This document shows positions 1 through 64,000 of a DNA stretch of 64,000 nucleotides, one piece after another (position 1 is the stretch's first letter; each line of letters opens with the position of its first letter). Source of the stretch: Adenophora triphylla var. japonica (Eukaryota > Streptophyta > Magnoliopsida > Asterales > Campanulaceae); assembly GCA_022495995.1 (NCBI GenBank), contig JAFEMH010000936.1, forward strand, positions 513,856 through 577,855, in the 5' to 3' direction. Below the pieces are notes generated by a model. That model had not been told where the DNA came from, did not search any database, and saw only the letters and a program-made list of their open reading frames with translations. The position numbers and the translations under genes are program-made.

Positions 1-658
1 TTCGCTATCTTTCTAAGAATTCAAGAATAGTAGCTTTCTTTTTCAAATGCTCCATCCATTCCAAAGTAATAGACTTTTTTTCTTTTTGGGTTGTTCCAAA
101 AAAAAATGTCTGGTTAAAAAGCTGTAATTCTAACGTAATTTCAAAAAGGTAAAAGCATCATAAGCAAATAACGCTACATTAAAAGTTTGATTTTTCAAAT
201 GAGATTTTTTTTATTTTGGGTAGGGGTGGGGGAGCAAGTGTTTTAATTATTATTTTTTTATGTGTCCAAGAGCGAAGAGATTATAATCAAATATACCTAG
301 AAAATTGTCCGCACTATACTTGATGTTCATGTTTCTTACTACTCCCTCAACCCTTGATATTCACGCTCACATTTGACCTGTCAACATTTCACTCATTTCG
401 TTTCATAATAATAAGTGTCGCAATTAATTTGTAAATAAGTGAAATTCACATTTAAACAGTTGAATGCAGCCAATATTGGCACCATTCCAATACATTTATT
501 TAGACATTAGACAAAACCCGAAATGTATACATTTCCTCCGGTTAGCCGCACTGATCATGACAATTCTCAAGAGAATCCATCAGCTCGTAATGTTTTCTAC
601 CTTCCTTTACATAAATCTACAGTAGTAATATTACCTTTAACTTCTCGGTTTATACTGT
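1..658. other. AT-rich non-genic sequence at left edge
   Basis: I see no gene here. The sequence is AT-rich with homopolymer runs. A CTCCCTCAACCC motif near 343 resembles a MITE end, but I could not find a matching partner end. The last exon of the P450 pseudogene begins just to the right. Confidence 0.5.
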
Positions 659-756
659 TTAGGCAATTGCAGGCTCAATTTGCCGTTGCGTAACTTTCAT
701 GTACAACCCCTGCAACACAACACCCATCATTACAACACCTAAATAATGTGCAAATA

Positions 757-1009
757 CTCCCTCCGTCCCATAATAATGTTCTCATTAGATCAGTCATGTA
801 AGTCATGTATTTACTTGTCTAATATAACCCTTAATGAAACTACATGCTACACTCCCGACTTTAATACTCAAAGGGTACACTTTTTTTTCCCCCAAAAAGA
901 TAATGTAGGAAGTTCAATGGTTTAAGTCACTCAATTATGGAAATGAGAACATCATTTGCGAAAAAAATAAAAAATGGCAAATGGGAACATCTTTATGGGA
1001 CAGAGGGAG
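757..1009. mobile_element. Stowaway-like MITE (TA-flanked, CTCCCTCCGTCCC ends)
   Basis: The left end CTCCCTCCGTCCCATAATAA pairs with the right end TTATGGGACAGAGGGAG. TA lies on both sides (755-756 and 1010-1011). The size is 253 bp with no ORF, as expected for a Tc1/mariner-derived MITE. It sits between two exons of the P450 pseudogene. Confidence 0.8.
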
Positions 1010-1318
1010 TAAATTGCAACCGTAGAATATTAACCAACTCAACTTTCACGAGCCTTCTTCCAACTAAGGGGTCAAGTTGCAATTTTAATGTCTTACTTCA
1101 TGCAAATAATGTATAATTTTTTCATTAAACCGGACCGGCCTAAAACCAAATGAAAGAATCAGGAACCAACACAAAGCTCATATGCTGCAAAAATATTGCT
1201 AGACACAATTGCTTCAAGTAAAGCAAATCGATCCCCTACGCATTTACGTGGACCTCCACTAAATGGAATGAACCTGTGAAATGAAGGAAGTTGCAGATAT
1301 TAGAATCCACAGCTGAAG

Positions 1319-1322
1319 TGGA

Positions 1323-1382
<60 letters not shown>

Positions 1383-1384
1383 GG
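1319..1384. repeat. (GAAA)n microsatellite
   Basis: About 15 tandem GAAA units, lying in an intron position of the P450 pseudogene on the opposite strand. Confidence 0.95.
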
Positions 1385-2027
1385 ACGGAAAAAAAACATT
1401 TAATCAGTATTTGATTTGTTTGGCACTGGACCTTCCAGGTCAAATCTTGCAGGTACAAACTCTTCCGCTTGATCCCAAACCTTCAAATATCGAATGAAAC
1501 AAAATGAACACTAATAGAACAGTTCATCGAGAACAGATTATTGTTTATCAGACACTCTGAAAATAAATAAGTGCTTTTTATACACTTTAATGGCGAAGAT
1601 AAATAAATATCCTTGTTATCCACTTCCTAAACATATAGTTTTACGATAATAAAATGAATTGTGAGAAAATTTTGGTAAAAAAGCATTTAGGGACAAAGTT
1701 TTTGACAAAGAAGATATTCATTTTGGAAAAAAAAAAATCTTGAATTTGGAGGGAAACAAGGAGTAATAACAATAATAAATGTCATACCCGTAAAGAATGA
1801 TGGATATTATAGACGAAAATCATTATATCTTGACCAGGATTGCTTTATAATTCCCAGGAAGAACATCAGCAACTGTAGCTCTTCTTATCAGGAGGATGTG
1901 GGTAGAGGTGCATAGACTCGTTTATACATCGAGTGATGAACTTGAGGCTCTTTACGTCTTCAAAAGTAGGACGTCGTCCCCGTAACACTCTGACTTCATC
2001 TTGTGCTTTCTTTAATGCAGATGGATC

Positions 2028-2692
2028 CTACAGAAGAAAATAAAAATTTAATGGAAACTAAAAGTGTACTGCATTGACACATATAAGGCAAAATGGAAAC
2101 ATGGTGAAATTGTCATAATAGTACATTAAAGGGACAGGGAAAAGTTCAATTTCGTAACCTTTATCAGTGCATGCAGCTGATGGTTTGGAGGTCTTTTTCA
2201 GTTGTCCATTTGCATTGCTTTTCTTGGAAATAAGTTGATCGGTGTTAGTAATACTAATACAAAATTACTATTACTCAGCCTCCCCCTCTCTTAATCCTCA
2301 TTTATCCAATCTCCTCATCATTACAATGGCAGTTTTGAAAGTTGAATAATTTAACCCCTCTATTTTACTAAAGGGACTGTCTTAACAACAGAGGGAGAAT
2401 ATGATAATAACAAATTCTGAACAGACAACAACCAACTAATATTTGCAAATCCAGGGTTAAGATCTTGGATTGCCAAACTATGAAAATCATCAAATAAGAC
2501 TATATAGAATCTAGATAATGTAAGGCAAGGCACAAATATCAGGTGCAGACCTAACTATTTCATAATTGACACTCATTACACAGCTAAGAAAAGACTAATA
2601 GGGCACTATTCAACCTAAATATGGTGTTCAATTACATACAAGAAAAAATTGTAAGAGTCCATGTTTGAAAATTTCAACCTTTCAGGCAGTAC
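2028..2692. other. Non-coding spacer between SerRS exon and P450 exons
   Basis: I find no exon of either gene here. A likely MITE occupies about 2277-2396, with CCTCCCCCTCTC-like and ACAGAGGGAG-like ends. The rest is AT-rich and intron-like. Confidence 0.45.
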
Positions 2693-2887
2693 CTTGTAAA
2701 GTTCTTCATCAAATTGTGCCAATTGAGCACATTTTGCCATTATATCCTTTCTCATAAAGAATGGAGTATGCAATGCAGTGTACCCCCCTTTTCCCTAAAA
2801 AATCGAGACCAAAGTTAATCAGCGCTTGATTAAGAAGTACTCCATCTCCTTTAAGATAGAAACCTCTCCCTCCAGCTACATTAGCAC
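2693..2887 (-). pseudogene. Seryl-tRNA synthetase exon fragment
   Basis: One open 65-codon exon reads ANVAGGRGFYLKGDGVLLNQ, then ALINFGLDFL, then [20 protein letters not shown], then [12 protein letters not shown]. This is the class II aminoacyl-tRNA synthetase core of cytosolic SerRS, including the GFYLKG segment. It begins after a GAATAG acceptor and ends at an AAG/GT donor, so both splice sites are preserved. The upstream coiled-coil domain and the downstream motifs 2 and 3 are not recognisable nearby, so the enzyme cannot be made from this locus. It lies upstream of the P450 exons in the same orientation and downstream of a telo-box leader. Unlike the P450 exons it has no frameshift. Confidence 0.8.
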
Positions 2888-3117
2888 CTATTCAACATGT
2901 ATTCACAAAATTACTAATCCGCATTACAAATCCGCACATGAAATTCAACAATAAAAACATCCTAATGATGAGAAAGCTAGATTCAGTGCAACGAATTTGA
3001 AGATTATGAAAGGGATTTGGGGGTTAGGGTTAGGAATTGGGCAAAAATCCCATAAACAAATTGCAGATTATAGAGGGAGAGGGAAAAAATGATAGAAGAA
3101 AAAGAAAATTGAGGGTT

Positions 3118-3460
3118 TTACCTTAAAGCAATCACCTTGAAGAACAGAGAACTGGGCTTAGGGAGATGAGGGCGGCGGATTAGGGTTAGGGTTTCAGTTG
3201 GGGGTTCGAACAATGCATGAATTGCAGAAGAGAAAAGAGAGAGAGAGAGAGAGTTGTGAAGGCGGCCGAGAGAGAGACGACGATGAGAGGGATTGACGCC
3301 ATGGAAGAAGAATAGAGGAAAGAGAGAGAGAGAGCGGCGGCGATGATCACGAAAGGAGAGAGGGGGCGGCAGCAACCGGGGAAGAGGGGGAGCGTTTGAA
3401 TTTTTTGTTTGCAGTGACGCTGGGCAGAGATCAAGAAGTAGAACGCGGAAGGCAAAAAGA
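3118..3460 (-). promoter_or_regulatory. Telo-box promoter/5' leader feeding the SerRS fragment
   Basis: Read on the minus strand, this is a CT-rich leader with a double telo-box (AAACCCTAACCCTAA, about 3180-3196), (CT)n tracts and possible donors near 3138 and 3118. Telo-boxes are common in promoters and leaders of plant translation genes, which fits SerRS. Two short overlapping reading frames here have no recognisable domain, so I treat the sequence as leader. It could instead be an unrelated small gene. Confidence 0.4.
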
Positions 3461-4236
3461 CGGACTAAGTTATTTATTTATTAGGGGTATTTTCAAGAAT
3501 TGACAGAATATTAAAATATCATTTAAAGCATTGTAATTATAAATGTGATTGAACATCAAATTACTTTTCTACCCTTACTTTGAGCGGGAAAATGAGTGCT
3601 TGCACTTGCCTCATTATATAGTTATAGATTTGATCTAATTGCCATTAATGACCCTACTGAAGTTTACTTATTATTCCATAACTCTCTCTTCTTCCTTGAT
3701 TGCCTCTCATCATTTCTTCTCTTCCTTTTCCTCCTTAGTTGACAATTTTGAGAGTTCAATTATTTAATTTAACAATTATGAAAATGAGATTATTATTTTT
3801 TTGAGACGAACAAAAATGACAAATGAAAACATTTTTATGAGATAGAGAGCGTAATTTATAATGTGCGCCATTTTTACGATTTCGTTAGTTATTTTAACGG
3901 TATGGGTCGATTAGAAATAATATTATAGTTATCGGTGTCCGATTAAAATGTTAAGGAAACTAAGCTACAAAATGGGCAAAAAACAGAAAACCCCTTATTA
4001 TAAGTTTTCTATGATCTGGATAATCTCCTTCTACTTCAACATTAGACTACCAGCAATGGTAGTATGGATTGCTGAATGAAATTGATTTCACCTAGCTCAA
4101 ACCATGCAATGAGAAGATGAAAAGGGGTTGGTTGGATTGGTGGGATGAAAACTTTCATCCCGGTTGAAAGTTTTTGTTTGTTTTTTTTTTTTTAATTGGA
4201 CACGTGTCGGCTTATCATTGGAGGAGGCCAAGGCGC

Positions 4237-4271
4237 GTGCGCCTCACGCCCCGGATAGGCGCGTGAGGCGC
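4237..4271. repeat. GC-rich hairpin
   Basis: GCGCCTCACGC and GCGTGAGGCGC form a perfect 11-bp inverted repeat around an 11-base loop, in otherwise AT-rich DNA. CACGTGTCGGC and CAAGTGTCAGC lie on either side at about 4202 and 4310, which suggests the core of a degenerate transposon. Confidence 0.6.
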
Positions 4272-4369
4272 AGTGGTTTTATTTTTTTATTTTTTTTCCT
4301 GGGTTTGACAAGTGTCAGCTTCTTATTGGTTAGTTGGATTTTCGAAAAAAAAAATTATCCCAAATTTTT

Positions 4370-4612
4370 GAGCTTAATTATCACCTAGTAAATTAATTTT
4401 TTTTAAACCAAAATTCATCATTTTTTTCCTTACAAATTGATATAAGTTTCATTTGATTTGGATACAAAAAAAAAAAAAATACTCATTTTTCAATTTGAGC
4501 TTAATTATCACCTAGTAAATTATTTTTTTTTTATTTTTTTTTGTTCACCAAAATTCATCATTTTTTTCCCTACAAATTGATATAAGTTTCATTTGACTTG
4601 GACAAAAAAAAA
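4370..4612. repeat. Tandem duplication, about 126 bp x 2
   Basis: GAGCTTAATTATCACCTAGT, followed by the segment containing AAATTGATATAAGTTTCATT, occurs twice head to tail. The copies differ mainly in poly-A and poly-T tract lengths. Confidence 0.7.
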
Positions 4613-4958
4613 ACACTCAAAGTGGTGAGGTATAGAATGATAAGTTAGAGAGAGTTGAAATTTAATTTAAGTTAGTTATTGTAGGGGGTTAAATGAAATG
4701 GGTAGATAAAATATTAGGTGAATGAGAAAAAGTGTAAAAAGTATTGAATAAAATGGGAAGGAGGTATTAAACCACTGTGGATAGTCTTAGGCACATAAAC
4801 TCCTTGTACAAAAAAATGTTGCAATCATCAATGTTTATCAGCCAAACTAGTAGGCTATATGGCACACGCTTGATTTTGTAGCATGAAATTGTATACAGAG
4901 GTTTTGACGATTTTGTTAGTTATTTTGACGACAGGGGTCGATTAGAAATAATATTATA

Positions 4959-5239
4959 TTCCCTCCGTCCCACTATAGTTGATACCAAGGGGTGGGTTCA
5001 AAAACCAAGGAAAAAGAATAAAATAAAAAAAATGTGTGGTGGAAAATGAAGAGAGAGAATGAGTGGGGTAAATAGTAGTGTTGGTTGAATAAATGTGTGG
5101 TAGAAAATGAAGAGAGAGAATGAGTGGTGGGGTAGAGTGAATATAAAAATATAAAAACTTGGTTATTTTTGGAAGGTGTCAAGTATAGTGGGACGGCCCA
5201 AAATGAAAAGAAGTGTTAAGTATAGTGGAACGGAGGGAG
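4959..5239. mobile_element. Stowaway-like MITE
   Basis: The TTCCCTCCGTCCCACTATAG end pairs with CTATACTT/AAGTATAGTGGAACGGAGGGAG in inverted orientation. TA flanks both sides. The size is 281 bp. Confidence 0.8.
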
Positions 5240-5396
5240 TACTTATTAGGATGATGTCTGAACCCTGTATATTTTAAAAAAAATGTTGCAAATATCAATC
5301 CTCGTCATCCAAAAACTAGTAGGTTAATATATTTTTTGCAACATTTTATAGATGTTTGCAAATTATTTTAAATCGCAAAGAATTTACTCCCTCCGT

Positions 5397-5660
5397 CCCA
5401 CCTTTTTATAGACTTTTGGGTTTTGCACGGGAATTAAGAAGGAAATATTATATTGAAAGTGTTGTGAGTGTGAAAATAAAATAGGAGAGAGAATGAGTGG
5501 AGAGAATAGTAAATTATAATGGTGATGTGAGTATTAAAATAATGTAGGAGAGAGAATGAGTGGAGAGAATAGTAAAGATTCCTTTCCATTTTAGGAAAGT
5601 ATATATTATTGTGGGACGCCCAAAAAGGAAAGTTTATATATTATCATGGGACGGAGGGAG
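5397..5660. mobile_element. Stowaway-like MITE
   Basis: CTCCCTCCGTCCCACC at the left and CATGGGACGGAGGGAG at the right, flanked by TA (5395-5396 and 5661-5662). There is an internal near-duplication of a TAGGAGAGAGAATGAGTGGA segment. Confidence 0.8.
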
Positions 5661-5712
5661 TATTTGCCTAATATATAAGCATAGGGGGCTATCTGCAATG
5701 TTGAAATCAATA

Positions 5713-6016
5713 CTTCCTCCGTTCCTCCGTCCCGCTAGAAGCGTCACTTTTTATTCAAAATGGCGTCCCATTTGAAGCGTCACATTTTCAACATTTTTAA
5801 AAAGGAAATGTTTTATTAATATTCTATTATCTTATCCACTATTCCCTCCATTAATTCTCTCTCCTCTATACTCACAACACTTTTTAAATTCACTATTTCT
5901 CCACTAATTCTCTCTCTTATTTTCAAATTACACTCACAATATTTTTTCTTCTCACCTATTTCCTTAATTTGCATACCGGGCTAAAAATGACTACGTTTCT
6001 GCAGGGACGGAGGGAG
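5713..6016. mobile_element. Stowaway-like MITE abutting the L11 gene
   Basis: CTTCCTCCGTTCCTCCGTCC at the left and GCAGGGACGGAGGGAG at the right, with flanking TA. It ends 122 bp before the L11 start codon, so it lies in the proximal promoter or 5' leader of that gene. Confidence 0.75.
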
Positions 6017-6138
6017 TATTTTTTTTTTCGTTTGCTATTTACTCATTAAATACTATTGAAATTGGTGTGAATCGGTATCTGAATCCCCTGGCCGGCATTT
6101 CCCATTTGCCCTAATTGATTCCTCCACGAACAGTCAAA

Positions 6139-6606
6139 ATGGCAACGCTCAAAGAGATTCTAACCCGCCGGCCGGTGGCCGCCACCGTCCGTCTAACAAT
6201 CCCAGCCGGCGGAGCACGTCCAGGTCCACCCGTCGGACCTGCCGTCGGTCAATACAAAGTTAACCTAATGGCTTTCTGTAAGGACTTTAATGCTCGCACG
6301 CAGAAGTACAAGCCAGACACTCCGATCGCCGCCACCGTCACAGTTTTCAAGGACAGCACTTTCGAGCTAAGCGTTAGGTCTCCATCTGTCACTTGGTACC
6401 TGAAGAAGGCCGCCGGAGTCGAATCTGGAAGTAGCCGTCCGGGACATGTAGTGGCCTCAACTTTAACCCTAAAGCATGTGTTCGAGATTGCAAAGATTAA
6501 GCAGGCGGATCCGTATTGTCAGTATATGTCATTGGAGGCGATTTCGAAATCAATTATAGGTACGGCTAATTCTATGGGACTTAAGGTTCAGAAGGATTTG
6601 GATTAG
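6139..6606 (+). CDS. MRPL11: Mitochondrial-type 50S ribosomal protein L11 (uL11m)
   Basis: An intact intronless 155-residue protein starting MATLKEIL. Residues about 13-45 match the uL11 N-terminal domain (ARPGPPVGPAVGQYKVNLMA followed by FCKDFNART). The C-terminal rRNA-binding half includes TPIAATVTVFKDSTFE, then KKAAG, then HVFEIAKIKQADPYCQYMSL, then NSMGLKV. The length is normal for the family. uL11 forms the base of the L7/L12 stalk with 23S-type rRNA. The bacterial-type sequence without a long plastid transit peptide favours the mitochondrial form. I chose the ATG at 6139 because the reading frame upstream of it has no other ATG and the family starts here. The proximal promoter is crowded with MITEs. 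Polyadenylation would fall in the AT-rich sequence after 6606. Confidence 0.92.
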   Translation: MATLKEILTRRPVAATVRLTIPAGGARPGPPVGPAVGQYKVNLMAFCKDFNARTQKYKPDTPIAATVTVFKDSTFELSVRSPSVTWYLKKAAGVESGSSRPGHVVASTLTLKHVFEIAKIKQADPYCQYMSLEAISKSIIGTANSMGLKVQKDLD

Positions 6607-8149
6607 TTATGTTTTCAAATTTTCAATTTCTTGGGTTCTTATTACTGAAGAATTGAGCATGTTTTGATTCCAATCATCCAATGCTTTTCAGTTTTCTTGT
6701 AAAATGGTTTGCTGAATTATTAAGATTACTTGTTTAACTCTAAACAAGTTAGTTTAGGTCAAGATTGTTCAAATTTTCGAGAAAAGGAAATCCTGGCACA
6801 AGCACAAGTTTGAGTTGATCTGATTTGTATTAAGATTAGGTTATGCGTTTCGCAGTAAGGCACACACCCATCCACCTGCTCGCACTCTCACACACACCAC
6901 TCTCCAAATGTGGTGATTGTTGAAGTCTATAGGTTATGTAAGGCCGATTTTGCAGATTAGAAAACGATTTAGAGCAATGAAAAGTGACATGGAGAAAAAG
7001 AAATTGTGCTTTAGAGAAGATGGTGGAAATGATAAGAAGATGATAGAATGTGGTTCTACAATCCAAAGTAAATGTTAGTAGACTATTAGTTGTATAAAGA
7101 AATTTGTAAAATGGATTCTTGTGGAGCCACTCAAAGTATTTTTACACTTAAATAAATGTAAATGTTGTACGAAAATTGTCCGAAATGGGTGTCGATTTTA
7201 TTTTGGTGAACATAGTAAATCCGTGCTTATCAATCATCACGTACCGATTTACACTTGCTATCACGATTTGGGGAAGTTACTAGTATTGTATTTCCTCCTT
7301 CCGTAGGCTATGTTGATGCAGTGTTCAATATTTGGTAAGTAACGACTTTGGTCAGCTCTATTTCTCCTCTAAACAAACAGGTAACACTAGCATTTTACTG
7401 GTGTTTTTGTAGAAGTTTGCTCTCTCTATATGCTCCGGCTAAAGGTAGATACTGTACATTTCACCCACACCAAGTCAACATATAGAGTATTAAATCTGCA
7501 AGTTATGTTCTTTTTGCCATTTCGGCACAGTCCACCATCTGCTTGATGAAATGCCTAGCCCGATTGGATCCCCACCAAAGGATGGCATTTTCATCACCAA
7601 CGTACGTGGACCGTGGAGAGCTCTAATGGTTAGAAATGCTATTATTAGGGGGTCCGTTTGATAACCCGATAAAAGCTTGGATAGGAAAACTAAGGCCAAA
7701 ATTATAGTCCTCACTATACTTTAGGCCAATTTCAAATGTTCTCACTGAACTAATTTGTTTACAAAAGTCATCACTGAACTATTCAGGATTTTAAAATGTC
7801 ACAACTCCGTCTAAAAAATCATCAAAATGTAATGAATGTTAGTCATGTGAGCTCACGTGACAAACCTCCATTAAAATTTGCTATATTTCATTAACACCCG
7901 TTAATGAAGCAAAAAAAAAAAAATAATAAAAAAAAAATTGAAAAGAAAACCCAACCCAACAGCTTCACCCACCATTCAACCATTTCCCCCCTCCTCCACC
8001 CTCTTCCTTGCCTCCCAAATACCCCTCCACGTCAAAATCTCATCCCCCACTCCTCCTATTAAGACCTTCCTCCCCACCCTTATAGTGACCACCCTTCCCC
8101 CACCAAAACTATTATTCTCCTCTATCTACTCTGTCAAAGTTTAATTTAG
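6607..8149. other. L11 downstream region, no confirmed gene
   Basis: AT-rich. On the minus strand around 7500-7610, a frame reads ENAILWWGSNRARHFIKQMV then DCAEMAKRT and stops. It looks gene-like, but I do not recognise it. 7700-7870 resembles a common plant non-coding repeat (CTTTAGGCCAATTTCAAATG). 7940-8115 is a strongly pyrimidine-rich tract; the open frame there is low complexity. Confidence 0.4.
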
Positions 8150-8436
8150 TTGACCAAATGCGACATTTATTATAGGACAGATGGAGAATTATTTATTCCA
8201 TGAAAAGGGTGGTATTATTAATTACGGGATAAGTAATCATGTTTACACTTCTCTTTCTAGCAAACGAGCCCTTAAACTTCTTCATGTTTACACTTCTCTT
8301 ACTAGCAAACCAGCCCTTAAACTTCTTGACATGGTTTCCTAGTTCCATAAGAGGCCAAATTTGAAGCTTTACGATTTGATACTCAGACATTCTTGTTAAA
8401 AGGAAGACATTAACATTTCTATGAAAAAGATGATGG
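8150..8436. repeat. Host segment, copy 1 (flanks LTR element F)
   Basis: The segment with TGGTATTATTAATTACGG, TTGACATGGTTTCCTAGTTC, GAAGCTTTACGATTT and AAAGATGATGG recurs at 9641-9880. Here a 50-bp part (TTTACACTTCTCTT...AACTTCTT) is also duplicated in tandem. Confidence 0.75.
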
Positions 8437-9510
8437 TTTGGGGATTTGGGGGATCACATACCTGCCTAACCCATAATAGCACTCCTAACATGGGGAAAAT
8501 AATTAACATGTAGTAAATATGAAAGAAATAAACAACCCTCTCATATATATATCCCCTTGCGATCTTTCTTTAACCCAAGTTGACTGCCCCATGAACACCT
8601 TGAGTCTAGGCCACGATCTTGACTGAATTTCTGCAACCTCTTTACCACGGATTCCTGCAATCTAAACCATTTGAATCTGCTTCCACATGCACCTATGCAA
8701 TTGAATCTTGATTTTCTGCAGCCTCCATTTTAATCAAATCTAGGCATTCCTCGGATCTTCCATCAGAGTTCTGATACCAGTTGTTGGGGATTTGGGGGGA
8801 TCAAACAACCGCCTATACTATACTAGCAGTCCTAACATAGTGAGAATAAATAAGAGAAATAACACAATAATTTAGTAACCAAGTTCACCAACGCATGGCT
8901 ATATCCGGTGTGGGAGGATATGCAATATAATCAATATTGGGTGGTTATTACAACTTTACACATGCGATCACTAACATCTAAGCATGCCTACTCTCCATGA
9001 ACAACCCCCTCATATATATTTTCTCTCCTCTAAGATGAACACACCTACCTCGGTCATGGCTAGGGTTGTAAGAGTGCCCATCATCATGGCATCTCCTAGG
9101 CCCCCTTCCCTCTCTTGACAGTATTTGTGACTCTCTATTGTGTATCCTAGATCTCTTCGTCAATCACACAATACAATGGTCGAAACTATGTTTATATAGG
9201 TGTATAAAAAGCTCTAAATCTATTCGTAGTCGAAATCATGTTTAAAATATGAAACTAGACCTGATTTGATTTGCACGGCCGGGCATGAATTTTTGCATAA
9301 CCCTGCAAGCAACCCAAATCTTCAGTTCTCGTATTATTGCTTTTGCACGATCGTGCAAACTCCTATATGCGGGCGTGTCAGACCCTCTTTGGTTGAGTCT
9401 CCCTTTTTTCTTCCTCTCTTGAACACTTATATCCCGACTTGAATTTGTCCTTTGTTTAAACTCATTCTCCTCCTCCGTCTCTATGTTGGTTTAAACTGCA
9501 TAATCCAACA
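8436..9510 (-). mobile_element. Non-autonomous LTR element F (damaged)
   Basis: On the minus strand a 729-bp LTR (8782-9510, TGTTGG...CCAACA) is followed at once by the primer-binding motif CTGGTATCAGA (plus 8770-8780), and then by about 160 bp of internal sequence without ORFs. A shortened second LTR begins near 8436 (GGGATTTGGGGGATCA). The layout and LTR ends resemble element D at 30-32.6 kb, but the sequence differs. The LTR holds an 18-bp perfect palindrome (9342-9359) upstream of a TATATAAA box (9191-9198 on the minus strand). There are no proteins, so it would need helper enzymes. Confidence 0.65.
9342..9359. promoter_or_regulatory. 18-bp perfect palindrome in LTR F
   Basis: TTTGCACGATCGTGCAAA is a perfect palindrome with core CGATCG. 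It lies upstream of the minus-strand TATA box of LTR F. A degenerate relative, TTGCACGGCCGGGC, lies at 9271. Confidence 0.6.
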
Positions 9511-9640
9511 ATGTTACATTTATTTCGAGATAGAGAGAGTATTAATTTCTTGAACACTTGTATCCCGACTAGAATTTCTCCTTTGTTTAAACTCATTCTC
9601 CTCCTCCGTCTCTATGTTGGTTTAAACTGCATAATTCAAC

Positions 9641-9880
9641 AATGTGATATTTATTTCGAGACAAAGGGGTATTAATTTCTCCCATGGAAAAGCATGGTAT
9701 TATTAATTACGGTATAAATAATCATATATTTACACTTCTCTCGTTACCAAACGAGACCTTAAACTTGACATGGTTTCCTAGTTCCAAAAGAGGCCGAATT
9801 TGAAGCTTTACGATTTAATACTCGATGTTCTTGTTAAAAGGAAGACATCGACATTTCTATGAAAAAGACGATGGTTTGTG
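9641..9880. repeat. Host segment, copy 2
   Basis: The diverged second copy of 8150-8436 without the internal 50-bp tandem. Separately, 9415-9545 and 9541-9680 repeat a stretch containing CCTTTGTTTAAACTCATTCT, which is the end of LTR F plus its flank. Confidence 0.7.
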
Positions 9881-10935
9881 GTGTTGAAGGTGATGATTAT
9901 GCGTATGGGATCTCGACGAAGTACTCGACAAATGGAATTGGGAATGGATTCAAGCTATTACAAGTGATTTAAGGAAGATAATGTCAATGGGAGATGAAAG
10001 TTAGTACTTGGTAGGCAGAGGTTTCTTGCCTGATTATGGAAACTTTAGTTTTTGATGGAAACAGTTTGTAAGAAGGGAGATTTTCACATATCATTTAACG
10101 GATAATGTTTTTGAACAAGAACTCTTTTATTATTGTTCTAATGCGAATTGAATGAAAACTAATAACCAAAATAACAATTTTAACATAATATTTCTATAAT
10201 GTAATATAAATAACTTTTTTGGCATCATTAAGCAAATATTATTGTTTTTAGCAAAAAAAAACTTTTTATAACTATTTTTAACCACCTCTCTATTTTATTT
10301 CAGTTTATTTTGAATGTATCTCTTATGCAGTTTTTTTCTTCAATACTCTCTCTTACGGTTTGGTTTTACAGTTTCAAAAACAAAACATCTTAGCTTAACT
10401 CTTTTTTTTTTTTTCGTTTTTTAAATGATCATTCAAATAATTTTTATGGTTGTGAGGTAAAAATAATAATAATTTAAACCCTTTATATTAGTTAAACACC
10501 ATCACATATAAATATATTCTACCTTAATCATATATAAATAATTTTTAATAACAAATATTGATAATATTGATGATAAAATATCATTTTTAACCATGTGAAA
10601 AGACAAAAATCTCAAGAAAAACTTAAAAAATATCCTCTGTTAAGTGACAGGTTATTATTTAACGGATTTTTCAAATAAAATTGATTAAAAATTCTAACAT
10701 ACAAACAGAATAACAAATTTGGGACCTATATTATAAATAGTGATAGAATATAACCTAACTAACTTGAAACATCTCCTAAATTTGAGATCTAAAATGCAAT
10801 TTTCTTTTTTTTTTATTATTATCCTCCAATTATTGTTTGAAACAAGCTTGTCGAGTCTTTGTCACAAAGTGACCCGGTTTATTTATCTTATGTGCAAATT
10901 GCAAAAGTTCACTATCGACACAATTTTAGAATAAA
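9881..10935. other. AT-rich non-genic region, possible gene remnant at left
   Basis: From 9860 to about 10080 short frames read GDDYAYGISTKYSTNGIGNG and YLVGRGFLPDYGNF, interrupted by stops. This looks like a decayed gene that I do not recognise. The rest is very AT-rich with no supported feature. Confidence 0.35.
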
Positions 10936-11454
10936 CTAGTTTGACCCCGTGCGATGCACGGACAGTTACTAACGAATAATTTATCGAAATCGAAATAAAT
11001 ACAAAAGAAAATAAAGATGGTTGTATACACTGTAAAACAATTATTTGAAAATTATATTCTCAATACAAATATCAGATTGAATGGCACTAAAATAAATCTA
11101 GTGTTACATCCGTGCGATGCACGGAAAATTATTGATGCTTAAGAAGACGGAAATTAAATAAAACGACTAAATGAGGAAAATAATTTTATACATTGTGAAA
11201 TACAGCTTTAAAAGACAACATTGTCGGCGCAACTTTCGAAAGAGGAAGGAAGATCATCATTACATATCAATATATTCAGACCATCGGGATTGTAAACTTT
11301 TTTTAATTTGAAATATAATTGAAAACGACAAATGAAAAATTATCAAATTAAAAGGAGGCCAACAATGACTAAAAAAACTTGACCTTTGAATTTTATTAAT
11401 AGTCATAGCATAAAAGGAATACAATAATACAATGAATAAATATTGACCTTTGAA

Positions 11455-11745
11455 TTTTTAATTTTTAATTTTTAATTTTAATTTTTAATTTTTAATTTTT
11501 AATTTTTAATTTTTAATTTTTAATTTTTAATTTTTAATTTTTAATTTTTAATTTTTAATTTTTAATTTTTAATTTTTAATTTTTAATTTTTAATTTTTAA
11601 TTTTTAATTTTTAATTTTTAATTTTTAATTTTTAATTTTTAATTTTTAATTTTTAATTTTTAATTTTTAATTTTTAATTTTTAATTTTAAATTTTTAATT
11701 TTAATTTTTAATTTTACATTTAAAATTTTTAATTTTAATTTTTAA
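11455..11745. repeat. (AATTTTT)n minisatellite
   Basis: About 40 tandem copies of a 7-bp AATTTTT unit inside Helitron 1. The second internal copy of the Helitron segment retains only about 6-7 units (about 13066-13111). Confidence 0.95.
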
Positions 11746-11899
11746 TTTCCAAATTTTATATTTTCATTGAATTTGGATTAATTTGTATTATTATTTTTAA
11801 ATGTTAAAGAAATCAGAGGAAAAAATCTGAAATCCAATCGGCCAATGAACGAACACCAAGTGTCCCATTTAAATGAAAAAAATAAAAAAATTCACCTGG

Positions 11900-12060
11900 T
11901 AGACGCGCTTCTTATTTTTTTTTTTCACCGCTCACACACACACACACATGCACGCACGAGCGCCTGGAGATAAATCCTAGGAGAGAAAGTCTCTCATACA
12001 GCTTACAGGGGATCGAACCCATGACCTACAGGTTGGAACGCATGTATGGGACGTGTCACT
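11900..12060 (-). repeat. tRNA-derived SINE-like segment
   Basis: On the minus strand GGGTTCGATCCC matches the RNA polymerase III B-box (GGTTCGANNCC). It is followed by a body ending in (TG)n and an A-rich tail. I cannot identify a convincing A-box. A more degenerate copy lies at about 13256-13420, explained by the internal duplication of the Helitron. Confidence 0.4.
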
Positions 12061-14767
12061 TTTCAGCAAAAATTCTATAATTAAATAACCCTATAGTATA
12101 CTTTATATACTATGCTTCAAAGATTTATTTTTAAAAAATTAAATAAATTGTCTGATATATCGAAATAAAATAAACACAATAACTATATTACTCCATCCCA
12201 CTTATTAAATAGAAACTGAAACCCACATCCATCACACTTATCTTATTTTATTTTGAGAAGAAAAATCAAAATTCAAAAAAACGACCATTTTGGTTAAACG
12301 GAAATAATTTTCCCAAACCATCCACTCTCTCATAAACCCAACCCACTTCTTCCTTATCCTCTTTTAAAATAACAATTTTTATTATATATATTTCTTAGAA
12401 TATTGACATGAACTTCAATCAAAATTTTAAAAACGATGACCATCTTTCCCAATGTCCGTCTTTATTAATACTTTATTTACTATGATTCAATTTTTTAAAA
12501 ATAAAATAAATATAATGTTTATTGTATCGAACTAAAATAAACTCAATAACCACATTACCCATTTCAACTCATTATCCTATATCCTATCACTTTTATTTTA
12601 TATTTTATATTTTTATAATTAGTAAAATTATTATTATTATCATTATCATTTATAATAAAAAAAACTTGACACTTAATTAATTTTGACTGAAAATATATTG
12701 AAAAATTAAAAAGGAAAATTAACAAAGAATAATTAAGAAATTTATATTAAAAAAAGGAGTTTTTTTTTCTATGTCCAAATCAAATAAAAATAGTCTCTAA
12801 TTAAAGAGAAAAAAAATTATAAATTTTGGTGTAAATTTTTTTTAAAATAATTTATTATAAAATAATTTAGGTAAAAGGAATGGGTGAAAAATAAAAATCC
12901 GAAATTCAAACAGCCAATAGGAACATGCCACTTGTCCAAACCAAAAAAAAATTATCAATTTAAAAGGAGGCCAACAATGAATAAATATTGACCTTTGAAT
13001 TTTATTAATAGTCATAGCATAAAAGGAATACAATAATACAATGAATAAATATTGACCTTTGAATTTTTAATTTTTAATTTTTAATTTTTAATTTTTAATT
13101 TTTAATTTTTATATTTTCATTGAATTTGGATTAATTTGTATTATTATTTTTAAATGTTAAAGAAATCAGAGGAAAAAATCTGAAATCCAATCGGCCAATG
13201 AACGAACACCAAGTGTCCCATTTAAATGAAAAAATAAAAAAATTCACCTGCGTAGACGCGCTTCTTATTTTTTTTTCACTACTCACACACACACACACGC
13301 ACATGCACGCACAGAAGCGCCTAGGAGAGAAATCCTAGGGAGAGAAAGCTTCCCCTCTAACTTGTGGGGAGATCGAATCGATGACCTACAGGTTGGAACG
13401 CATGTATGGGACGTGCCACTTTTCAGTAAAAATTCTATAATTAAATAATCCTATATACTTTATATACTATGCTTCAAAGATTTATTTTTAAAAAATTAAA
13501 TAAATTGTCTGATATATCGAACTAAAATAAACACAATAACCATATTACTCCATCCCACTTATTAAATAGAAACTGAAACCCACATTCATCACACTTATCT
13601 TATTTAATTTTGAGAAGAAAAAATCAAAATTCAAAAAATACGACCATTTTGGTTAAATGGAAATAATTTTCCCAAACCATCCACTCTCTCATAAACCCAA
13701 CCCACTTCTTCCTTATCCTCTTTTAAAATAACAATTTCTATTATATATATTTCTTAGAATATTGACATGAACTTCAATCAAAATTTTAAAAACGATGACC
13801 ATCTTTCCCAATGTCCGTCTTTATTAATACTTTATTTACTATGATTCAATTTTTTTAAAATAAAATAAATATAATGTTTATTGTATCGAACTAAAATAAA
13901 TTCAATAACCACATTACCCCTTTCAACTCATTATCCTATATCCTATCACTTTTATTTTATATTTTTTATTTTTATAATTAGTAAAATTATTATTATTATC
14001 ATTATCATTTATAATTAAAAAAACTTGACACTTAATTAATTTTGACTAAAAATATATTGAAAAATTAAAAAGGAAAATTAACAAAGAATAATTAAGAAAT
14101 TTATATTAAAAAAAAGAGTTTTTTTTTCTGTGTCCAAATCAAATAAAAATAGTCTCTAATTAAAGAGGAAAAAAAATTATAAATTTTGGTGTAAATTTTT
14201 TTTTAAAAAAAAAAATTTATTATAAAATAATTTAGGTAAAAGAAATGGGTGAAAAATAAAAATCCGAAATTCAAACAGCCAATAGGAACACACCACTTGT
14301 CCAAACCAAAAAAAAAAACTGCCTTCACGCGCGTGTGTTTGCACGTGTTATGTGCGCTCCCCAGAAATGACCAAAATACCCTTTCTCTAAATGGCGGCAC
14401 GTGGCGAAATGTATAAAAGAAAAAGAAAAAAAAATTATGGGCCAATCGCAGCGCGCCACTTGTCTTTTCAGCCCAATTTTTTTCCATTTTGCCACCACGT
14501 GAAGTTACTAAAATACCCTTCAATGGCAAAAAAATTACCACAATCTTATTATTATATATAGATAGATGTACAGTATCAATTTTATATTCCTTTCACTTAA
14601 TAATAAGCATCAAATAAATATCATATTTGCATAAAAACACATTCTGCAAACTTAAAAAAAAAAAAAAAAAACCCTTCAAAATGCACTAAAAATGTGTTAT
14701 AGCCTTATAAGAGTACATGAACGAATGATTGACATGATTTAAATTTCTAAAAAGTAAAACTTAACAA

Positions 14768-15306
14768 AATACCATCATCACAACCATTACCATCACCAAC
14801 ACCATTAGTACCACTATTACCGCCACTCACTACTACCATCAACACCACATTCATCATCACTTTTACCATCACAATCACAACCACTAACTACTACTACCAC
14901 CAACACCACCATCACTTTATTGTCAGTACTACCGTTACTTACCACAATCATCACTTCAACTAATTTTATTTGGGTTTTGCTATTAGTAGCGGTATTGATG
15001 TTGGTGACAGTGGCGGTGGAGGTTAAGTGGCGAAAAGAGTGGTAATGGCGGCGATGATATTGATAGATGGTAGTGTTGAGTAGTGAGTAGTGATAGTGGT
15101 AGTATTGAGTGGCGGTGATGGTAGTGGGAACGGTAATGGTCGTAGTAAAGTAGTGGTGAAGTGGGTGTTGGTGGTGGTGGTAAGTGGCGGCGATAGTGTT
15201 GAAGTGGTGGCAATGGCGGTGATGATGGTGGTAAGTAGAGGTGTTGGTGGTAGTGATAGTGGTAAGTAAAGGTGTTGGTGGTAGTGGTAGTGGTAGGGGT
15301 AGGGGT
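14768..15306. repeat. Complementary trinucleotide-rich arrays
   Basis: 14768-14955 is built from ACC/ATC/ACT triplets (CATCACCAACACCATTAGTA). 14990-15306 is built from the complementary GGT/GAT/AGT triplets (GTGGTGGTGGTAAGTGGCGG). The two halves could fold on each other. The Copia element inserted in the GT-rich half, which resumes at about 22066. The long open frame on the minus strand here (14817-15353) is only repeat translation. Confidence 0.7.
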
Positions 15307-15941
15307 TGTTGTATATGACTCGATTGTGGGTAAAGAATCAGTAGGTTAGGCACACCAAAAGATGTTATCTTTAAGGTATTTAATTTGTCCCACTATGGTG
15401 TAATGGTCTCAACGAATTTCACCTCCAGGAAACAAAACCTACGCACTCTTATTCAAAGTTACACTCATTTGAATAACTATGGAACAATAATCGAAGCTTT
15501 TGATTGTTTGACTCGAAAAATAGGATTGATAAGAAGAAAGACTCGGAAAGTAAATTTAACTCAGTAATTTCTATATACTCTATTCCGGAGGAGGCAACTC
15601 TATTTATAGAGTTTGTGTTGTGGTCTTGAAAAGACACAACTTTTCCGAACTGGTGCTTCAGCTGCACGGCCGAGTCAACAAAGTTGCACGGCCGCTCCAT
15701 GCTTTGCACGGGCGTGTCACCAAAATTGGCACGGCCGCTCCATACTTGCACGGGCGTGCTCTATGCCTTGCACGACCGATCCGGGCGTGCCCCTTCGAAC
15801 AGTCATACTCTTTTGTAAATGACCATTCAAAGAGTCACAACCCTAAACGTTTAAACTTATTTACTTCCTCCCTCCTAATACCTGAGTCGATATTAAGAAA
15901 GATTAATTAATATTTAAATTAATTAATTTATTTCTTTCTTT

Positions 15942-15990
<49 letters not shown>

Positions 15991-16521
15991 ATATTACAAA
16001 TCACACCATTGTTTTGAACAGTGGTGTGAATAGTTTCATCCGCGAAAATGACCATTTTGCCCTCATTATTCACTCCCTTTTCCATTTCGCCCTTAAAAAA
16101 AAATTTAATTAAAAAAAAAATTTAATTAATTTTTTTTTTTAAAAAAATAGTTTTAAAAAAATGTGGCCTTGGACACGGGCATATTTAAAAAAAAAAATTA
16201 AATTAAAAAAAATCTTTAAAAAAAAAAAAACAAAACAAAAAACGTGGCCTTGGACACGGGCTTAGGCTAGTATATATATAACTTTAAGCCATACTTGAAA
16301 TTTTCCCATAATAGAGGGAAGCTCAAGCAAGTTTTTAGGAACTCTTCAAACTTAGCTATTATATAACAAGTTTAGCTCCACAAGTTTTATTAGTAATTTC
16401 ATGTGGGATAAAGAAGACACAAGAAAACAAGAAATGAAGAACAAGACTTTATACCATGAATGAAAGGTTACTTTACAAACTCAATACCAATTATTATATG
16501 TGAATACTACTACATATAACA
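15307..16521 (-). repeat. 3' LTR of Copia E (with insertion)
   Basis: Homologous to 21238-22065 but longer, because it holds a 283-bp Helitron and a stretch of about 110 bp (15838-15947) absent from the other copy. TATAAATA lies at 15601-15608 (minus strand). Upstream of it are about six quasi-palindromes of the type GCACGGGCGTGC/GCACGGCCG (15664-15780). Confidence 0.85.
15988..16270 (+). mobile_element. 283-bp mini-Helitron in the (AT)n of the Copia LTR
   Basis: It starts TCTATATTACAAATCACACC after an A and ends GGACACGGGCTTAGGCTAG before a T. CGTGGCCTTGGACACG can form a 3' subterminal hairpin with one mismatch. A near copy of the 3' end (TGTGGCCTTGGACACGGGC, about 16163) lies inside. The other Copia LTR has uninterrupted (AT)n at this place, which supports a separate insertion. 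A 10-bp inverted repeat (CACACCATTG/CAGTGGTGTG) lies near the 5' end. Confidence 0.7.
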
Positions 16522-17086
16522 ATCCCCCACTTATTTACATATAATGACACTAAACAATTTCAGCTTCTTTACATAACGAATACCCATTAAGTGGACGAGC
16601 CTTAAACTTTATGGTTGAATGTGAAACCTTTAGGGAGACATATCCTCGTCATGTATGATTTCATGTTCCTTTTGATCTTGGCAGCACCTTGTAGTTGGGC
16701 CTTGTGCTTAATCCTGGTGTTCACAAGTACTCTAGGAATTTTACCGGAGTAATCCATAAGAAGCGGCCTCTCACTTCTTTACTTGTATAGGTAGACTTAT
16801 CGAGAATGTCCACAACGCATTCTACGAAAGCTATAAGTCTATTAAGGATTTTGAATCCATCCTAGTCTTTTTGTGGTAATGAAAGTGCATAGGTCAGATA
16901 TGAAACTTTCAAATAGTGATACCCCCACTATTTTTAAGTTATGCACTCGAAATGTATCAAAGTTTCCATTTCACCAATGTCTAATATTGAATTGCCTTTT
17001 AACTTTAAACATAAGGTGACAAATCTATGACTTGTACCTTAAGATAAAGTTGGTTTCAATTAAGACATTGTTTAGACCGGTAATAG
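16522..17086 (-). other. Copia 3' untranslated region and polypurine tract
   Basis: AGTGGGGGAT on the minus strand (16522-16531) is the polypurine tract beside the 3' LTR. The rest, up to the RNase H stop at 17087, has no ORF. Confidence 0.7.
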
Positions 17087-18561
17087 TCACATATCTCTCA
17101 TGACCTTTGTAATTTTATCCCCTGATAAAGATTTTATTAATTGATCAGCTAACATCTGATTTGTAGGAAGATACTCAAGTGCTATCTTTCCCTTTTTAAC
17201 CATATCTCTAATATGATTATATCTCATAGCAATGTGTTTGCTATGATTTGATATTCTCTCATTCTTTGTATTAAATATGGCAGCTTGATTATCACAATAC
17301 AAAGTTGTGGCTCCTTTCTTAGAATCAATAAATGGTATGGTTCTTAGAAATCTTCTAAACCATATTAAATCTTTACTAGCCATTGACATGACTATGTACT
17401 CAGATTCCATAGAAGACAAAGCAACACATGTTTGTCTTTTTGAAGACCAAGTAACTATGGCTCCTCCAATAGTAAATAACCATCCACTCGTTGATTTGGA
17501 GCTGGTTACATCTGATGCCCAATTTGCATCACTATAACATTCAAGTATAGGTGAATTACACTTGTAATGTAAGCCATAGTTTATTGTAAATTTTAAGTAC
17601 CTTAATACTCTTTTTAGTTCCGTCCAATGTTCTTCACTTGGATTACTTGTAAATCTACTAAGTATGCCAATTGCACATGCAAGATCAGGTCTTGTATGAT
17701 TAGCCACATACATTATGCTACCAATTATCTTGGCATATTCTCCTTAATTTACGGCCTCGCCTTTATTTGGAACTAACTTCATATGAGGGTCAATAGGACT
17801 TTTACTTATTTTGCAATCAAAATAATTAAACTTCTTTAATATTTCCTCAATGTAATGTGATTGAGTTAATATGTAAGTTTTGTCCTTTTTGATCACCTTA
17901 TCCCCCAAAATGACATCTACTGGACCTAAGTCCTTCATGTCAAACACTTGCTTTAAATAGTTCTTTGTTTCATTAATACAATTAATATCAGAACCAAATA
18001 TTAGCAAGTCATCAACATATAAAGTTATAACAACTTTATAATTAAGAGTAACTTTAGTAAAAACACAACTTTCTACTTTACTACTCTTAAAATCAAACTT
18101 TCAAATTTCTTGCTTAAACTTTTTGTACCATTGAATTGGTGCTTGTTTAAGTCCATATAGAGATTTCTTTAATTTACATACTTTATGTTCTTCTCCTTTA
18201 GAGACATAACCCTCAGGTTGTTGTATGTAAATCTCTTCATCTAAATCTCCATTTAAGAATGTTGTTTTAACATCCATTTGATGAACCTCTAGTCCATAGA
18301 CGGATGCTATAACAAACATAGTTCTAATTGATGTAAACTTAGTGACCGGTGAAAATGTTTCAAAATAGTCAATTTCTTCTTTTTAACTATAACCTTTGGC
18401 TACTAATCTTGCCTTGTACTTATCAATAGTACCATCAGTTTTGAGTTTCTTTTTCAAAACTCATTTGCAGCCAATAGATTTAGTATTAGGAGGAGGATTG
18501 ACTAGAGTCCATGTTTCATTATCAAGTATAGATTTGATTTTATCATCCATGGCTCTTTTCC
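17087..18561 (-). pseudogene. Copia reverse transcriptase and RNase H (broken)
   Basis: The RT reads KARLVAKGYS, then VYGLEVHQMDVKTTFLNGDL, EEIYIQQPEGYV, KSLYGLKQAPIQWYKKF and the catalytic YVDDLLIFGS (about 18000-18028), then MKDLGPVDVILGD. RNase H follows with MYVANHTRPDLACAIGILSR, ECYSDANWASD, ALSSMESEY and NSKHIAMRYNHIRD-like sequence. In-frame stops lie near 18461, 18382, 18098 and 17744. Several sit where the family has Trp or Gln, consistent with C-to-T or G-to-A change. The YVDD site itself is intact. Confidence 0.88.
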
Positions 18562-20144
18562 AAAGTCTGAATCAGACATAGACATAGCTTCTTGAAAAGT
18601 TTTAGGATCCTCTTCTAACATATATATAAACATGTCAGGACCAAGGTTCTTTTCAATTCTTTGTCTTTTGCTTCTCCTTAACTCAACTATTTCATCATTT
18701 TCATTGTTGTCTAAATTTTCATCATTAGCAATGGCATCACCATTATCATATGAACTTGATGCATTTTCTACTTCAAGTTCTTTTGACAATTCATGATTTA
18801 TATCTACCTTGTCTACACTTTTTATGTTCAAATGTTCATAAAAAATAGCACGCGTAGCTTTAAACACACGATTGTCATTAATTCTCATAAATCTATATGC
18901 TTTGCTTATTGAAGAAAAACCAATAAATATAGATCTCACAGCTTTGCTCCCAAGTTTATTTCTTTTCAAAGTTGCATCTAAAACATATGCAACACAACCC
19001 CATACCTTTAAATGTGAAATATTAGGCTTACGCCCATTAACTAATTCGTATGGAGTTTTCATATGTTTATTCACAATTCTGTTACAAATGTAAACAGAAC
19101 TTAATAGTGCCTCTCCCCAATAGCTCATTGGTAATTTTGAATTTATAATCATGGCACTAACCATCTCCATTAAGGATCGATTTTTCCTCTCGGCTACTCC
19201 ATTTTGTGGTGGAGTATTAGTTGCTGAAGATTCCCTAACAATTCCATTTTGTTGACAAAATGAAATCATCTCGTTTGGGAAATATTCACCACCTCTATCC
19301 GATCTTAATCGTTTTATCCTTAGATTGGTTTGATTTTCAACTTCGGCTTTGAAAATTTTAAACTTGTCAAAAGCTTCATCTTTTGTTCTAAGTAAATACA
19401 CATATGCAAACTTAGAAAAATCATCAATGAACGTAATAAAATAACATTTTCCACCTCTCGTCAAAATATCTTTGTTGTCACAAATATCGGTATGAATTAA
19501 CTCAAGTAACCTAGTTGATCTTACTACACTTTTAAAAGATGTTTTAGTCAACTTAGATTGAGCGCAACATTCACAATTATTCATAGAATAAATAGTCGAA
19601 GATTAAGGAATATACTCATATTTAATCATATGACTCATTGCATTCATACCAATATGTCCTAATCTAGAATGCCAAAAATCATGATTTTCAACATTAAAAT
19701 TAGAATCAACAAAGTAAGAAGAACTGATAATTTTATTATCAATGCTCAATAAATACATTTGGTCTTTAATGTAGCCCTTTTCAACAAACGTCCCATTTTT
19801 AGTGATATTCACTTGTTGGGCGCGAAAGGTTACTTTAAAGCCATTTTCGTCCAATTTAGGAACGGGTACAAGATTCTTTCTCATAGAGGGAATATGGTAC
19901 ACATTTTTCAAAGTAAGAGTCTTTCCCGAAGTAAGGGGGAGAATAATGGTCCCTATGCCCAAGACCTCGCTTGTAGAAGCATTTCCCATATAAACAGCTT
20001 TCGGCTCTTTTACTTCTTCATATGTTTTGAACAAGCTTCGATTTGGAGTTACATGACATGTAGCCCCTGAATCAATCCACCAATCTGAGTCGACATTGTT
20101 GACTAGACAGATTTCGAAAATCACGCTAATGAAGTTGCTCTCAA
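18562..20144 (-). pseudogene. Copia protease and integrase (broken)
   Basis: The protease contains WWIDSGATCHVTP with the DSG active site. A GAG-pre-integrase segment (FWHSRLGHIGMNAM) follows, then a stop at 19603-19605. Integrase has the zinc-binding tail CECCAQSKL, the catalytic HTDICD, FIDDFSKFAYVYLL, SDRGGEYF and NTPPQNGVAERKNRSLMEMV. It ends with the Copia-typical LKVWGCVAYV region. A frameshift near 18562 separates it from RT. Confidence 0.88.
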
Positions 20145-21006
20145 CTACATTTGCTTGTTCATCTTTCTGTTGCCCTTTGCGGTAATAGCAGTTCTTAGCC
20201 AAATGGTTTGTTTTTCCACAAACATAACAAGAACTCTTCTGCTTTTTCTTAGCTTTATCCTTTCCATCATTTTTAAAGTTGTTTTTTCATTTGAACTTTC
20301 CTTGGTTTTCCTTGGAAGTTCCGGCAATATTTTTATTTTCCACATAGTTTACACTATCAATCTTCTCAGAAATTGAGCCATCACGTTTGAGACTTTCAGT
20401 CTCAATTTGAATGCCTTGAAGAAGTTCATCTAAGGTGATGAACTTCTTCTTATGCTTCAATTTCTTTTGGTAATCTTTCCAAGAAGGTGGAAGTTTACCA
20501 ATGATGGTTGAAACTTGGAATGTCTCTGAAATGGGTTCACCCGCATCGGCACATTCGATGGCTATGTCATTGAGTTCATTAACTTGATCAATGACAGGCC
20601 TCGAGTCTACCATCTTGTATTCAACAAATTTATTAACCAAAAAAGATTTATTACCAGCATCTTCATTGACGTACCTTCGTTTGATTGCAAACCAAACTTC
20701 AGCGGCGGTTTTGTGTATTTGGAACACGTTGAACAACGTGTTGTTCAATGCTTGCAGAATGGTGAATCGGCAAATGAAGTCATCCGATTTCCATTTCTTC
20801 ACTTTTTCAGCAGCCTCGGTTTTCTGTGCCTCGGTTGCTTTATCATTTTCATTCTCCTTTGGACAAGGATCACATAGCACATAGAATACCTTTGCAATGG
20901 TGAGAAGGTATTCCATCTTCAAGCTCCAACGCTTGTAGTTCAGCCCATTTAGCCTCTCTAACTTATCTGCTTCGGGTAATTGTCCCTTCATCAAAACTGA
21001 CTCCAT
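20145..21006 (-). pseudogene. Copia Gag with zinc knuckle (one stop)
   Basis: The ORF starts at the ATG at 21004-21006 (MESVLMKGQLPEADKLERLN) and has the UBN2-type Gag body (YKRWSLKMEYLL, then KRRYVNEDAGNKSFLVNKFV). A TGA at 20284-20286 interrupts the frame. The same frame then continues to a canonical CX2CX4HX4C knuckle, CYVCGKTNHLAKNC, and on to the protease. Confidence 0.85.
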
Positions 21007-21012
21007 CTATAC

Positions 21013-21208
21013 CAAGGTTCTAAAAAGCGCTAGGCGGATGCTAGGCGGTGGAGCCGGGCCTAGCGCCTAGGCGGGGACTAGTCGGGAATTAATCGGGATT
21101 AGTCGGGATTAGTTGGGACCTAGGCGAAGCTTAGAACTAGGCGTTGGAGAGGGGCCTAGCGCCTAGGCGGGGCCTAGGCGCCCTTAGGCGGGGTCTTTTA
21201 GAATAGAG
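21013..21208. mobile_element. GC-rich hAT-type MITE inserted beside the Copia gag start
   Basis: A 196-bp insertion has imperfect terminal inverted repeats (CAAGGTTCTAAAAAGCGC, and CTCTATTCTAAAAGACCC read from the other end). It is flanked by ATCTATAC on both sides (21005-21012 and 21209-21216), an 8-bp target duplication as made by hAT transposases. The interior repeats CTAGGCGG and GCCTAGGCG and is strongly palindromic. It separates the LTR and primer-site region from the gag ATG. Confidence 0.75.
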
Positions 21209-21237
21209 ATCTATACGAAACTTAAATACCTTAAAAC

Positions 21238-21764
21238 TGTTGTATATGACTCGATTGTGGGTAAGGAATCAGTAGGTTAGGCACACCAAAAGATATTATC
21301 TTTAATGTATTTAATTCGTCCCACTATGGTGTAATGGTCTCAACGAATTTCACCTCCAAGATACAAAACCTACGCACTCTTATTCAAAGTTACACTCATT
21401 TGAATAACTATGGAACAATAATCGAAGCTTTTGATTATTTGACTCGAAAGATAGGATTGATAAGAAGAAAGACTCGGGAAGTAAATTTAACTCAGTAATT
21501 TCTATATACTCTATTCCGGAGGAGGCAACTCTATAGAGTTTGTGTTGTGGTCTTGAAAAGACACAACTTTTTCGAACTGGAGGCTCAGCTGCACGGCCGA
21601 GTCAACAAAGTTGCACGGCCGCTCCATGCTTTGCACGAGCGTGTCACCAAAATTGGCACGGCCGCTCCATACTTGCACGGGCGTGCTCTATGCTTTACAC
21701 GGCCGATCCGGGCGTGCCCCTCCGAACAGTCATACTCTTTTGTAAATGACCATTCAAAGAGTCA

Positions 21765-21809
<45 letters not shown>

Positions 21810-22065
21810 CTCAAAACTTTAAGCCATACTTGAAATTTTCCCATAATAGAGGGAAGCTCAAGCAAGCTTTTAGAAACTCTTCAAACTTAGCTATTATATA
21901 ACAAGTTTAGCTCCACAAATTTTATTAGTAATTTCATGTGGGATAAAGAAGACACAAGAAAATAAGAAATGAAGAACAAGACTTTATACCATAAATGAAA
22001 AGTTACTTTACAAACTCAATATGGGAGATATCAATTATTATATGTGAATACTACTATATATAACG
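21238..22065 (-). repeat. 5' LTR of Copia E
   Basis: Matches the 3' LTR apart from the insertions there. The sequence after it on the minus strand (GTTTTAAGGTATTTAAG) is at best a degenerate tRNA primer site. Confidence 0.85.
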
Positions 22066-22264
22066 GGGGCAGTGGTGAGTAGTGGTGAATGTGGTTTTTT
22101 AAAATATAAACACTTTGTTTATTAATTATGAAAATATCCCATGTACTAAGAGATTCATACAAAATTTCACCATAATCCTCATCAACAATTTCTCATGTGC
22201 ACTTTTTTCGATGTGTTCCATCCTATCCTAGTTTTCACCTAGGTTGCTGTTGCTTAGTCAATTA

Positions 22265-22524
22265 CTCCCTCCATCCCTAAATATTTGTCTCATTTGATTT
22301 TTCAAATATTTTAATTTAATAATTTTGAAACTTTAATTTTGATTATTTTTACAAACGCTTTGAAAATTATTGATAATATACACCGCCGTTATGTAATACT
22401 CCGTCCCTAAATGTTACAAGTTTTGAAAATTTAGTAATTTTGAAGCTTTAATTTTGGAAATGAGACTAACTTTTTGGGACAAAGGAAAAGGAGAAATGTG
22501 ACAAACATTTAGGGACGGAGGGAG
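22265..22524. mobile_element. Stowaway-like MITE (possibly nested pair)
   Basis: CTCCCTCCATCCCTAAATAT at the left and ATTTAGGGACGGAGGGAG at the right, flanked by TA. A second CTCCGTCCCTAAATG end near 22402 suggests a partial second copy inside. Confidence 0.7.
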
Positions 22525-22808
22525 TATTTCATTAAGTTTTGTACAGAAAATTAACGGTGGACAAATATCTCCTCAATTTTTTTTTTAATTTAAGAGAAAA
22601 GATGTTAATTATTAAATTTAAGGGTAAATCTATATCTTAAATCTAAGTACATGAGTGAGTGTAAATCTATATTGTCCTGTAGAAATGTAATGTTTTTGGG
22701 TCTTAGATGAAGTTTTGTTATAGGACATTTTCGCTTAGAACAACTTCATCATCATAGTCGTTGTCATCATCATTATTATTAGAAAAGTCCTTATTATTAT
22801 TATAATTA

Positions 22809-23842
22809 CTAGATTGACTCCCGTGCGATGCACGGGGCATTATTGTATTTCAAAAGACAAAAATTAAACTAAAATGAAAAAAAAAATCAATTTGTTTATA
22901 CATTATGAAATAATTCCTTAAAGACATTGTCAATACATAAAAATTAGAAAAAAAATAAAATAGGAATAAAACAAAAATCATAAGGAATATGCATTTTTCC
23001 ATATACAATTCTGTAATATTTTATCATTTTAAAAAGTAAATAAAACACACGAATTACATACGAAATAAGTTATTGAAATTAGTAAAAAAATGTAAAGATT
23101 GGAAATCTAGTTAAAAAAGGTGAATTTTTTTTTTTTTTGATAAAGAGAATTTTTTAAATAAAAACAAAAGATTTGTTCATACCAAAAGGATAGTACAGTT
23201 ATCTAATAAAAATTAATATCATTATTTTTCAAATGAAAACTTTCCATTAAGTCATGATCGTACATCTAAAAAATTATGTCATATTTATTTACATTAACTC
23301 ATTATGAACATAATTATGATATTTATTTTCAATGTAACTTATTTCATTTTTAGGAGAAAAATAAAAATCATAAAAATACTAACAATTTCGTTAAATGAAA
23401 AGAAATTCCCCAAACCCCCCACTTCCTAATCAAACCCAACCCACTTCTTTCTCTCTCTCTTTTAAAATACAAATTTATACTATCTTTATTTCTTATAATA
23501 TTGACATACACTTCAATCAAAATTTTACAAATGAGGGTCATATTTCCCGATATTCTTCTTTATAAATACACAATATTTTGAGACAAATAGAAAAATCGAC
23601 AAATTTATTAATACTTTATTTACTATGCGTTAAAGATTTTTTTTTTAAATTAAATAAATTGTTTGATATATCGAACTAAAGTAAATACAATAACCATATT
23701 ACCCCATCTCACTTTTTAAATAGAAATCAAAACCCACTTTCATTACAAAAATCCAAATTCAACACCATTCCAACTCATCATCCTATACCCCATCACTTTT
23801 ATTTTATTTTATTTTATATGCTTTATTTTTATGATCAGTAAA

Positions 23843-23886
<44 letters not shown>

Positions 23887-25986
23887 CATTTATAATTAAA
23901 AATAAATACTTCACACTTTTAATTTTTACTAAAAATATATTGAAAAAACCGAAAATTAACAAAAGATAATTAAGAAATTTATATTTAAAAAAAGAGGGTT
24001 TCTTTTTCTCTATCCAAATCAAATAAAAGAAGTCTCTATTTAAAGAGAAATTTTTTAATGAATTTTGGTGTAAAAAAAGTAAAAAAAAAAATTATTATAA
24101 AAAAATTGAGGGTAAAGAAATCGGATGAAAAAAAAATCGAAAATTCAGTCAGCCAATCAAAAGGCGACACGGGGCAAAATTCTTAAAAAATAAAAGGAAA
24201 AAAAAACCCTGCATAAACGCACCGTTGTCGGCGCGTGAAGCACACGCGCCAGAAAAATGTCGAAATTGCCCTCCCACAAACGGACGACACGTGCCCAATG
24301 TTAACAAAAAAAAACCTAATGCATTCACGCGCCTCTTTAGGCCCGTGTAATTTACGGCTCTCATAATTTTAACCAATAAAAAAATAAGAAACAAAATAAA
24401 TCATTTACTATGCACTTTATTTGGGTAATTGTTCATAAAATTAATTTATTTCATTTCATAAAAATTGAGATTATAGCTCATTTAGTTACTTGATAGTTTA
24501 TTCTAATGTGTTTTAGTGTGTGTGCACATGTGTATATTTAGCATGATGCACAAAGCTTCTTAAATAAGCTACTCATTTTCAGTAATCTTTTTGCCCTCCA
24601 TAGATTTTCAATCCTAACCGAGTAACTACAAATGTGCCCTCGTTTATTTTAAAACTTATGCAAGTATTTTTATATATAGAGAGAGATAGCTATTTATAAC
24701 TAATTATTTTATGCTTATTTCTAAAACTATATTATATTCACTTCTAATATGAGTTTTAAATTAATGAAAAAATTAAACCAAGAAACTAATATGAGTTTTT
24801 AGTGCTACATAAAAAAGAGTAAAGAAGACAAAAAAAAAAAAAAAAAAAAAACACTACCATTCTACAATATATATATTGAAAATTTTCTCTAAAAAGAAAT
24901 AGAAAAATTAGCAAAGCGTAATTAAGAAATTTATATTTAAAGAAGAGGGATTTTTTTTTCAACATCAAATGAAAGAAGTCTCTATTTATAGAGAATTTTT
25001 TTTAATATTTTTGTCTAAATTTGTTTTAAAAATAATTAATTTAGTACAAAATAATTTTTTTTAATACTAAAATTATTATTATTATTATTATCATTTATAA
25101 TAAAAAAAAAACTTCACACTTAATTAATTTCACTAAAAAGAAAGTGAAAATTTAGCAAAGGATAATTAAGAAATTTATATTTAAAAAAGATGATTTTTTT
25201 TCTGTGTCCAAATCAAATGAAAGAAGTCTCTATTTAAAGAGGGAAAAAAATTATGAATGTTGGTGTAAATTTTTTTTTTTAAAAAAATTAATTTATTATA
25301 AAATAATTGAGGTCAAAGAAATCGGATTAAAAACAATTCGAAATTCATCCGGCCAATCAACAGGCGACACGTGTAAAAAAAAATACTTCAATCAAAATTT
25401 TAAAATTGATGACCATCTTTACCGATATTCGTCTTTACTAAAAAAAATTATTTCACACTTAATTACTTTTCACTAAAAAAAAATTGAAAATTTAGTAAAG
25501 GATAATTAACAAATTTATATTTAAAAAAGAGGATATTTTTTTCTTTGTCCAAATCAAATGAAAGAAGTCTCTATTTTAAGAGGAAAAAAAATTATGAATT
25601 TCGGTGTAAAAAAAAATTAAAAAAATTAATTTAATATATAATATTTGAGGTCAAAGAAATGGGATTATTTTTTTTTTTTTTGAAATCCTCCAGCCAATCG
25701 TGTTTTGACATGTGTCAAGAGAGAAAAAAAAAAAGGGAAAAATGCTGAGAGAACGTGCCATTTTTGGCGCGTGTAATACACGCGCCATCGAAATGTCTTA
25801 AATGCCCCTCCCCAATCGGCCGACACCTGTCCAAATTGGGTTTAAAAAAAAAAAACTCCCCAGTGACAGATTTCCACGTGGCTTTTTGGCCTTGTAATTT
25901 GCACTTTTGCCACCACGTGAAATGACCAAAATGCCCCTCAATGGCAAAAAAATTACCAAGATCTTGTTATTATATATATATATAGA
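22809..25986 (-). mobile_element. Non-autonomous Helitron 2
   Basis: On the minus strand it begins TCTATATATATATATAATAA after an A and ends with the hairpin CCCGTGC-ATC-GCACGGG (22820-22836), then AGTCAAT and CTAG before T. The 5' 250 bp (GCCACCACGTG, CCATTGAGGGGCATTTTGG) match Helitron 1. A 130-bp module containing GGATAATTAAGAAATTTAT and AAATCAAATGAAAGAAGTCT recurs at about 23945-24070, 24893-25010, 25140-25290 and 25480-25615, and twice in Helitron 1. No Rep/helicase ORF is present. Confidence 0.75.
23845..23886. repeat. (TTA)n microsatellite
   Basis: About 14 tandem TTA units inside Helitron 2. Shorter (TTA)n tracts lie at equivalent positions near 12630, 13990 and 25075. Confidence 0.9.
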
Positions 25987-26593
25987 TATAGATTATTATC
26001 ATTATTAATAAAAAAGAGGGAGAGATTTTAATTTTGAATTGAGGGAATATTAGGGGAAAAATCATTTTAGCAAAAGATGGATACAAAATATTTTCGTCAT
26101 GTGGTAATAAATATTGCAGATAATTTGTTAAATTTTGATACAATGTATTTTATTTATTTGTACATCTATTTATTGTAACTAAAATTGCAATTCTTTCCTA
26201 ACTTAAAAATATGACATTGTGAAAGACAAAAAATGCAATATTTTTAATGAAAATGTAGAAGAGAATTGTTATTTACCCCCGCAACATTACTGAATACCCC
26301 TCAATACTAAGTATATCCAATATTCAATACTAGTCACATCACCCCTCCCTATTTTACACTCTTTCTTCTTCAGCCCACCCACAGCCCACCGTCATTCTTC
26401 CCCATCTCAACCCATCACAAGCGCCACCCTCCTACCCCATCCCCCATTCTCTTTTTCGTCGCCTCTTCCTCCTCTTCCTCTCACACCGCCCCTCTCCCTA
26501 TTTGCTTTTTGTCCTTAGCCAACCCATTTTTTAGTGTATTCTCTGGTTATACAAAACTTTGGAATCAAAATCAAATCATAAGCATTGTTCGTC
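25987..26593. other. Non-genic; pyrimidine-rich tract
   Basis: No gene seen. 26340-26530 is a C/T-rich strand-asymmetric stretch that resembles the tract at 7940-8115 in composition. Confidence 0.4.
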
Positions 26594-27041
26594 GCCAAAA
26601 TCTAGGGAGAAACGCGTTTCTCCATAAGTTATGGAGAAACGGGTCCCGACTTGTCGCGCGACAATGAACTGGATATCCAGAACCTTATGAAAGTGATATC
26701 CAGAAACCTTCAAATGAATATCCAGAAACCTTCAAAATGTTTCTGGATATTCATTTGATGGTTTCTGGATATACATTTGAAGGTTTCTGGATATCCAGAA
26801 ACCTTCAATAGCAATTTCTGGATATGCCCTAACACATTTCTGGATATACCTTTCACATACTTCTGGATATGCACCTAACAGTTTCTGGATATCAAACCCA
26901 AAGCTTCTGGATATCCGTAAGCTTTGCTCTAGCCTTCGGGGTTTTTTTTTTTTTTCCTGGATATCAAATGTAAAGCTTCTGGCTATTAAAAACACGTTTC
27001 TTCATAGTTATGGAGAAACGCGTTTCTCAACAGACCTACTC
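26594..27041. mobile_element. Palindrome-array element G, copy 1
   Basis: A 448-bp element begins GCCAAAATCTAGGGAG and ends CAGACCTACTC. It is flanked by TTGTTCGTC on both sides (26585-26593 and 27042-27050), an exact 9-bp duplication. Near each end is GAGAAACGCGTTTCTC (left copy: perfect 18-bp GGAGAAACGCGTTTCTCC). A TTGTCGCGCGACAA palindrome follows at about 26655. The interior alternates TTTCTGGATAT and ATATCCAGAAA with CATTTGAAGG spacers. No protein is supported. A 9-bp duplication suggests Mutator-type mobilisation. Confidence 0.7.
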
Positions 27042-27078
27042 TTGTTCGTCAAATATTAATTAGCTCAATTCAGATTTA

Positions 27079-27346
27079 CTCCCTCCGTTCCATTAATAAT
27101 TTCACCTTTTGTCATTTTGAGTGTTTCAGTTAAAGCTTCACCTTTCCTTTTTTGGCAAAGAATCTTTACTATTTTCTCCACTCATTCTCTCTCCTATTTC
27201 ACTATTACACTAACAATACTTTTCAAATTTACTATTTCCTCCACTCATTCTCTCTCCTATTTTACTATTACGCTCACAACATTTTCTTCACCCTTAATTT
27301 GCATGCCGAAACTAAAATTGTGAACTAAATATTGGGACGGAGAGAG
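27079..27346. mobile_element. Stowaway-like MITE
   Basis: CTCCCTCCGTTCCATTAATA at the left and ATTGGGACGGAGAGAG at the right, with TA on both sides. It contains an internal near-repeat of ACTCATTCTCTCTCCTATTT. Confidence 0.75.
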
Positions 27347-27480
27347 TATTTATTAAGTTAAATTATTAAAAAAGAATTCTAACATAATTCTAATCATTAA
27401 TCTCACTCAAAAGAAAACTAACCCTAAAATTACATCGTCCATAATTCTTGATGGAGACAATAAAGATTAAATTGATATAC

Positions 27481-27670
27481 CCTCTATTCTATTCCGTAAT
27501 AAATGTCAAAATTTTTATTTTTATTTGTCCCAAAATAAATGTCGCATTTTCAAATAATTAAAGTGGCTTAGTGCAGTTTTAATATTATACAAGTTATGTA
27601 AAAACTAATAAAGCATCATTTTTTTTTAAAGCATTAACTAATCAACTGCACCATTTATTATGTAACAGAG
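27481..27670. mobile_element. Probable MITE remnant
   Basis: CCCTCTATTCTATTCCGTAA at the left faces TATTATGTAACAGAG at the right, with TA-like flanks. The ends are degenerate. Confidence 0.45.
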
Positions 27671-27908
27671 TACGTGAGTTTCACACAAATTCGAATTAAT
27701 TCATGATTACACTACTATAATCTCGCATTTTGATTTTAGGATTGAGACTCACACTTTCGTCATGTTTCGTTAAGTTTATGACTGAAGTTATTAGTTTTGA
27801 ACTTAACTAACAAACAAAATAATCGGAGAGGACGAAACTGAGATTGTGTAATACTTGTCTCGTGCGAGACAACCTTTACAAAAGGTGGGTTGATTTCCTT
27901 TTCTTCTT

Positions 27909-28455
27909 GCTAAAATCTGGGGAGAAACGCGTTTCTCCGTAACTTATGGAGAAACGGGGCCCGACTTGTCGCGCGACAATGGAGGCCAAGGCTTTTGGAT
28001 ATCCAGAAGCTTATGAAAGTGATATCCAGAAACCTTCAAAATGAATATCCAGAAACTTTCAAAATGTTTCTGGATATTCATTTGATGGTTTCTGGATATA
28101 CATTTGAAGGTTTCTGGATATTCAGAAACCTTCAAAATGAATATCCAGAAACTTTCAAAATGTTTCTGGATATTCATTTGATGGTTTCTGAATATACATT
28201 TGAAGGTTTCTGGATATCCAGAAACCTTCAATAAGCAATTTCTGGTCTTGGCCTTGGATTTGGCTTCAAATCTATTTTTTCTGGATATCTGTCCCAAAGG
28301 CTTCTGGATATCCGTTCCAAAGCTTCTGGATATCCAGAACCCTTTGAGACTGATATCCAGAAATTTTTTTCTGGTTATCAAACGCATAGCTTCTGGCTAT
28401 TAAAAACACGTTTCTCCATAGTTATGGAGAAACGCATTTTTCAGCAGACCTACTC
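27909..28455. mobile_element. Palindrome-array element G, copy 2
   Basis: A 547-bp relative of 26594-27041 with the same ends (GCTAAAATCTGGGGAG ... CAGACCTACTC), the same CGACTTGTCGCGCGACAATG block and a longer inverted array of CTGGATATCCAG units. The flanks TTTCTTCTT and TTCCTTCTT are a 9-bp duplication with one mismatch. Open frames across it only translate the repeat. Confidence 0.7.
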
Positions 28456-28643
28456 TTCCTTCTTTGTCTCGATCTCTTTCTTGACCTCTGCTCCTCTAAT
28501 TCGGGAATCGATCAATTTGTGATTCTTCGAAAATCTTCTAGGTTGTGTTGCCTCCTAATCAAACTTCTCTAAGTCAATACTTTGATTCCTTCCATAACTT
28601 TAGTCCTTGGCTTAGCAACCCTTCAACTATAAATTCAAAGTTT

Positions 28644-29658
28644 TGTTGGGTAAATATTAAAAATAATATTTGAAAAGGCTTCTCTCTAAAATAGCAAAAT
28701 AATAACTATTAATAATAAATGCGGAAATTGAAATAACCGGAAGCCGAGTCTTGTGTTGAACACAATTTTTGCAAGAAGATATTGCCCCATCCAAGTGCTT
28801 ACGGTTGCTAGCAATCTTCTCGTAAGATAAAACGACTTATCGTCTTTTTTGATAGAAACACTTCAAATCAAAAGACTCGGCGAACTTAATCGATGTTTAG
28901 AACTTCTGAACTTTGAAGGGAGGAAGAATGCTACAAGATGATATTTAACTGAATATCTAATGCTTTGGATGAATTGAATTGAATGAATTTGACAAACTAG
29001 TGGGAGTTATTTATAGTAGACGAAGAGTTAGGGTGTCTCTTGGGAATAGGCATTAATTGCACTCATTAATTCTCAGTCGTTGGATCAAATCTAGATCAAG
29101 GGAGGAGATCTGTTGGGTCAACCCAAATTGGCTGATCCGACTGTTCAAAACTGCCAAATTGAGCTAGTACAAAACTGCCAGATCTGTTGGGTCAACCCAA
29201 ATTGGCTGACCCGACTGTCCAAAAGTGCAAAGTGTGCGCCTCAAAGTGCCATTGCGACCTTCGAAGGTGTGGTCCAAATTGAGCTAGTACAAAATAGCAC
29301 AATTGGGCTACTCCTTACATGGTTGGCCCAATATTCCACCTAGGTTGGCCCAAGGAGATCAACTTGTTGACTATTCCTTGGATGGATCCACTTATAAACT
29401 AACATTACTTTACATCTCAAAGCAATGTGGGATAACTATTTCATATCCCATAAACTCTTCATATACCAATTTCATTTTGCATAGTTTGTACATTAATTTC
29501 TCATTCTTGGTTTTGAGAAAGCAACTATATCAAATTAATTTACTCCAAATGTAGATTATTAATATGCAATCAATTTTCATTTTCTTAAAATGGAACCTAA
29601 TGGAATTCTTGATCAAAAGTCGGTCAAACCTCACTTTTACAAAACCAAAATTCCAACA
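28644..29658 (-). mobile_element. Solo LTR H
   Basis: A 1015-bp sequence runs from TGTTGGGTAAATATT to CAAAATTCCAACA with exact AGTTT duplications on both sides (28639-28643 and 29659-29663). No primer-binding site, polypurine tract or ORF adjoins it, as expected after LTR-LTR recombination. On the minus strand TATAAATA lies at 29008-29015. Two TTGGGTCAACCCAA quasi-palindromes lie upstream of it at 29113-29126 and 29187-29200, plus two TTGGCCCAA motifs. Confidence 0.8.
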
Positions 29659-30040
29659 AGTTTCTCCTCCTTTGAGAAACATGTTTCGCTGCGTTATCTC
29701 CATAAAAAAACACACACAAAATACTCTAAACTCCCCCTATTGATTTTTCGATTGCTTGCTCTGTATCTCGAACCTCTATCAAGGTTCTCCCTCGGAACCT
29801 AAGCATTTCAACTTAAATTTCCTAAGCTTTCTTCTATATCCTCATCTACTTCTTATTCTGAAATTTTTTGTTTTAGAGTAATGTACTCCCATTAAAAAAC
29901 ATTAGTTAAGAGTCTCTCCAAATTATGAAGACGGTCTCGAATATATAATCCGACATTTCAATCATAATAAATTAAATTGTCTTGTTTTGTTTGAATAAAT
30001 TGATAACACATAAGTAAGATCAATAATAAGATTGAGTATG
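29659..30040. other. Spacer between solo LTR and element D
   Basis: AT-rich, no feature supported. Confidence 0.5.
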
Positions 30041-30045
30041 AATGT

Positions 30046-30765
30046 TGTTGTGAAATTGGGGGGATCACCACATCCACTAGCCCATACTAGCAGTCATCAA
30101 CATGGAGAAAAAATAAATCAACACATGATAATATGAAAGAACAAGAACACCGATAATTTGTTAACCCGGTTTACCACCACCCGTGGCTACATTCGGAGGC
30201 ACCAAGCCAGGATATTACTATAATAGTATATGAAAGATTACAACTTTATATATGCACTCACACAGATCTAGCATAGTAACTCTCCATGAGCAATCTCTCA
30301 TATATATTATCTCACCTCCCCAAGAACGCACAAATAACATGGTCATGGCCGGATTGTAGGATCGCCCCCATGGCTCTCCTGGGCCCCCGACCCCCCCCCT
30401 TTCTAGACACTATTTTGTGGCTCCCTTTGATATCCTAACTCTCTCCTCTTGGGTACAAATATTATGGTGGTAGTCACAATGTATTTATAGGGATACAAAA
30501 TCTACTCCTAATCAAAACCTGATTTATCCGGAGTCCTTGAGACGGAAGGAGTATCACTTTAATTAGGAATACTAATTTGTTACCGAAATTAATTCCACTC
30601 CAAGACTCCTTACACGCCTTTGCAGAAAATCCGTCCCCGTCAATCTGTTTACTTGGGCGGTCGCCCACCTCCTCTATGGGCGGTCGCCCACCACAACAGT
30701 CCGCTCCGATTTTCTGCTCCTCCATGATTTTGATCCTCACCTTGGTTTTGGCTCCAATCCCAACA
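30046..30765 (-). repeat. 3' LTR of element D
   Basis: A 720-bp LTR from TGTTGTGAAATTGG to CCAATCCCAACA. Palindromes lie at 30654-30667 and 30677-30690. Confidence 0.9.
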
Positions 30766-31906
30766 ATCTCCCACCTGGAGACATAAACCACCATTGTGAC
30801 ATGCTCCTATCATACTCCCACCTGAGAATGATCCACCAAATATTTTTTACCACCATGTTGAGCCTCCATGCTCCTCCACCATGAGCCTCCACGCCTAAGT
30901 AATAAAGGCGAGTGGAAACCGAGCGACGCTTCAACCTCTCCGTGTTAGATCCTTCTTGCCTCCCCAAATCAACTTCTACCTTGATTTATTTGCAAGACTA
31001 ACTTCGCCTTCTCCCTCCTAGATCCACTCCCCTTGCAATGCTCCCCATGAAACTCGGACACACCTTGCTTCTTGCATTGTCTTCTTGTGGTCTTTTTCCT
31101 CGCTCTCTGTTAGGTACTTGTGACTGTCTCCTTGCTGGCCAGCTACACATTGTCACCTCTCCACCCTAACACACCGTTTATTGATGTCTCTCCTTTTTTA
31201 CACCAACAGGCCGATCTCCAAGCCTCTTGCTTCCACCCGGAACGAAATTGATGTTGTCGGTAGAATACAACATCCTCCTTACCCCTCATCCGTCGTTTGC
31301 GAGAAGTCCTCCTCTTCCCACGTGGTCTAACCGGCTTATACCACTCACCTTTGCAAGAAGAGATTGTATCAAAATAGGAAACAAATCTGCTGCAGAATTT
31401 TCCTCCCCGACACATGGGCGGTCGCCCACCACCCCATGGGCGGTCGCCCAAGATGAAAAAAACTCCGAGCCAACCTACTGGACAAGTGGGCGGTCGCCCA
31501 CCACCACCTGAGCGGTCGCCCAACACGACAGTGTCCTCCCCGACGTTTCCTCCTTGATCTCACCAACTCCTCCGACTTAGACTCCTTTTCTTTCATATTT
31601 TTCTCCAACCACCTTGACTGTCCCAAAAACCCTTGAACATCTCCAGATCCATCTTGATCTCTGCATCTCCAAAATTCCACCTCAAATTTCTGCAGATCTC
31701 AATAAGAGACAAACGAACTCTTCAGACTTCCTGATCTTCCGCACGATTGTGAACCTATTTGGCACGTGTCTTGCTTCAACCATAAACCCTAGAAGCTCTC
31801 AAATCCCTGCACGTCTTCCACACGAAGAATCTGCACGAAAAATCTGTTGTCTCTTTTCTTCACCTTGGATCTCTCCTAGATCTCGAACCAAAGCTCTGAT
31901 ACCAGT

Positions 31907-32632
31907 TGTTGTGAAATTGGGGGGGATCACCACATCCACTAGCCCATACTAGCAGTCATCAACATGGAGAAAAAATAAATCAACATATGATAATATGAAA
32001 GAACAAGAACACCGATAATTTTTTAACCCGGTTCACCACCACCCGTGGCTACATCCGGAGGCACCAAGCCAGGATATCACTATAATAATATATGAAAGAT
32101 TACAACTTTACATATGCACTCACACAGATCTAGCATAGTAACTCTCCATGAGCAATCTCTCATATATATTATCTCACCTCCCCAAGAACGCACAAATAAC
32201 ACGGTCATGGCCGGGTTGTAGGATCGCCCCCATGGCTCTCCTAGGCCCCCGACCCACCCCACCCCCCTTTCTAGACACTATTTCGTGGCTCCCTTTGATA
32301 TCCTAACTCTCTCCTCTTGGGTACAAATATTATGGTGGTAGTCACAATGTATTTATAGGGATACAAAACCTACTCCTAATCAAAACCTGATTTACCCGGA
32401 GTCCTTGAGACGGAAGGAGTATCACTTTAATTAGGAATACTAATTTGTTACCGAAATTAATTCCACTCCAAGACTCCTTACACGCCTTTGCAGAAAATCC
32501 GTCCCCGTCAATCTGTTTACTTGGGCGGTCGCCCACCTCCTCTATGGTCGGTCGTCCGCACAATCAGTCGCTCCGATTTTCTGCTCCTCCATGGTTTTGA
32601 TCCTCACCTTGGTTTTGGCTCCAATCCTAACA
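31907..32632 (-). repeat. 5' LTR of element D
   Basis: A 726-bp LTR; TATAAATA at 32350-32357 (minus). One full palindrome (32522-32535) and one decayed copy (32545-32558) lie upstream of the TATA box. Confidence 0.9.
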
Positions 32633-32637
32633 AATGT

Positions 32638-33110
32638 TTGTTCTAAACCTTTCAATTATATGATTTTACCCCCGAACTTGAATTCTGAATTTAGTTCTTT
32701 ATGTTTTCATAAAATAAAGTAGGTGGCGACACAATAAAATAAAAACGGATAGATAAACTAAGAGTGTTTTTCACCATTCTTATAGTGATGGACAAAATGA
32801 CAAAGTGGATAATTTGTTATTAGTAAAAAAAAAAAAAAATTATACAATTATGAGAAAGAGGAGCATGAGAAAAAATCAAGAATCAAAAATCCAAACAAAA
32901 GCAAACCTAACTGAAGCAAATGCTTGTTTTTTACTTTCTTTCTTTGATGAAATTTCACACCAAATTACACGGACATGAGACAACTTTGTCAATCCGAATT
33001 CCAAGTTCCCACCAAAATATCAAACACACACTTGTCAGCAGACTTCCATAATAAAGTTAGTCAATAAGTCAAGTCAACTCTCATTCGACACGGCAAACAT
33101 TTTTCTAGTG
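32638..33110. other. AT-rich spacer
   Basis: No gene or clear repeat seen. Confidence 0.5.
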
Positions 33111-33111
33111 G

Positions 33112-33822
33112 TGTAAATGATTCGGTTTTGTTCGGTTTAGGTCAATTTATGAACTGAACCACTAGTTATCGATTTGAAAAAATCTCAAATCGAACTGAAC
33201 AATGAAAAATTTAAATCGAACCAAATCATCTTGGTTTGGTTCGGTTTGATTCGAACTGCGGTTTGATTTTATGTTTCGAACCGCGGTTTAAACCACGGTT
33301 CAAACCATGAAATAGAACACGGCTTAAACCATTAATTAGAACATGGTTTCAAGCTACACAATTTATTGTCATGTTTGTTTGAATTTTTCAGACATAACAT
33401 ACAGAATAGATTCAAAATTTAAATGAAATTGTACTTCAATATTTATGATAACAACAAGCCATTTGAGTACTTGAAATGATATATGCTAAAAAGTAAATAA
33501 ACATTATTACAAGAAGAATAATCAAAAGAAAAAAGGGTTATGGATTAAAACTCATGATTAGAATTAGAGGTTTTCAAATCTAAATGTGAGGTGCAAATTA
33601 AAGATATGCATATCTACGGTTAATATAGAACGGTTTGGTGGTTCGATCTCATGATCTCGAACTGTGGTTTGAGAGTACCGACCGCAAACCAAACTGAATC
33701 ACACTATTTGAAACTTTTTTGAAATCGAACCAAACTACTATTACTTGAAAATCGAATCAAATCACATGATTTAATTTGATTCAATTTCAAATTCGCGATT
33801 TAAATCGAATGACTTGCGCTTC
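33112..33822. mobile_element. hAT-like MITE (GGTTCGGTTT-rich)
   Basis: The left end CTAGTGGTGTAAATGATTCG and the body of GGTTCGGTTTGATTCG/AACCG repeats match the well-known plant hAT-derived repeats that start TAGGGGTGTAAATGGTTCGG. The right end is degenerate (AAATCGAATGACTTGC) and I could not define a target duplication. It lies about 170 bp upstream of the receptor gene. Confidence 0.5.
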
Positions 33823-33996
33823 CGACCTTCTTCCCTTATTTTCTTCTTCCCCGGCACCCCACACACAGTCCACCATTTCTTCTTTCCAATTCCCCGTCTC
33901 TCTAAACCTGAAGAATTAACATCCCCTAGAATATACCCAACTTTATTTATAAATATTACATAAAAAATCCTCTAAATTAAGGGTGGAATTGCTAAA

Positions 33997-36862
33997 ATGA
34001 GCAGGTATGTACACACAACCTCCCTTACCATCATCATCGTCTTCTTCCTCCACTCTGTTACTTGTCAATTACCTTCTTCCCAGATTACCGCCATGAACAA
34101 TCTCTATCAGCTTCTTCAAAACACCACTTCTTTACCTTGGAATCCCACTATTAATCCAGACCCATGTTCCTGGAATGGAGTTAACTGCACCAATTCCTCC
34201 ATTACCCACCTCACTCTCTCCTCACTTTCCCTCTCGGATTCAAATTCCCTCCCTGTCATTTGCCAAATTAACACCTTGGAATCTCTTGATGTTTCCAACA
34301 ACCATTTTAGTTGGATCCCAGATGAATTCTTCTCCCTCTGCGGTGGAATCAGTACTCTCAAGTTGTTGAATTTCAGTAGAAATAAAATTGTGGGTTCTTT
34401 GCCTGATTTTCAAGTTTTTGATTCTTTGGAGGTGTTGGATTTTTCTCGTAATCAATTTAGTGGGTCTATCCACGCCAACCTTGGAAGATCAATGGCGTTG
34501 AAAGAGCTTCAGCTTTCCAAAAATTCTTTTCATGGGGATATTCCTCAAGAAATTGGGAATTATGGAAATCTGACACTGATTGATTTTGGTGCCAATTCGC
34601 TATCCGGGTTGATTCCTGACCGATTTGGTGAGCTCTCCAAGTTAGAATTCTTGATTTTGTCTTTGAATAATTTGAGTGGTGAAATACCTAATTCTCTTTC
34701 CAGAATTACTACCCTCTCTCTGTTTGCAGCTAATCATAATCTATTCAGTGGTGTGATTCCTCCAGGAATCACTACCTATCTTAGGATTTTGGACCTTAGT
34801 TACAACAGACTCAATGGGTCAATCCCAGTTGACCTCTTATCATTTTCTAATTTGCAGACCGTTGATTTGTCTTATAATTCATTGGAAGGTTCATTACCTG
34901 TAAATTTGTCTGCAAACCTGCTTAGGTTGAGATTGGGAAGCAATAAGTTGAGTGGGAAGATTCCGTCCTCTTCGTTTGAGGGTCTTCTGAATTTGACATA
35001 TTTAGAGGTTAATGACAATGAACTGATCGGTATAGTTCCTCGGGAACTAAGTTCATGCATCAATTTGGCACTCTTGAATTTAGCTCATAACAATCTGACT
35101 GGGCTAATTCCATCTGAACTGGGTAGTATTAGTAATCTCCAGGGTTTGTACCTTCAACACAACAATTTTTCTGGGGGGATTCCAGTACAGATTACGCAGT
35201 TACAGAAACTGGAACGTTTGAATATTGGCTGGAATTCCTTGAATGGTTCCATCCCACCGTCTATTTCCAGCTTGGGAAATCTTACAAACTTGGATTTACA
35301 AGGGAATACTTTGAGTGGCCAGATTCCTAATTCAATTGGCAGCTTGAATTCTTTGTTGGAGCTTCAACTAGGAAACAACCAGCTAAGTGGAGTAGTAGGA
35401 GCCCTGCCTATGAATTTGCAGATTGTTTTGAATCTTAGTCACAATAACTTTACAGGACGTATTCCTGAAACCCTGTCTAAAATAAATGAACTTGAGGTTT
35501 TGGATCTCTCCTATAACGGGTTTTCAGGAGAGATTCCGACTTTCCTAACTCAAATGCCGAGTTTGACACAATTGGTACTCGCGAATAATCATCTTTCAGG
35601 AGTTGTTCCAATGTTTAAACGGTATGTCAATGTTGTTGTTAGTGGGAATGACAATCTGATTCACCTTCCATCAGCACCTCCTGAAGCTCCACAAATGAGG
35701 AAGAGAAAAAGTGTTGCTGCCGGGGTTGTGATTGCAGCTGCGGCAGCAGTGATTACCATTGTAATACTTGCGGTGATTGCTGTTATAAGATTGTACAGGG
35801 TAAACGCTGAGCACTTCCACACGGAAGCTCACTCGCCTCCGTCTCCGCCACATGTCATCAAGAGTAGTCTGCTGACTGGGAACATCATCCATAGATCGAA
35901 CATTGACTTCACAAAAGCCATGGAGGCTGTGTCTCAGCCCTCAAACATTGTTTTGCAGACAAGGTTCACAACATACTATAAAGCTGTCATGCCATCTAGT
36001 TTGAGCTATTTTGTGAAGAAGATTAACTGGAGTGACAAGAGATTTCAGCTGGTTAGCCATGATCGATTTGGGCAAGAGATGGAGAATCTAGGGAAGCTGA
36101 ACAATTCAAATGTTATGATCCCTCTTGCCTATGTCTTGACTGATGACAGTGCTTATCTCCTTCATGAATTTGCTGAAAAGGGTACCCTTTTCGACGTTCT
36201 TCATGGTAGATTTGGAAATGCTTTGGATTGGACAAGTCGTTACAGTATAGCTATTGGAGTTGCTCAAGCTTTGGCTTTTCTACATGGAAGCAATTCCAGT
36301 CCTATTCTACTTCTTGACCTTTCCAGCAAACTCATCCTGCTTAAATCTTTCAAGGAGCCTCAGATTGGAGATGTAGAGCTCTACAGGATTATTGATCCTT
36401 CAAAAAGCACGGGCAGTATTTCCACTCTTGCCGGATCTGTTGGTTATATTCCTCCAGGTACACAATCAAAACTTTTTGCACATTTTTACTCTAGTTAGAA
36501 AATACAGTATTTTCTGCTTGATTTTCTAATTTTTATTTTTTTTTTAATTTGCAGAGTATGCATACACAATGAGGGTGACAACGGCGGGGAATGTGTACAG
36601 CTTTGGGATAGTTCTCCTGGAACTGGTGACAGGAAAGGCAGCAATTAGTGAAGGAATTGAGTTAGCCAAATGGGTAGTTAACAAGTCATCACAGCAGCAT
36701 AGGTTGAACAATATCCTTGATTTGAGTGTGAGCATTACATCACCAGCCATTAGAGGCCAAATGTTAGCAGTCCTTAAGGTTGCTCTGACGTGCGTTAGTA
36801 CCTCGCCAGATGCAAGACCCAACATGAAGAGCGTGCTGAGGATGCTCCTCAATGCACGCTGA
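33997..36862 (+). CDS. LRR receptor-like pseudokinase (PXC3-like), two exons
   Basis: Exon 1 is 33997-36457 and exon 2 is 36555-36862, joined by a GT-AG intron (phase 1), giving 922 residues. Residues 1-24 form a signal peptide. An LRRNT segment (WNPTINPDPCSWNGVNC) is followed by about 20 plant-type LRRs to about residue 545. A membrane helix (AAGVVIAAAAAVITIVILAV, about 573-597) precedes a cytoplasmic kinase-like domain that ends at the stop. The Gly-rich loop is absent, and the VAIK-type Lys is kept as VKK (about 674-675). The HRD motif is LLD (D774) and DFG is replaced by GDV (791-793), so it should not phosphorylate normally. PXC3-type receptors share this atypical catalytic loop (HLD, GEIE) and the GYIPPEYAYTM segment. 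Likely a cell-surface signalling co-receptor; its ligand cannot be inferred. Confidence 0.88.
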
Positions 36863-37290
36863 TTTCTGTGGCTCGGGATTCACAGATGTTTGCCATGGGT
36901 TTGTAAGATTGATAGTTTGTTTCACCGATATGTACAATATTTACTAGTGCAATAGTTTAACAGAATTAAGGTTGTATTTAGTTCATCTACTTGTGTAAAG
37001 TATGTATCTCATTTTGTGGTTGATATACTGATATGGTGTTGTTGTTGATGAAGATGGCCCCATTGAATATATTTCAATCTTTCTATTGGTTTTGTTTGAA
37101 TATAGTAATTGAATATTCAAACGGTTTTGCGCTATTTCATGATTTCAGCTTTCGTATATCTTTAGTTCTTATTCTGTATCTACGCGATCGACATTTTTGC
37201 AAGGTTGGAGAGTGGATTCAGAAATGGAAGGATGGGAAAGAGGGTGTGATTTTATATCCTTGAGCAAGGGAAAGGTATCGGTCTTCTATA
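36863..37290. other. Receptor gene 3' flank
   Basis: Probable 3' untranslated region and terminator area. No further gene seen. Confidence 0.45.
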
Positions 37291-37880
37291 AAGAAGAAAA
37301 ATGTTGAAGCTAGACAATCTCTCTCTCTCTTTCTCTTTCTCTCTCTTGGGTTCTGATGCTGCCATTCCAAATTCGATGGTTGCACAGGAACTGAGAAACA
37401 GAGGATACAACGGCTGCTCTTTCTTCGGTCGGCCTCATACACACATACACACACGTAAGCTAAGCCGGGGGTGGCTCCGGCGAAACCCCTCCGGCGTGAG
37501 AATAAGATTAGTAGGTCAAGGAGATGATAATAATAAGGTAAACCCTAGAGAGAGAGAGAGCTTAGAGATGAGAGAGAGTGTACATACCCATGCAAAATGA
37601 ACTATTCATCTTTATACTCCCAAGCCCCCATGTGCCTTGCACATGGGGGGACATGTGTCAATCATCCAAAAAGGGTCCTCAACCAACTCCAAGTTAGTGG
37701 GATTTCACTATTCACCTTGTCACATCAATCATCCATCAGGTACGACTAGGGTTAGGTATTCAGGCGCCAACCGAAACATAGCCGAAAAATGCCCAACTAT
37801 ACATGTCGCTTGGGCGACAATCGAAGGGAAAAGGCGACATTCCCCACGTTGCCCCAAGCCAACTGCCCTGAAGGAGGCGG
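37291..37880 (-). repeat. Probable LTR fragment I
   Basis: On the minus strand a perfect 11-bp inverted repeat, CCCCCATGTGC/GCACATGGGGG (37625-37649), lies 8 bp before TATAAA (37611-37616). This is followed by a leader rich in CTCTCT and ending in CTAGGGTTTACC-like sequence. A second inverted repeat, TGTCGCTTGGGCGACA, is at 37804-37819. The layout matches the LTR promoters of A, B and C, but I find neither ends nor a partner, so it may be a truncated LTR cut by element A. Confidence 0.35.
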
Positions 37881-39621
37881 GTGAATGAACGCCCTCCGAA
37901 AAAACACAACTTTCCGTTTTGTTTGTTTATCTTTTTTAAAATTTTGAGTTTTGGGAGTCGCCACGCCGTTTTTAAAGGAAAACATTGAAAAACCTTTTTT
38001 AAATAGAATTTGGGTTCGGGAGTCAGGTTACGTGTTGGGAAGAACTTGTGAGTTCACCCAACACGCCTCTTTCGAGACTTTCAATCAAACATTGGACAAT
38101 TATAAACATTCAAAGTGTGTGCGATTTGTGTCAATAAGCAGGGCATGCAAACTTGGATTTCATTGATGGCACTTCAGAAACTGGATACAACTTGTGAGCC
38201 ATGACAGGGGGCCACACCCTTTACAAATGATGACTTGTATTACAAGGCAGGGGCTGAGACAACCTGCTCATGAAGCTCTGATGTCGTCCGACACAGGACT
38301 TCCTCAGAAAGGGATGTCGGATGACAGGAAGCCTCCTGGTCAGATTGCCTCTTACAACACCAAAGCTACTCTGGAATTGGAACAAGATTATTTTAACTAA
38401 GAAAAGACACTATTCAGGGTCTAAGCTCAGTTTGGGGTTGATTAGAGTGAGCAAAGTCAAGATTGACTTTTAATGATACGGATGTCATATGACATAGGAC
38501 ACCCAAGGCTGTCCATGTCATGTGACAAACCGCCTCCATCAATGGATTGCACCCAAAGAGATCTTAGGTTCCCCAAATAGGGTTTAAATGAACTAAAACT
38601 ACTATTTAAACATAGCTTTGAGTCACAAAGGGAACCAATCTGAGTGGATCTGAAGTCCTTGAAAGCCAGATAGCTCTTTGGGAACTCTATGTCGTATGAC
38701 ACAGGATCCTTTGAGGGGTCCCTGTGTCGTCCGACACAAGCAGCCTATTTCAGTGCCCTTTAGTCAGATTGATCCCACCTTGTTCTCAATGCAAGACTAA
38801 GCTATATTATTAACTAAAAGCAGTAAAATAGTAACACTACGTGAGTATTATGGGAGGATCACATGGCTTTAATGGCCAAATGTGATAAATCACATATCTA
38901 TGGCCATTATCATGTAGCCATCTCCTCCTAACTCAAAGGAAGCTAACCAAGATGCAAACTTTAATGGTGCTAAGGCCACCAGATGTTCAGATCTGAGGTG
39001 GGGAGAAGTGAATATGGAAGATTCACCTCTCCACCACCTTTATCATGCAAAATCCCAAATATTTCACATAATATCAAGACATGTAAACATGAAAGATGAT
39101 ATAGATGAATATGCAAGAGTTAATCAGAGAGAGAGAGAGAGAGAGGGTTTAGTGGCTACCTATTGTAGTCCACAAGGTAAAGGCACCAATAGTATGGTGT
39201 TTACCCCTTCAAAACACCAACAAAGGAAGTATCTCTTTGGATCTTGACTTGGATGTGTGCGTGTGTGAGGAGGGAGGTGAGTGTGTGTGTAAGAGAGAGA
39301 GGGTGAGCCTCTATTTTGACAGAGTTTCCTTACTTTCCCCCCTCCAAAATGATCAGCCATGCCCTTTATTTATAGGCATGCTGATGGGAGATCCCATGTC
39401 GGACGACAGAAAGTTTCCACCGCCTTGAGGTCGTCCTATGTCGGACGACACCGTACATCTTTGTGACAACTTGGGCCGCAGGAAGGCAGGCCCAATGGAT
39501 CAAGGAATGAATGGATTATTTTGGGCTAAAAATGCTTTTTAGCAAATAATATGAGCCCCAAAAAATTAATGCCAATCATGGAGAGCGGACTCAAAGCACG
39601 AGTTCGGGCGGGGTACTCACA
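37881..39621 (-). repeat. 3' LTR of Tat-like element A
   Basis: On the minus strand it starts TGTGAGTACCCCGCCC (39621) directly after the polypurine tract CCGAGGGGCTC. It contains TATAAATA (39367-39374) and ends soon after GGCGTGGCGACTCCC (about 37955), a block also found in LTRs B and C near their 3' ends. The exact left boundary is uncertain. It holds about eight copies of a TGTCGNNCGACA palindrome, two of them close upstream of the TATA box. Confidence 0.65.
38282..39450. promoter_or_regulatory. Family-A palindromes TGTC-NNNN-GACA in the LTR
   Basis: Copies at 38282-38293, 38315-38326, 38483-38494, 38516-38527, 38690-38701, 38725-38736, 39397-39408 and 39439-39450. The intact form is TGTCGTCCGACA or its reverse. 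Diverged copies differ mostly by CG changed to CA or TG (for example TGTCATATGACA), as expected from methylcytosine deamination. The copy at 39397 is 22 bp from the TATA box. Confidence 0.7.
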
Positions 39622-39839
39622 GAGCCCCTCGGCGACGTTACTTCTGCGAGAAGTGGGGTCGTCGATATAATGAGAATCCCGGGCCGGACACGAACGGCGG
39701 GGAAAAGAGATGACCAAGATGGTCAAGTGGATGGACCTTTTATGAAAAAGATTCCTACATATCCCGTGGGGAATCAAGCCGAATCGTAGTTCAACAAGAG
39801 GCGGCGCTAATGAGAGGCCACGAGCTTTGTACCCAAGAG
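39622..39839 (-). other. Polypurine tract and 3' internal end of element A
   Basis: CCGAGGGGCTC (minus) abuts the LTR. GGCGACGTTACTTCTGCGAG-type and ATCAAGCCGAATCGTAGTTC-type sequences are shared with the equivalent region of element B (44549-44700). Confidence 0.6.
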
Positions 39840-41470
39840 TGACTGTTCCAAGGGGAGTCACCCGAGGTTTGACTGTATTTGGGAGTCACCCAAGGATTTG
39901 ACTGTATTTGGGAGTCACCCGAGGTTTGACTGTGTTCTGAGTCACCCAAGGATTTGACCGCATTTGGGAGTCACCGAGGTTTGACTCATGTTGGGAGTCA
40001 CCCGAGGATTTGATTGTATTTGGGAGTCACCCGAGGTTTGGCTGTGTTGGGAGTCACCCGAGGGTTTGGCGCATGTTGGGAGTTACCCGAGGATTTGACT
40101 GTGTTGGGAGTCACCCGAGGTTTGATCAGTATTTGGAAGTCACCCAGGGATTTGACTATATTTGGGAGTCACCCGAGGATTTGGATCATGTTGGAGTCAC
40201 CCAGGATTGACTGTATTTGGGAGTCACCCGAGGATTTGACTGCATTTGGGAGTCACCCGAGGATTTGACTGTATTTGGGAGTCACCCAAGGATTTTGATC
40301 AGTGTTGGGAGTCACCCGAGGTTTGGACTGTGCATTGGGAGTCACCCGAGGATTTGTATGTTGGGAGTCACCCGAGGTTCGACTCGTATTTGGGAGTCAC
40401 CCGAGAATTTGATTGTGTTGGGAGTCACCCAAGGTTTGATCAGATTGGGAGTCACCCGAAGTTTGACCGTGTTTGGGAGTCACCCGAGGTTTGACCGTAT
40501 TTGGGAGTCACCCGAGGATTTGGTTGTGTTTGGGAGTCACCCGAGGTTTGATCAGATTTGGGAGTCACCCGAGGTTTGATGTATGTTGAGAGTCACCCGA
40601 GGATTTGACTTGTATTTGGGAGTCACCCAAGATTTTTTGATCGTATTTGGGAGTCACCCAAGGATTTTGATGTATTTGGGAGTCACCCGAGGTTTGATCA
40701 GATTTGGGAGTCACCGAGGTTTAGATGTGTTGGGAGTCACCCGAGGTTTGATGTTGTTTGGGAGTCACTCGAGATTTGGACTGTATTTGGGAGTCACCCG
40801 AGGATTTGATCAGTTTGGGAGTCACCCAGGTTTGACTCATTTGGGAGTCACCCGAAGTTTGATTGTGTTGGGAGTCACCCGAGGTTTGACTGTGTTGGGA
40901 GTCACCCGAGGATTCGATCGTATTTGGGAGTCACCCGAAGTTTGGTTGTGTTTGGGAGTCACCCGAGTTTTGATCAGTATTTGGGAGTCACCCAAGGTTT
41001 GAATGTATTTAGGGAGTCACCCGAAGTTTGATCAGATTGGGAGTCACCCGAAGTTTGACTGTATTTGGGAGTCACCCGAAGTTTGACTGTATTTGGGAGT
41101 CACCCGAGGTTTGATTGTATTTGGGAGTCACCCGAGGATTTGACTGTATTTGGGAGTCATCCGAAGTTTGACTGTATTTGGGAGTCACCCAAGGTTTGAC
41201 TGTATTTGAGAGTCACCCGAGATTTTGACTGTATTTGGGAGTCACCCAAGGTTTGACTGTATTTGGGAGTCACCCGAGGATTTGACTGTATTTGGGAGTC
41301 ACCCGAAGTTTGACTGTATTTGGGAGTCACCCGAGGTTTGACTGTATTTGGGAGTCACCCGAGGTTTGACTGTATTTGGGAGTCACCCGAGGTTTGACTG
41401 TATTTGGGAGTCACCCGAGGATTTGACTGTATTTGGGAGTCACCCGAGGTTTTGACTGTATTTGGGAGAC
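39840..41470. repeat. About 28-bp minisatellite array of element A
   Basis: Nearly 60 tandem copies of a 25-29 bp unit built on TTTGGGAGTCACCCGAGG and TTTGACTGTA. The right end is more homogeneous than the left. Open frames across it (for example 40217-40579) are repeat translations. Tandem arrays between pol and the 3' LTR are known in Retand/Tat elements. Confidence 0.92.
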
Positions 41471-41606
41471 CCGCGATTTTGAGAAAAACTGAGGGACGGG
41501 TGTATTTACCCAAATGAAATGATGAATAATGATGATAGACAGTCGCAAGGGACTGGCAAATGGATCAGGGGTAAACAAAGAATATCACCCCTTTCTGGAA
41601 CGCCTC

Positions 41607-41650
41607 TGTCGTCCGACATGGGGCTTTCCCTAAACTGTTTTAATTAAAAC
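41607..41650 (+). promoter_or_regulatory. Antisense-gene promoter of element A
   Basis: The family-A palindrome TGTCGTCCGACA (41607-41618) is followed after about 20 bp by TTTTAATTAAAA (41638-41649). The PMD start codon lies 146 bp after the palindrome. A weaker copy, GTCGTAAGACA, is at 41657. The same palindrome-to-box spacing is used in the LTR. Confidence 0.5.
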
Positions 41651-41764
41651 AGTTAGGTCGTAAGACAGAGGGTTCAAACTAAGAGCAGCCGCCGAGTTTT
41701 GAGAACAGAGAAGAAGAAAAATTTCAAATTTTCTTTCCAATTTTTGATTGAAATCAAATTAACG

Positions 41765-42704
41765 ATGCCTCCGCGAGCGGAATCAAGAAGGCAAGTGCAA
41801 CGATCGTTGTCCGAGAGGAGGAAGCTCGTCGATCGGAACAAACGGAAGAAATTTCCGGAGGGGAATGGGCTCTATCCGAGCCTTTATTTCCATATTTCCA
41901 CCGCAGAGCCAATGGGGGTAAGTATTTTAAACCATCAACTCTTCCCTTTTCTTTTTCGAAGTTGGATTTCTAGGGCTCGAGATAGAATTTGGGGAAAATT
42001 GCACCCAAAGAGAAATTGCATGCTTGGAATGAAATGCATTAAATCAAGAAAAGACTTCTTTTTTGTTCTTTTGAAAGAATTATGTGATTTTTAGAGATCG
42101 AAAATGCACACAAGTAAAAGAATGCACACACCATTATGAGTATGTTCTGATACCTGTGCTGTGCTTACCTGCAGGCTTTGCGGACCAAGGGGTCCCCTGA
42201 GGCGATTGCTACGATTTGGGGCATTCTTCCCGGTTCTTCCGATTTGCCCGACAGTCCCAAGGGCTTGATATTTGCTGCTGGCCTCGACCCATTCTTTACT
42301 GCCGTCGGAGAGTTTGGGGACACGCCTAGGAGCGTGGAGCTGGTCAGGGCCTTTAGGCAGTACTGGTGGGACTCTACCCACACTTTTCATCTGTCTTGGG
42401 GTGAGTCCACCATCACTCCCTATGATTTCACCGCCATCACCGGTCTGCGGTTCACGGGCAGACCTATTTTTTCTGAGGATCCAGGTGTCCTGAGCCCGGA
42501 GGTCATTAGAGCACTGACAGGCCTGACCCTTCGCCCGAAGGGCAATGGGGTCCCACTGGCGGACCTGCATTCGGCCTTGACGCAGCAGTGTCGTCTCTTC
42601 TCTGAGGGTGTTGCTACAGTCACGGATGAGCAGTTGGCTAGAGCGTTTGCCTGGGCTGGATTCTCCGACACCCTGTTCTGTAATGCCTCTACTACTGTGA
42701 CAAA
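41765..42704 (+). pseudogene. Plant mobile domain (PMD) gene of element A, truncated
   Basis: Exon 1 (41765-41917) encodes MPPRAESRRQVQRSLSERRK and ends at GG/GTAAGT. Exon 2 starts at 42175 after CTGCAG in the same phase and reads PKGLIFAAGLDPFF, then FRQYWWDSTHTFHLSWGEST, then DFTAITGLRF, then DEQLARAFAWAGFSDTLF. These are PMD hallmarks (WWDxTHTFHxxWGExTxTxxD). After ACAAA at 42704 the gene is cut by the LTR of element B. PMD proteins occur in plants as host genes (MAIN/MAIL, linked to transposon silencing) and as transposon passengers. Here the gene lies antisense to its host element. Confidence 0.8.
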
Positions 42705-44548
42705 TGTGTACCCGATTTTTTTTTTTTGAAAATCAAACGGAGTCGCCACGCCATTTTTATTTTAAGGGCCAAAACTTTGAAAAATGCCCGGGATTAGAGA
42801 TTTGGGTTCGGAGGTCACGTTACACGCCGGGAAGAACGTTAGTGTTCACCCGGAATGCCTCGTAAAACGAGTCTTCCAAGCATTAAAAATCATTTGTGTG
42901 TGTGTGTGTGTGTTTTGGCCAAAATAAGTTGAAACTGAAAAGTAAAAATTGGGAGCTCTTTATTAGACTTTGAATAAATCCCATGATTTTTGGTGTGATT
43001 TTTGGGTTGAGTTTTGGGACTCAAAAGATTTTTTGAAGTTGAAAACCAATTCTGCCAGAATGAAAAAGGCAGTGGACACTTTATTTTAAAATGGGTTTAA
43101 GGGCTTACAAATCTCAGAATCTGGGGAAAGTCCGAGAATAAAAGTTGTTCAAAACACCCTAAATAAGCTTTCTATAAAAGAACTTTCCCACTTGGAGATG
43201 ATTTGGTGGACCAAAACCTTCTGGAAATCTCAGATATGAAATCTGGACTTCCAGGGACTGATGAACTGACCTTTGAAAGAAAATTTGAAAAAGGGAGTTT
43301 TACCACGCAAAAAATAAAGTAAAAATATTTCTGGAAAGCTCTAGATGTTGGCTACAAAAAGTGTTTTGTAGTCAACACCAAATTCCAAGTTTCTGTATGT
43401 CCAAAAAATTAGATCATGGACAGAGGTCTTAGAGAAAGGCTACTGGACAACAACTTCCTCTTGAAGAAAAACATGATTTTAAAGGGGGTTTGGCATCCAT
43501 GCTTGTCCCCATTTCCCTAAGCTTTGATTAGTGATCACTAAACATTTTAGTGGTGATCTACTATATCAAGCTATCCCTGGGGTACATTAGGACTTAAGCA
43601 TTTCATTTGCTTGGGAAGGGGAATTTTATCCTTTGAAAATGAGATTTGATGTATGAAAATGATTTTTAGGGTTTTGAAAATATGTTTGCAAGAAAGTAAA
43701 GACACTTTGAAAGTAATGTTGATACTTGTAGAGGATCATCCATGGAGATGAACTTCCATGGTGATCCTCTTGGATCTAAGGCAAGAGGATGAACAAACTA
43801 CATTTTGGAGTTTGAAAATGCTTGCATGGATGAAAGAGATTTAGGGTAGGAAGAGGGAGGTTATACCTATCTTCTTTGTGTTTTGTGTTTGAATGGATTC
43901 AAGGCTTGAAAGTGTTTAGGGTTTGAATGTGTTTAGGGTTGGTGATTAGAGTTGGTCAAAGAGAAAACAAGTAGATAACAATGAAGTCCTCTATGTTTTC
44001 TCTCTAATCCTCCTCCTAAGGGGTGATTTGAGCTTAGGTTAGTGTATGTATGAGAGTGTGTATGAAAGTGATTTGAAAATATTTTGAGTGAGTGGGATTT
44101 GGGAAAGATTCAAGAGAAAATGGAGGCAATTCAAGTGAATTCCCACTGTTTTCTCCCTATTTTTCGCCAAGGTGCAGTTGCAAATTGTGTTGTTCCTCCT
44201 TATTTCTGTGACTGAAGGCCTCAATTTATAGGCACTGAGAATGTCATTCTCATCCGCGCGGATCCTCTTGTAGGCGTGCACTGTTCATTAAATGCTGCTC
44301 CAGGCTTTGGACAGGAAGAATAAAATTCAAATTAGACAGCCAGAAAATGTTCCAGCCACTTCTATTTCGGGTTTTTGACCATTTCTTTTGCTTTTTTGAT
44401 TCTTTTCCATGGTTTATCTTTAAATGGCAATTCCCAATCTACCCTCACTTTGTTAGGAATGTTAGGAATGTTAGAAATGTTAGAAATGTTAAAACTTTCG
44501 TTAATTTTCTAACGAAAATACTAACAACTCAAATTGGAGCACTTACAG
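42705..44548 (-). repeat. 3' LTR of Tat-like element B, inserted in the PMD gene of A
   Basis: On the minus strand it starts TGTAAGTGCTCCAATTTG at 44548, after the polypurine tract GAGGGGCTAC, and ends GGGTACACA at 42705. ACAAA precedes it on the plus strand as the candidate target site. TATAAATT lies at 44223-44230 and the palindrome ATCCGCGCGGAT at 44252-44263, 21 bp upstream. The start matches LTR C (TGTAAGTACCCCAATCTG), so B and C are related but opposite in orientation. Confidence 0.7.
44252..44263. promoter_or_regulatory. Family-B palindrome in LTR
   Basis: ATCCGCGCGGAT, a perfect 12-bp palindrome 21 bp from the TATA box of LTR B. The 10-bp core TCCGCGCGGA recurs at 46040 and 52263. 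Confidence 0.6.
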
Positions 44549-46039
44549 TAGCCCCTCGGCGACGGCGCTTTCGAAGGAAGCGGGGTCGTCGATAAGAGTA
44601 AGGCTCCATATTTGACAGGATGATCAAGTGATCGAGTGGCTGAACCTAGCAATAGGCTACCTACGTATCCCCAGTGGGAATCAAGCCGGCCGTAGTTCGG
44701 GTCTTTGACCCTGGAATGACTGTTTTAGGATGTCAATCTTGGTGAGCGAGTTCTGCAGTCGATTGCTTAGAGAAACTCTGCTGGGGATAAGAGATGACCA
44801 TTTTGGTCTGATAGCCGAAGTTGTACATCCGCTCTGCTGGGGATAGAAATGACCATTTTGGTCTGATGGCTGAAGTTGTATATCCGCTCTGCTGGGAATA
44901 GGAATGACCATTTTTGGTCTGATGGCTGAACCTAATGATAGGCTACCTACGTATCCTTAAGAGGAATCAAGCCAGTCGTAGTTCGGGTCTTTGACCCTGG
45001 AATGACTATTTTGAGGCGTCAACCTGGTAATGATGGCGTTTTAGGTGCCTCGTCCCTTAAAGATGATGGCGTTTTAGGTGCCTCGGACCTTTGGTGATGA
45101 TGGCGTTTTAGGTGCCTCAAACCTTAATGATGATGGCGTTTTAGGTGCCTCAAACCTTGATGATGGCATTTTAGGTGCCTCGAACCTTGATGATGGCGTT
45201 TTAGGTGCCTCGAACCTCGATGATGATGGCTTTTTAGGTGCCTCGGACCTTGATTTGAAATGTTTTCCCTTAATGGTTTGGGATGGATGGTCCTTCGGTG
45301 GACTTCGTCTGCTGCCGGAGGAGAGGGTGACCGTTTTGGTCGGGTGGCTGGACCTAATGATAGGTTACCTACGTATCCTTAAGAGGAATCAAGCCAATCG
45401 TAGTTCGAAAGCTGCTCGGGATTTCGTTGGCTTTTGTTGGAGAAAAATCGGGCTTACGTTTTACGGCCATGGATGATAATGGGGAAGGAAACGGGATTTC
45501 GTCAACTTCGCTGGGGATTTTGTTAGCCTTTGCTGGGGAAGACGGGCTTACATTTTACTTCCGTTGATGATTTTGATGAAAGAAACGGGATTCCGTTATC
45601 TTTCTCGGGGAAGTCGGACTTACGTTTTACTGTCGTTGATGATTTTGATGAAAGAAACGGGATTCCGTTATCTTTCTCGGGGAAATCGGACTTACGTTTT
45701 ACTGCCGTTTGATGATTTTGATGAAAGAAACGGGATTCCGTTATCTTTCTCGGGAAAATCGGACTTACGTTTTACTGCCGTTGATGATTTTGATGAAAGA
45801 AACGGGATTCCGTTATCTTTCTCGGAGAAATCGGACTTACGTTTTACTGCCGTTGATGATTTTGATGAAAGAAACGGGATTCCGTTATCTTTCTCGGAGA
45901 AATCGGACTTACGTTTTACTGCCGTTGATGATTTTAATGAAAGGGGGTTAACTTTGGTTAACTCTGTTAAGTTGAGGACTAAATTGCAGAGTCCTGAAAT
46001 TTTAAAGGGCAAAAGGGTCTTTTTGACCCTTCAATCGTG
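44549..46039. repeat. 3' internal region of element B with three tandem arrays
   Basis: After the polypurine tract come a unit of about 62 bp (CCGCTCTGCTGGGGATAG, about 44760-44925, nearly three copies), a 24-30 bp unit (GATGGCGTTTTAGGTGCCTC, about 45025-45255, seven to eight copies) and a 72-bp unit (GAAACGGGATTCCGTTATCT, about 45480-45945, five to six copies). The block GGCTACCTACGTATCC plus CGTAGTTCGG occurs three times between the arrays. The open frames only translate the repeats. Confidence 0.85.
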
Positions 46040-46078
46040 TCCGCGCGGAGGGATTTGAATCCCTGACTGGTTTTAAAA
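46040..46078 (+). promoter_or_regulatory. Antisense PMD promoter of element B
   Basis: TCCGCGCGGA (46040-46049), then 21 bp, then TTTTAAAA (46071-46078). A CT-rich leader and the PMD start codon follow at 46203. The palindrome is identical to that of LTR B and the spacing is the same. Confidence 0.55.
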
Positions 46079-46202
46079 AGGCGCCGCCCTCTCCTCTTCT
46101 TCTTCATAGTCTGTTTCGAAAATTACGAGAGAGAGGGAGATTTTCTGCCATTTTCGCCCAAGAAGCTTCGAAATCCTTCCGTTTTCTTTGGTTTTTCGAG
46201 CA

Positions 46203-49196
46203 ATGGAACACGCGGGAGTAGCCATTCAAGGCCAAGGACGTGGTCCGGTAGCGGAGAGGCGATTGGAGCTTGTTCGAATGAGGAGGCATTACACTCTTTC
46301 GCAATCGATGGCGGAGGAGCACTACCCTGATGCGTGGCAACATTGGGCCACTGATCCGAGTCTCCGAACGGTATACTTCGAATCTCTTCACTTCCTTTGT
46401 TGATTTCTTGCTTGAAATTGATTTTTGGTGATTTTTTTTTTTGAAAATTCGAATAATTGATGTTCTTGGCCTTGGATTTTGATTTTGATGCTTTGCATGT
46501 TGTAATGAGTATATGGGTAATGCATTTTGCTTGAAAAAAGAATGGGCATTTTGCCAAAAAAATTTTTTTTAAAAAAAATTCGAAAATTGCATTTTAAAAT
46601 TCAAAAATTATAATTTTTTTTTTGACACTGAAATTGGATTTTTGATGATTTGCATGTTGCAATGTGTTTGAAAAGAATGGGCATTTTGCCAATTTTTTTT
46701 TGTTTTTTTTTGAAATATGAAATGATAAGGAATTCGCTCAAATTCGGGACGGACATGAATGTATGCATGTATGCCTCTTGTAGGATTTTTTTTTTTTTGT
46801 AATGGGATGATGATATGAATGTATGTATGCATAGGATTTTTTTTTTTTGAAAAGTGGGACGGATTTTTGATTCCGTTGATTGAATAAACGACTTGTGGAA
46901 AGACTGTTTATTTGTGCTTTTTTATGAAAAATGGGACGAAGTTTTTACTTCCGTTGACTCGATATTATTGACATGCTTTCTGTATGAATGAATGGTATTT
47001 GTTGAAAAAACTCTTTTCTTTGGTGCGAGAAAAATGGGGGCTAGGTCCGTTGTATGCTGTTACGCTGCCCGATTTTTTGCAAAACTCTATGATGCATATG
47101 TATGCTCCTTTTTTTTTGAATGCAAATGCCAAGTGAATTTTTTTTTGACATTTTTGTTTCTCTCTTTTTTTTTGTTGCAGGGCGGAAACAATTTCGTGAA
47201 GGAGCAGCTGAACAAGATGAAGACTCGGGGATCGGTGGAGTCTGTGATTTATTTGTGGGACCGGCTTCCGGTTTTGGGCAGAGGGGCGATGATGAGTCCC
47301 AGACAGATCGTCATTGAGACCGGATTGTACGAGTTCATTGAGTGCTTGAGGGGATTGGTCAAGTTCCCTAAGAGCAAGGGACTGATCTTTACTTTGGCAC
47401 AACATTGGTGGGACGTGACCCACACATTCCATTTTTTCTGGGGTGAGGCCACGGTCACACCTTCCGACTATGCTGCGATTACGGGCCTGTCCTTTAAAGG
47501 ACGGAGTATTGAGTGGAGAGACGGGTACAGTGATATGGATCTGCAGGCCCTTCTAGGATATTCCCCTATTCCCAAAAAGGGGATAGGGATGGAGTACGCG
47601 GTGGTCCATGGGAAGATCGTGGAGAGTATTGGGAGCTACATGGCTGGGGATGAGAGGATAGGCGCTGAGCAGATTGCTAGGGCCTTTTTATGGTTTGCTT
47701 TTTCGAGCACGCTTTTCGGACATGCCGAGGGGACGGCTGTTTTTGCTTTGCTGAGGTCCTTGGAGGACGTAGGGATGGCTGGAGAGATATCTTGGGGAGA
47801 GGCAGGGCTGGCAGAGCTATATTTTGCTCTGGATCGATCTGGCGGAAAAGGTCAATCGGCTCTCGACATGTTTCGAGTTCCCTCTGGAGGTACAAGCTTT
47901 CTTTTTTTGCTTTCCCTCTTTTCTTTAAGCACGTATTCTTTTTCGCACTTAATTGATTGGACCTTTCCCTTTTGCAGGTATGGGCTCTGGAGTTTTTTCA
48001 CGTCACGATGTGGCGGCAGCCGGCGGAGTACATCGGGGCGTATCCGGCCATGCTTTCTTGGTCCAAGTATGCCCGGGAGAAGAAAGGCTCTAGGGGGCGC
48101 ACGACCCTCAAGTACTCGGATTGCCTGCCTTTGACGATGGCTGAGACAGATGAGGGGATCATATTCTACCCTTGGGATCGCTTCGATGTAGAGCAGCTGA
48201 AGGGTGCTGAGAGATGGACCGTGGAGCGGAGGATCTTGAGAGGCTTGACTTGTGACGTGTATTATCTGGGGGAGAGAGTGACGCGCCAACATGGCGTGGG
48301 TGCACCTGCGATGGCTCCGGTGGAGCCCCCTGCTGACATGATGCATCCGAGTGAGAACTCGGAGACCTGGGATGAGTATTGGGGTGGCCATCACCACTCG
48401 AGGTTCGTGGCGATTGAGGAGTACTCGCGATTTGTCTTGTGGAGGCTGAAGACGCCTCAGGTTCTTGAGAGAGAGGGATTGGGGGTCGTGCGGTACCCTC
48501 GATCGAGCTTTTCGTATGTCCAGGACGGGGTCAGGCTGAGAGTACAGATCCCTGTCCTTGATCGGGTTCCACGAGCTTTCCGGCCTCGTCCGGATATGAA
48601 GGTATGGCCTCTCCTTCTCCTTCCCTTTTTTTTGCTTCTGTCTTTTCCTCTCTTTTTTCTGTCATCATTTTTCGCCTTAATTATCTCTAACGCTTTTGTT
48701 TCCGTACAGTTCCCGGCCAAGGTGGTGGAGAAGCTGACAAACCAGGTGATCGGGGCCAAGAGATTTATCAAGAACATGGTTATTTGTGGGTCTTCTCAGG
48801 GCAGGAGGAGACGAGCACGCCCTGCGCCCTGTCGAGAGGGAGACTTCCCCTATTTCTTCCGAGCCTTCTTCGGAGACTCCTCTTTCTCCTCTCATAGATC
48901 CCAGTGTGGTGTTGCCCTCGGACCACGTCATTCTCGGGGATCCGTATGGACAGGGGCATGTCTGGCATCACGGCGGGTCTTCTTCGCACGTCCGGGAATC
49001 CGACGCATTTTCGTTCGGATACGACTTCTTTGCTGATCTTGGCTTGCCGTATCAGGGTGTGCCGGTTGGTCCCGACGAGCCTTCCTCCAGAGACGAGGAT
49101 GATTCTGAGCCCGAGATATTCGTGGCTACTGAGGAGGCGGGCCCGAGCCGCAAGAGGGATCGGGGGAAAGCGCCAGCCACCGAGGACTCTGACTGA
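46203..49196 (+). pseudogene. PMD gene of element B, four exons, two frame breaks
   Basis: Exons: 46203-46370 (MEHAGVAIQGQGRGPVAERR), 47181-47889, 47978-48601 and 48710-49196, all with GT-AG borders. The PMD core is in exon 2 (KGLIFTLAQHWWDVTHTFHF, then SDYAAITGLSFKGRS, then ERIGAEQIARAFLWF). It continues in exon 3 (VWALEFFHVTMWRQPAEYIG, then YSRFVLWRLKTPQVLEREGL). Exon 4 encodes an acidic, Ser/Glu-rich tail ending KRDRGKAPATEDSD. One extra base near 47870 and a one-base shift near 48785 are needed to join the frames, so as written it is not translatable in full. It is antisense to element B. Its role is unknown; an effect on silencing is speculation from the MAIN/MAIL relatives. Confidence 0.78.
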
Positions 49197-49383
49197 CGAT
49201 TTTCTGAGACCGACTTCTGAGATTGTACCTATTTATTTCTTTTTTGGCAGATACAGTTTTTTTTTTCTTTATGCACACTCTCTTTTTCTTTCTTTTTTTT
49301 TGAATGTAATAATTTAGGATTTTATTTTATGAATGCAATGTTATATGAATGCGAAGTTGCATGAGCCCGGGTTTTTTGGCAAG
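49197..49383 (+). other. 3' flank of the PMD gene
   Basis: T-rich; no coding sequence. It runs into the LINE target site. Confidence 0.4.
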
Positions 49384-49399
49384 GGTGTGAGTGTCTGGT

Positions 49400-52166
49400 G
49401 ATACGTGATGAGATTATAACTATTATTTCCGCCTATGCACCACAAGTAGGGTTGGATGCATCTATTAAACAAGTGTTCTGGGAAGATTTGGAGGAGGTAG
49501 TGCAACGAGTACCTAGTGGTGAGAAATTAGTGATTGGTGGTGATCTGAACAGACATGTGGGGTCTAGTCGACATGGCTTTGAGAGCATACATGGAGGTTT
49601 TGGTTTTGGAGAGAGGAATGAAGCAGGAAATAGTATCCTGGACTTTGCGTTGGCATATGACTTGAGTATAATGAACACTTGGTTCAAGAAGAGAGAATCT
49701 CACTTGGTGTCCTATAGGAGTGGAGGTAATGCGAGTCAGATTGACTTCTTCTTAGTAAGAAATACTTGTAGAAAGAGTTATACAGATTGCAAGGTTGTTC
49801 CGGGTGAGAGCACAGCAACTCAACATAGATTGGTGGTACTTGATTTTCGAAGTAAGAGAATTTCGAGGAAGAGAAAATCACAGGTAGACCCTAGAATCAA
49901 GTGGTGGAGACTTCAAGGGGAAAATCAACCAAAATTTGTAGCTAAGATGGTCGATACCGGTATTTGGGCGGATAATATGGAGGATATGGATATAGATTCG
50001 ACTTGGACTAAGATGGTACATACCATAAAGGAGGTGGCGAAAGAAGTCCTTGGAGAATCTAGAGGAAATGGGCTACCAAGTAAGGACACATCATGGTGGA
50101 ACGAGGAAGTAAAACAAGCAATAAAGGGCAAGCGAGAATGCTACAAATTATTGGGGAAATGTAGGAGCGACGAGAACTATGAGAAGTATAAGGAAGCTAG
50201 AAGAGATGCTAAGAAAGCAGTAAGAGACGCAAGAGCAAAGGTGAATCAGACACTTTATGATAAGTTGGATACAAAAGAAGGGGAAAAGGACATCTACAGA
50301 CTCGCTCGTATGAGGGATAAGAGGACACGAGATATTGGGACGGTTAAATGTGTGAAGGATGTAGACCAAAGAGTTTTAGTCGGGGATAAAGAGATAAAAG
50401 ATAGATGGAGTTCGTACTTTGATAACTTGTTCAATGGCGGTCAAGAGCAGGATGTTGGAGATTTAAATATCTCTTCGAGTATGGTTAATCGAGATTTTAT
50501 ACGGAGAATTCGAAAGAGTGAAGTGGAAATGGCAATGAAAAAGATGAGATTGAAGAAAGCCGTTGGACCGGATGGTATACCAATTGAGGTTTGGAGATGT
50601 TTCGGGGAGAGGGGAGTAGATTGGTTAACAACGCTATTTAACAAGATATGGAGAGTTAACACAATGCCATTGGAGTGGCGGAAGAGTACTCTGATCCCTT
50701 TGTATAAGAATAAAGGTGATGTCCAAGATTGTGCCAACTATCGGGGGATCAAACTAATGAGCCATACTATGAAACTTTGGGAAAGAGTAATTGCACAAAG
50801 GCTGAGAAAAATTGTGGATATTTCGGATAACCAATTTGGGTTTATGCCAGGAAGATCGACTATGGAGGCAATATATCTTATGAGACAAATCATGAAGAAA
50901 TATCGGGATCAAAAGAAAGATTTGCATATGGTTTTCATTGATTTGGAGAAGGCGTATGATAAAGTGCCAAGAGAGGTACTTTGGTGGGCATTAGCAAAGA
51001 AGGGTGTTTCAAAGAAATATGTTGATATTATCAAGGACATGTATAATGGAGTTAGTACTTGTGTACAGACTAGTGTTGGGAAGACTGAAGAGTTTCCTAT
51101 AAAGATTGGAGTGCATCAAGGTTCCGCACTTAGCCCCTTTCTCTTTGCTTTGATAATGGACGAATTGACGAGGTCAGTCCAAGATGATATACCAAAGTGT
51201 ATGTTGTTCGCAGATGATATTGTGTTGATTGATGAGACAAGAGAGGGTGTTGAAAGTAAATTGGAGTTGTGGAGACACACTTTGGAATCTCGAGGTTTTC
51301 GATTAAGCAGAAGCAAGACTGAATATTTGGAGTGTAAGTTTAGCAGAGTTGGAAGTAGGGAGGCAGGGGCGGTCACATTTGATGGAAATATTATCCAAGC
51401 TTCTGAGTTTTTTCGCTATCTTGGATCCATTATCCAAAAGGATGGAGAATTAGATGGAGATGTGGCTCATAGGATTAAAGCAGGTTGGTTGAAGTGGAAG
51501 AGTACTACAGGGTTTCTATGTGATCGTGGCATGCCCAATAGATTAAAGGAAAATTCTATCGCACGACAATTAGGCCGGCATTGCTTTACGGCACCGAATG
51601 TTGGGCCGTGAAACTGTGTCACGTGCATAAGATGAATGTGGCGGAGATGCGTATGCTTCGATGGATGTGCGGTCATACAAAAAAGGATTGATTGGGGAAT
51701 GAGGTGATCAGAGGTAAAGTAGGAGTTGCGCCCATTGAGGATAAAATGAGGGAAAATCGTCTACGGTGGTTTGGACATGTGAGAAGGAGACCGAGTGATG
51801 CACCGGTTAGGAGGCCGGAACAGTGGAGAAATGATAAAATGGCGAGGGGTAGGGGAAGACCCAAACAAACTTGGATTAGAGTAATTGAAAATGATATGAA
51901 TTTACTTGGAGTGGATGAAAGTATGGTGTTGAAGAGGCCGGAGTGGAGGGCAAAAATCCAAGTGGGGGGTTGATTTTTTATATTTTATTTTTTTTATTTT
52001 TTATTTATTTAATTTAATTTTATTTTGTTTTATTTTATTATTATTTTTTATTTATTTATTTATTTATTATTATTTTTTTTTTCACGATAACATATGAGGA
52101 TTCATGTTAGCCGACCCCAAATTATTTTGGGACTAAGGCTTTGGTGTTGTTGTTGTTGTTGTTGTT
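49400..52166 (+). mobile_element. 5'-truncated RTE-type LINE with perfect 16-bp target duplication
   Basis: GGTGTGAGTGTCTGGT lies at both 49384-49399 and 52167-52182. The element has endonuclease and RT but lacks its 5' end. It ends with CCGACCCCAAATTATTTTGG, then ACTAAGGCTTTGG, then (TTG)n, the simple-repeat tail typical of plant RTE elements. 51975-52080 is a T/A-rich tract before the tail. It inserted between the PMD and DUF7745 genes of element B. Confidence 0.92.
49401..51973 (+). pseudogene. LINE endonuclease/reverse transcriptase, one frameshift
   Basis: The frame is open from the truncated 5' edge to 51611. The APE-type endonuclease shows IISAYAPQVG, GGDLNRHVGSSRHGFE and SQIDFFLVRN with QH in place of the usual terminal DH. 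RT shows KKAVGPDGIPIEVWR, FIDLEKAYDKVPREVLWWAL, GVHQGSALSPFLFALIMDEL and the catalytic FADDIVLIDE. A one-base indel near 51550 shifts the frame. The continuation has LLYGTECWAVK, a TGA at 51688, then [20 protein letters not shown] and [20 protein letters not shown]. It has few defects, so it is relatively young, but it is not functional. Confidence 0.9.
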
Positions 52167-52261
52167 GGTGTGAGTGTCTGGTATATGAAATGTTTGGGCA
52201 GGTTTTTGCACAGGTTTCGAGCAGTTGGGATGAATTTTTTTTTTTTGGTGGTGACAAGGAT

Positions 52262-52304
52262 ATCCGCGCGGATGGGTTCGACATCTGGCATGGTTCATTT
52301 ATTT
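52262..52304 (+). promoter_or_regulatory. Antisense DUF7745-gene promoter of element B
   Basis: The family-B palindrome ATCCGCGCGGAT (52262-52273) is followed after about 22 bp by CATTTATTT. The ATG is at 52399. The TATA match is weak, but the palindrome is identical to that in LTR B. Confidence 0.45.
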
Positions 52305-52398
52305 CGGTGGTTGGATCTGGTTTGGACCATAAATGCCTGGAACTTCGTCTTCTCCAGTTCAAAATCACTGGAATTTTCGGGAGAGAAGCAAAAAAACC

Positions 52399-53899
52399 AT
52401 GGAGATGTCCAAATTCTCTCTAAAATTGTCCAAAGAAAAGCAAATGTTGTTTTTTGAAAAGTTCAAGGAGTGGTGTAGAGAGATTATGCACGAGAGGAGG
52501 TCATTTTTCGAAGAGAGGTACAAGGTGAAGTGCTTGTGGTCTCTTAAAGAGTTGGTTCCGGACTATGACCTCTTGAGAGCTTCTTCTTCATTTTGGGACA
52601 CTAGAAGGCATGTCTTTTGCCTTTCTTATAATGAAGTGGTGCCGACCGTTGAAGAATTTCGGGCTTTACTTGGTGGCCCGGAGGTGGAAGAGATTGGGAT
52701 TCCTTTGCCCGGAGGGGCTTCTTTTGTTGATAGGTTGTGTAACCTCCTTCTCCTTTCTCCGGAGGAAGCGCAAGGTATGATTCGTAGTCCCGATCATTTT
52801 GACATTTCTGGTCTTCCTGATAGATTTAGGGGCTTAGGCTTGGTGGATGATGCCTATTGGGATGCTTTTGCACTTTGCATGTTTGGTACCTTGTTCATGG
52901 TTTATTCCTTTGGAATTTGTCATCGAGCCCTGTTAGATGTAGTTGTTCACTGTCGCCTGGGCAGAGATGTTGTACCTTTGATCTTGGGAGAGACTTTTCA
53001 TGCTCTCGACAGGCTGGCTACCGGGAGACGGTATATGCACGGGGGCAGCCCATTTCTCTTGACTTTGCGGCTGATGGAGCGCCTGGGGGTTCTTCGGGAA
53101 ACTTCTGACATGATCAAGCCTTGGACATTTGCCAGGAGAGGGGTTTTGGTGGATTTTGATGATCAGGGCTCGTGGGAGCGATGGATGGCTGGTCGCCAGA
53201 CTGAAGATATCAGATGGTCGGTGCCTCATTGGCGGGTGGAGACTCGAAGAGTACTTCAGGATGGGTCTCACGTGGTTATGCTTCCGGGACTTTCTCGGTC
53301 CAGCTTCTACATTCCGGCTCTGGTTCTGAGACAGTTCGTCTTGGAGCAGGTTTCTTTGGAGGACTTTGATGATATAGCCACCAGGGTGGTGGCTTCTGCT
53401 TCTATGGATGATCCTTCGGTGTTTCCATTCCTTTCCCGAGTACGGAGGTATGACGTCTTTCCTCCTCGGGTTATCCTCGAGCGTCAAGACACTGTTTCTG
53501 ACCACTTGGTACCTGGATTGGTACGAGAGGCATTTGGGGGAGACTCAGATGGCTATTTTGAGACGGCGTGAGGCCATTGTGGGTGCGGAGGACCTGACAG
53601 TTTCAGAGAGGAGGAGGGCCGAGGCAAGGGCCAACCCTCACGACAGGAGCGGAGATACTGTGACCGACTATGAGGCTTATGTGAAGAGACAGGAGAGGAG
53701 GACTCCTATGCTACCAGCTAGGCTGCAGGAGATGAGAGATGACGCTAGGGCTACTAAGGCCCTGACAGAGGCTGGTTTGATAGATCGTGTCCCTACACCA
53801 GAGCTTGGTAGGAGGAAGACCGACATTTTTCCTGTTCAGAGGAAGAAGACCCGAAGGGGGAAGAAGAGAGGGGATGCCAGTACGAGTGGCTTGGAGTGA
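52399..53899 (+). pseudogene. DUF7745-type gene of element B, one frameshift
   Basis: I chose the ATG at 52399 (MEMSKFSLKLSKEKQMLFFE); an in-frame ATG at 52333 is possible. The body reads LVPDYDLLRASSSFWDTRRH, then VPTVEEFRALLGGPEVEEIG, then MVYSFGICHRALLDVVVHCR, then RLMERLGVLRETSDMIKPWT. This resembles the DUF7745 domain found in plant transposon-associated proteins. That frame ends at 53571. The next frame continues with DWYERHLGETQMAILRRREA, SERRRAEARANPHDRSGD and a basic end (KKTRRGKKRGDASTSGLE), so a one-base shift near 53500-53525 splits one gene of about 500 codons. The basic tail suggests nuclear or nucleic-acid association. It is not recognised as a host gene. Confidence 0.62.
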
Positions 53900-54362
53900 T
53901 TCTGAGTTTTCCGAGTATCCCTTTCTTGTTGTAGCAGACACATTAGTTTGATTATGTATCTTAGTTTTCTTTTAGCAGGTTGCTAGTTGTAGGAATGAAC
54001 CGAGCTTAGACTCATCAAAAAGCTTTTAACTGTAATGAATATGTGAATTGCTTTAGAGTTTTTTGAGACGTTTTCATGGTCTGATCAATGTATGTCTTTT
54101 ATTTGTATTTTAGACCGAACCGTTTCCGGCTGCCTACGTTCCCTTCGGACAAAAGGGCTCAGGTCTCCGTAGTTCGACCCGGTTTTTTTTTTTTGGTTTT
54201 TTTTTTGTTGTTTTTTTGTTTTTTTTTTGTTTTGGTGCAACCCTGTTTTTTACCTAGGCCGCCCTTTTCGGGTTTTCAACCTAGTTGGGTATTACTCTTT
54301 TAGCACTCTTTTTCTTTTTTTTTGTTTTCTTTTTTTTTTTTACTCAGTGTTTTACGCGTAGT
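53900..54362 (+). other. 3' flank of DUF7745 gene up to LTR C
   Basis: Contains GGCTGCCTACGTTCCCTTCG with CCGTAGTTCGACC, a version of the block seen in element B (GGCTACCTACGTATCC...CGTAGTTCGG). Long T runs follow. No coding sequence. Confidence 0.45.
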
Positions 54363-55790
54363 TGTAAGTACCCCAATCTGGATCACCCCCTTTCAAACAC
54401 ACGGGAAACTCCGCAGACTCATCAACGCAGCCTCGGAGACCTCCGGCACTCAAAACCCTCTCAAAACCCTCTCAAACCCCCAACCAAACCAAGGGAGGAG
54501 CCTCTCTGGGATAAAAAGGGACAAAAGGACCTTTTGGGAATTTTCAGGAAATCAGAAAAGCAATTAAGGTCCGTACGGACCTCTTTGTTTCAATGATTAC
54601 TAAATCCCCTTAAAGTCCACAATATTCCCTCAAATCCCGGGAAAAATGATTACTTCCTTGCAGAGTTGGTCCGTACGGACCTCTTTGCATGCAAGATGGT
54701 CCGTACGGACCTTATTGCTCAGGGAACACCATCATTCCAGAATATTCTCCATCATTGCAGATTTCCTCAAATCGAGGAAATCCAAAATTCTGGATAACCA
54801 AGAAGGTCCGTACGGACCTCTTTGCTCCGAAATTTTTACTATAAATAGAGGGCTTCCCCCTCCTCATTTTCACACACCCCCCTCTTCTCTCTTCCTCCCT
54901 TAGCCTTCTGGCTCCCCTCTAAGTCCTCTTGAGGCACTCCCGCCCCCTTTCGGATCCTTCCGAGGCCTTCCGAGCTCCCTTGTGGTGCTCCGAAGCCCCC
55001 CCGAGCGCTCCCGAGACGCTCCCGCGCTGCCCCGAGGCACTCTCGAGGTACTACGAGGCCCCTCGTGGTACTCCGAGGCCTTGCGGTCTTTCCACGGTGT
55101 CCCGGCTCTTTCCGAGTCAAACCGACGATCCCAAACCACGCCGAAACTCTGCCCGAGTGACTCACGCCACCACGACGCACGCCGAACCTCTGCCCGAGTG
55201 ATCCCGACGATCCCCACGCACGCCGAACCTCTGCCCGACGCATGGCCCGGCAGCCTCGGCTCACGCCCAGAAACTCCGTCATGAGCGGACAGGCATCCCT
55301 CCCGAAGCAATCCAGATCACATGCGGAGGAGCGCTACTCAGACCTCAAACACCATTCCCAGGCGGAAGGCAGGACACGAACCAACATTGGTAAGGCTTCC
55401 TTCCATTACTATTTCAATACATTTCCATACATAGCATACAATGTAGACATCCGATCTGGCATGCATTTTTAAAAGCACACACACACACACACACAACATT
55501 TAAAGGATATTAGGGGTATCAGAAAGACTCGTTTTATGAGGCTACTCGGGTGAGCTCTAATATTCTAATATTCTCTTCCTGAGGGGAGTCATCGACCTCA
55601 CGAACTCAAAATCTCATCACACAAAAACGAGTTTAAAATTATCTTTAAAGCGATGCCCTTTTCAATGTTTTGGGCTTAATAAAAACGGCGTGGCGACTCT
55701 ACAAATGTGAAAACAAACGGCGAGACACCTCCAACGCGAAAGATGCCGGATGCGCGGGGCGCGAGGCTGCTCGGATCCGGGTAATTTCGG
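54363..55790 (+). repeat. 5' LTR of Tat-like element C
   Basis: It starts TGTAAGTACCCCAATCTG, related to LTR B, and ends just before the primer-binding site at 55791. TATAAATA is at 54840-54847. Four copies of the palindrome GGTCCGTACGGACC lie upstream at 54568-54581, 54668-54681, 54698-54711 and 54805-54818. The first, second and fourth are followed by TCTTTG and the third by TTATTG. GGCGTGGCGACTC lies near the 3' end (55688), as in LTRs A and B. The right boundary has no clear CA. Confidence 0.7.
54567..54847 (+). promoter_or_regulatory. Palindrome array and TATA box of LTR C
   Basis: Four GGTCCGTACGGACC palindromes (two extend to the 16-bp AGGTCCGTACGGACCT). The last ends 20 bp before TATAAATA. 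A pyrimidine-rich leader (CTTCCCCCTCCTC) follows. Confidence 0.7.
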
Positions 55791-55808
55791 TTGGCGACTC
55801 CGTAGGGG
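55791..55808 (+). other. Primer-binding site of element C
   Basis: TTGGCGACTCCGTAGGGGA resembles the primer sites of Tat/Ogre elements (TGGCGACTC...GGGGA), reported to pair with a tRNA 3' end. I cannot verify which tRNA from this sequence. Confidence 0.6.
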
Positions 55809-56650
55809 AAATTTGTTTTAAAAAACTTTTAAACAAAACAAAAGATTTTAAAAAAGCGATGATGAGGTCAAACTTTCATTTTACCCCTTCCTTTAAGCTG
55901 TGTGTGTGTGTGCACGTGCTTTCGTTTTTATTTTACAAAAAAAAATAAAAATACAAAAAAAAAAATGCATCAATATACATACGTGCATACATTTAAAATT
56001 CTTCAAAAACTTCTATTTTACTCGGAAAAAGAATTTTAGAGACCGCACACTACGCGCTTCTTGCCTCGGTTACACCGCACTCTACTCCTTGGCTCTTTGC
56101 CTCGGTTACGCACTTAGCTACGCTTCTTGCCTCGGATACTGCTGCACACTGACAACCCTTAACCGGAGTGGTCTCGGTTGCGATCCGTTTGGTCTTCCCT
56201 AGGCCTCTTGGCGCGCACGGGATCATTCCAAACATCCCATCCTAGCCAAGCGTCAACCACACGTTTGAGTCTTGAGTCACGCTCTGTCCCAGGACTCGGT
56301 TGGTTTTACCCGGTCTAGTGTCATACGGCTTGGATACATATACCATGCCGGCCATTTTACGAGTCAAGGCTCGGAACTCAAGATCCCTTGCGCAAGCAAG
56401 CGATGAAAGGTCATGCTAAAATCTTGACCTGATCTTGATTTCGGCTACACCCAGAGACGATGTTCCGTCCGGGATATACATCCGTACTTGCATGACACCA
56501 TGTCATCACGCCTTTGATACGTCGGCCATGACGATATGACCCGACCAACGCCTAACGTCCACGGATCCCTTGCGCCAAGCAAGCCAAAGAGAAGGTCATG
56601 CCGAACTCTTGACACGATCTTGACTCGGTGGCCAGGCTCGGTTCACTATT
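55809..56650 (+). other. Leader of element C
   Basis: No sustained reading frame. Repeats of CTTGCCTCGG...ACGC (about 56060-56140) and two copies of a GATCCCTTGCGC-AAGCAAGC segment (about 56380 and 56565). Confidence 0.5.
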
Positions 56651-56652
56651 CA

Positions 56653-58012
56653 CATGGCTAACGCATCAAAACGAACATGACAGCTCGGTCCTTAGGTTCG
56701 ATTTTTCTTTTAGGCCGGTGGAAACCGCTTGCACTATAGGACCCTCGCACAGGCTGTCCACCTGGGATGTCGAAATACGGGTGCAAAACGAGGGGCTTAT
56801 AGCCGCGCAGATGGTCTCCACGACCCGGGATCTAGCATAGTTGCGAAAAAGAAGAGCAATCTTTTCCAACCTACCTAGGATTACGAGAAAACATGTTTTA
56901 AGTAAATTAAAACAACAAAAAAAAATCAAAAAATAAAAGAAACGGAAACCGCATGCCACGTGAGCTTTCCCCCTTTTATCCCGTTAGGCCATTCCCGTGT
57001 CTAAACCTTGCCCATCACCCCCTCCGGCTAACGAGTGGTCGAGAGTACCCAGGAACCCGTCTCCCGAGTGTCAAAACGACAGGTCCTACCTCCCACCTCT
57101 GTCACCGGGACAATCCGTCAATTCCCATGGCCAAGTCGGTGGATAACAAGGATGAGAACGGGACCTTACCCCCAAGAAATTTCCCAACCATTGGAAGAAG
57201 TTTGGCGGGTCCTCATGGCTATTGAGAAACGTCAAGGTGAGCAACAAGCCTGGATCGAAGGTGCCATGCACCACTTCGGAACCTTAGCCGCTGACTACAC
57301 AGGGCTTCCCAAGCCATGGCCCTCTGACCTCTAACATCTCTCATTGTCTCCCGAGAAGTCAACTGTTACCCTCGTACGAGCCATGCGGTTATGACGTAAG
57401 ACCACAAGACCTTCGAGGAAAGCACGCCCATCCGGCCTCCTGAGGTCCCGGTACCACCGCCGAGACAACGAACACATCGGTGGGACGTCTGCGATTGCGG
57501 TGCTTGTCTGGAAATGGAATTCCGAGGATGCGATGAATGAGGGCCGTCCTCGGCGAAAGAAGAAGCTATCTTCTCAACAAAAGCTGAAAAAGAGGTATGA
57601 ATCGGTGATCCACGGTCGGAACCCTTGGAGAACCCTCGGGAAAGTTTGACTACTATGTCATCTACTCCGACAAATCTCCCGGCCTAGTTACGCACGGGGC
57701 CACGGCAATGTTTGCTCCATGATCGAGTGGGACGAGCTTCGCACCGCCACCGAAGGCCCGAAGGTCCGGATAATCCAACCCCTGTCTTGGGAAGATCTCA
57801 AAGCCACTATTGATGCTTCGGTAAAAGCCATGACGGTGAACGAATTGAAATGCGCGGTCGGCCTTACGCAATCGAGGCTCCTCCAGCTCCGAGAAGCAGG
57901 AGAGACAAGCAAAACCACAAGTCCGAGAGGTGAATGTTACGACACGTTCGGTCAAATCCCAGTGAATCCTCCACGGACGGACAAAAGGCCGGCCATACGA
58001 GCCACGAATTGA
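56653..58012 (+). pseudogene. gag region of element C (broken)
   Basis: Fragments in different frames: VWRVLMAIEKRQGEQQAWIE (about 57200) and MIEWDELRTATEGPKVRIIQ, then PLSWEDLKATIDASVKAMTV (57719-57850). Its place between leader and protease supports gag. I do not see a zinc knuckle. Confidence 0.45.
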
Positions 58013-58215
58013 AAAGGGACCCTACGCCAAAGAAGGCTGAAACCTTGGACCCGAGGTTGAAGATCCTGTCTTGACACGGCTCAAGCGCACTCGAGGCTAA
58101 CATCTCACTCTGGTCCTTACTCACTTCATCTTACCGCACAAGCTCAAGTTGGAAGAAAGCACTGGCCCGGACCATGGTTCCCATCACGGTGACACTGATG
58201 AAGCGGTTCGGATGA

Positions 58216-58673
58216 TTGGCAGCGTCAATTACGGCAATATCATCACCTTCGCGAGCTCGATCTTCCAAAATTTGGGGCGACCACAACGAGCCCTCTACAT
58301 GTGATTCAGCGGACGAGCGCCGTCTCCCTCGGGTGTTGGTAGATGGGGGATCATCCATGAACGTCCTTCCAGCCAAAATGATGGATTTGCTAGGGATCAA
58401 AGCAGCGATCTAAAACCCTCGACTCGAGCAATCAAGGCATACGACTCGACATCCCGCCCGATCTTGGGAATAGCCACCTTGAACTTGTGGTTTGGAAAAC
58501 AAAATGGTCCCGACAGACTTCCAAGTCATCGACATCCCGATCACCTTCACTTTGCCATTTTGGGACGCCCTTGGCTACATCGGATCAATGGGGTGGCATC
58601 CATTCTCCATCGGTGCGTAAAGTTCGTCCAAGGCGAGATCGACCATCATCTACGGCGACGGCATAGTCACTGA
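58216..58673 (+). pseudogene. Retropepsin region of element C (broken)
   Basis: RVLVDGGSSMNVLPAKMMDL carries the aspartic-protease site in its gypsy form (D-G-S with an extra G). After a frame break LGRPWLHRINGVASILHRCV and KFVQGEI form the C-terminal part usual for Tat proteases. The linker to RT (58674-60119) has further broken frames (AQVCHIDTFDLGQDPSPDEN) without a named domain. Confidence 0.7.
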
Positions 58674-60119
58674 AAGGACCGACACCAACGGCGTCCGGTC
58701 TTAGAAATCAAACCCGACGATGATGGCATGATGCTAACGGGGTTCACCATCGAAAGCCCAAAGGCCCAAGTGTGCCACATAGACACCTTTGATTTGGGAC
58801 AAGATCCCTCCCCAGATGAAAATGATGAAGCACATGAACTACATCCGGGGCTCGGTTTGGGAAACGCCGTCAGGGCGCTCAACGAGATCATCAATATCAA
58901 AGAACGAGAATACCTGCACGGCACAGGATACTCTCCTACTCCCGAACACATTGCGGAGGACAAGCGAGGCTGCGCGTAAACGCTCCACGAGATAACAAAG
59001 AGGCTTGCACGCAATCTCCGATCTTCGTCCTTACGGCTTCGACATGACCCAAGTACTTCACAAGGAAGGCCGGCAACTTGGAAGAAGATCCGAGGAAAAG
59101 GGAACGAGTTAATCGGCGCCAAACAAAGGCGGCCGAGCAACCATGGACAAGCTCCGGCAGAACACGGCAAGATTCGGAGGCCTCGAAGCCAAATCCTGTC
59201 CGAAGAGCATTCCTCGACACACCGCCCTGCCGGGATCCACAACCACCACTATTCACGGCGAATTTTGGTTCAAGAAAACCCCCTCTTTGGCGGAAGAACT
59301 CGAAAAACTCTCTGTCAACCTCCTGCCTTCAACAAACGGGACGAGTACATTCGAGCTAGTAATGCCCAAGACAAAAGCAAGAGACTCCGCGAGACGATGC
59401 TTGGGACGAACCAGCTGCTACACTGCTCTTCAAAGAAGAAATCGAGATGCCGGATCTAATCGATTTTGTTTCGATAACTCTGTGATAGCAATGATCGGGA
59501 ACGGTGACATAAAGCCTTTCGAAGCCCCATCTCCTATCAAGCTCATTGCCGCTCAATAAGCTGGGCCACCTTCTCAGGACCTGCCCGGCCAAAAAGGACA
59601 TGATCGAACAACTTGGTCGACCCCTCGAGTCCTAGAGTCTAGTGTCAAAACTCATCCTGAGTCCATTAGCTTTGAATTTGAGTCTCTCGAGTCATCGATG
59701 GCCTCGCGCCGGAAGATTACGAACTCATTGCCAATAATGTATTCCCGTATGCTCTTAATGAATGCTTCGATCTTTAGAGTATCCTCTCATTGCATCTTTA
59801 ACAAGCGATAAATTAACTAACACACAAGCAGAGTTAATAACGATTCACTTGATAAAGAAGCGGACACATTAAATGAACAATACATTAAGCACATCTTTAA
59901 GCATGTTGTCAAACGAGAGAAAAACCGGGCCCAAGTGCCGAGGAGGTTTTAACCAAAGTGAATTTGGGAAGGCTGGCGAAGAGCGAAAAGAGACGCAAAT
60001 CGGAAGTTTCTTCACCGGCACCGAGCAAAGACGCATTGGCGCCTTTGCTCAAAGAGTTCGTGGACGTGTTTGATGCTTGGTCTTAGAGACATGCCGGATT
60101 AGATCCTAACATTGTAGAG

Positions 60120-61370
60120 CACCGGATCCCTTTGAATCCAGAGGCTAAGCCCATCAAGCAAAAGCTACGCCGAATCAAGCCGAGAATGGTCTTTACAAGT
60201 CAAAGAGGAGATCGAAAAAATGCTCCGCGTCGGCTTCATCGGGGTGATCGAGTACCCAGCATGGCTCTCCAATATCGTCACGGTCACGAGAGGCCAATGG
60301 AAAAGTACGGCTGTTGCGTGGACTTCGAGATCTCAACAAAGCAAGTCCCAAGGACGATTTTCCACTACCCAACATCGACATGTTGGTAGACACTCTGACC
60401 AATTTCGAAGTCAAGTCCTTCGTGGACGGTTTTTGCCGGTTACAATCAGATCAAGATGGCCGAAGAAGACCAAGAAAAGACGGCTTTCACAACCACAGGG
60501 AACCCTCTTGCTACACGGTAATGCCGTTCGGACTAAAGAACGGCTGGGGCTACCTACCAACGGGCGGCAACCGCCCTCTTCCACGATATGATCCACAAGA
60601 GATCGAAGTGTACGTCGATGACATGATCGTTCACTCGAAAGGGATCGAGACGGACAACACCTCACGAGACTGAGAAAATTCTTCAATCGCCTCAGAAAAC
60701 ACTCAATGAGGCTTAACCACACGCAAATGCACATTTGGGGTTAGCCGAGAGCAAGGTTTTGGGATACATGGTCACCGAGAGAGGCATCGAGGTGGATCCT
60801 CAAAGATCAAAGCTATCATCGAAATGAGACCACCGCAAACTCGGAGACGAGGTGAAAAGCTTCATGGGCCGCTGCAATATATCGGCCCAGCTTCGTCAGC
60901 CAATTGACCTCTATGTGCGAGCCAATCTTCAAGGTGATGAAGAAGAACGCCGACATCGAATGGAACTCGGAATGCCAAGATGCCTTTGAAAAAATAAAAG
61001 CATACCTTGTGAGTCCTCCGATTCTCTGTCCTCCCCACGAGGAAAAGCCACTTGTTGCTATACCTAAGCTGTGACCAGACACCGCATGATTGGAGCCATG
61101 CTCTGTCAAGAAAAGAAGGAGTCACGGGTCGAAACGCCATCTACTTCGTCGGTCCCGAAAGTTTCAAGGCGGCGAACTCAATTACTCGGCCCTCGAGAAA
61201 ACTGCGCGGCTCTGGTATGGGTTGTCGGGAAACTACGGCACTACATGCGGTCGCACACGGTACACTTGGTTTCCAAGATGGACCCAGTCAAGTACCTCTT
61301 CGACAAACCATCTCTGTCAATGAGGCTCACCAACTAGTCTTTCTTCCTAGCGGAATTTGACATCAAGTAC
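60120..61370 (+). pseudogene. Reverse transcriptase and RNase H of element C (broken)
   Basis: RT motifs in successive frames: EIEKMLRVGFIGVIEYPAWL, RDLNKASPKDDFPLPNIDML, TVMPFGLKN and the catalytic EVYVDDMIVHSKG (about 60600-60650), then KVLGYMVTERGIEVDP. RNase H follows: WNSECQDAFEKIKAYLVSPP, IGAMLCQEKK, then VGKLRHYMRSHTVHLVSKMD. Residues within each motif are well conserved while the frame jumps every 50-150 bases. Confidence 0.8.
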
Positions 61371-61479
61371 GTAAACCAAAAGTCAATCGGGGACGGGCCG
61401 TAGGTGAACAAGCTGGTGATTTCCCAGCCGACGAGGCTCGAGGCCACAGAACCACAATTTCCGGACGAGGGAATCTTCG

Positions 61480-61900
61480 CAATCGAAGGCGAAAACCGAT
61501 GGCAATTGTTCTTTGACGGAGCGGCCAACCAAAGGGAAAGCGGCATCGGTATGCTCTTGGTGGATCCCAGGACGAGCACGCCCCAATTGCTTTATAAAGC
61601 TCAATTTCGAGGTAACCAACAATGCCGCCGAATATGAAGCTGCTTATTTCTTGGACTACAAGCCGCACTCGAGAGGAATGTCCGAAACTCGAAGTTTATG
61701 GGGACTCGGCCTTGATCATCAACCAAGTCTCCAACAAGTGGAAAACCATAGACCGGGCTTGCAAAAATACCGTATGCTGCATAGAGGACCTCATCACACA
61801 ATTCGAAGAGGTCACCTTCCATTACTTGCCAAGAGACCGAAACGAGGTTTGCGAGATGCCTTAGCCACCTTGGCTTCCCTTGTGGAAATCCACTGAAGGA
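61480..61900 (+). pseudogene. Archaeal-type RNase H of element C (broken)
   Basis: WQLFFDGAANQRESGIGMLL, then NNAAEYEA (frame change), then KLEVYGDSALIINQVSNKWK and EEVTFHYLPRDRNE, then DALATLASLV. This second RNase H, with its conserved FFDGA, NNxAEYEA and GDS motifs, marks the Tat lineage of Ty3/gypsy elements. Confidence 0.78.
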
Positions 61901-62169
61901 AAAGCAATCAAACCCTTCAAAGTCGGACGAAAGGAAATTCACGCCTCTTGTTGTGAGATCGAACCGGAACCTAAGCCGTCAATGAGCCATAGGTATAACC
62001 GGATCTTCCAATACCTCCAAGAACGGGAAACCACCTTCATGAACAAGGAAGACCCACGCACGAGAAGGGGTCAAAACCAAGAGCATCATGGCCCTAAAAC
62101 GCCTTGCCTCTCACTTCGTCATCCTCGGGGACATGTTATACAAGCGCTACCATGGGCCACTCCTACGCT

Positions 62170-62920
62170 GCATCGGCCAAGAAGAAGCCAGACAAGTTCA
62201 TGAGCGAAGTCCACAATGGGGCTTGCGGTCCCCACATGAATGCGAGCCACGATGCAAATCATTCTCGGGATGGGCTACTCACGGATCTCCATGGAGCGGT
62301 GCATCCACTTTGTCGAAAAACTGCGACAAGTGCCAGCGGTTCTCCAACCTCAATCATCTACCGCCCCACGATCTCTCTTGCATGACTACACCTTGGCCCT
62401 TTGCCACTTGGGAATTGACGTCATCGGGAAAATCGCTCCGCCGAGCGGCAACGGTCGCGAGTTCATCTTAGTAGCCATCGACTACTTCACCGAATGGGTC
62501 GAAGCCGAGTCCTACAAGGTACTCGCCTCCAAGAAGGTCGCGCATTTCCTCAAGGAAAACATCATATGCCGATACGGCATCCCAAATGAGGTCATATCGG
62601 ACAATGGCTCACACTTCGAAGGGGAATTCGACGGAGGCTGGCATTTGAATTCAAGATCACACGCCACAAATCTTCTCCCTAGGCCACAAACAAACGGCGC
62701 CGTGGAAGCGACAAACAAAACCCTCGAACGGATCATCAGAAAAATGACCACCCGAGGGCGAGATTGGCCCGAAGGCTGCACCTTGCACTTTGGGGCTACC
62801 GCACATCGGTCGGAAACGACCACGGGAGAAACCCCATTTGCCACGACCTACGGGATGGAAGCGGTCCTTCCCGTCGAGCTAGAAATTCCCTCGCTCAGAG
62901 TCTTTGCTGGAAAATGACAT
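62170..62920 (+). pseudogene. Integrase core of element C (partly open)
   Basis: The zinc-binding end is degenerate (CDKCQRFSN in another frame). The core is open from 62240 to 62917: LGIDVIGKIAPPSGNGREFI, AIDYFTEWVEAESYKV, RYGIPNEVISDNGSHFEGEF and TNGAVEATNKTLERIIRKMT. It has D and D of the DDE triad and the TNGAVEA region holding the E. GETPFATTYGMEAVLPVELE closes the core. Confidence 0.82.
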
Positions 62921-63370
62921 CAACGAAGTCGAATGGCTCAGAAGCCGACATGACGAATTGGCTCACGCTAGACGAAGCGACGACTAAAGGCCATGGAACA
63001 CGTCAGGAGCCTATCAAAGCGGGATGGCTAGAGCTTTCGACAGAAAGTCAAATCCCAGAGACATCGGGGAAGGTGACCTTGTACTTTCGAAAAGCCTCCC
63101 ACTCGAACCAACCCAGCTTTGGGAAAATGGGAACCCACATGGATCGGCCCTTTCGTGGTTCAAAGATCTTCTCAGGAGGCGCCATGAAGGCTAGAGACCT
63201 AGGCGGCAATCCGCTTCATGAATCCGGTCAGCGGAAGCAAACTTCGCGAGATACTTCGCACGAAGAAGAACAAGCTGTGCATCTCTTGGCACTCCATGTA
63301 GTGTCGAACTACGCGGACACTGAGCCCTCTAGTCAGGAGGCAGTAGGCAACCTTAATGGTAGTCCGGTCT
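62921..63370 (+). pseudogene. Integrase C-terminal region of element C (broken)
   Basis: Short frames (FGKMGTHMD, AMKARDLGGNPLHESGQRKQ) correspond to the usual C-terminal part of gypsy integrases. Frame breaks are dense. Confidence 0.5.
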
Positions 63371-64000
63371 AAAAATACACAAAAAAGTCAAAAAGTTTGA
63401 ATGTCAATCAAGACCTCCATCAAGCTCCGCACTTTTCAAGAACACGCCCCGGCAGTCACCTTGACCCAAGTCAAGCGATGGCGGCAACATCAAAGGACAT
63501 CAGGGTCACTCGGCATCAAGCAGGCCGGCTCATGTCGCTTCCAAGCCCGGGGGCTTGTCTTTGCCCTCACGCGCTTCGAAAAAAAAAAAAAAGAGAGCTC
63601 GAGCAAAGAGGCTCACGAAAAAAAAAAAAAAAAGAGAGCTCGAGCAAGGGCTCACAAAAAAAAAAAAAAAAGAAGCTCAAAGCAGAAGCTGCGAAATTGA
63701 GGTCAAGAGCCCGACGCCAACAAGAGGCAAGGAAAGCATGAAAAAGACCCAGTCAAAACGACTTGTCAAGGAGCATTCAACCTCTCGGCCAAGCAGAAAG
63801 CCTGTGCATATTGAGGATTGCGGGTCGGGGCCCAGGCGCTTCGGTCCGCGAATGCAACCAGCAGAAAAGTCGAAGATGGACCAGCCGACAAAGTGCACAA
63901 CGAAGCAAAAAGGCAAACAAGAGATCTTGCGTCTCGGCAAAGCTTTAAAAGCTAGAAATCCACAAATCACTAACGGTTTACAACATTTCTTGATGAGTTC
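63371..64000 (+). other. Downstream region of element C to window edge
   Basis: No ORF supported. Three copies of a unit of about 36-39 bp (poly-A followed by GAGAGCTCGAGCAA and GGCTCAC) lie at about 63570-63685, resembling the start of a 3' tandem array as in A and B. Confidence 0.5.

Follow-up and report, generated by a model that had tools for sequence, protein, structure and literature searches.

Three retrotransposon families, A, B and C, each have a palindrome of their own, which is found at the promoter regions of the LTR (for the gag-pol RNA), of an antisense PMD gene and of an antisense DUF7745 gene. With a probability of roughly 0.55, each of these Ogre/Tat-type families would constitute a self-contained regulon; i.e., its promoters would be read by a factor encoded by the element itself, and the families would not cross-activate one another. 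We did not find such a regulon described in the literature. The sequences searched were the 64-kb stretch of DNA analysed here (the window) and the 2.48-Gb genome of the plant from which it comes.

The palindrome of family B

Element B carries the palindrome at all three promoters within the window:

42703..44540, minus strand: LTR of element B, about 90-98% identical to the LTR pairs of seven fetched elements
44252..44263, minus strand: B palindrome ATCCGCGCGGAT of the LTR promoter, 22 bp before TATAAA (44225-44230)
46040..46049, plus strand: B palindrome TCCGCGCGGA upstream of antisense PMD, 21 bp before TTTTAAA (46071-46077)
46203..49193, plus strand: antisense PMD gene of B, approximate, with introns; PF10536, E 2.2e-20, at 46992-48131
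49365..51608, plus strand: LINE-type reverse transcriptase frame, inserted between the B PMD and DUF7745 genes; RVT_1, E 2e-36
52262..52273, plus strand: B palindrome upstream of antisense DUF7745, 25 bp before TTTATT (52298-52303)
52399..53568, plus strand: antisense DUF7745 gene of B; PF24924, E 4.7e-07; C-terminal part in another frame, to 53896

Both genes are encoded on the other strand from the LTR promoter and pol and adjoin one LTR, the arrangement of antisense accessory genes of the aORF-3R type. A second PF10536 match in the PMD gene, at 47957-49033, is weaker and below the cut-off.

A preliminary description of this DNA had placed the B palindrome at the LTR, PMD and DUF7745 promoters, and had seen no more exact copies elsewhere in the element. 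The latter statement is correct within the window: TCCGCGCGGA occurs at 44253, 46040 and 52263, its sole matches in the 64 kb with one mismatch allowed. When the window was shuffled 100 times, one-mismatch matches averaged 0.41, and three matches arose in 1/100. The former statement holds with an amendment, namely that the 12-bp form ATCCGCGCGGAT is present at 44252 and 52262, and only its inner 10 bp at 46040.

Seven further B elements show the same distribution. With at most one mismatch, 28/28 matches fall at promoters (15 LTR, 7 antisense PMD and 6 antisense DUF7745), and none was found outside those promoters. Family members without the palindrome at their antisense promoters, which had been named as the counter-evidence to look for, did not turn up in B: the PMD site is present in 7/7 elements and the DUF7745 site in 6/7, the seventh having a DUF7745-promoter palindrome with one base missing inside. 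Among 30 LTR copies, the palindrome is exact in 21, has one mismatch in 8 and two in 1. Retention of CpG within the B-type LTR palindrome is not special, at 80/90 inside vs 502/524 elsewhere in the LTR. A second inverted repeat, seen between palindrome and TATA in the window copies of LTR A, LTR B and B PMD, is by eye not kept in the 30 LTR copies, and was rejected.

The palindromes of families A, C and F

Element A is interrupted in the window by element B, and its recognisable features are these:

37930..39628, minus strand: LTR of element A, ends approximate, element reading leftward; the query matches both ends of relative L053
39397..39408, minus strand: A palindrome TGTCGTCCGACA of the LTR promoter, 22 bp before TATAAA
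41607..41618, plus strand: A palindrome upstream of antisense PMD, 20 bp before TTTAATT
41765..42702, plus strand: antisense PMD gene of A, 5' part, cut by element B; PF10536, E 5.7e-12, at 42151-42726

The promoter end of the LTR query stretch is also matched in relatives L051 and L052. As originally described, the A palindrome lies both in LTR A and before PMD, whose ATG follows 146 bp after it, and the same arrangement before PMD is found in L052, where the palindrome has 4 matches vs 0 in 300 shuffles. LTR A holds four copies of TGTCGTCCGACA in total, the others being at 39439-39450 (reverse strand), 38725-38736 and 38282-38293; this multi-copy state had gone unmentioned. No DUF7745 gene of family A lies in the window; the two copies that bear one both carry the A palindrome in front of it, as predicted, at 47 bp from the AT box. 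The expectation that antisense promoters keep the site stands for both DUF7745-bearing A copies, but not for a third copy, a single case in which the DUF7745 gene is undetectable, the promoter site is also gone and the LTR sites are kept.

Family C is represented in the window by its LTR only, with a weak integrase match:

54568..54818, plus strand: LTR promoter of element C with four C palindromes GGTCCGTACGGACC (54568, 54668, 54698, 54805), of which the last stands 21 bp before TATAAA (54840-54845)

Here too the prediction was borne out, the C palindrome standing with 1-2 mismatches before antisense PMD and DUF7745, and nowhere else in 10 kb. In L054 it has 8 matches vs a shuffle mean of 0.04 and a maximum of 1. 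The DUF7745 site of C is one mismatch from the C form and likewise one from the B form. A fourth family, F, has a fourth palindrome upstream of DUF7745, with the exact site in only 8/12 promoters and both exact in only 2. A genome search with PF10536 assigned none to family F among the 115/36014 candidates scored (149 matches). The evidence for A and C comprises 1-4 elements per promoter type.

All four family palindromes have the form N3-CG-NN-CG-N3. In A, B and C, the noncoding DNA of each family is enriched in its own motif, the other families having different ones, and when the four palindromes were each tried on 47 promoter stretches, exact off-family matches numbered 0/47. The family-matched sharing between LTR and antisense promoters (A with A, B with B) that the preliminary description reported thus holds, and it extends to A DUF7745 and to family C. 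Dense tandem arrays of the motif are absent, B having one site per promoter and A and C 1-4 copies. The reported spacing of 20-22 bp to an AT-rich box applies to LTR A (22), A PMD (20), LTR B (22) and B PMD (21) but not to B DUF7745 (25); in most modules the gap is 20-26 bp. Because the boxes at the antisense promoters are TTTAATT (A PMD), TTTTAAA (B PMD) and TTTATT (B DUF7745) rather than the TATAAA of the LTRs, "TATA" is a loose label there. At C PMD and C DUF7745, no AT box was found with the search string.

Two further palindromes were noted. By eye, TTGTCGCGCGACAA (26652 and 27967) belongs to a repeat that is rich in inverted repeats and was not recognised as an LTR; it was set aside. Another Ty3-type element, which has gag, carries GGGCGACCGCCC in its LTR pair.

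Element class and antisense proteins

Relatives of B have the constitution of Ty3/gypsy elements, with gag (PF03732, L040), RNase H and integrase (L050) and LTR pairs (seven elements). RT_RNaseH is accompanied by RVT_3, a second RNase H, in both B (L050) and A (L052). A second, archaeal-type RNase H beside that of pol is a feature of the Ogre/Tat lineage. On sequence grounds, families A and B are assigned to the Ogre/Tat-type Ty3/gypsy elements, to which C probably belongs as well.

The Pfam domains of the antisense genes are PMD and DUF7745, and a domain search recognised no DNA-binding domain in either protein of the elements. DUF7745 is under purifying selection (dN/dS 0.18-0.58, ten pairs from five copies), and its C-terminal tail is basic and NLS-like in A and B. 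Its predicted fold is unusable (mean pLDDT 32), and one scan of viral contigs gave no DUF7745 match. Protein searches returned 4 and 2 relatives.

Proposed mechanism and alternatives

The reader of the family palindromes is probably a nuclear protein that the element itself encodes. We infer that a dimeric nuclear factor of element origin, for which DUF7745 and PMD, singly or jointly, are the likeliest candidates, would bind the palindrome, and that binding would result in positive auto-regulation of both regulators as well as in activation or de-silencing of the LTR in trans. Palindrome and reader would have diverged together, such that families would not cross-activate. Whether these are private transcription systems in the full sense, with an antisense PMD/DUF7745 factor reading the family palindrome and a co-diversifying palindrome-reader code keeping families apart, we judge to be an even bet.

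An unlikely, though not negligible, alternative is that host transcription factors bind the palindromes, so that the units of an element fire in the same cells, with different families using different factors of one class. The common architecture and core-promoter position would suit one factor class, and the element proteins lack a recognised DNA-binding domain. However, the site differs among families of one genome, yet matches over three unrelated promoters per family, and in the A copy described above it was lost at the promoter whose gene is gone, albeit in one case only. The sign of regulation could also be the reverse of that proposed, because MAIN/MAIL1 also silence transposons (PMC5418596): the same element-encoded reader, at the same sites, would then limit its own and LTR expression as copy-number control. 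The distribution of sites fits a repressor equally, binding immediately in front of the core box could block initiation as well, and transposon silencing requires host MAIN/MAIL1. Against this, host PMD proteins are also needed to activate motif-bearing promoters (PMC9899485, PMC7156037), and an element already silenced by its genome would gain little from further silencing. We regard repression as more doubtful than a host factor.

It is very improbable that the copies have no regulatory meaning, i.e., that they are leftovers of internal duplication or of gene conversion between LTR and internal sequence. The C copies do have a common flank of about 8 letters, and TGGG follows the palindrome in both the A LTR and A PMD. 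In B, however, the palindrome is a conserved island that stays while its flanks vary among copies and differ among promoters, and it is found nowhere else in the elements. Moreover, the distance to the AT box is similar among sites, and A and C show the pattern again, spelled in other letters.

The function of antisense genes in plant Ty3/gypsy elements is left open in the available text of earlier reports (PMC7264820, PMC11963269, PMC6317226), and a host silencing pathway is connected with these elements through PMD proteins (PMC5418596). A family-specific cis-element at the promoters of the element leads to a direct question, namely which antisense protein binds and whether it turns the LTR on or off. 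If the element-encoded regulon is real, it would suggest sequence-specific promoter control as ancestral for retroelement PMD proteins, and perhaps for the related host MAIN and MAIL1.

Comparison with known systems

In Arabidopsis, genes whose promoters contain the "DOWN" motif need the PMD proteins MAIN and MAIL1, with PP7L, to be expressed, which links PMD proteins to the expression of promoters with a common short motif (PMC9899485, PMC7156037). Unlike in the present elements, the targets are host genes; direct motif recognition is not shown in the available parts of those reports, and the printed MORC1 motif, CATGCAGTTT, differs from all family palindromes.

The Ogre lineage has extra ORFs with PMD, which is reported in 57% of Ogre elements (PMC6317226), and Gypsy-encoded PMD-A clades have been described (PMC5418596). 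These are likewise Ty3/gypsy elements with PMD; the accessible sections describe no promoter analysis and leave function open. Grande gene23, RIRE2 and the TRP28 ORFs of Retand are antisense accessory genes of Tat-clade elements, and the Grande gene has its own promoter and a nuclear protein (PMC7264820, PMC11963269). The genes described here resemble them in lying antisense between pol and the 3' LTR, in their suggested regulatory role and in having tandem repeats nearby, but carry PMD and DUF7745 instead of the TRP28 domain of Retand. A cis-motif common to LTR and antisense promoters is not described for Grande, RIRE2 or Retand in the available text (PMC7264820, PMC11963269).

Anti-silencing by an element product in the manner of VANC, as first suggested for this DNA, may serve as an analogy. 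For VANC proteins of VANDAL (MULE) elements, binding and demethylation are demonstrated, the motif YAGTATTAY occurring in dense tandem arrays (PMC5735166). VANDALs are DNA transposons, and their motifs are arrayed and, as printed, non-palindromic (PMC5735166), in contrast to the 1-4 palindromes per promoter found here. The likeness, should the proposed mechanism be right, is that an element protein would recognise a short, family-differing motif in the element's own noncoding DNA. Retrotransposons would then have answered independently the problem solved by VANC: how to act on self, and not on everything else.

Palindromes in the window

The window forms the right end of contig C936, in a genome of 2.48 Gb that is judged to be a plant's because its elements bear PMD, and carries three LTR-retrotransposons, A, B and C, which represent families with PMD (PF10536) and DUF7745 (PF24924) genes antisense to gag-pol. 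In each family one palindrome is found at the LTR, PMD and DUF7745 promoters. The elements are arranged as follows.

About 37.9-39.6 kb: LTR of element A
From 41765: antisense PMD gene of element A
42703-44540: LTR of element B
From 46203: antisense PMD gene of element B
From 52399: antisense DUF7745 gene of element B
From 54568: palindromes of element C, the third LTR element, which runs rightward to the contig end

Element B is inserted within the antisense PMD gene of A, and a LINE-type insertion separates B's own antisense genes; an A-family DUF7745 gene is absent from the window. Tandem arrays lie between LTR and antisense PMD gene in A (units of about 28 bp, 39860-41490) and in B (72-bp units, 45456-45998). 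Because relatives of B encode gag, integrase and RNase H of two kinds (both of these are also present in one A relative), and because of the antisense PMD gene, these elements fit the Ogre/Tat lineage, in which PMD is present in 57% of Ogre elements according to the available text of PMC6317226.

Palindromes of the four families (F was found through DUF7745 genes elsewhere in the genome)
A: TGTCG-NN-CGACA
B: ATCCG-CG-CGGAT
C: GTCCG-TA-CGGAC
F: TCTCG-NN-CGAGA

All four share the architecture N3-CG-NN-CG-N3. Sequence search of the window confirmed the palindrome positions of the preliminary description; the gap to the downstream AT-rich box (AT box) had been put at about 20-22 bp in A and B and measures 20-25 bp. 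The B palindrome, TCCGCGCGGA, is matched three times in the 64 kb, and allowing one mismatch adds no further match; three one-mismatch matches were reached in 1 of 100 shuffles. The A palindrome has five exact copies, four of them in the LTR.

Conservation across family B

A genome search with the B LTR promoter yielded 4159 candidates, of which 40 were scored. Among 30 fetched LTR loci, the window's own included, the palindrome is exact in 21, has one mismatch in 8 and two in 1. Majority-base identity is 0.95-0.98 within it and 0.958 across the LTR as a whole; in the flanks (20 bp to one side, 10 bp to the other) it is 0.81-0.89. The palindrome is conserved where its flanks vary. CpG retention within it is not special (80/90 vs 502/524 elsewhere in the LTR).

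Seven further elements, with LTR sites 13.7-18.1 kb apart, bear out the association with both antisense genes. At up to one mismatch they contain 28 matches: 15 at LTR promoters, 7 before PMD (7/7 elements) and 6 before DUF7745 (6/7), with none outside these promoters in the stretches read. The sole element lacking a DUF7745 match has one base deleted inside that site. With the window included, the AT box follows after 22-23 bp at eight LTR sites, after 21 bp at eight PMD sites and after 21-26 bp at seven DUF7745 sites. Directly upstream of the palindrome, all seven fetched PMD promoters have a further inverted repeat, AAGGGTC-5 bases-GACCCTT, as does that of the window (46005-46035).

Families A, C and F

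A-family DUF7745 promoters were predicted to carry the A palindrome, and both L052 and L040 do. In the 10 kb read of L052, exact copies occur at four places only (none in 300 shuffles): the LTR, the PMD promoter (1608), and 4541 and 4576, which precede a DUF7745 gene 35% identical to that of B. L040 has a second A-type gene (84% identity to the L052 gene across 153 residues), with two exact palindromes upstream and one with a different centre. Against the prediction, L053 holds a diverged copy of the DUF7745 promoter without palindromes; neither DUF7745 nor PMD is detectable there, and its LTR promoter retains one exact and one one-mismatch site. L042 contains just an upstream fragment. In L051 the A LTR sites are present, but another element occupies the locus and the A antisense genes are not visible.

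A second prediction was that family C would show the pattern too. Here 40 LTR-promoter copies were scored of 3557 candidates, all 98-100% identical, and one element (L054, 10 kb) was searched at up to three mismatches. The palindrome GGTCCGTACGGACC gave eight matches, all within two mismatches, where shuffles gave a mean of 0.04 and at most 1. Four matches, all exact, lie in the LTR promoter; two precede DUF7745 (1 and 2 mismatches, 31 bp apart) and two precede PMD (1 mismatch each, 32 bp apart), with none elsewhere. Since the copies have flanking letters in common, recent duplication is possible. The search string found no AT box within 70 bp of the PMD and DUF7745 sites; by eye, TTAAATAA lies about 33 bp past the former and CATAAATG about 20 bp past the latter.

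A genome search for PF24924 returned 15523 candidates, 118 of them scored. Twelve of these, taken as 700 bp around the gene start, look like one further family, F, with the palindrome TCTCGNNCGAGA exact in 8, at one mismatch in 3 and at two in 1; both members of a pair are exact in 2/12. Genome-wide there are 4646 occurrences of the exact pair and 0 of its reversed control. Of the 50 listed places, the DUF7745 spacer is found at 14, a second spacer at 30 and a third at 6. Second-spacer sites form same-orientation pairs 5.6-7.0 kb apart, an LTR-like spacing, at nine listed places, and 4 of the 6 listed third-spacer sites lie 4.3-4.6 kb from a second-spacer site. The second and third classes are putative LTR and PMD promoters.

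Specificity

None of 47 promoter stretches, each tested with all four palindromes, has an exact off-family match; the C DUF7745 site is one mismatch from the C form and likewise from the B form. When 12-base palindromes with any two bases at the centre were listed without guidance, A and B ranked directly after AT repeats; the 249-kb sample had been selected for these families, and many other palindromes in it recur at one homologous position.

Other palindromes were also seen. TGGGCGGTCGCCCA, again with a CG-NN-CG core, has three copies per LTR (L051:3809-3917 and 9438-9546) in a Ty3-type element with gag, and its 12-base core recurs in a window repeat (30655-32523). Another repeat, at 26600-28450, is rich in inverted repeats, including the long perfect palindromes CTGGATATCCAG, GAAACGCGTTTC and TTGTCGCGCGACAA; parts of it reappear adjoining a B element in L038/L039.

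A candidate reader

Because the site is symmetric, it would be read by a dimeric protein, and because it differs between families and matches within each, that protein is probably encoded by the element itself. DUF7745 and PMD are the candidates, since both genes lie under the site, and since DUF7745 evolves under purifying selection (dN/dS 0.18-0.58) and its A and B versions end in a basic C-terminal tail. Palindromes in A and C are often paired about 31-35 bp apart (4541/4576 in L052; 3040/3071 and 6639/6671 in L054). This spacing, roughly three turns of the helix, hints at cooperative binding.

A PF10536 search of the same genome gave at least 115 PMD candidates above cut-off; high-scoring intact frames are clustered on contigs C739, C2537 and C3696 and look like host genes.

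Comparison with known systems

We lean towards activation by analogy with MAIN and MAIL1, which together with PP7L are required for expression of genes with the 'DOWN' motif, present in 25/26 commonly down-regulated genes (available parts of PMC9899485 and PMC7156037). Against this, MAIN/MAIL1 also silence transposons, as the accessible text of PMC5418596 describes. Antisense genes in such elements are known, with a guessed regulatory role, and that of Grande has its own promoter and a nuclear product (PMC7264820 and PMC11963269, in part). No cis-element that is specific to a family and links its LTR to its antisense promoters was found in the literature searched, with subscription papers mostly outside it, or in the accessible portions of those two papers. 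The closest logic is that of VANC, as set out in the available part of PMC5735166. We do not class the palindrome system as VANC, because the motif arrays of that system are not seen in B and binding here is putative; by analogy, the palindromes may nevertheless work in a VANC-like manner.
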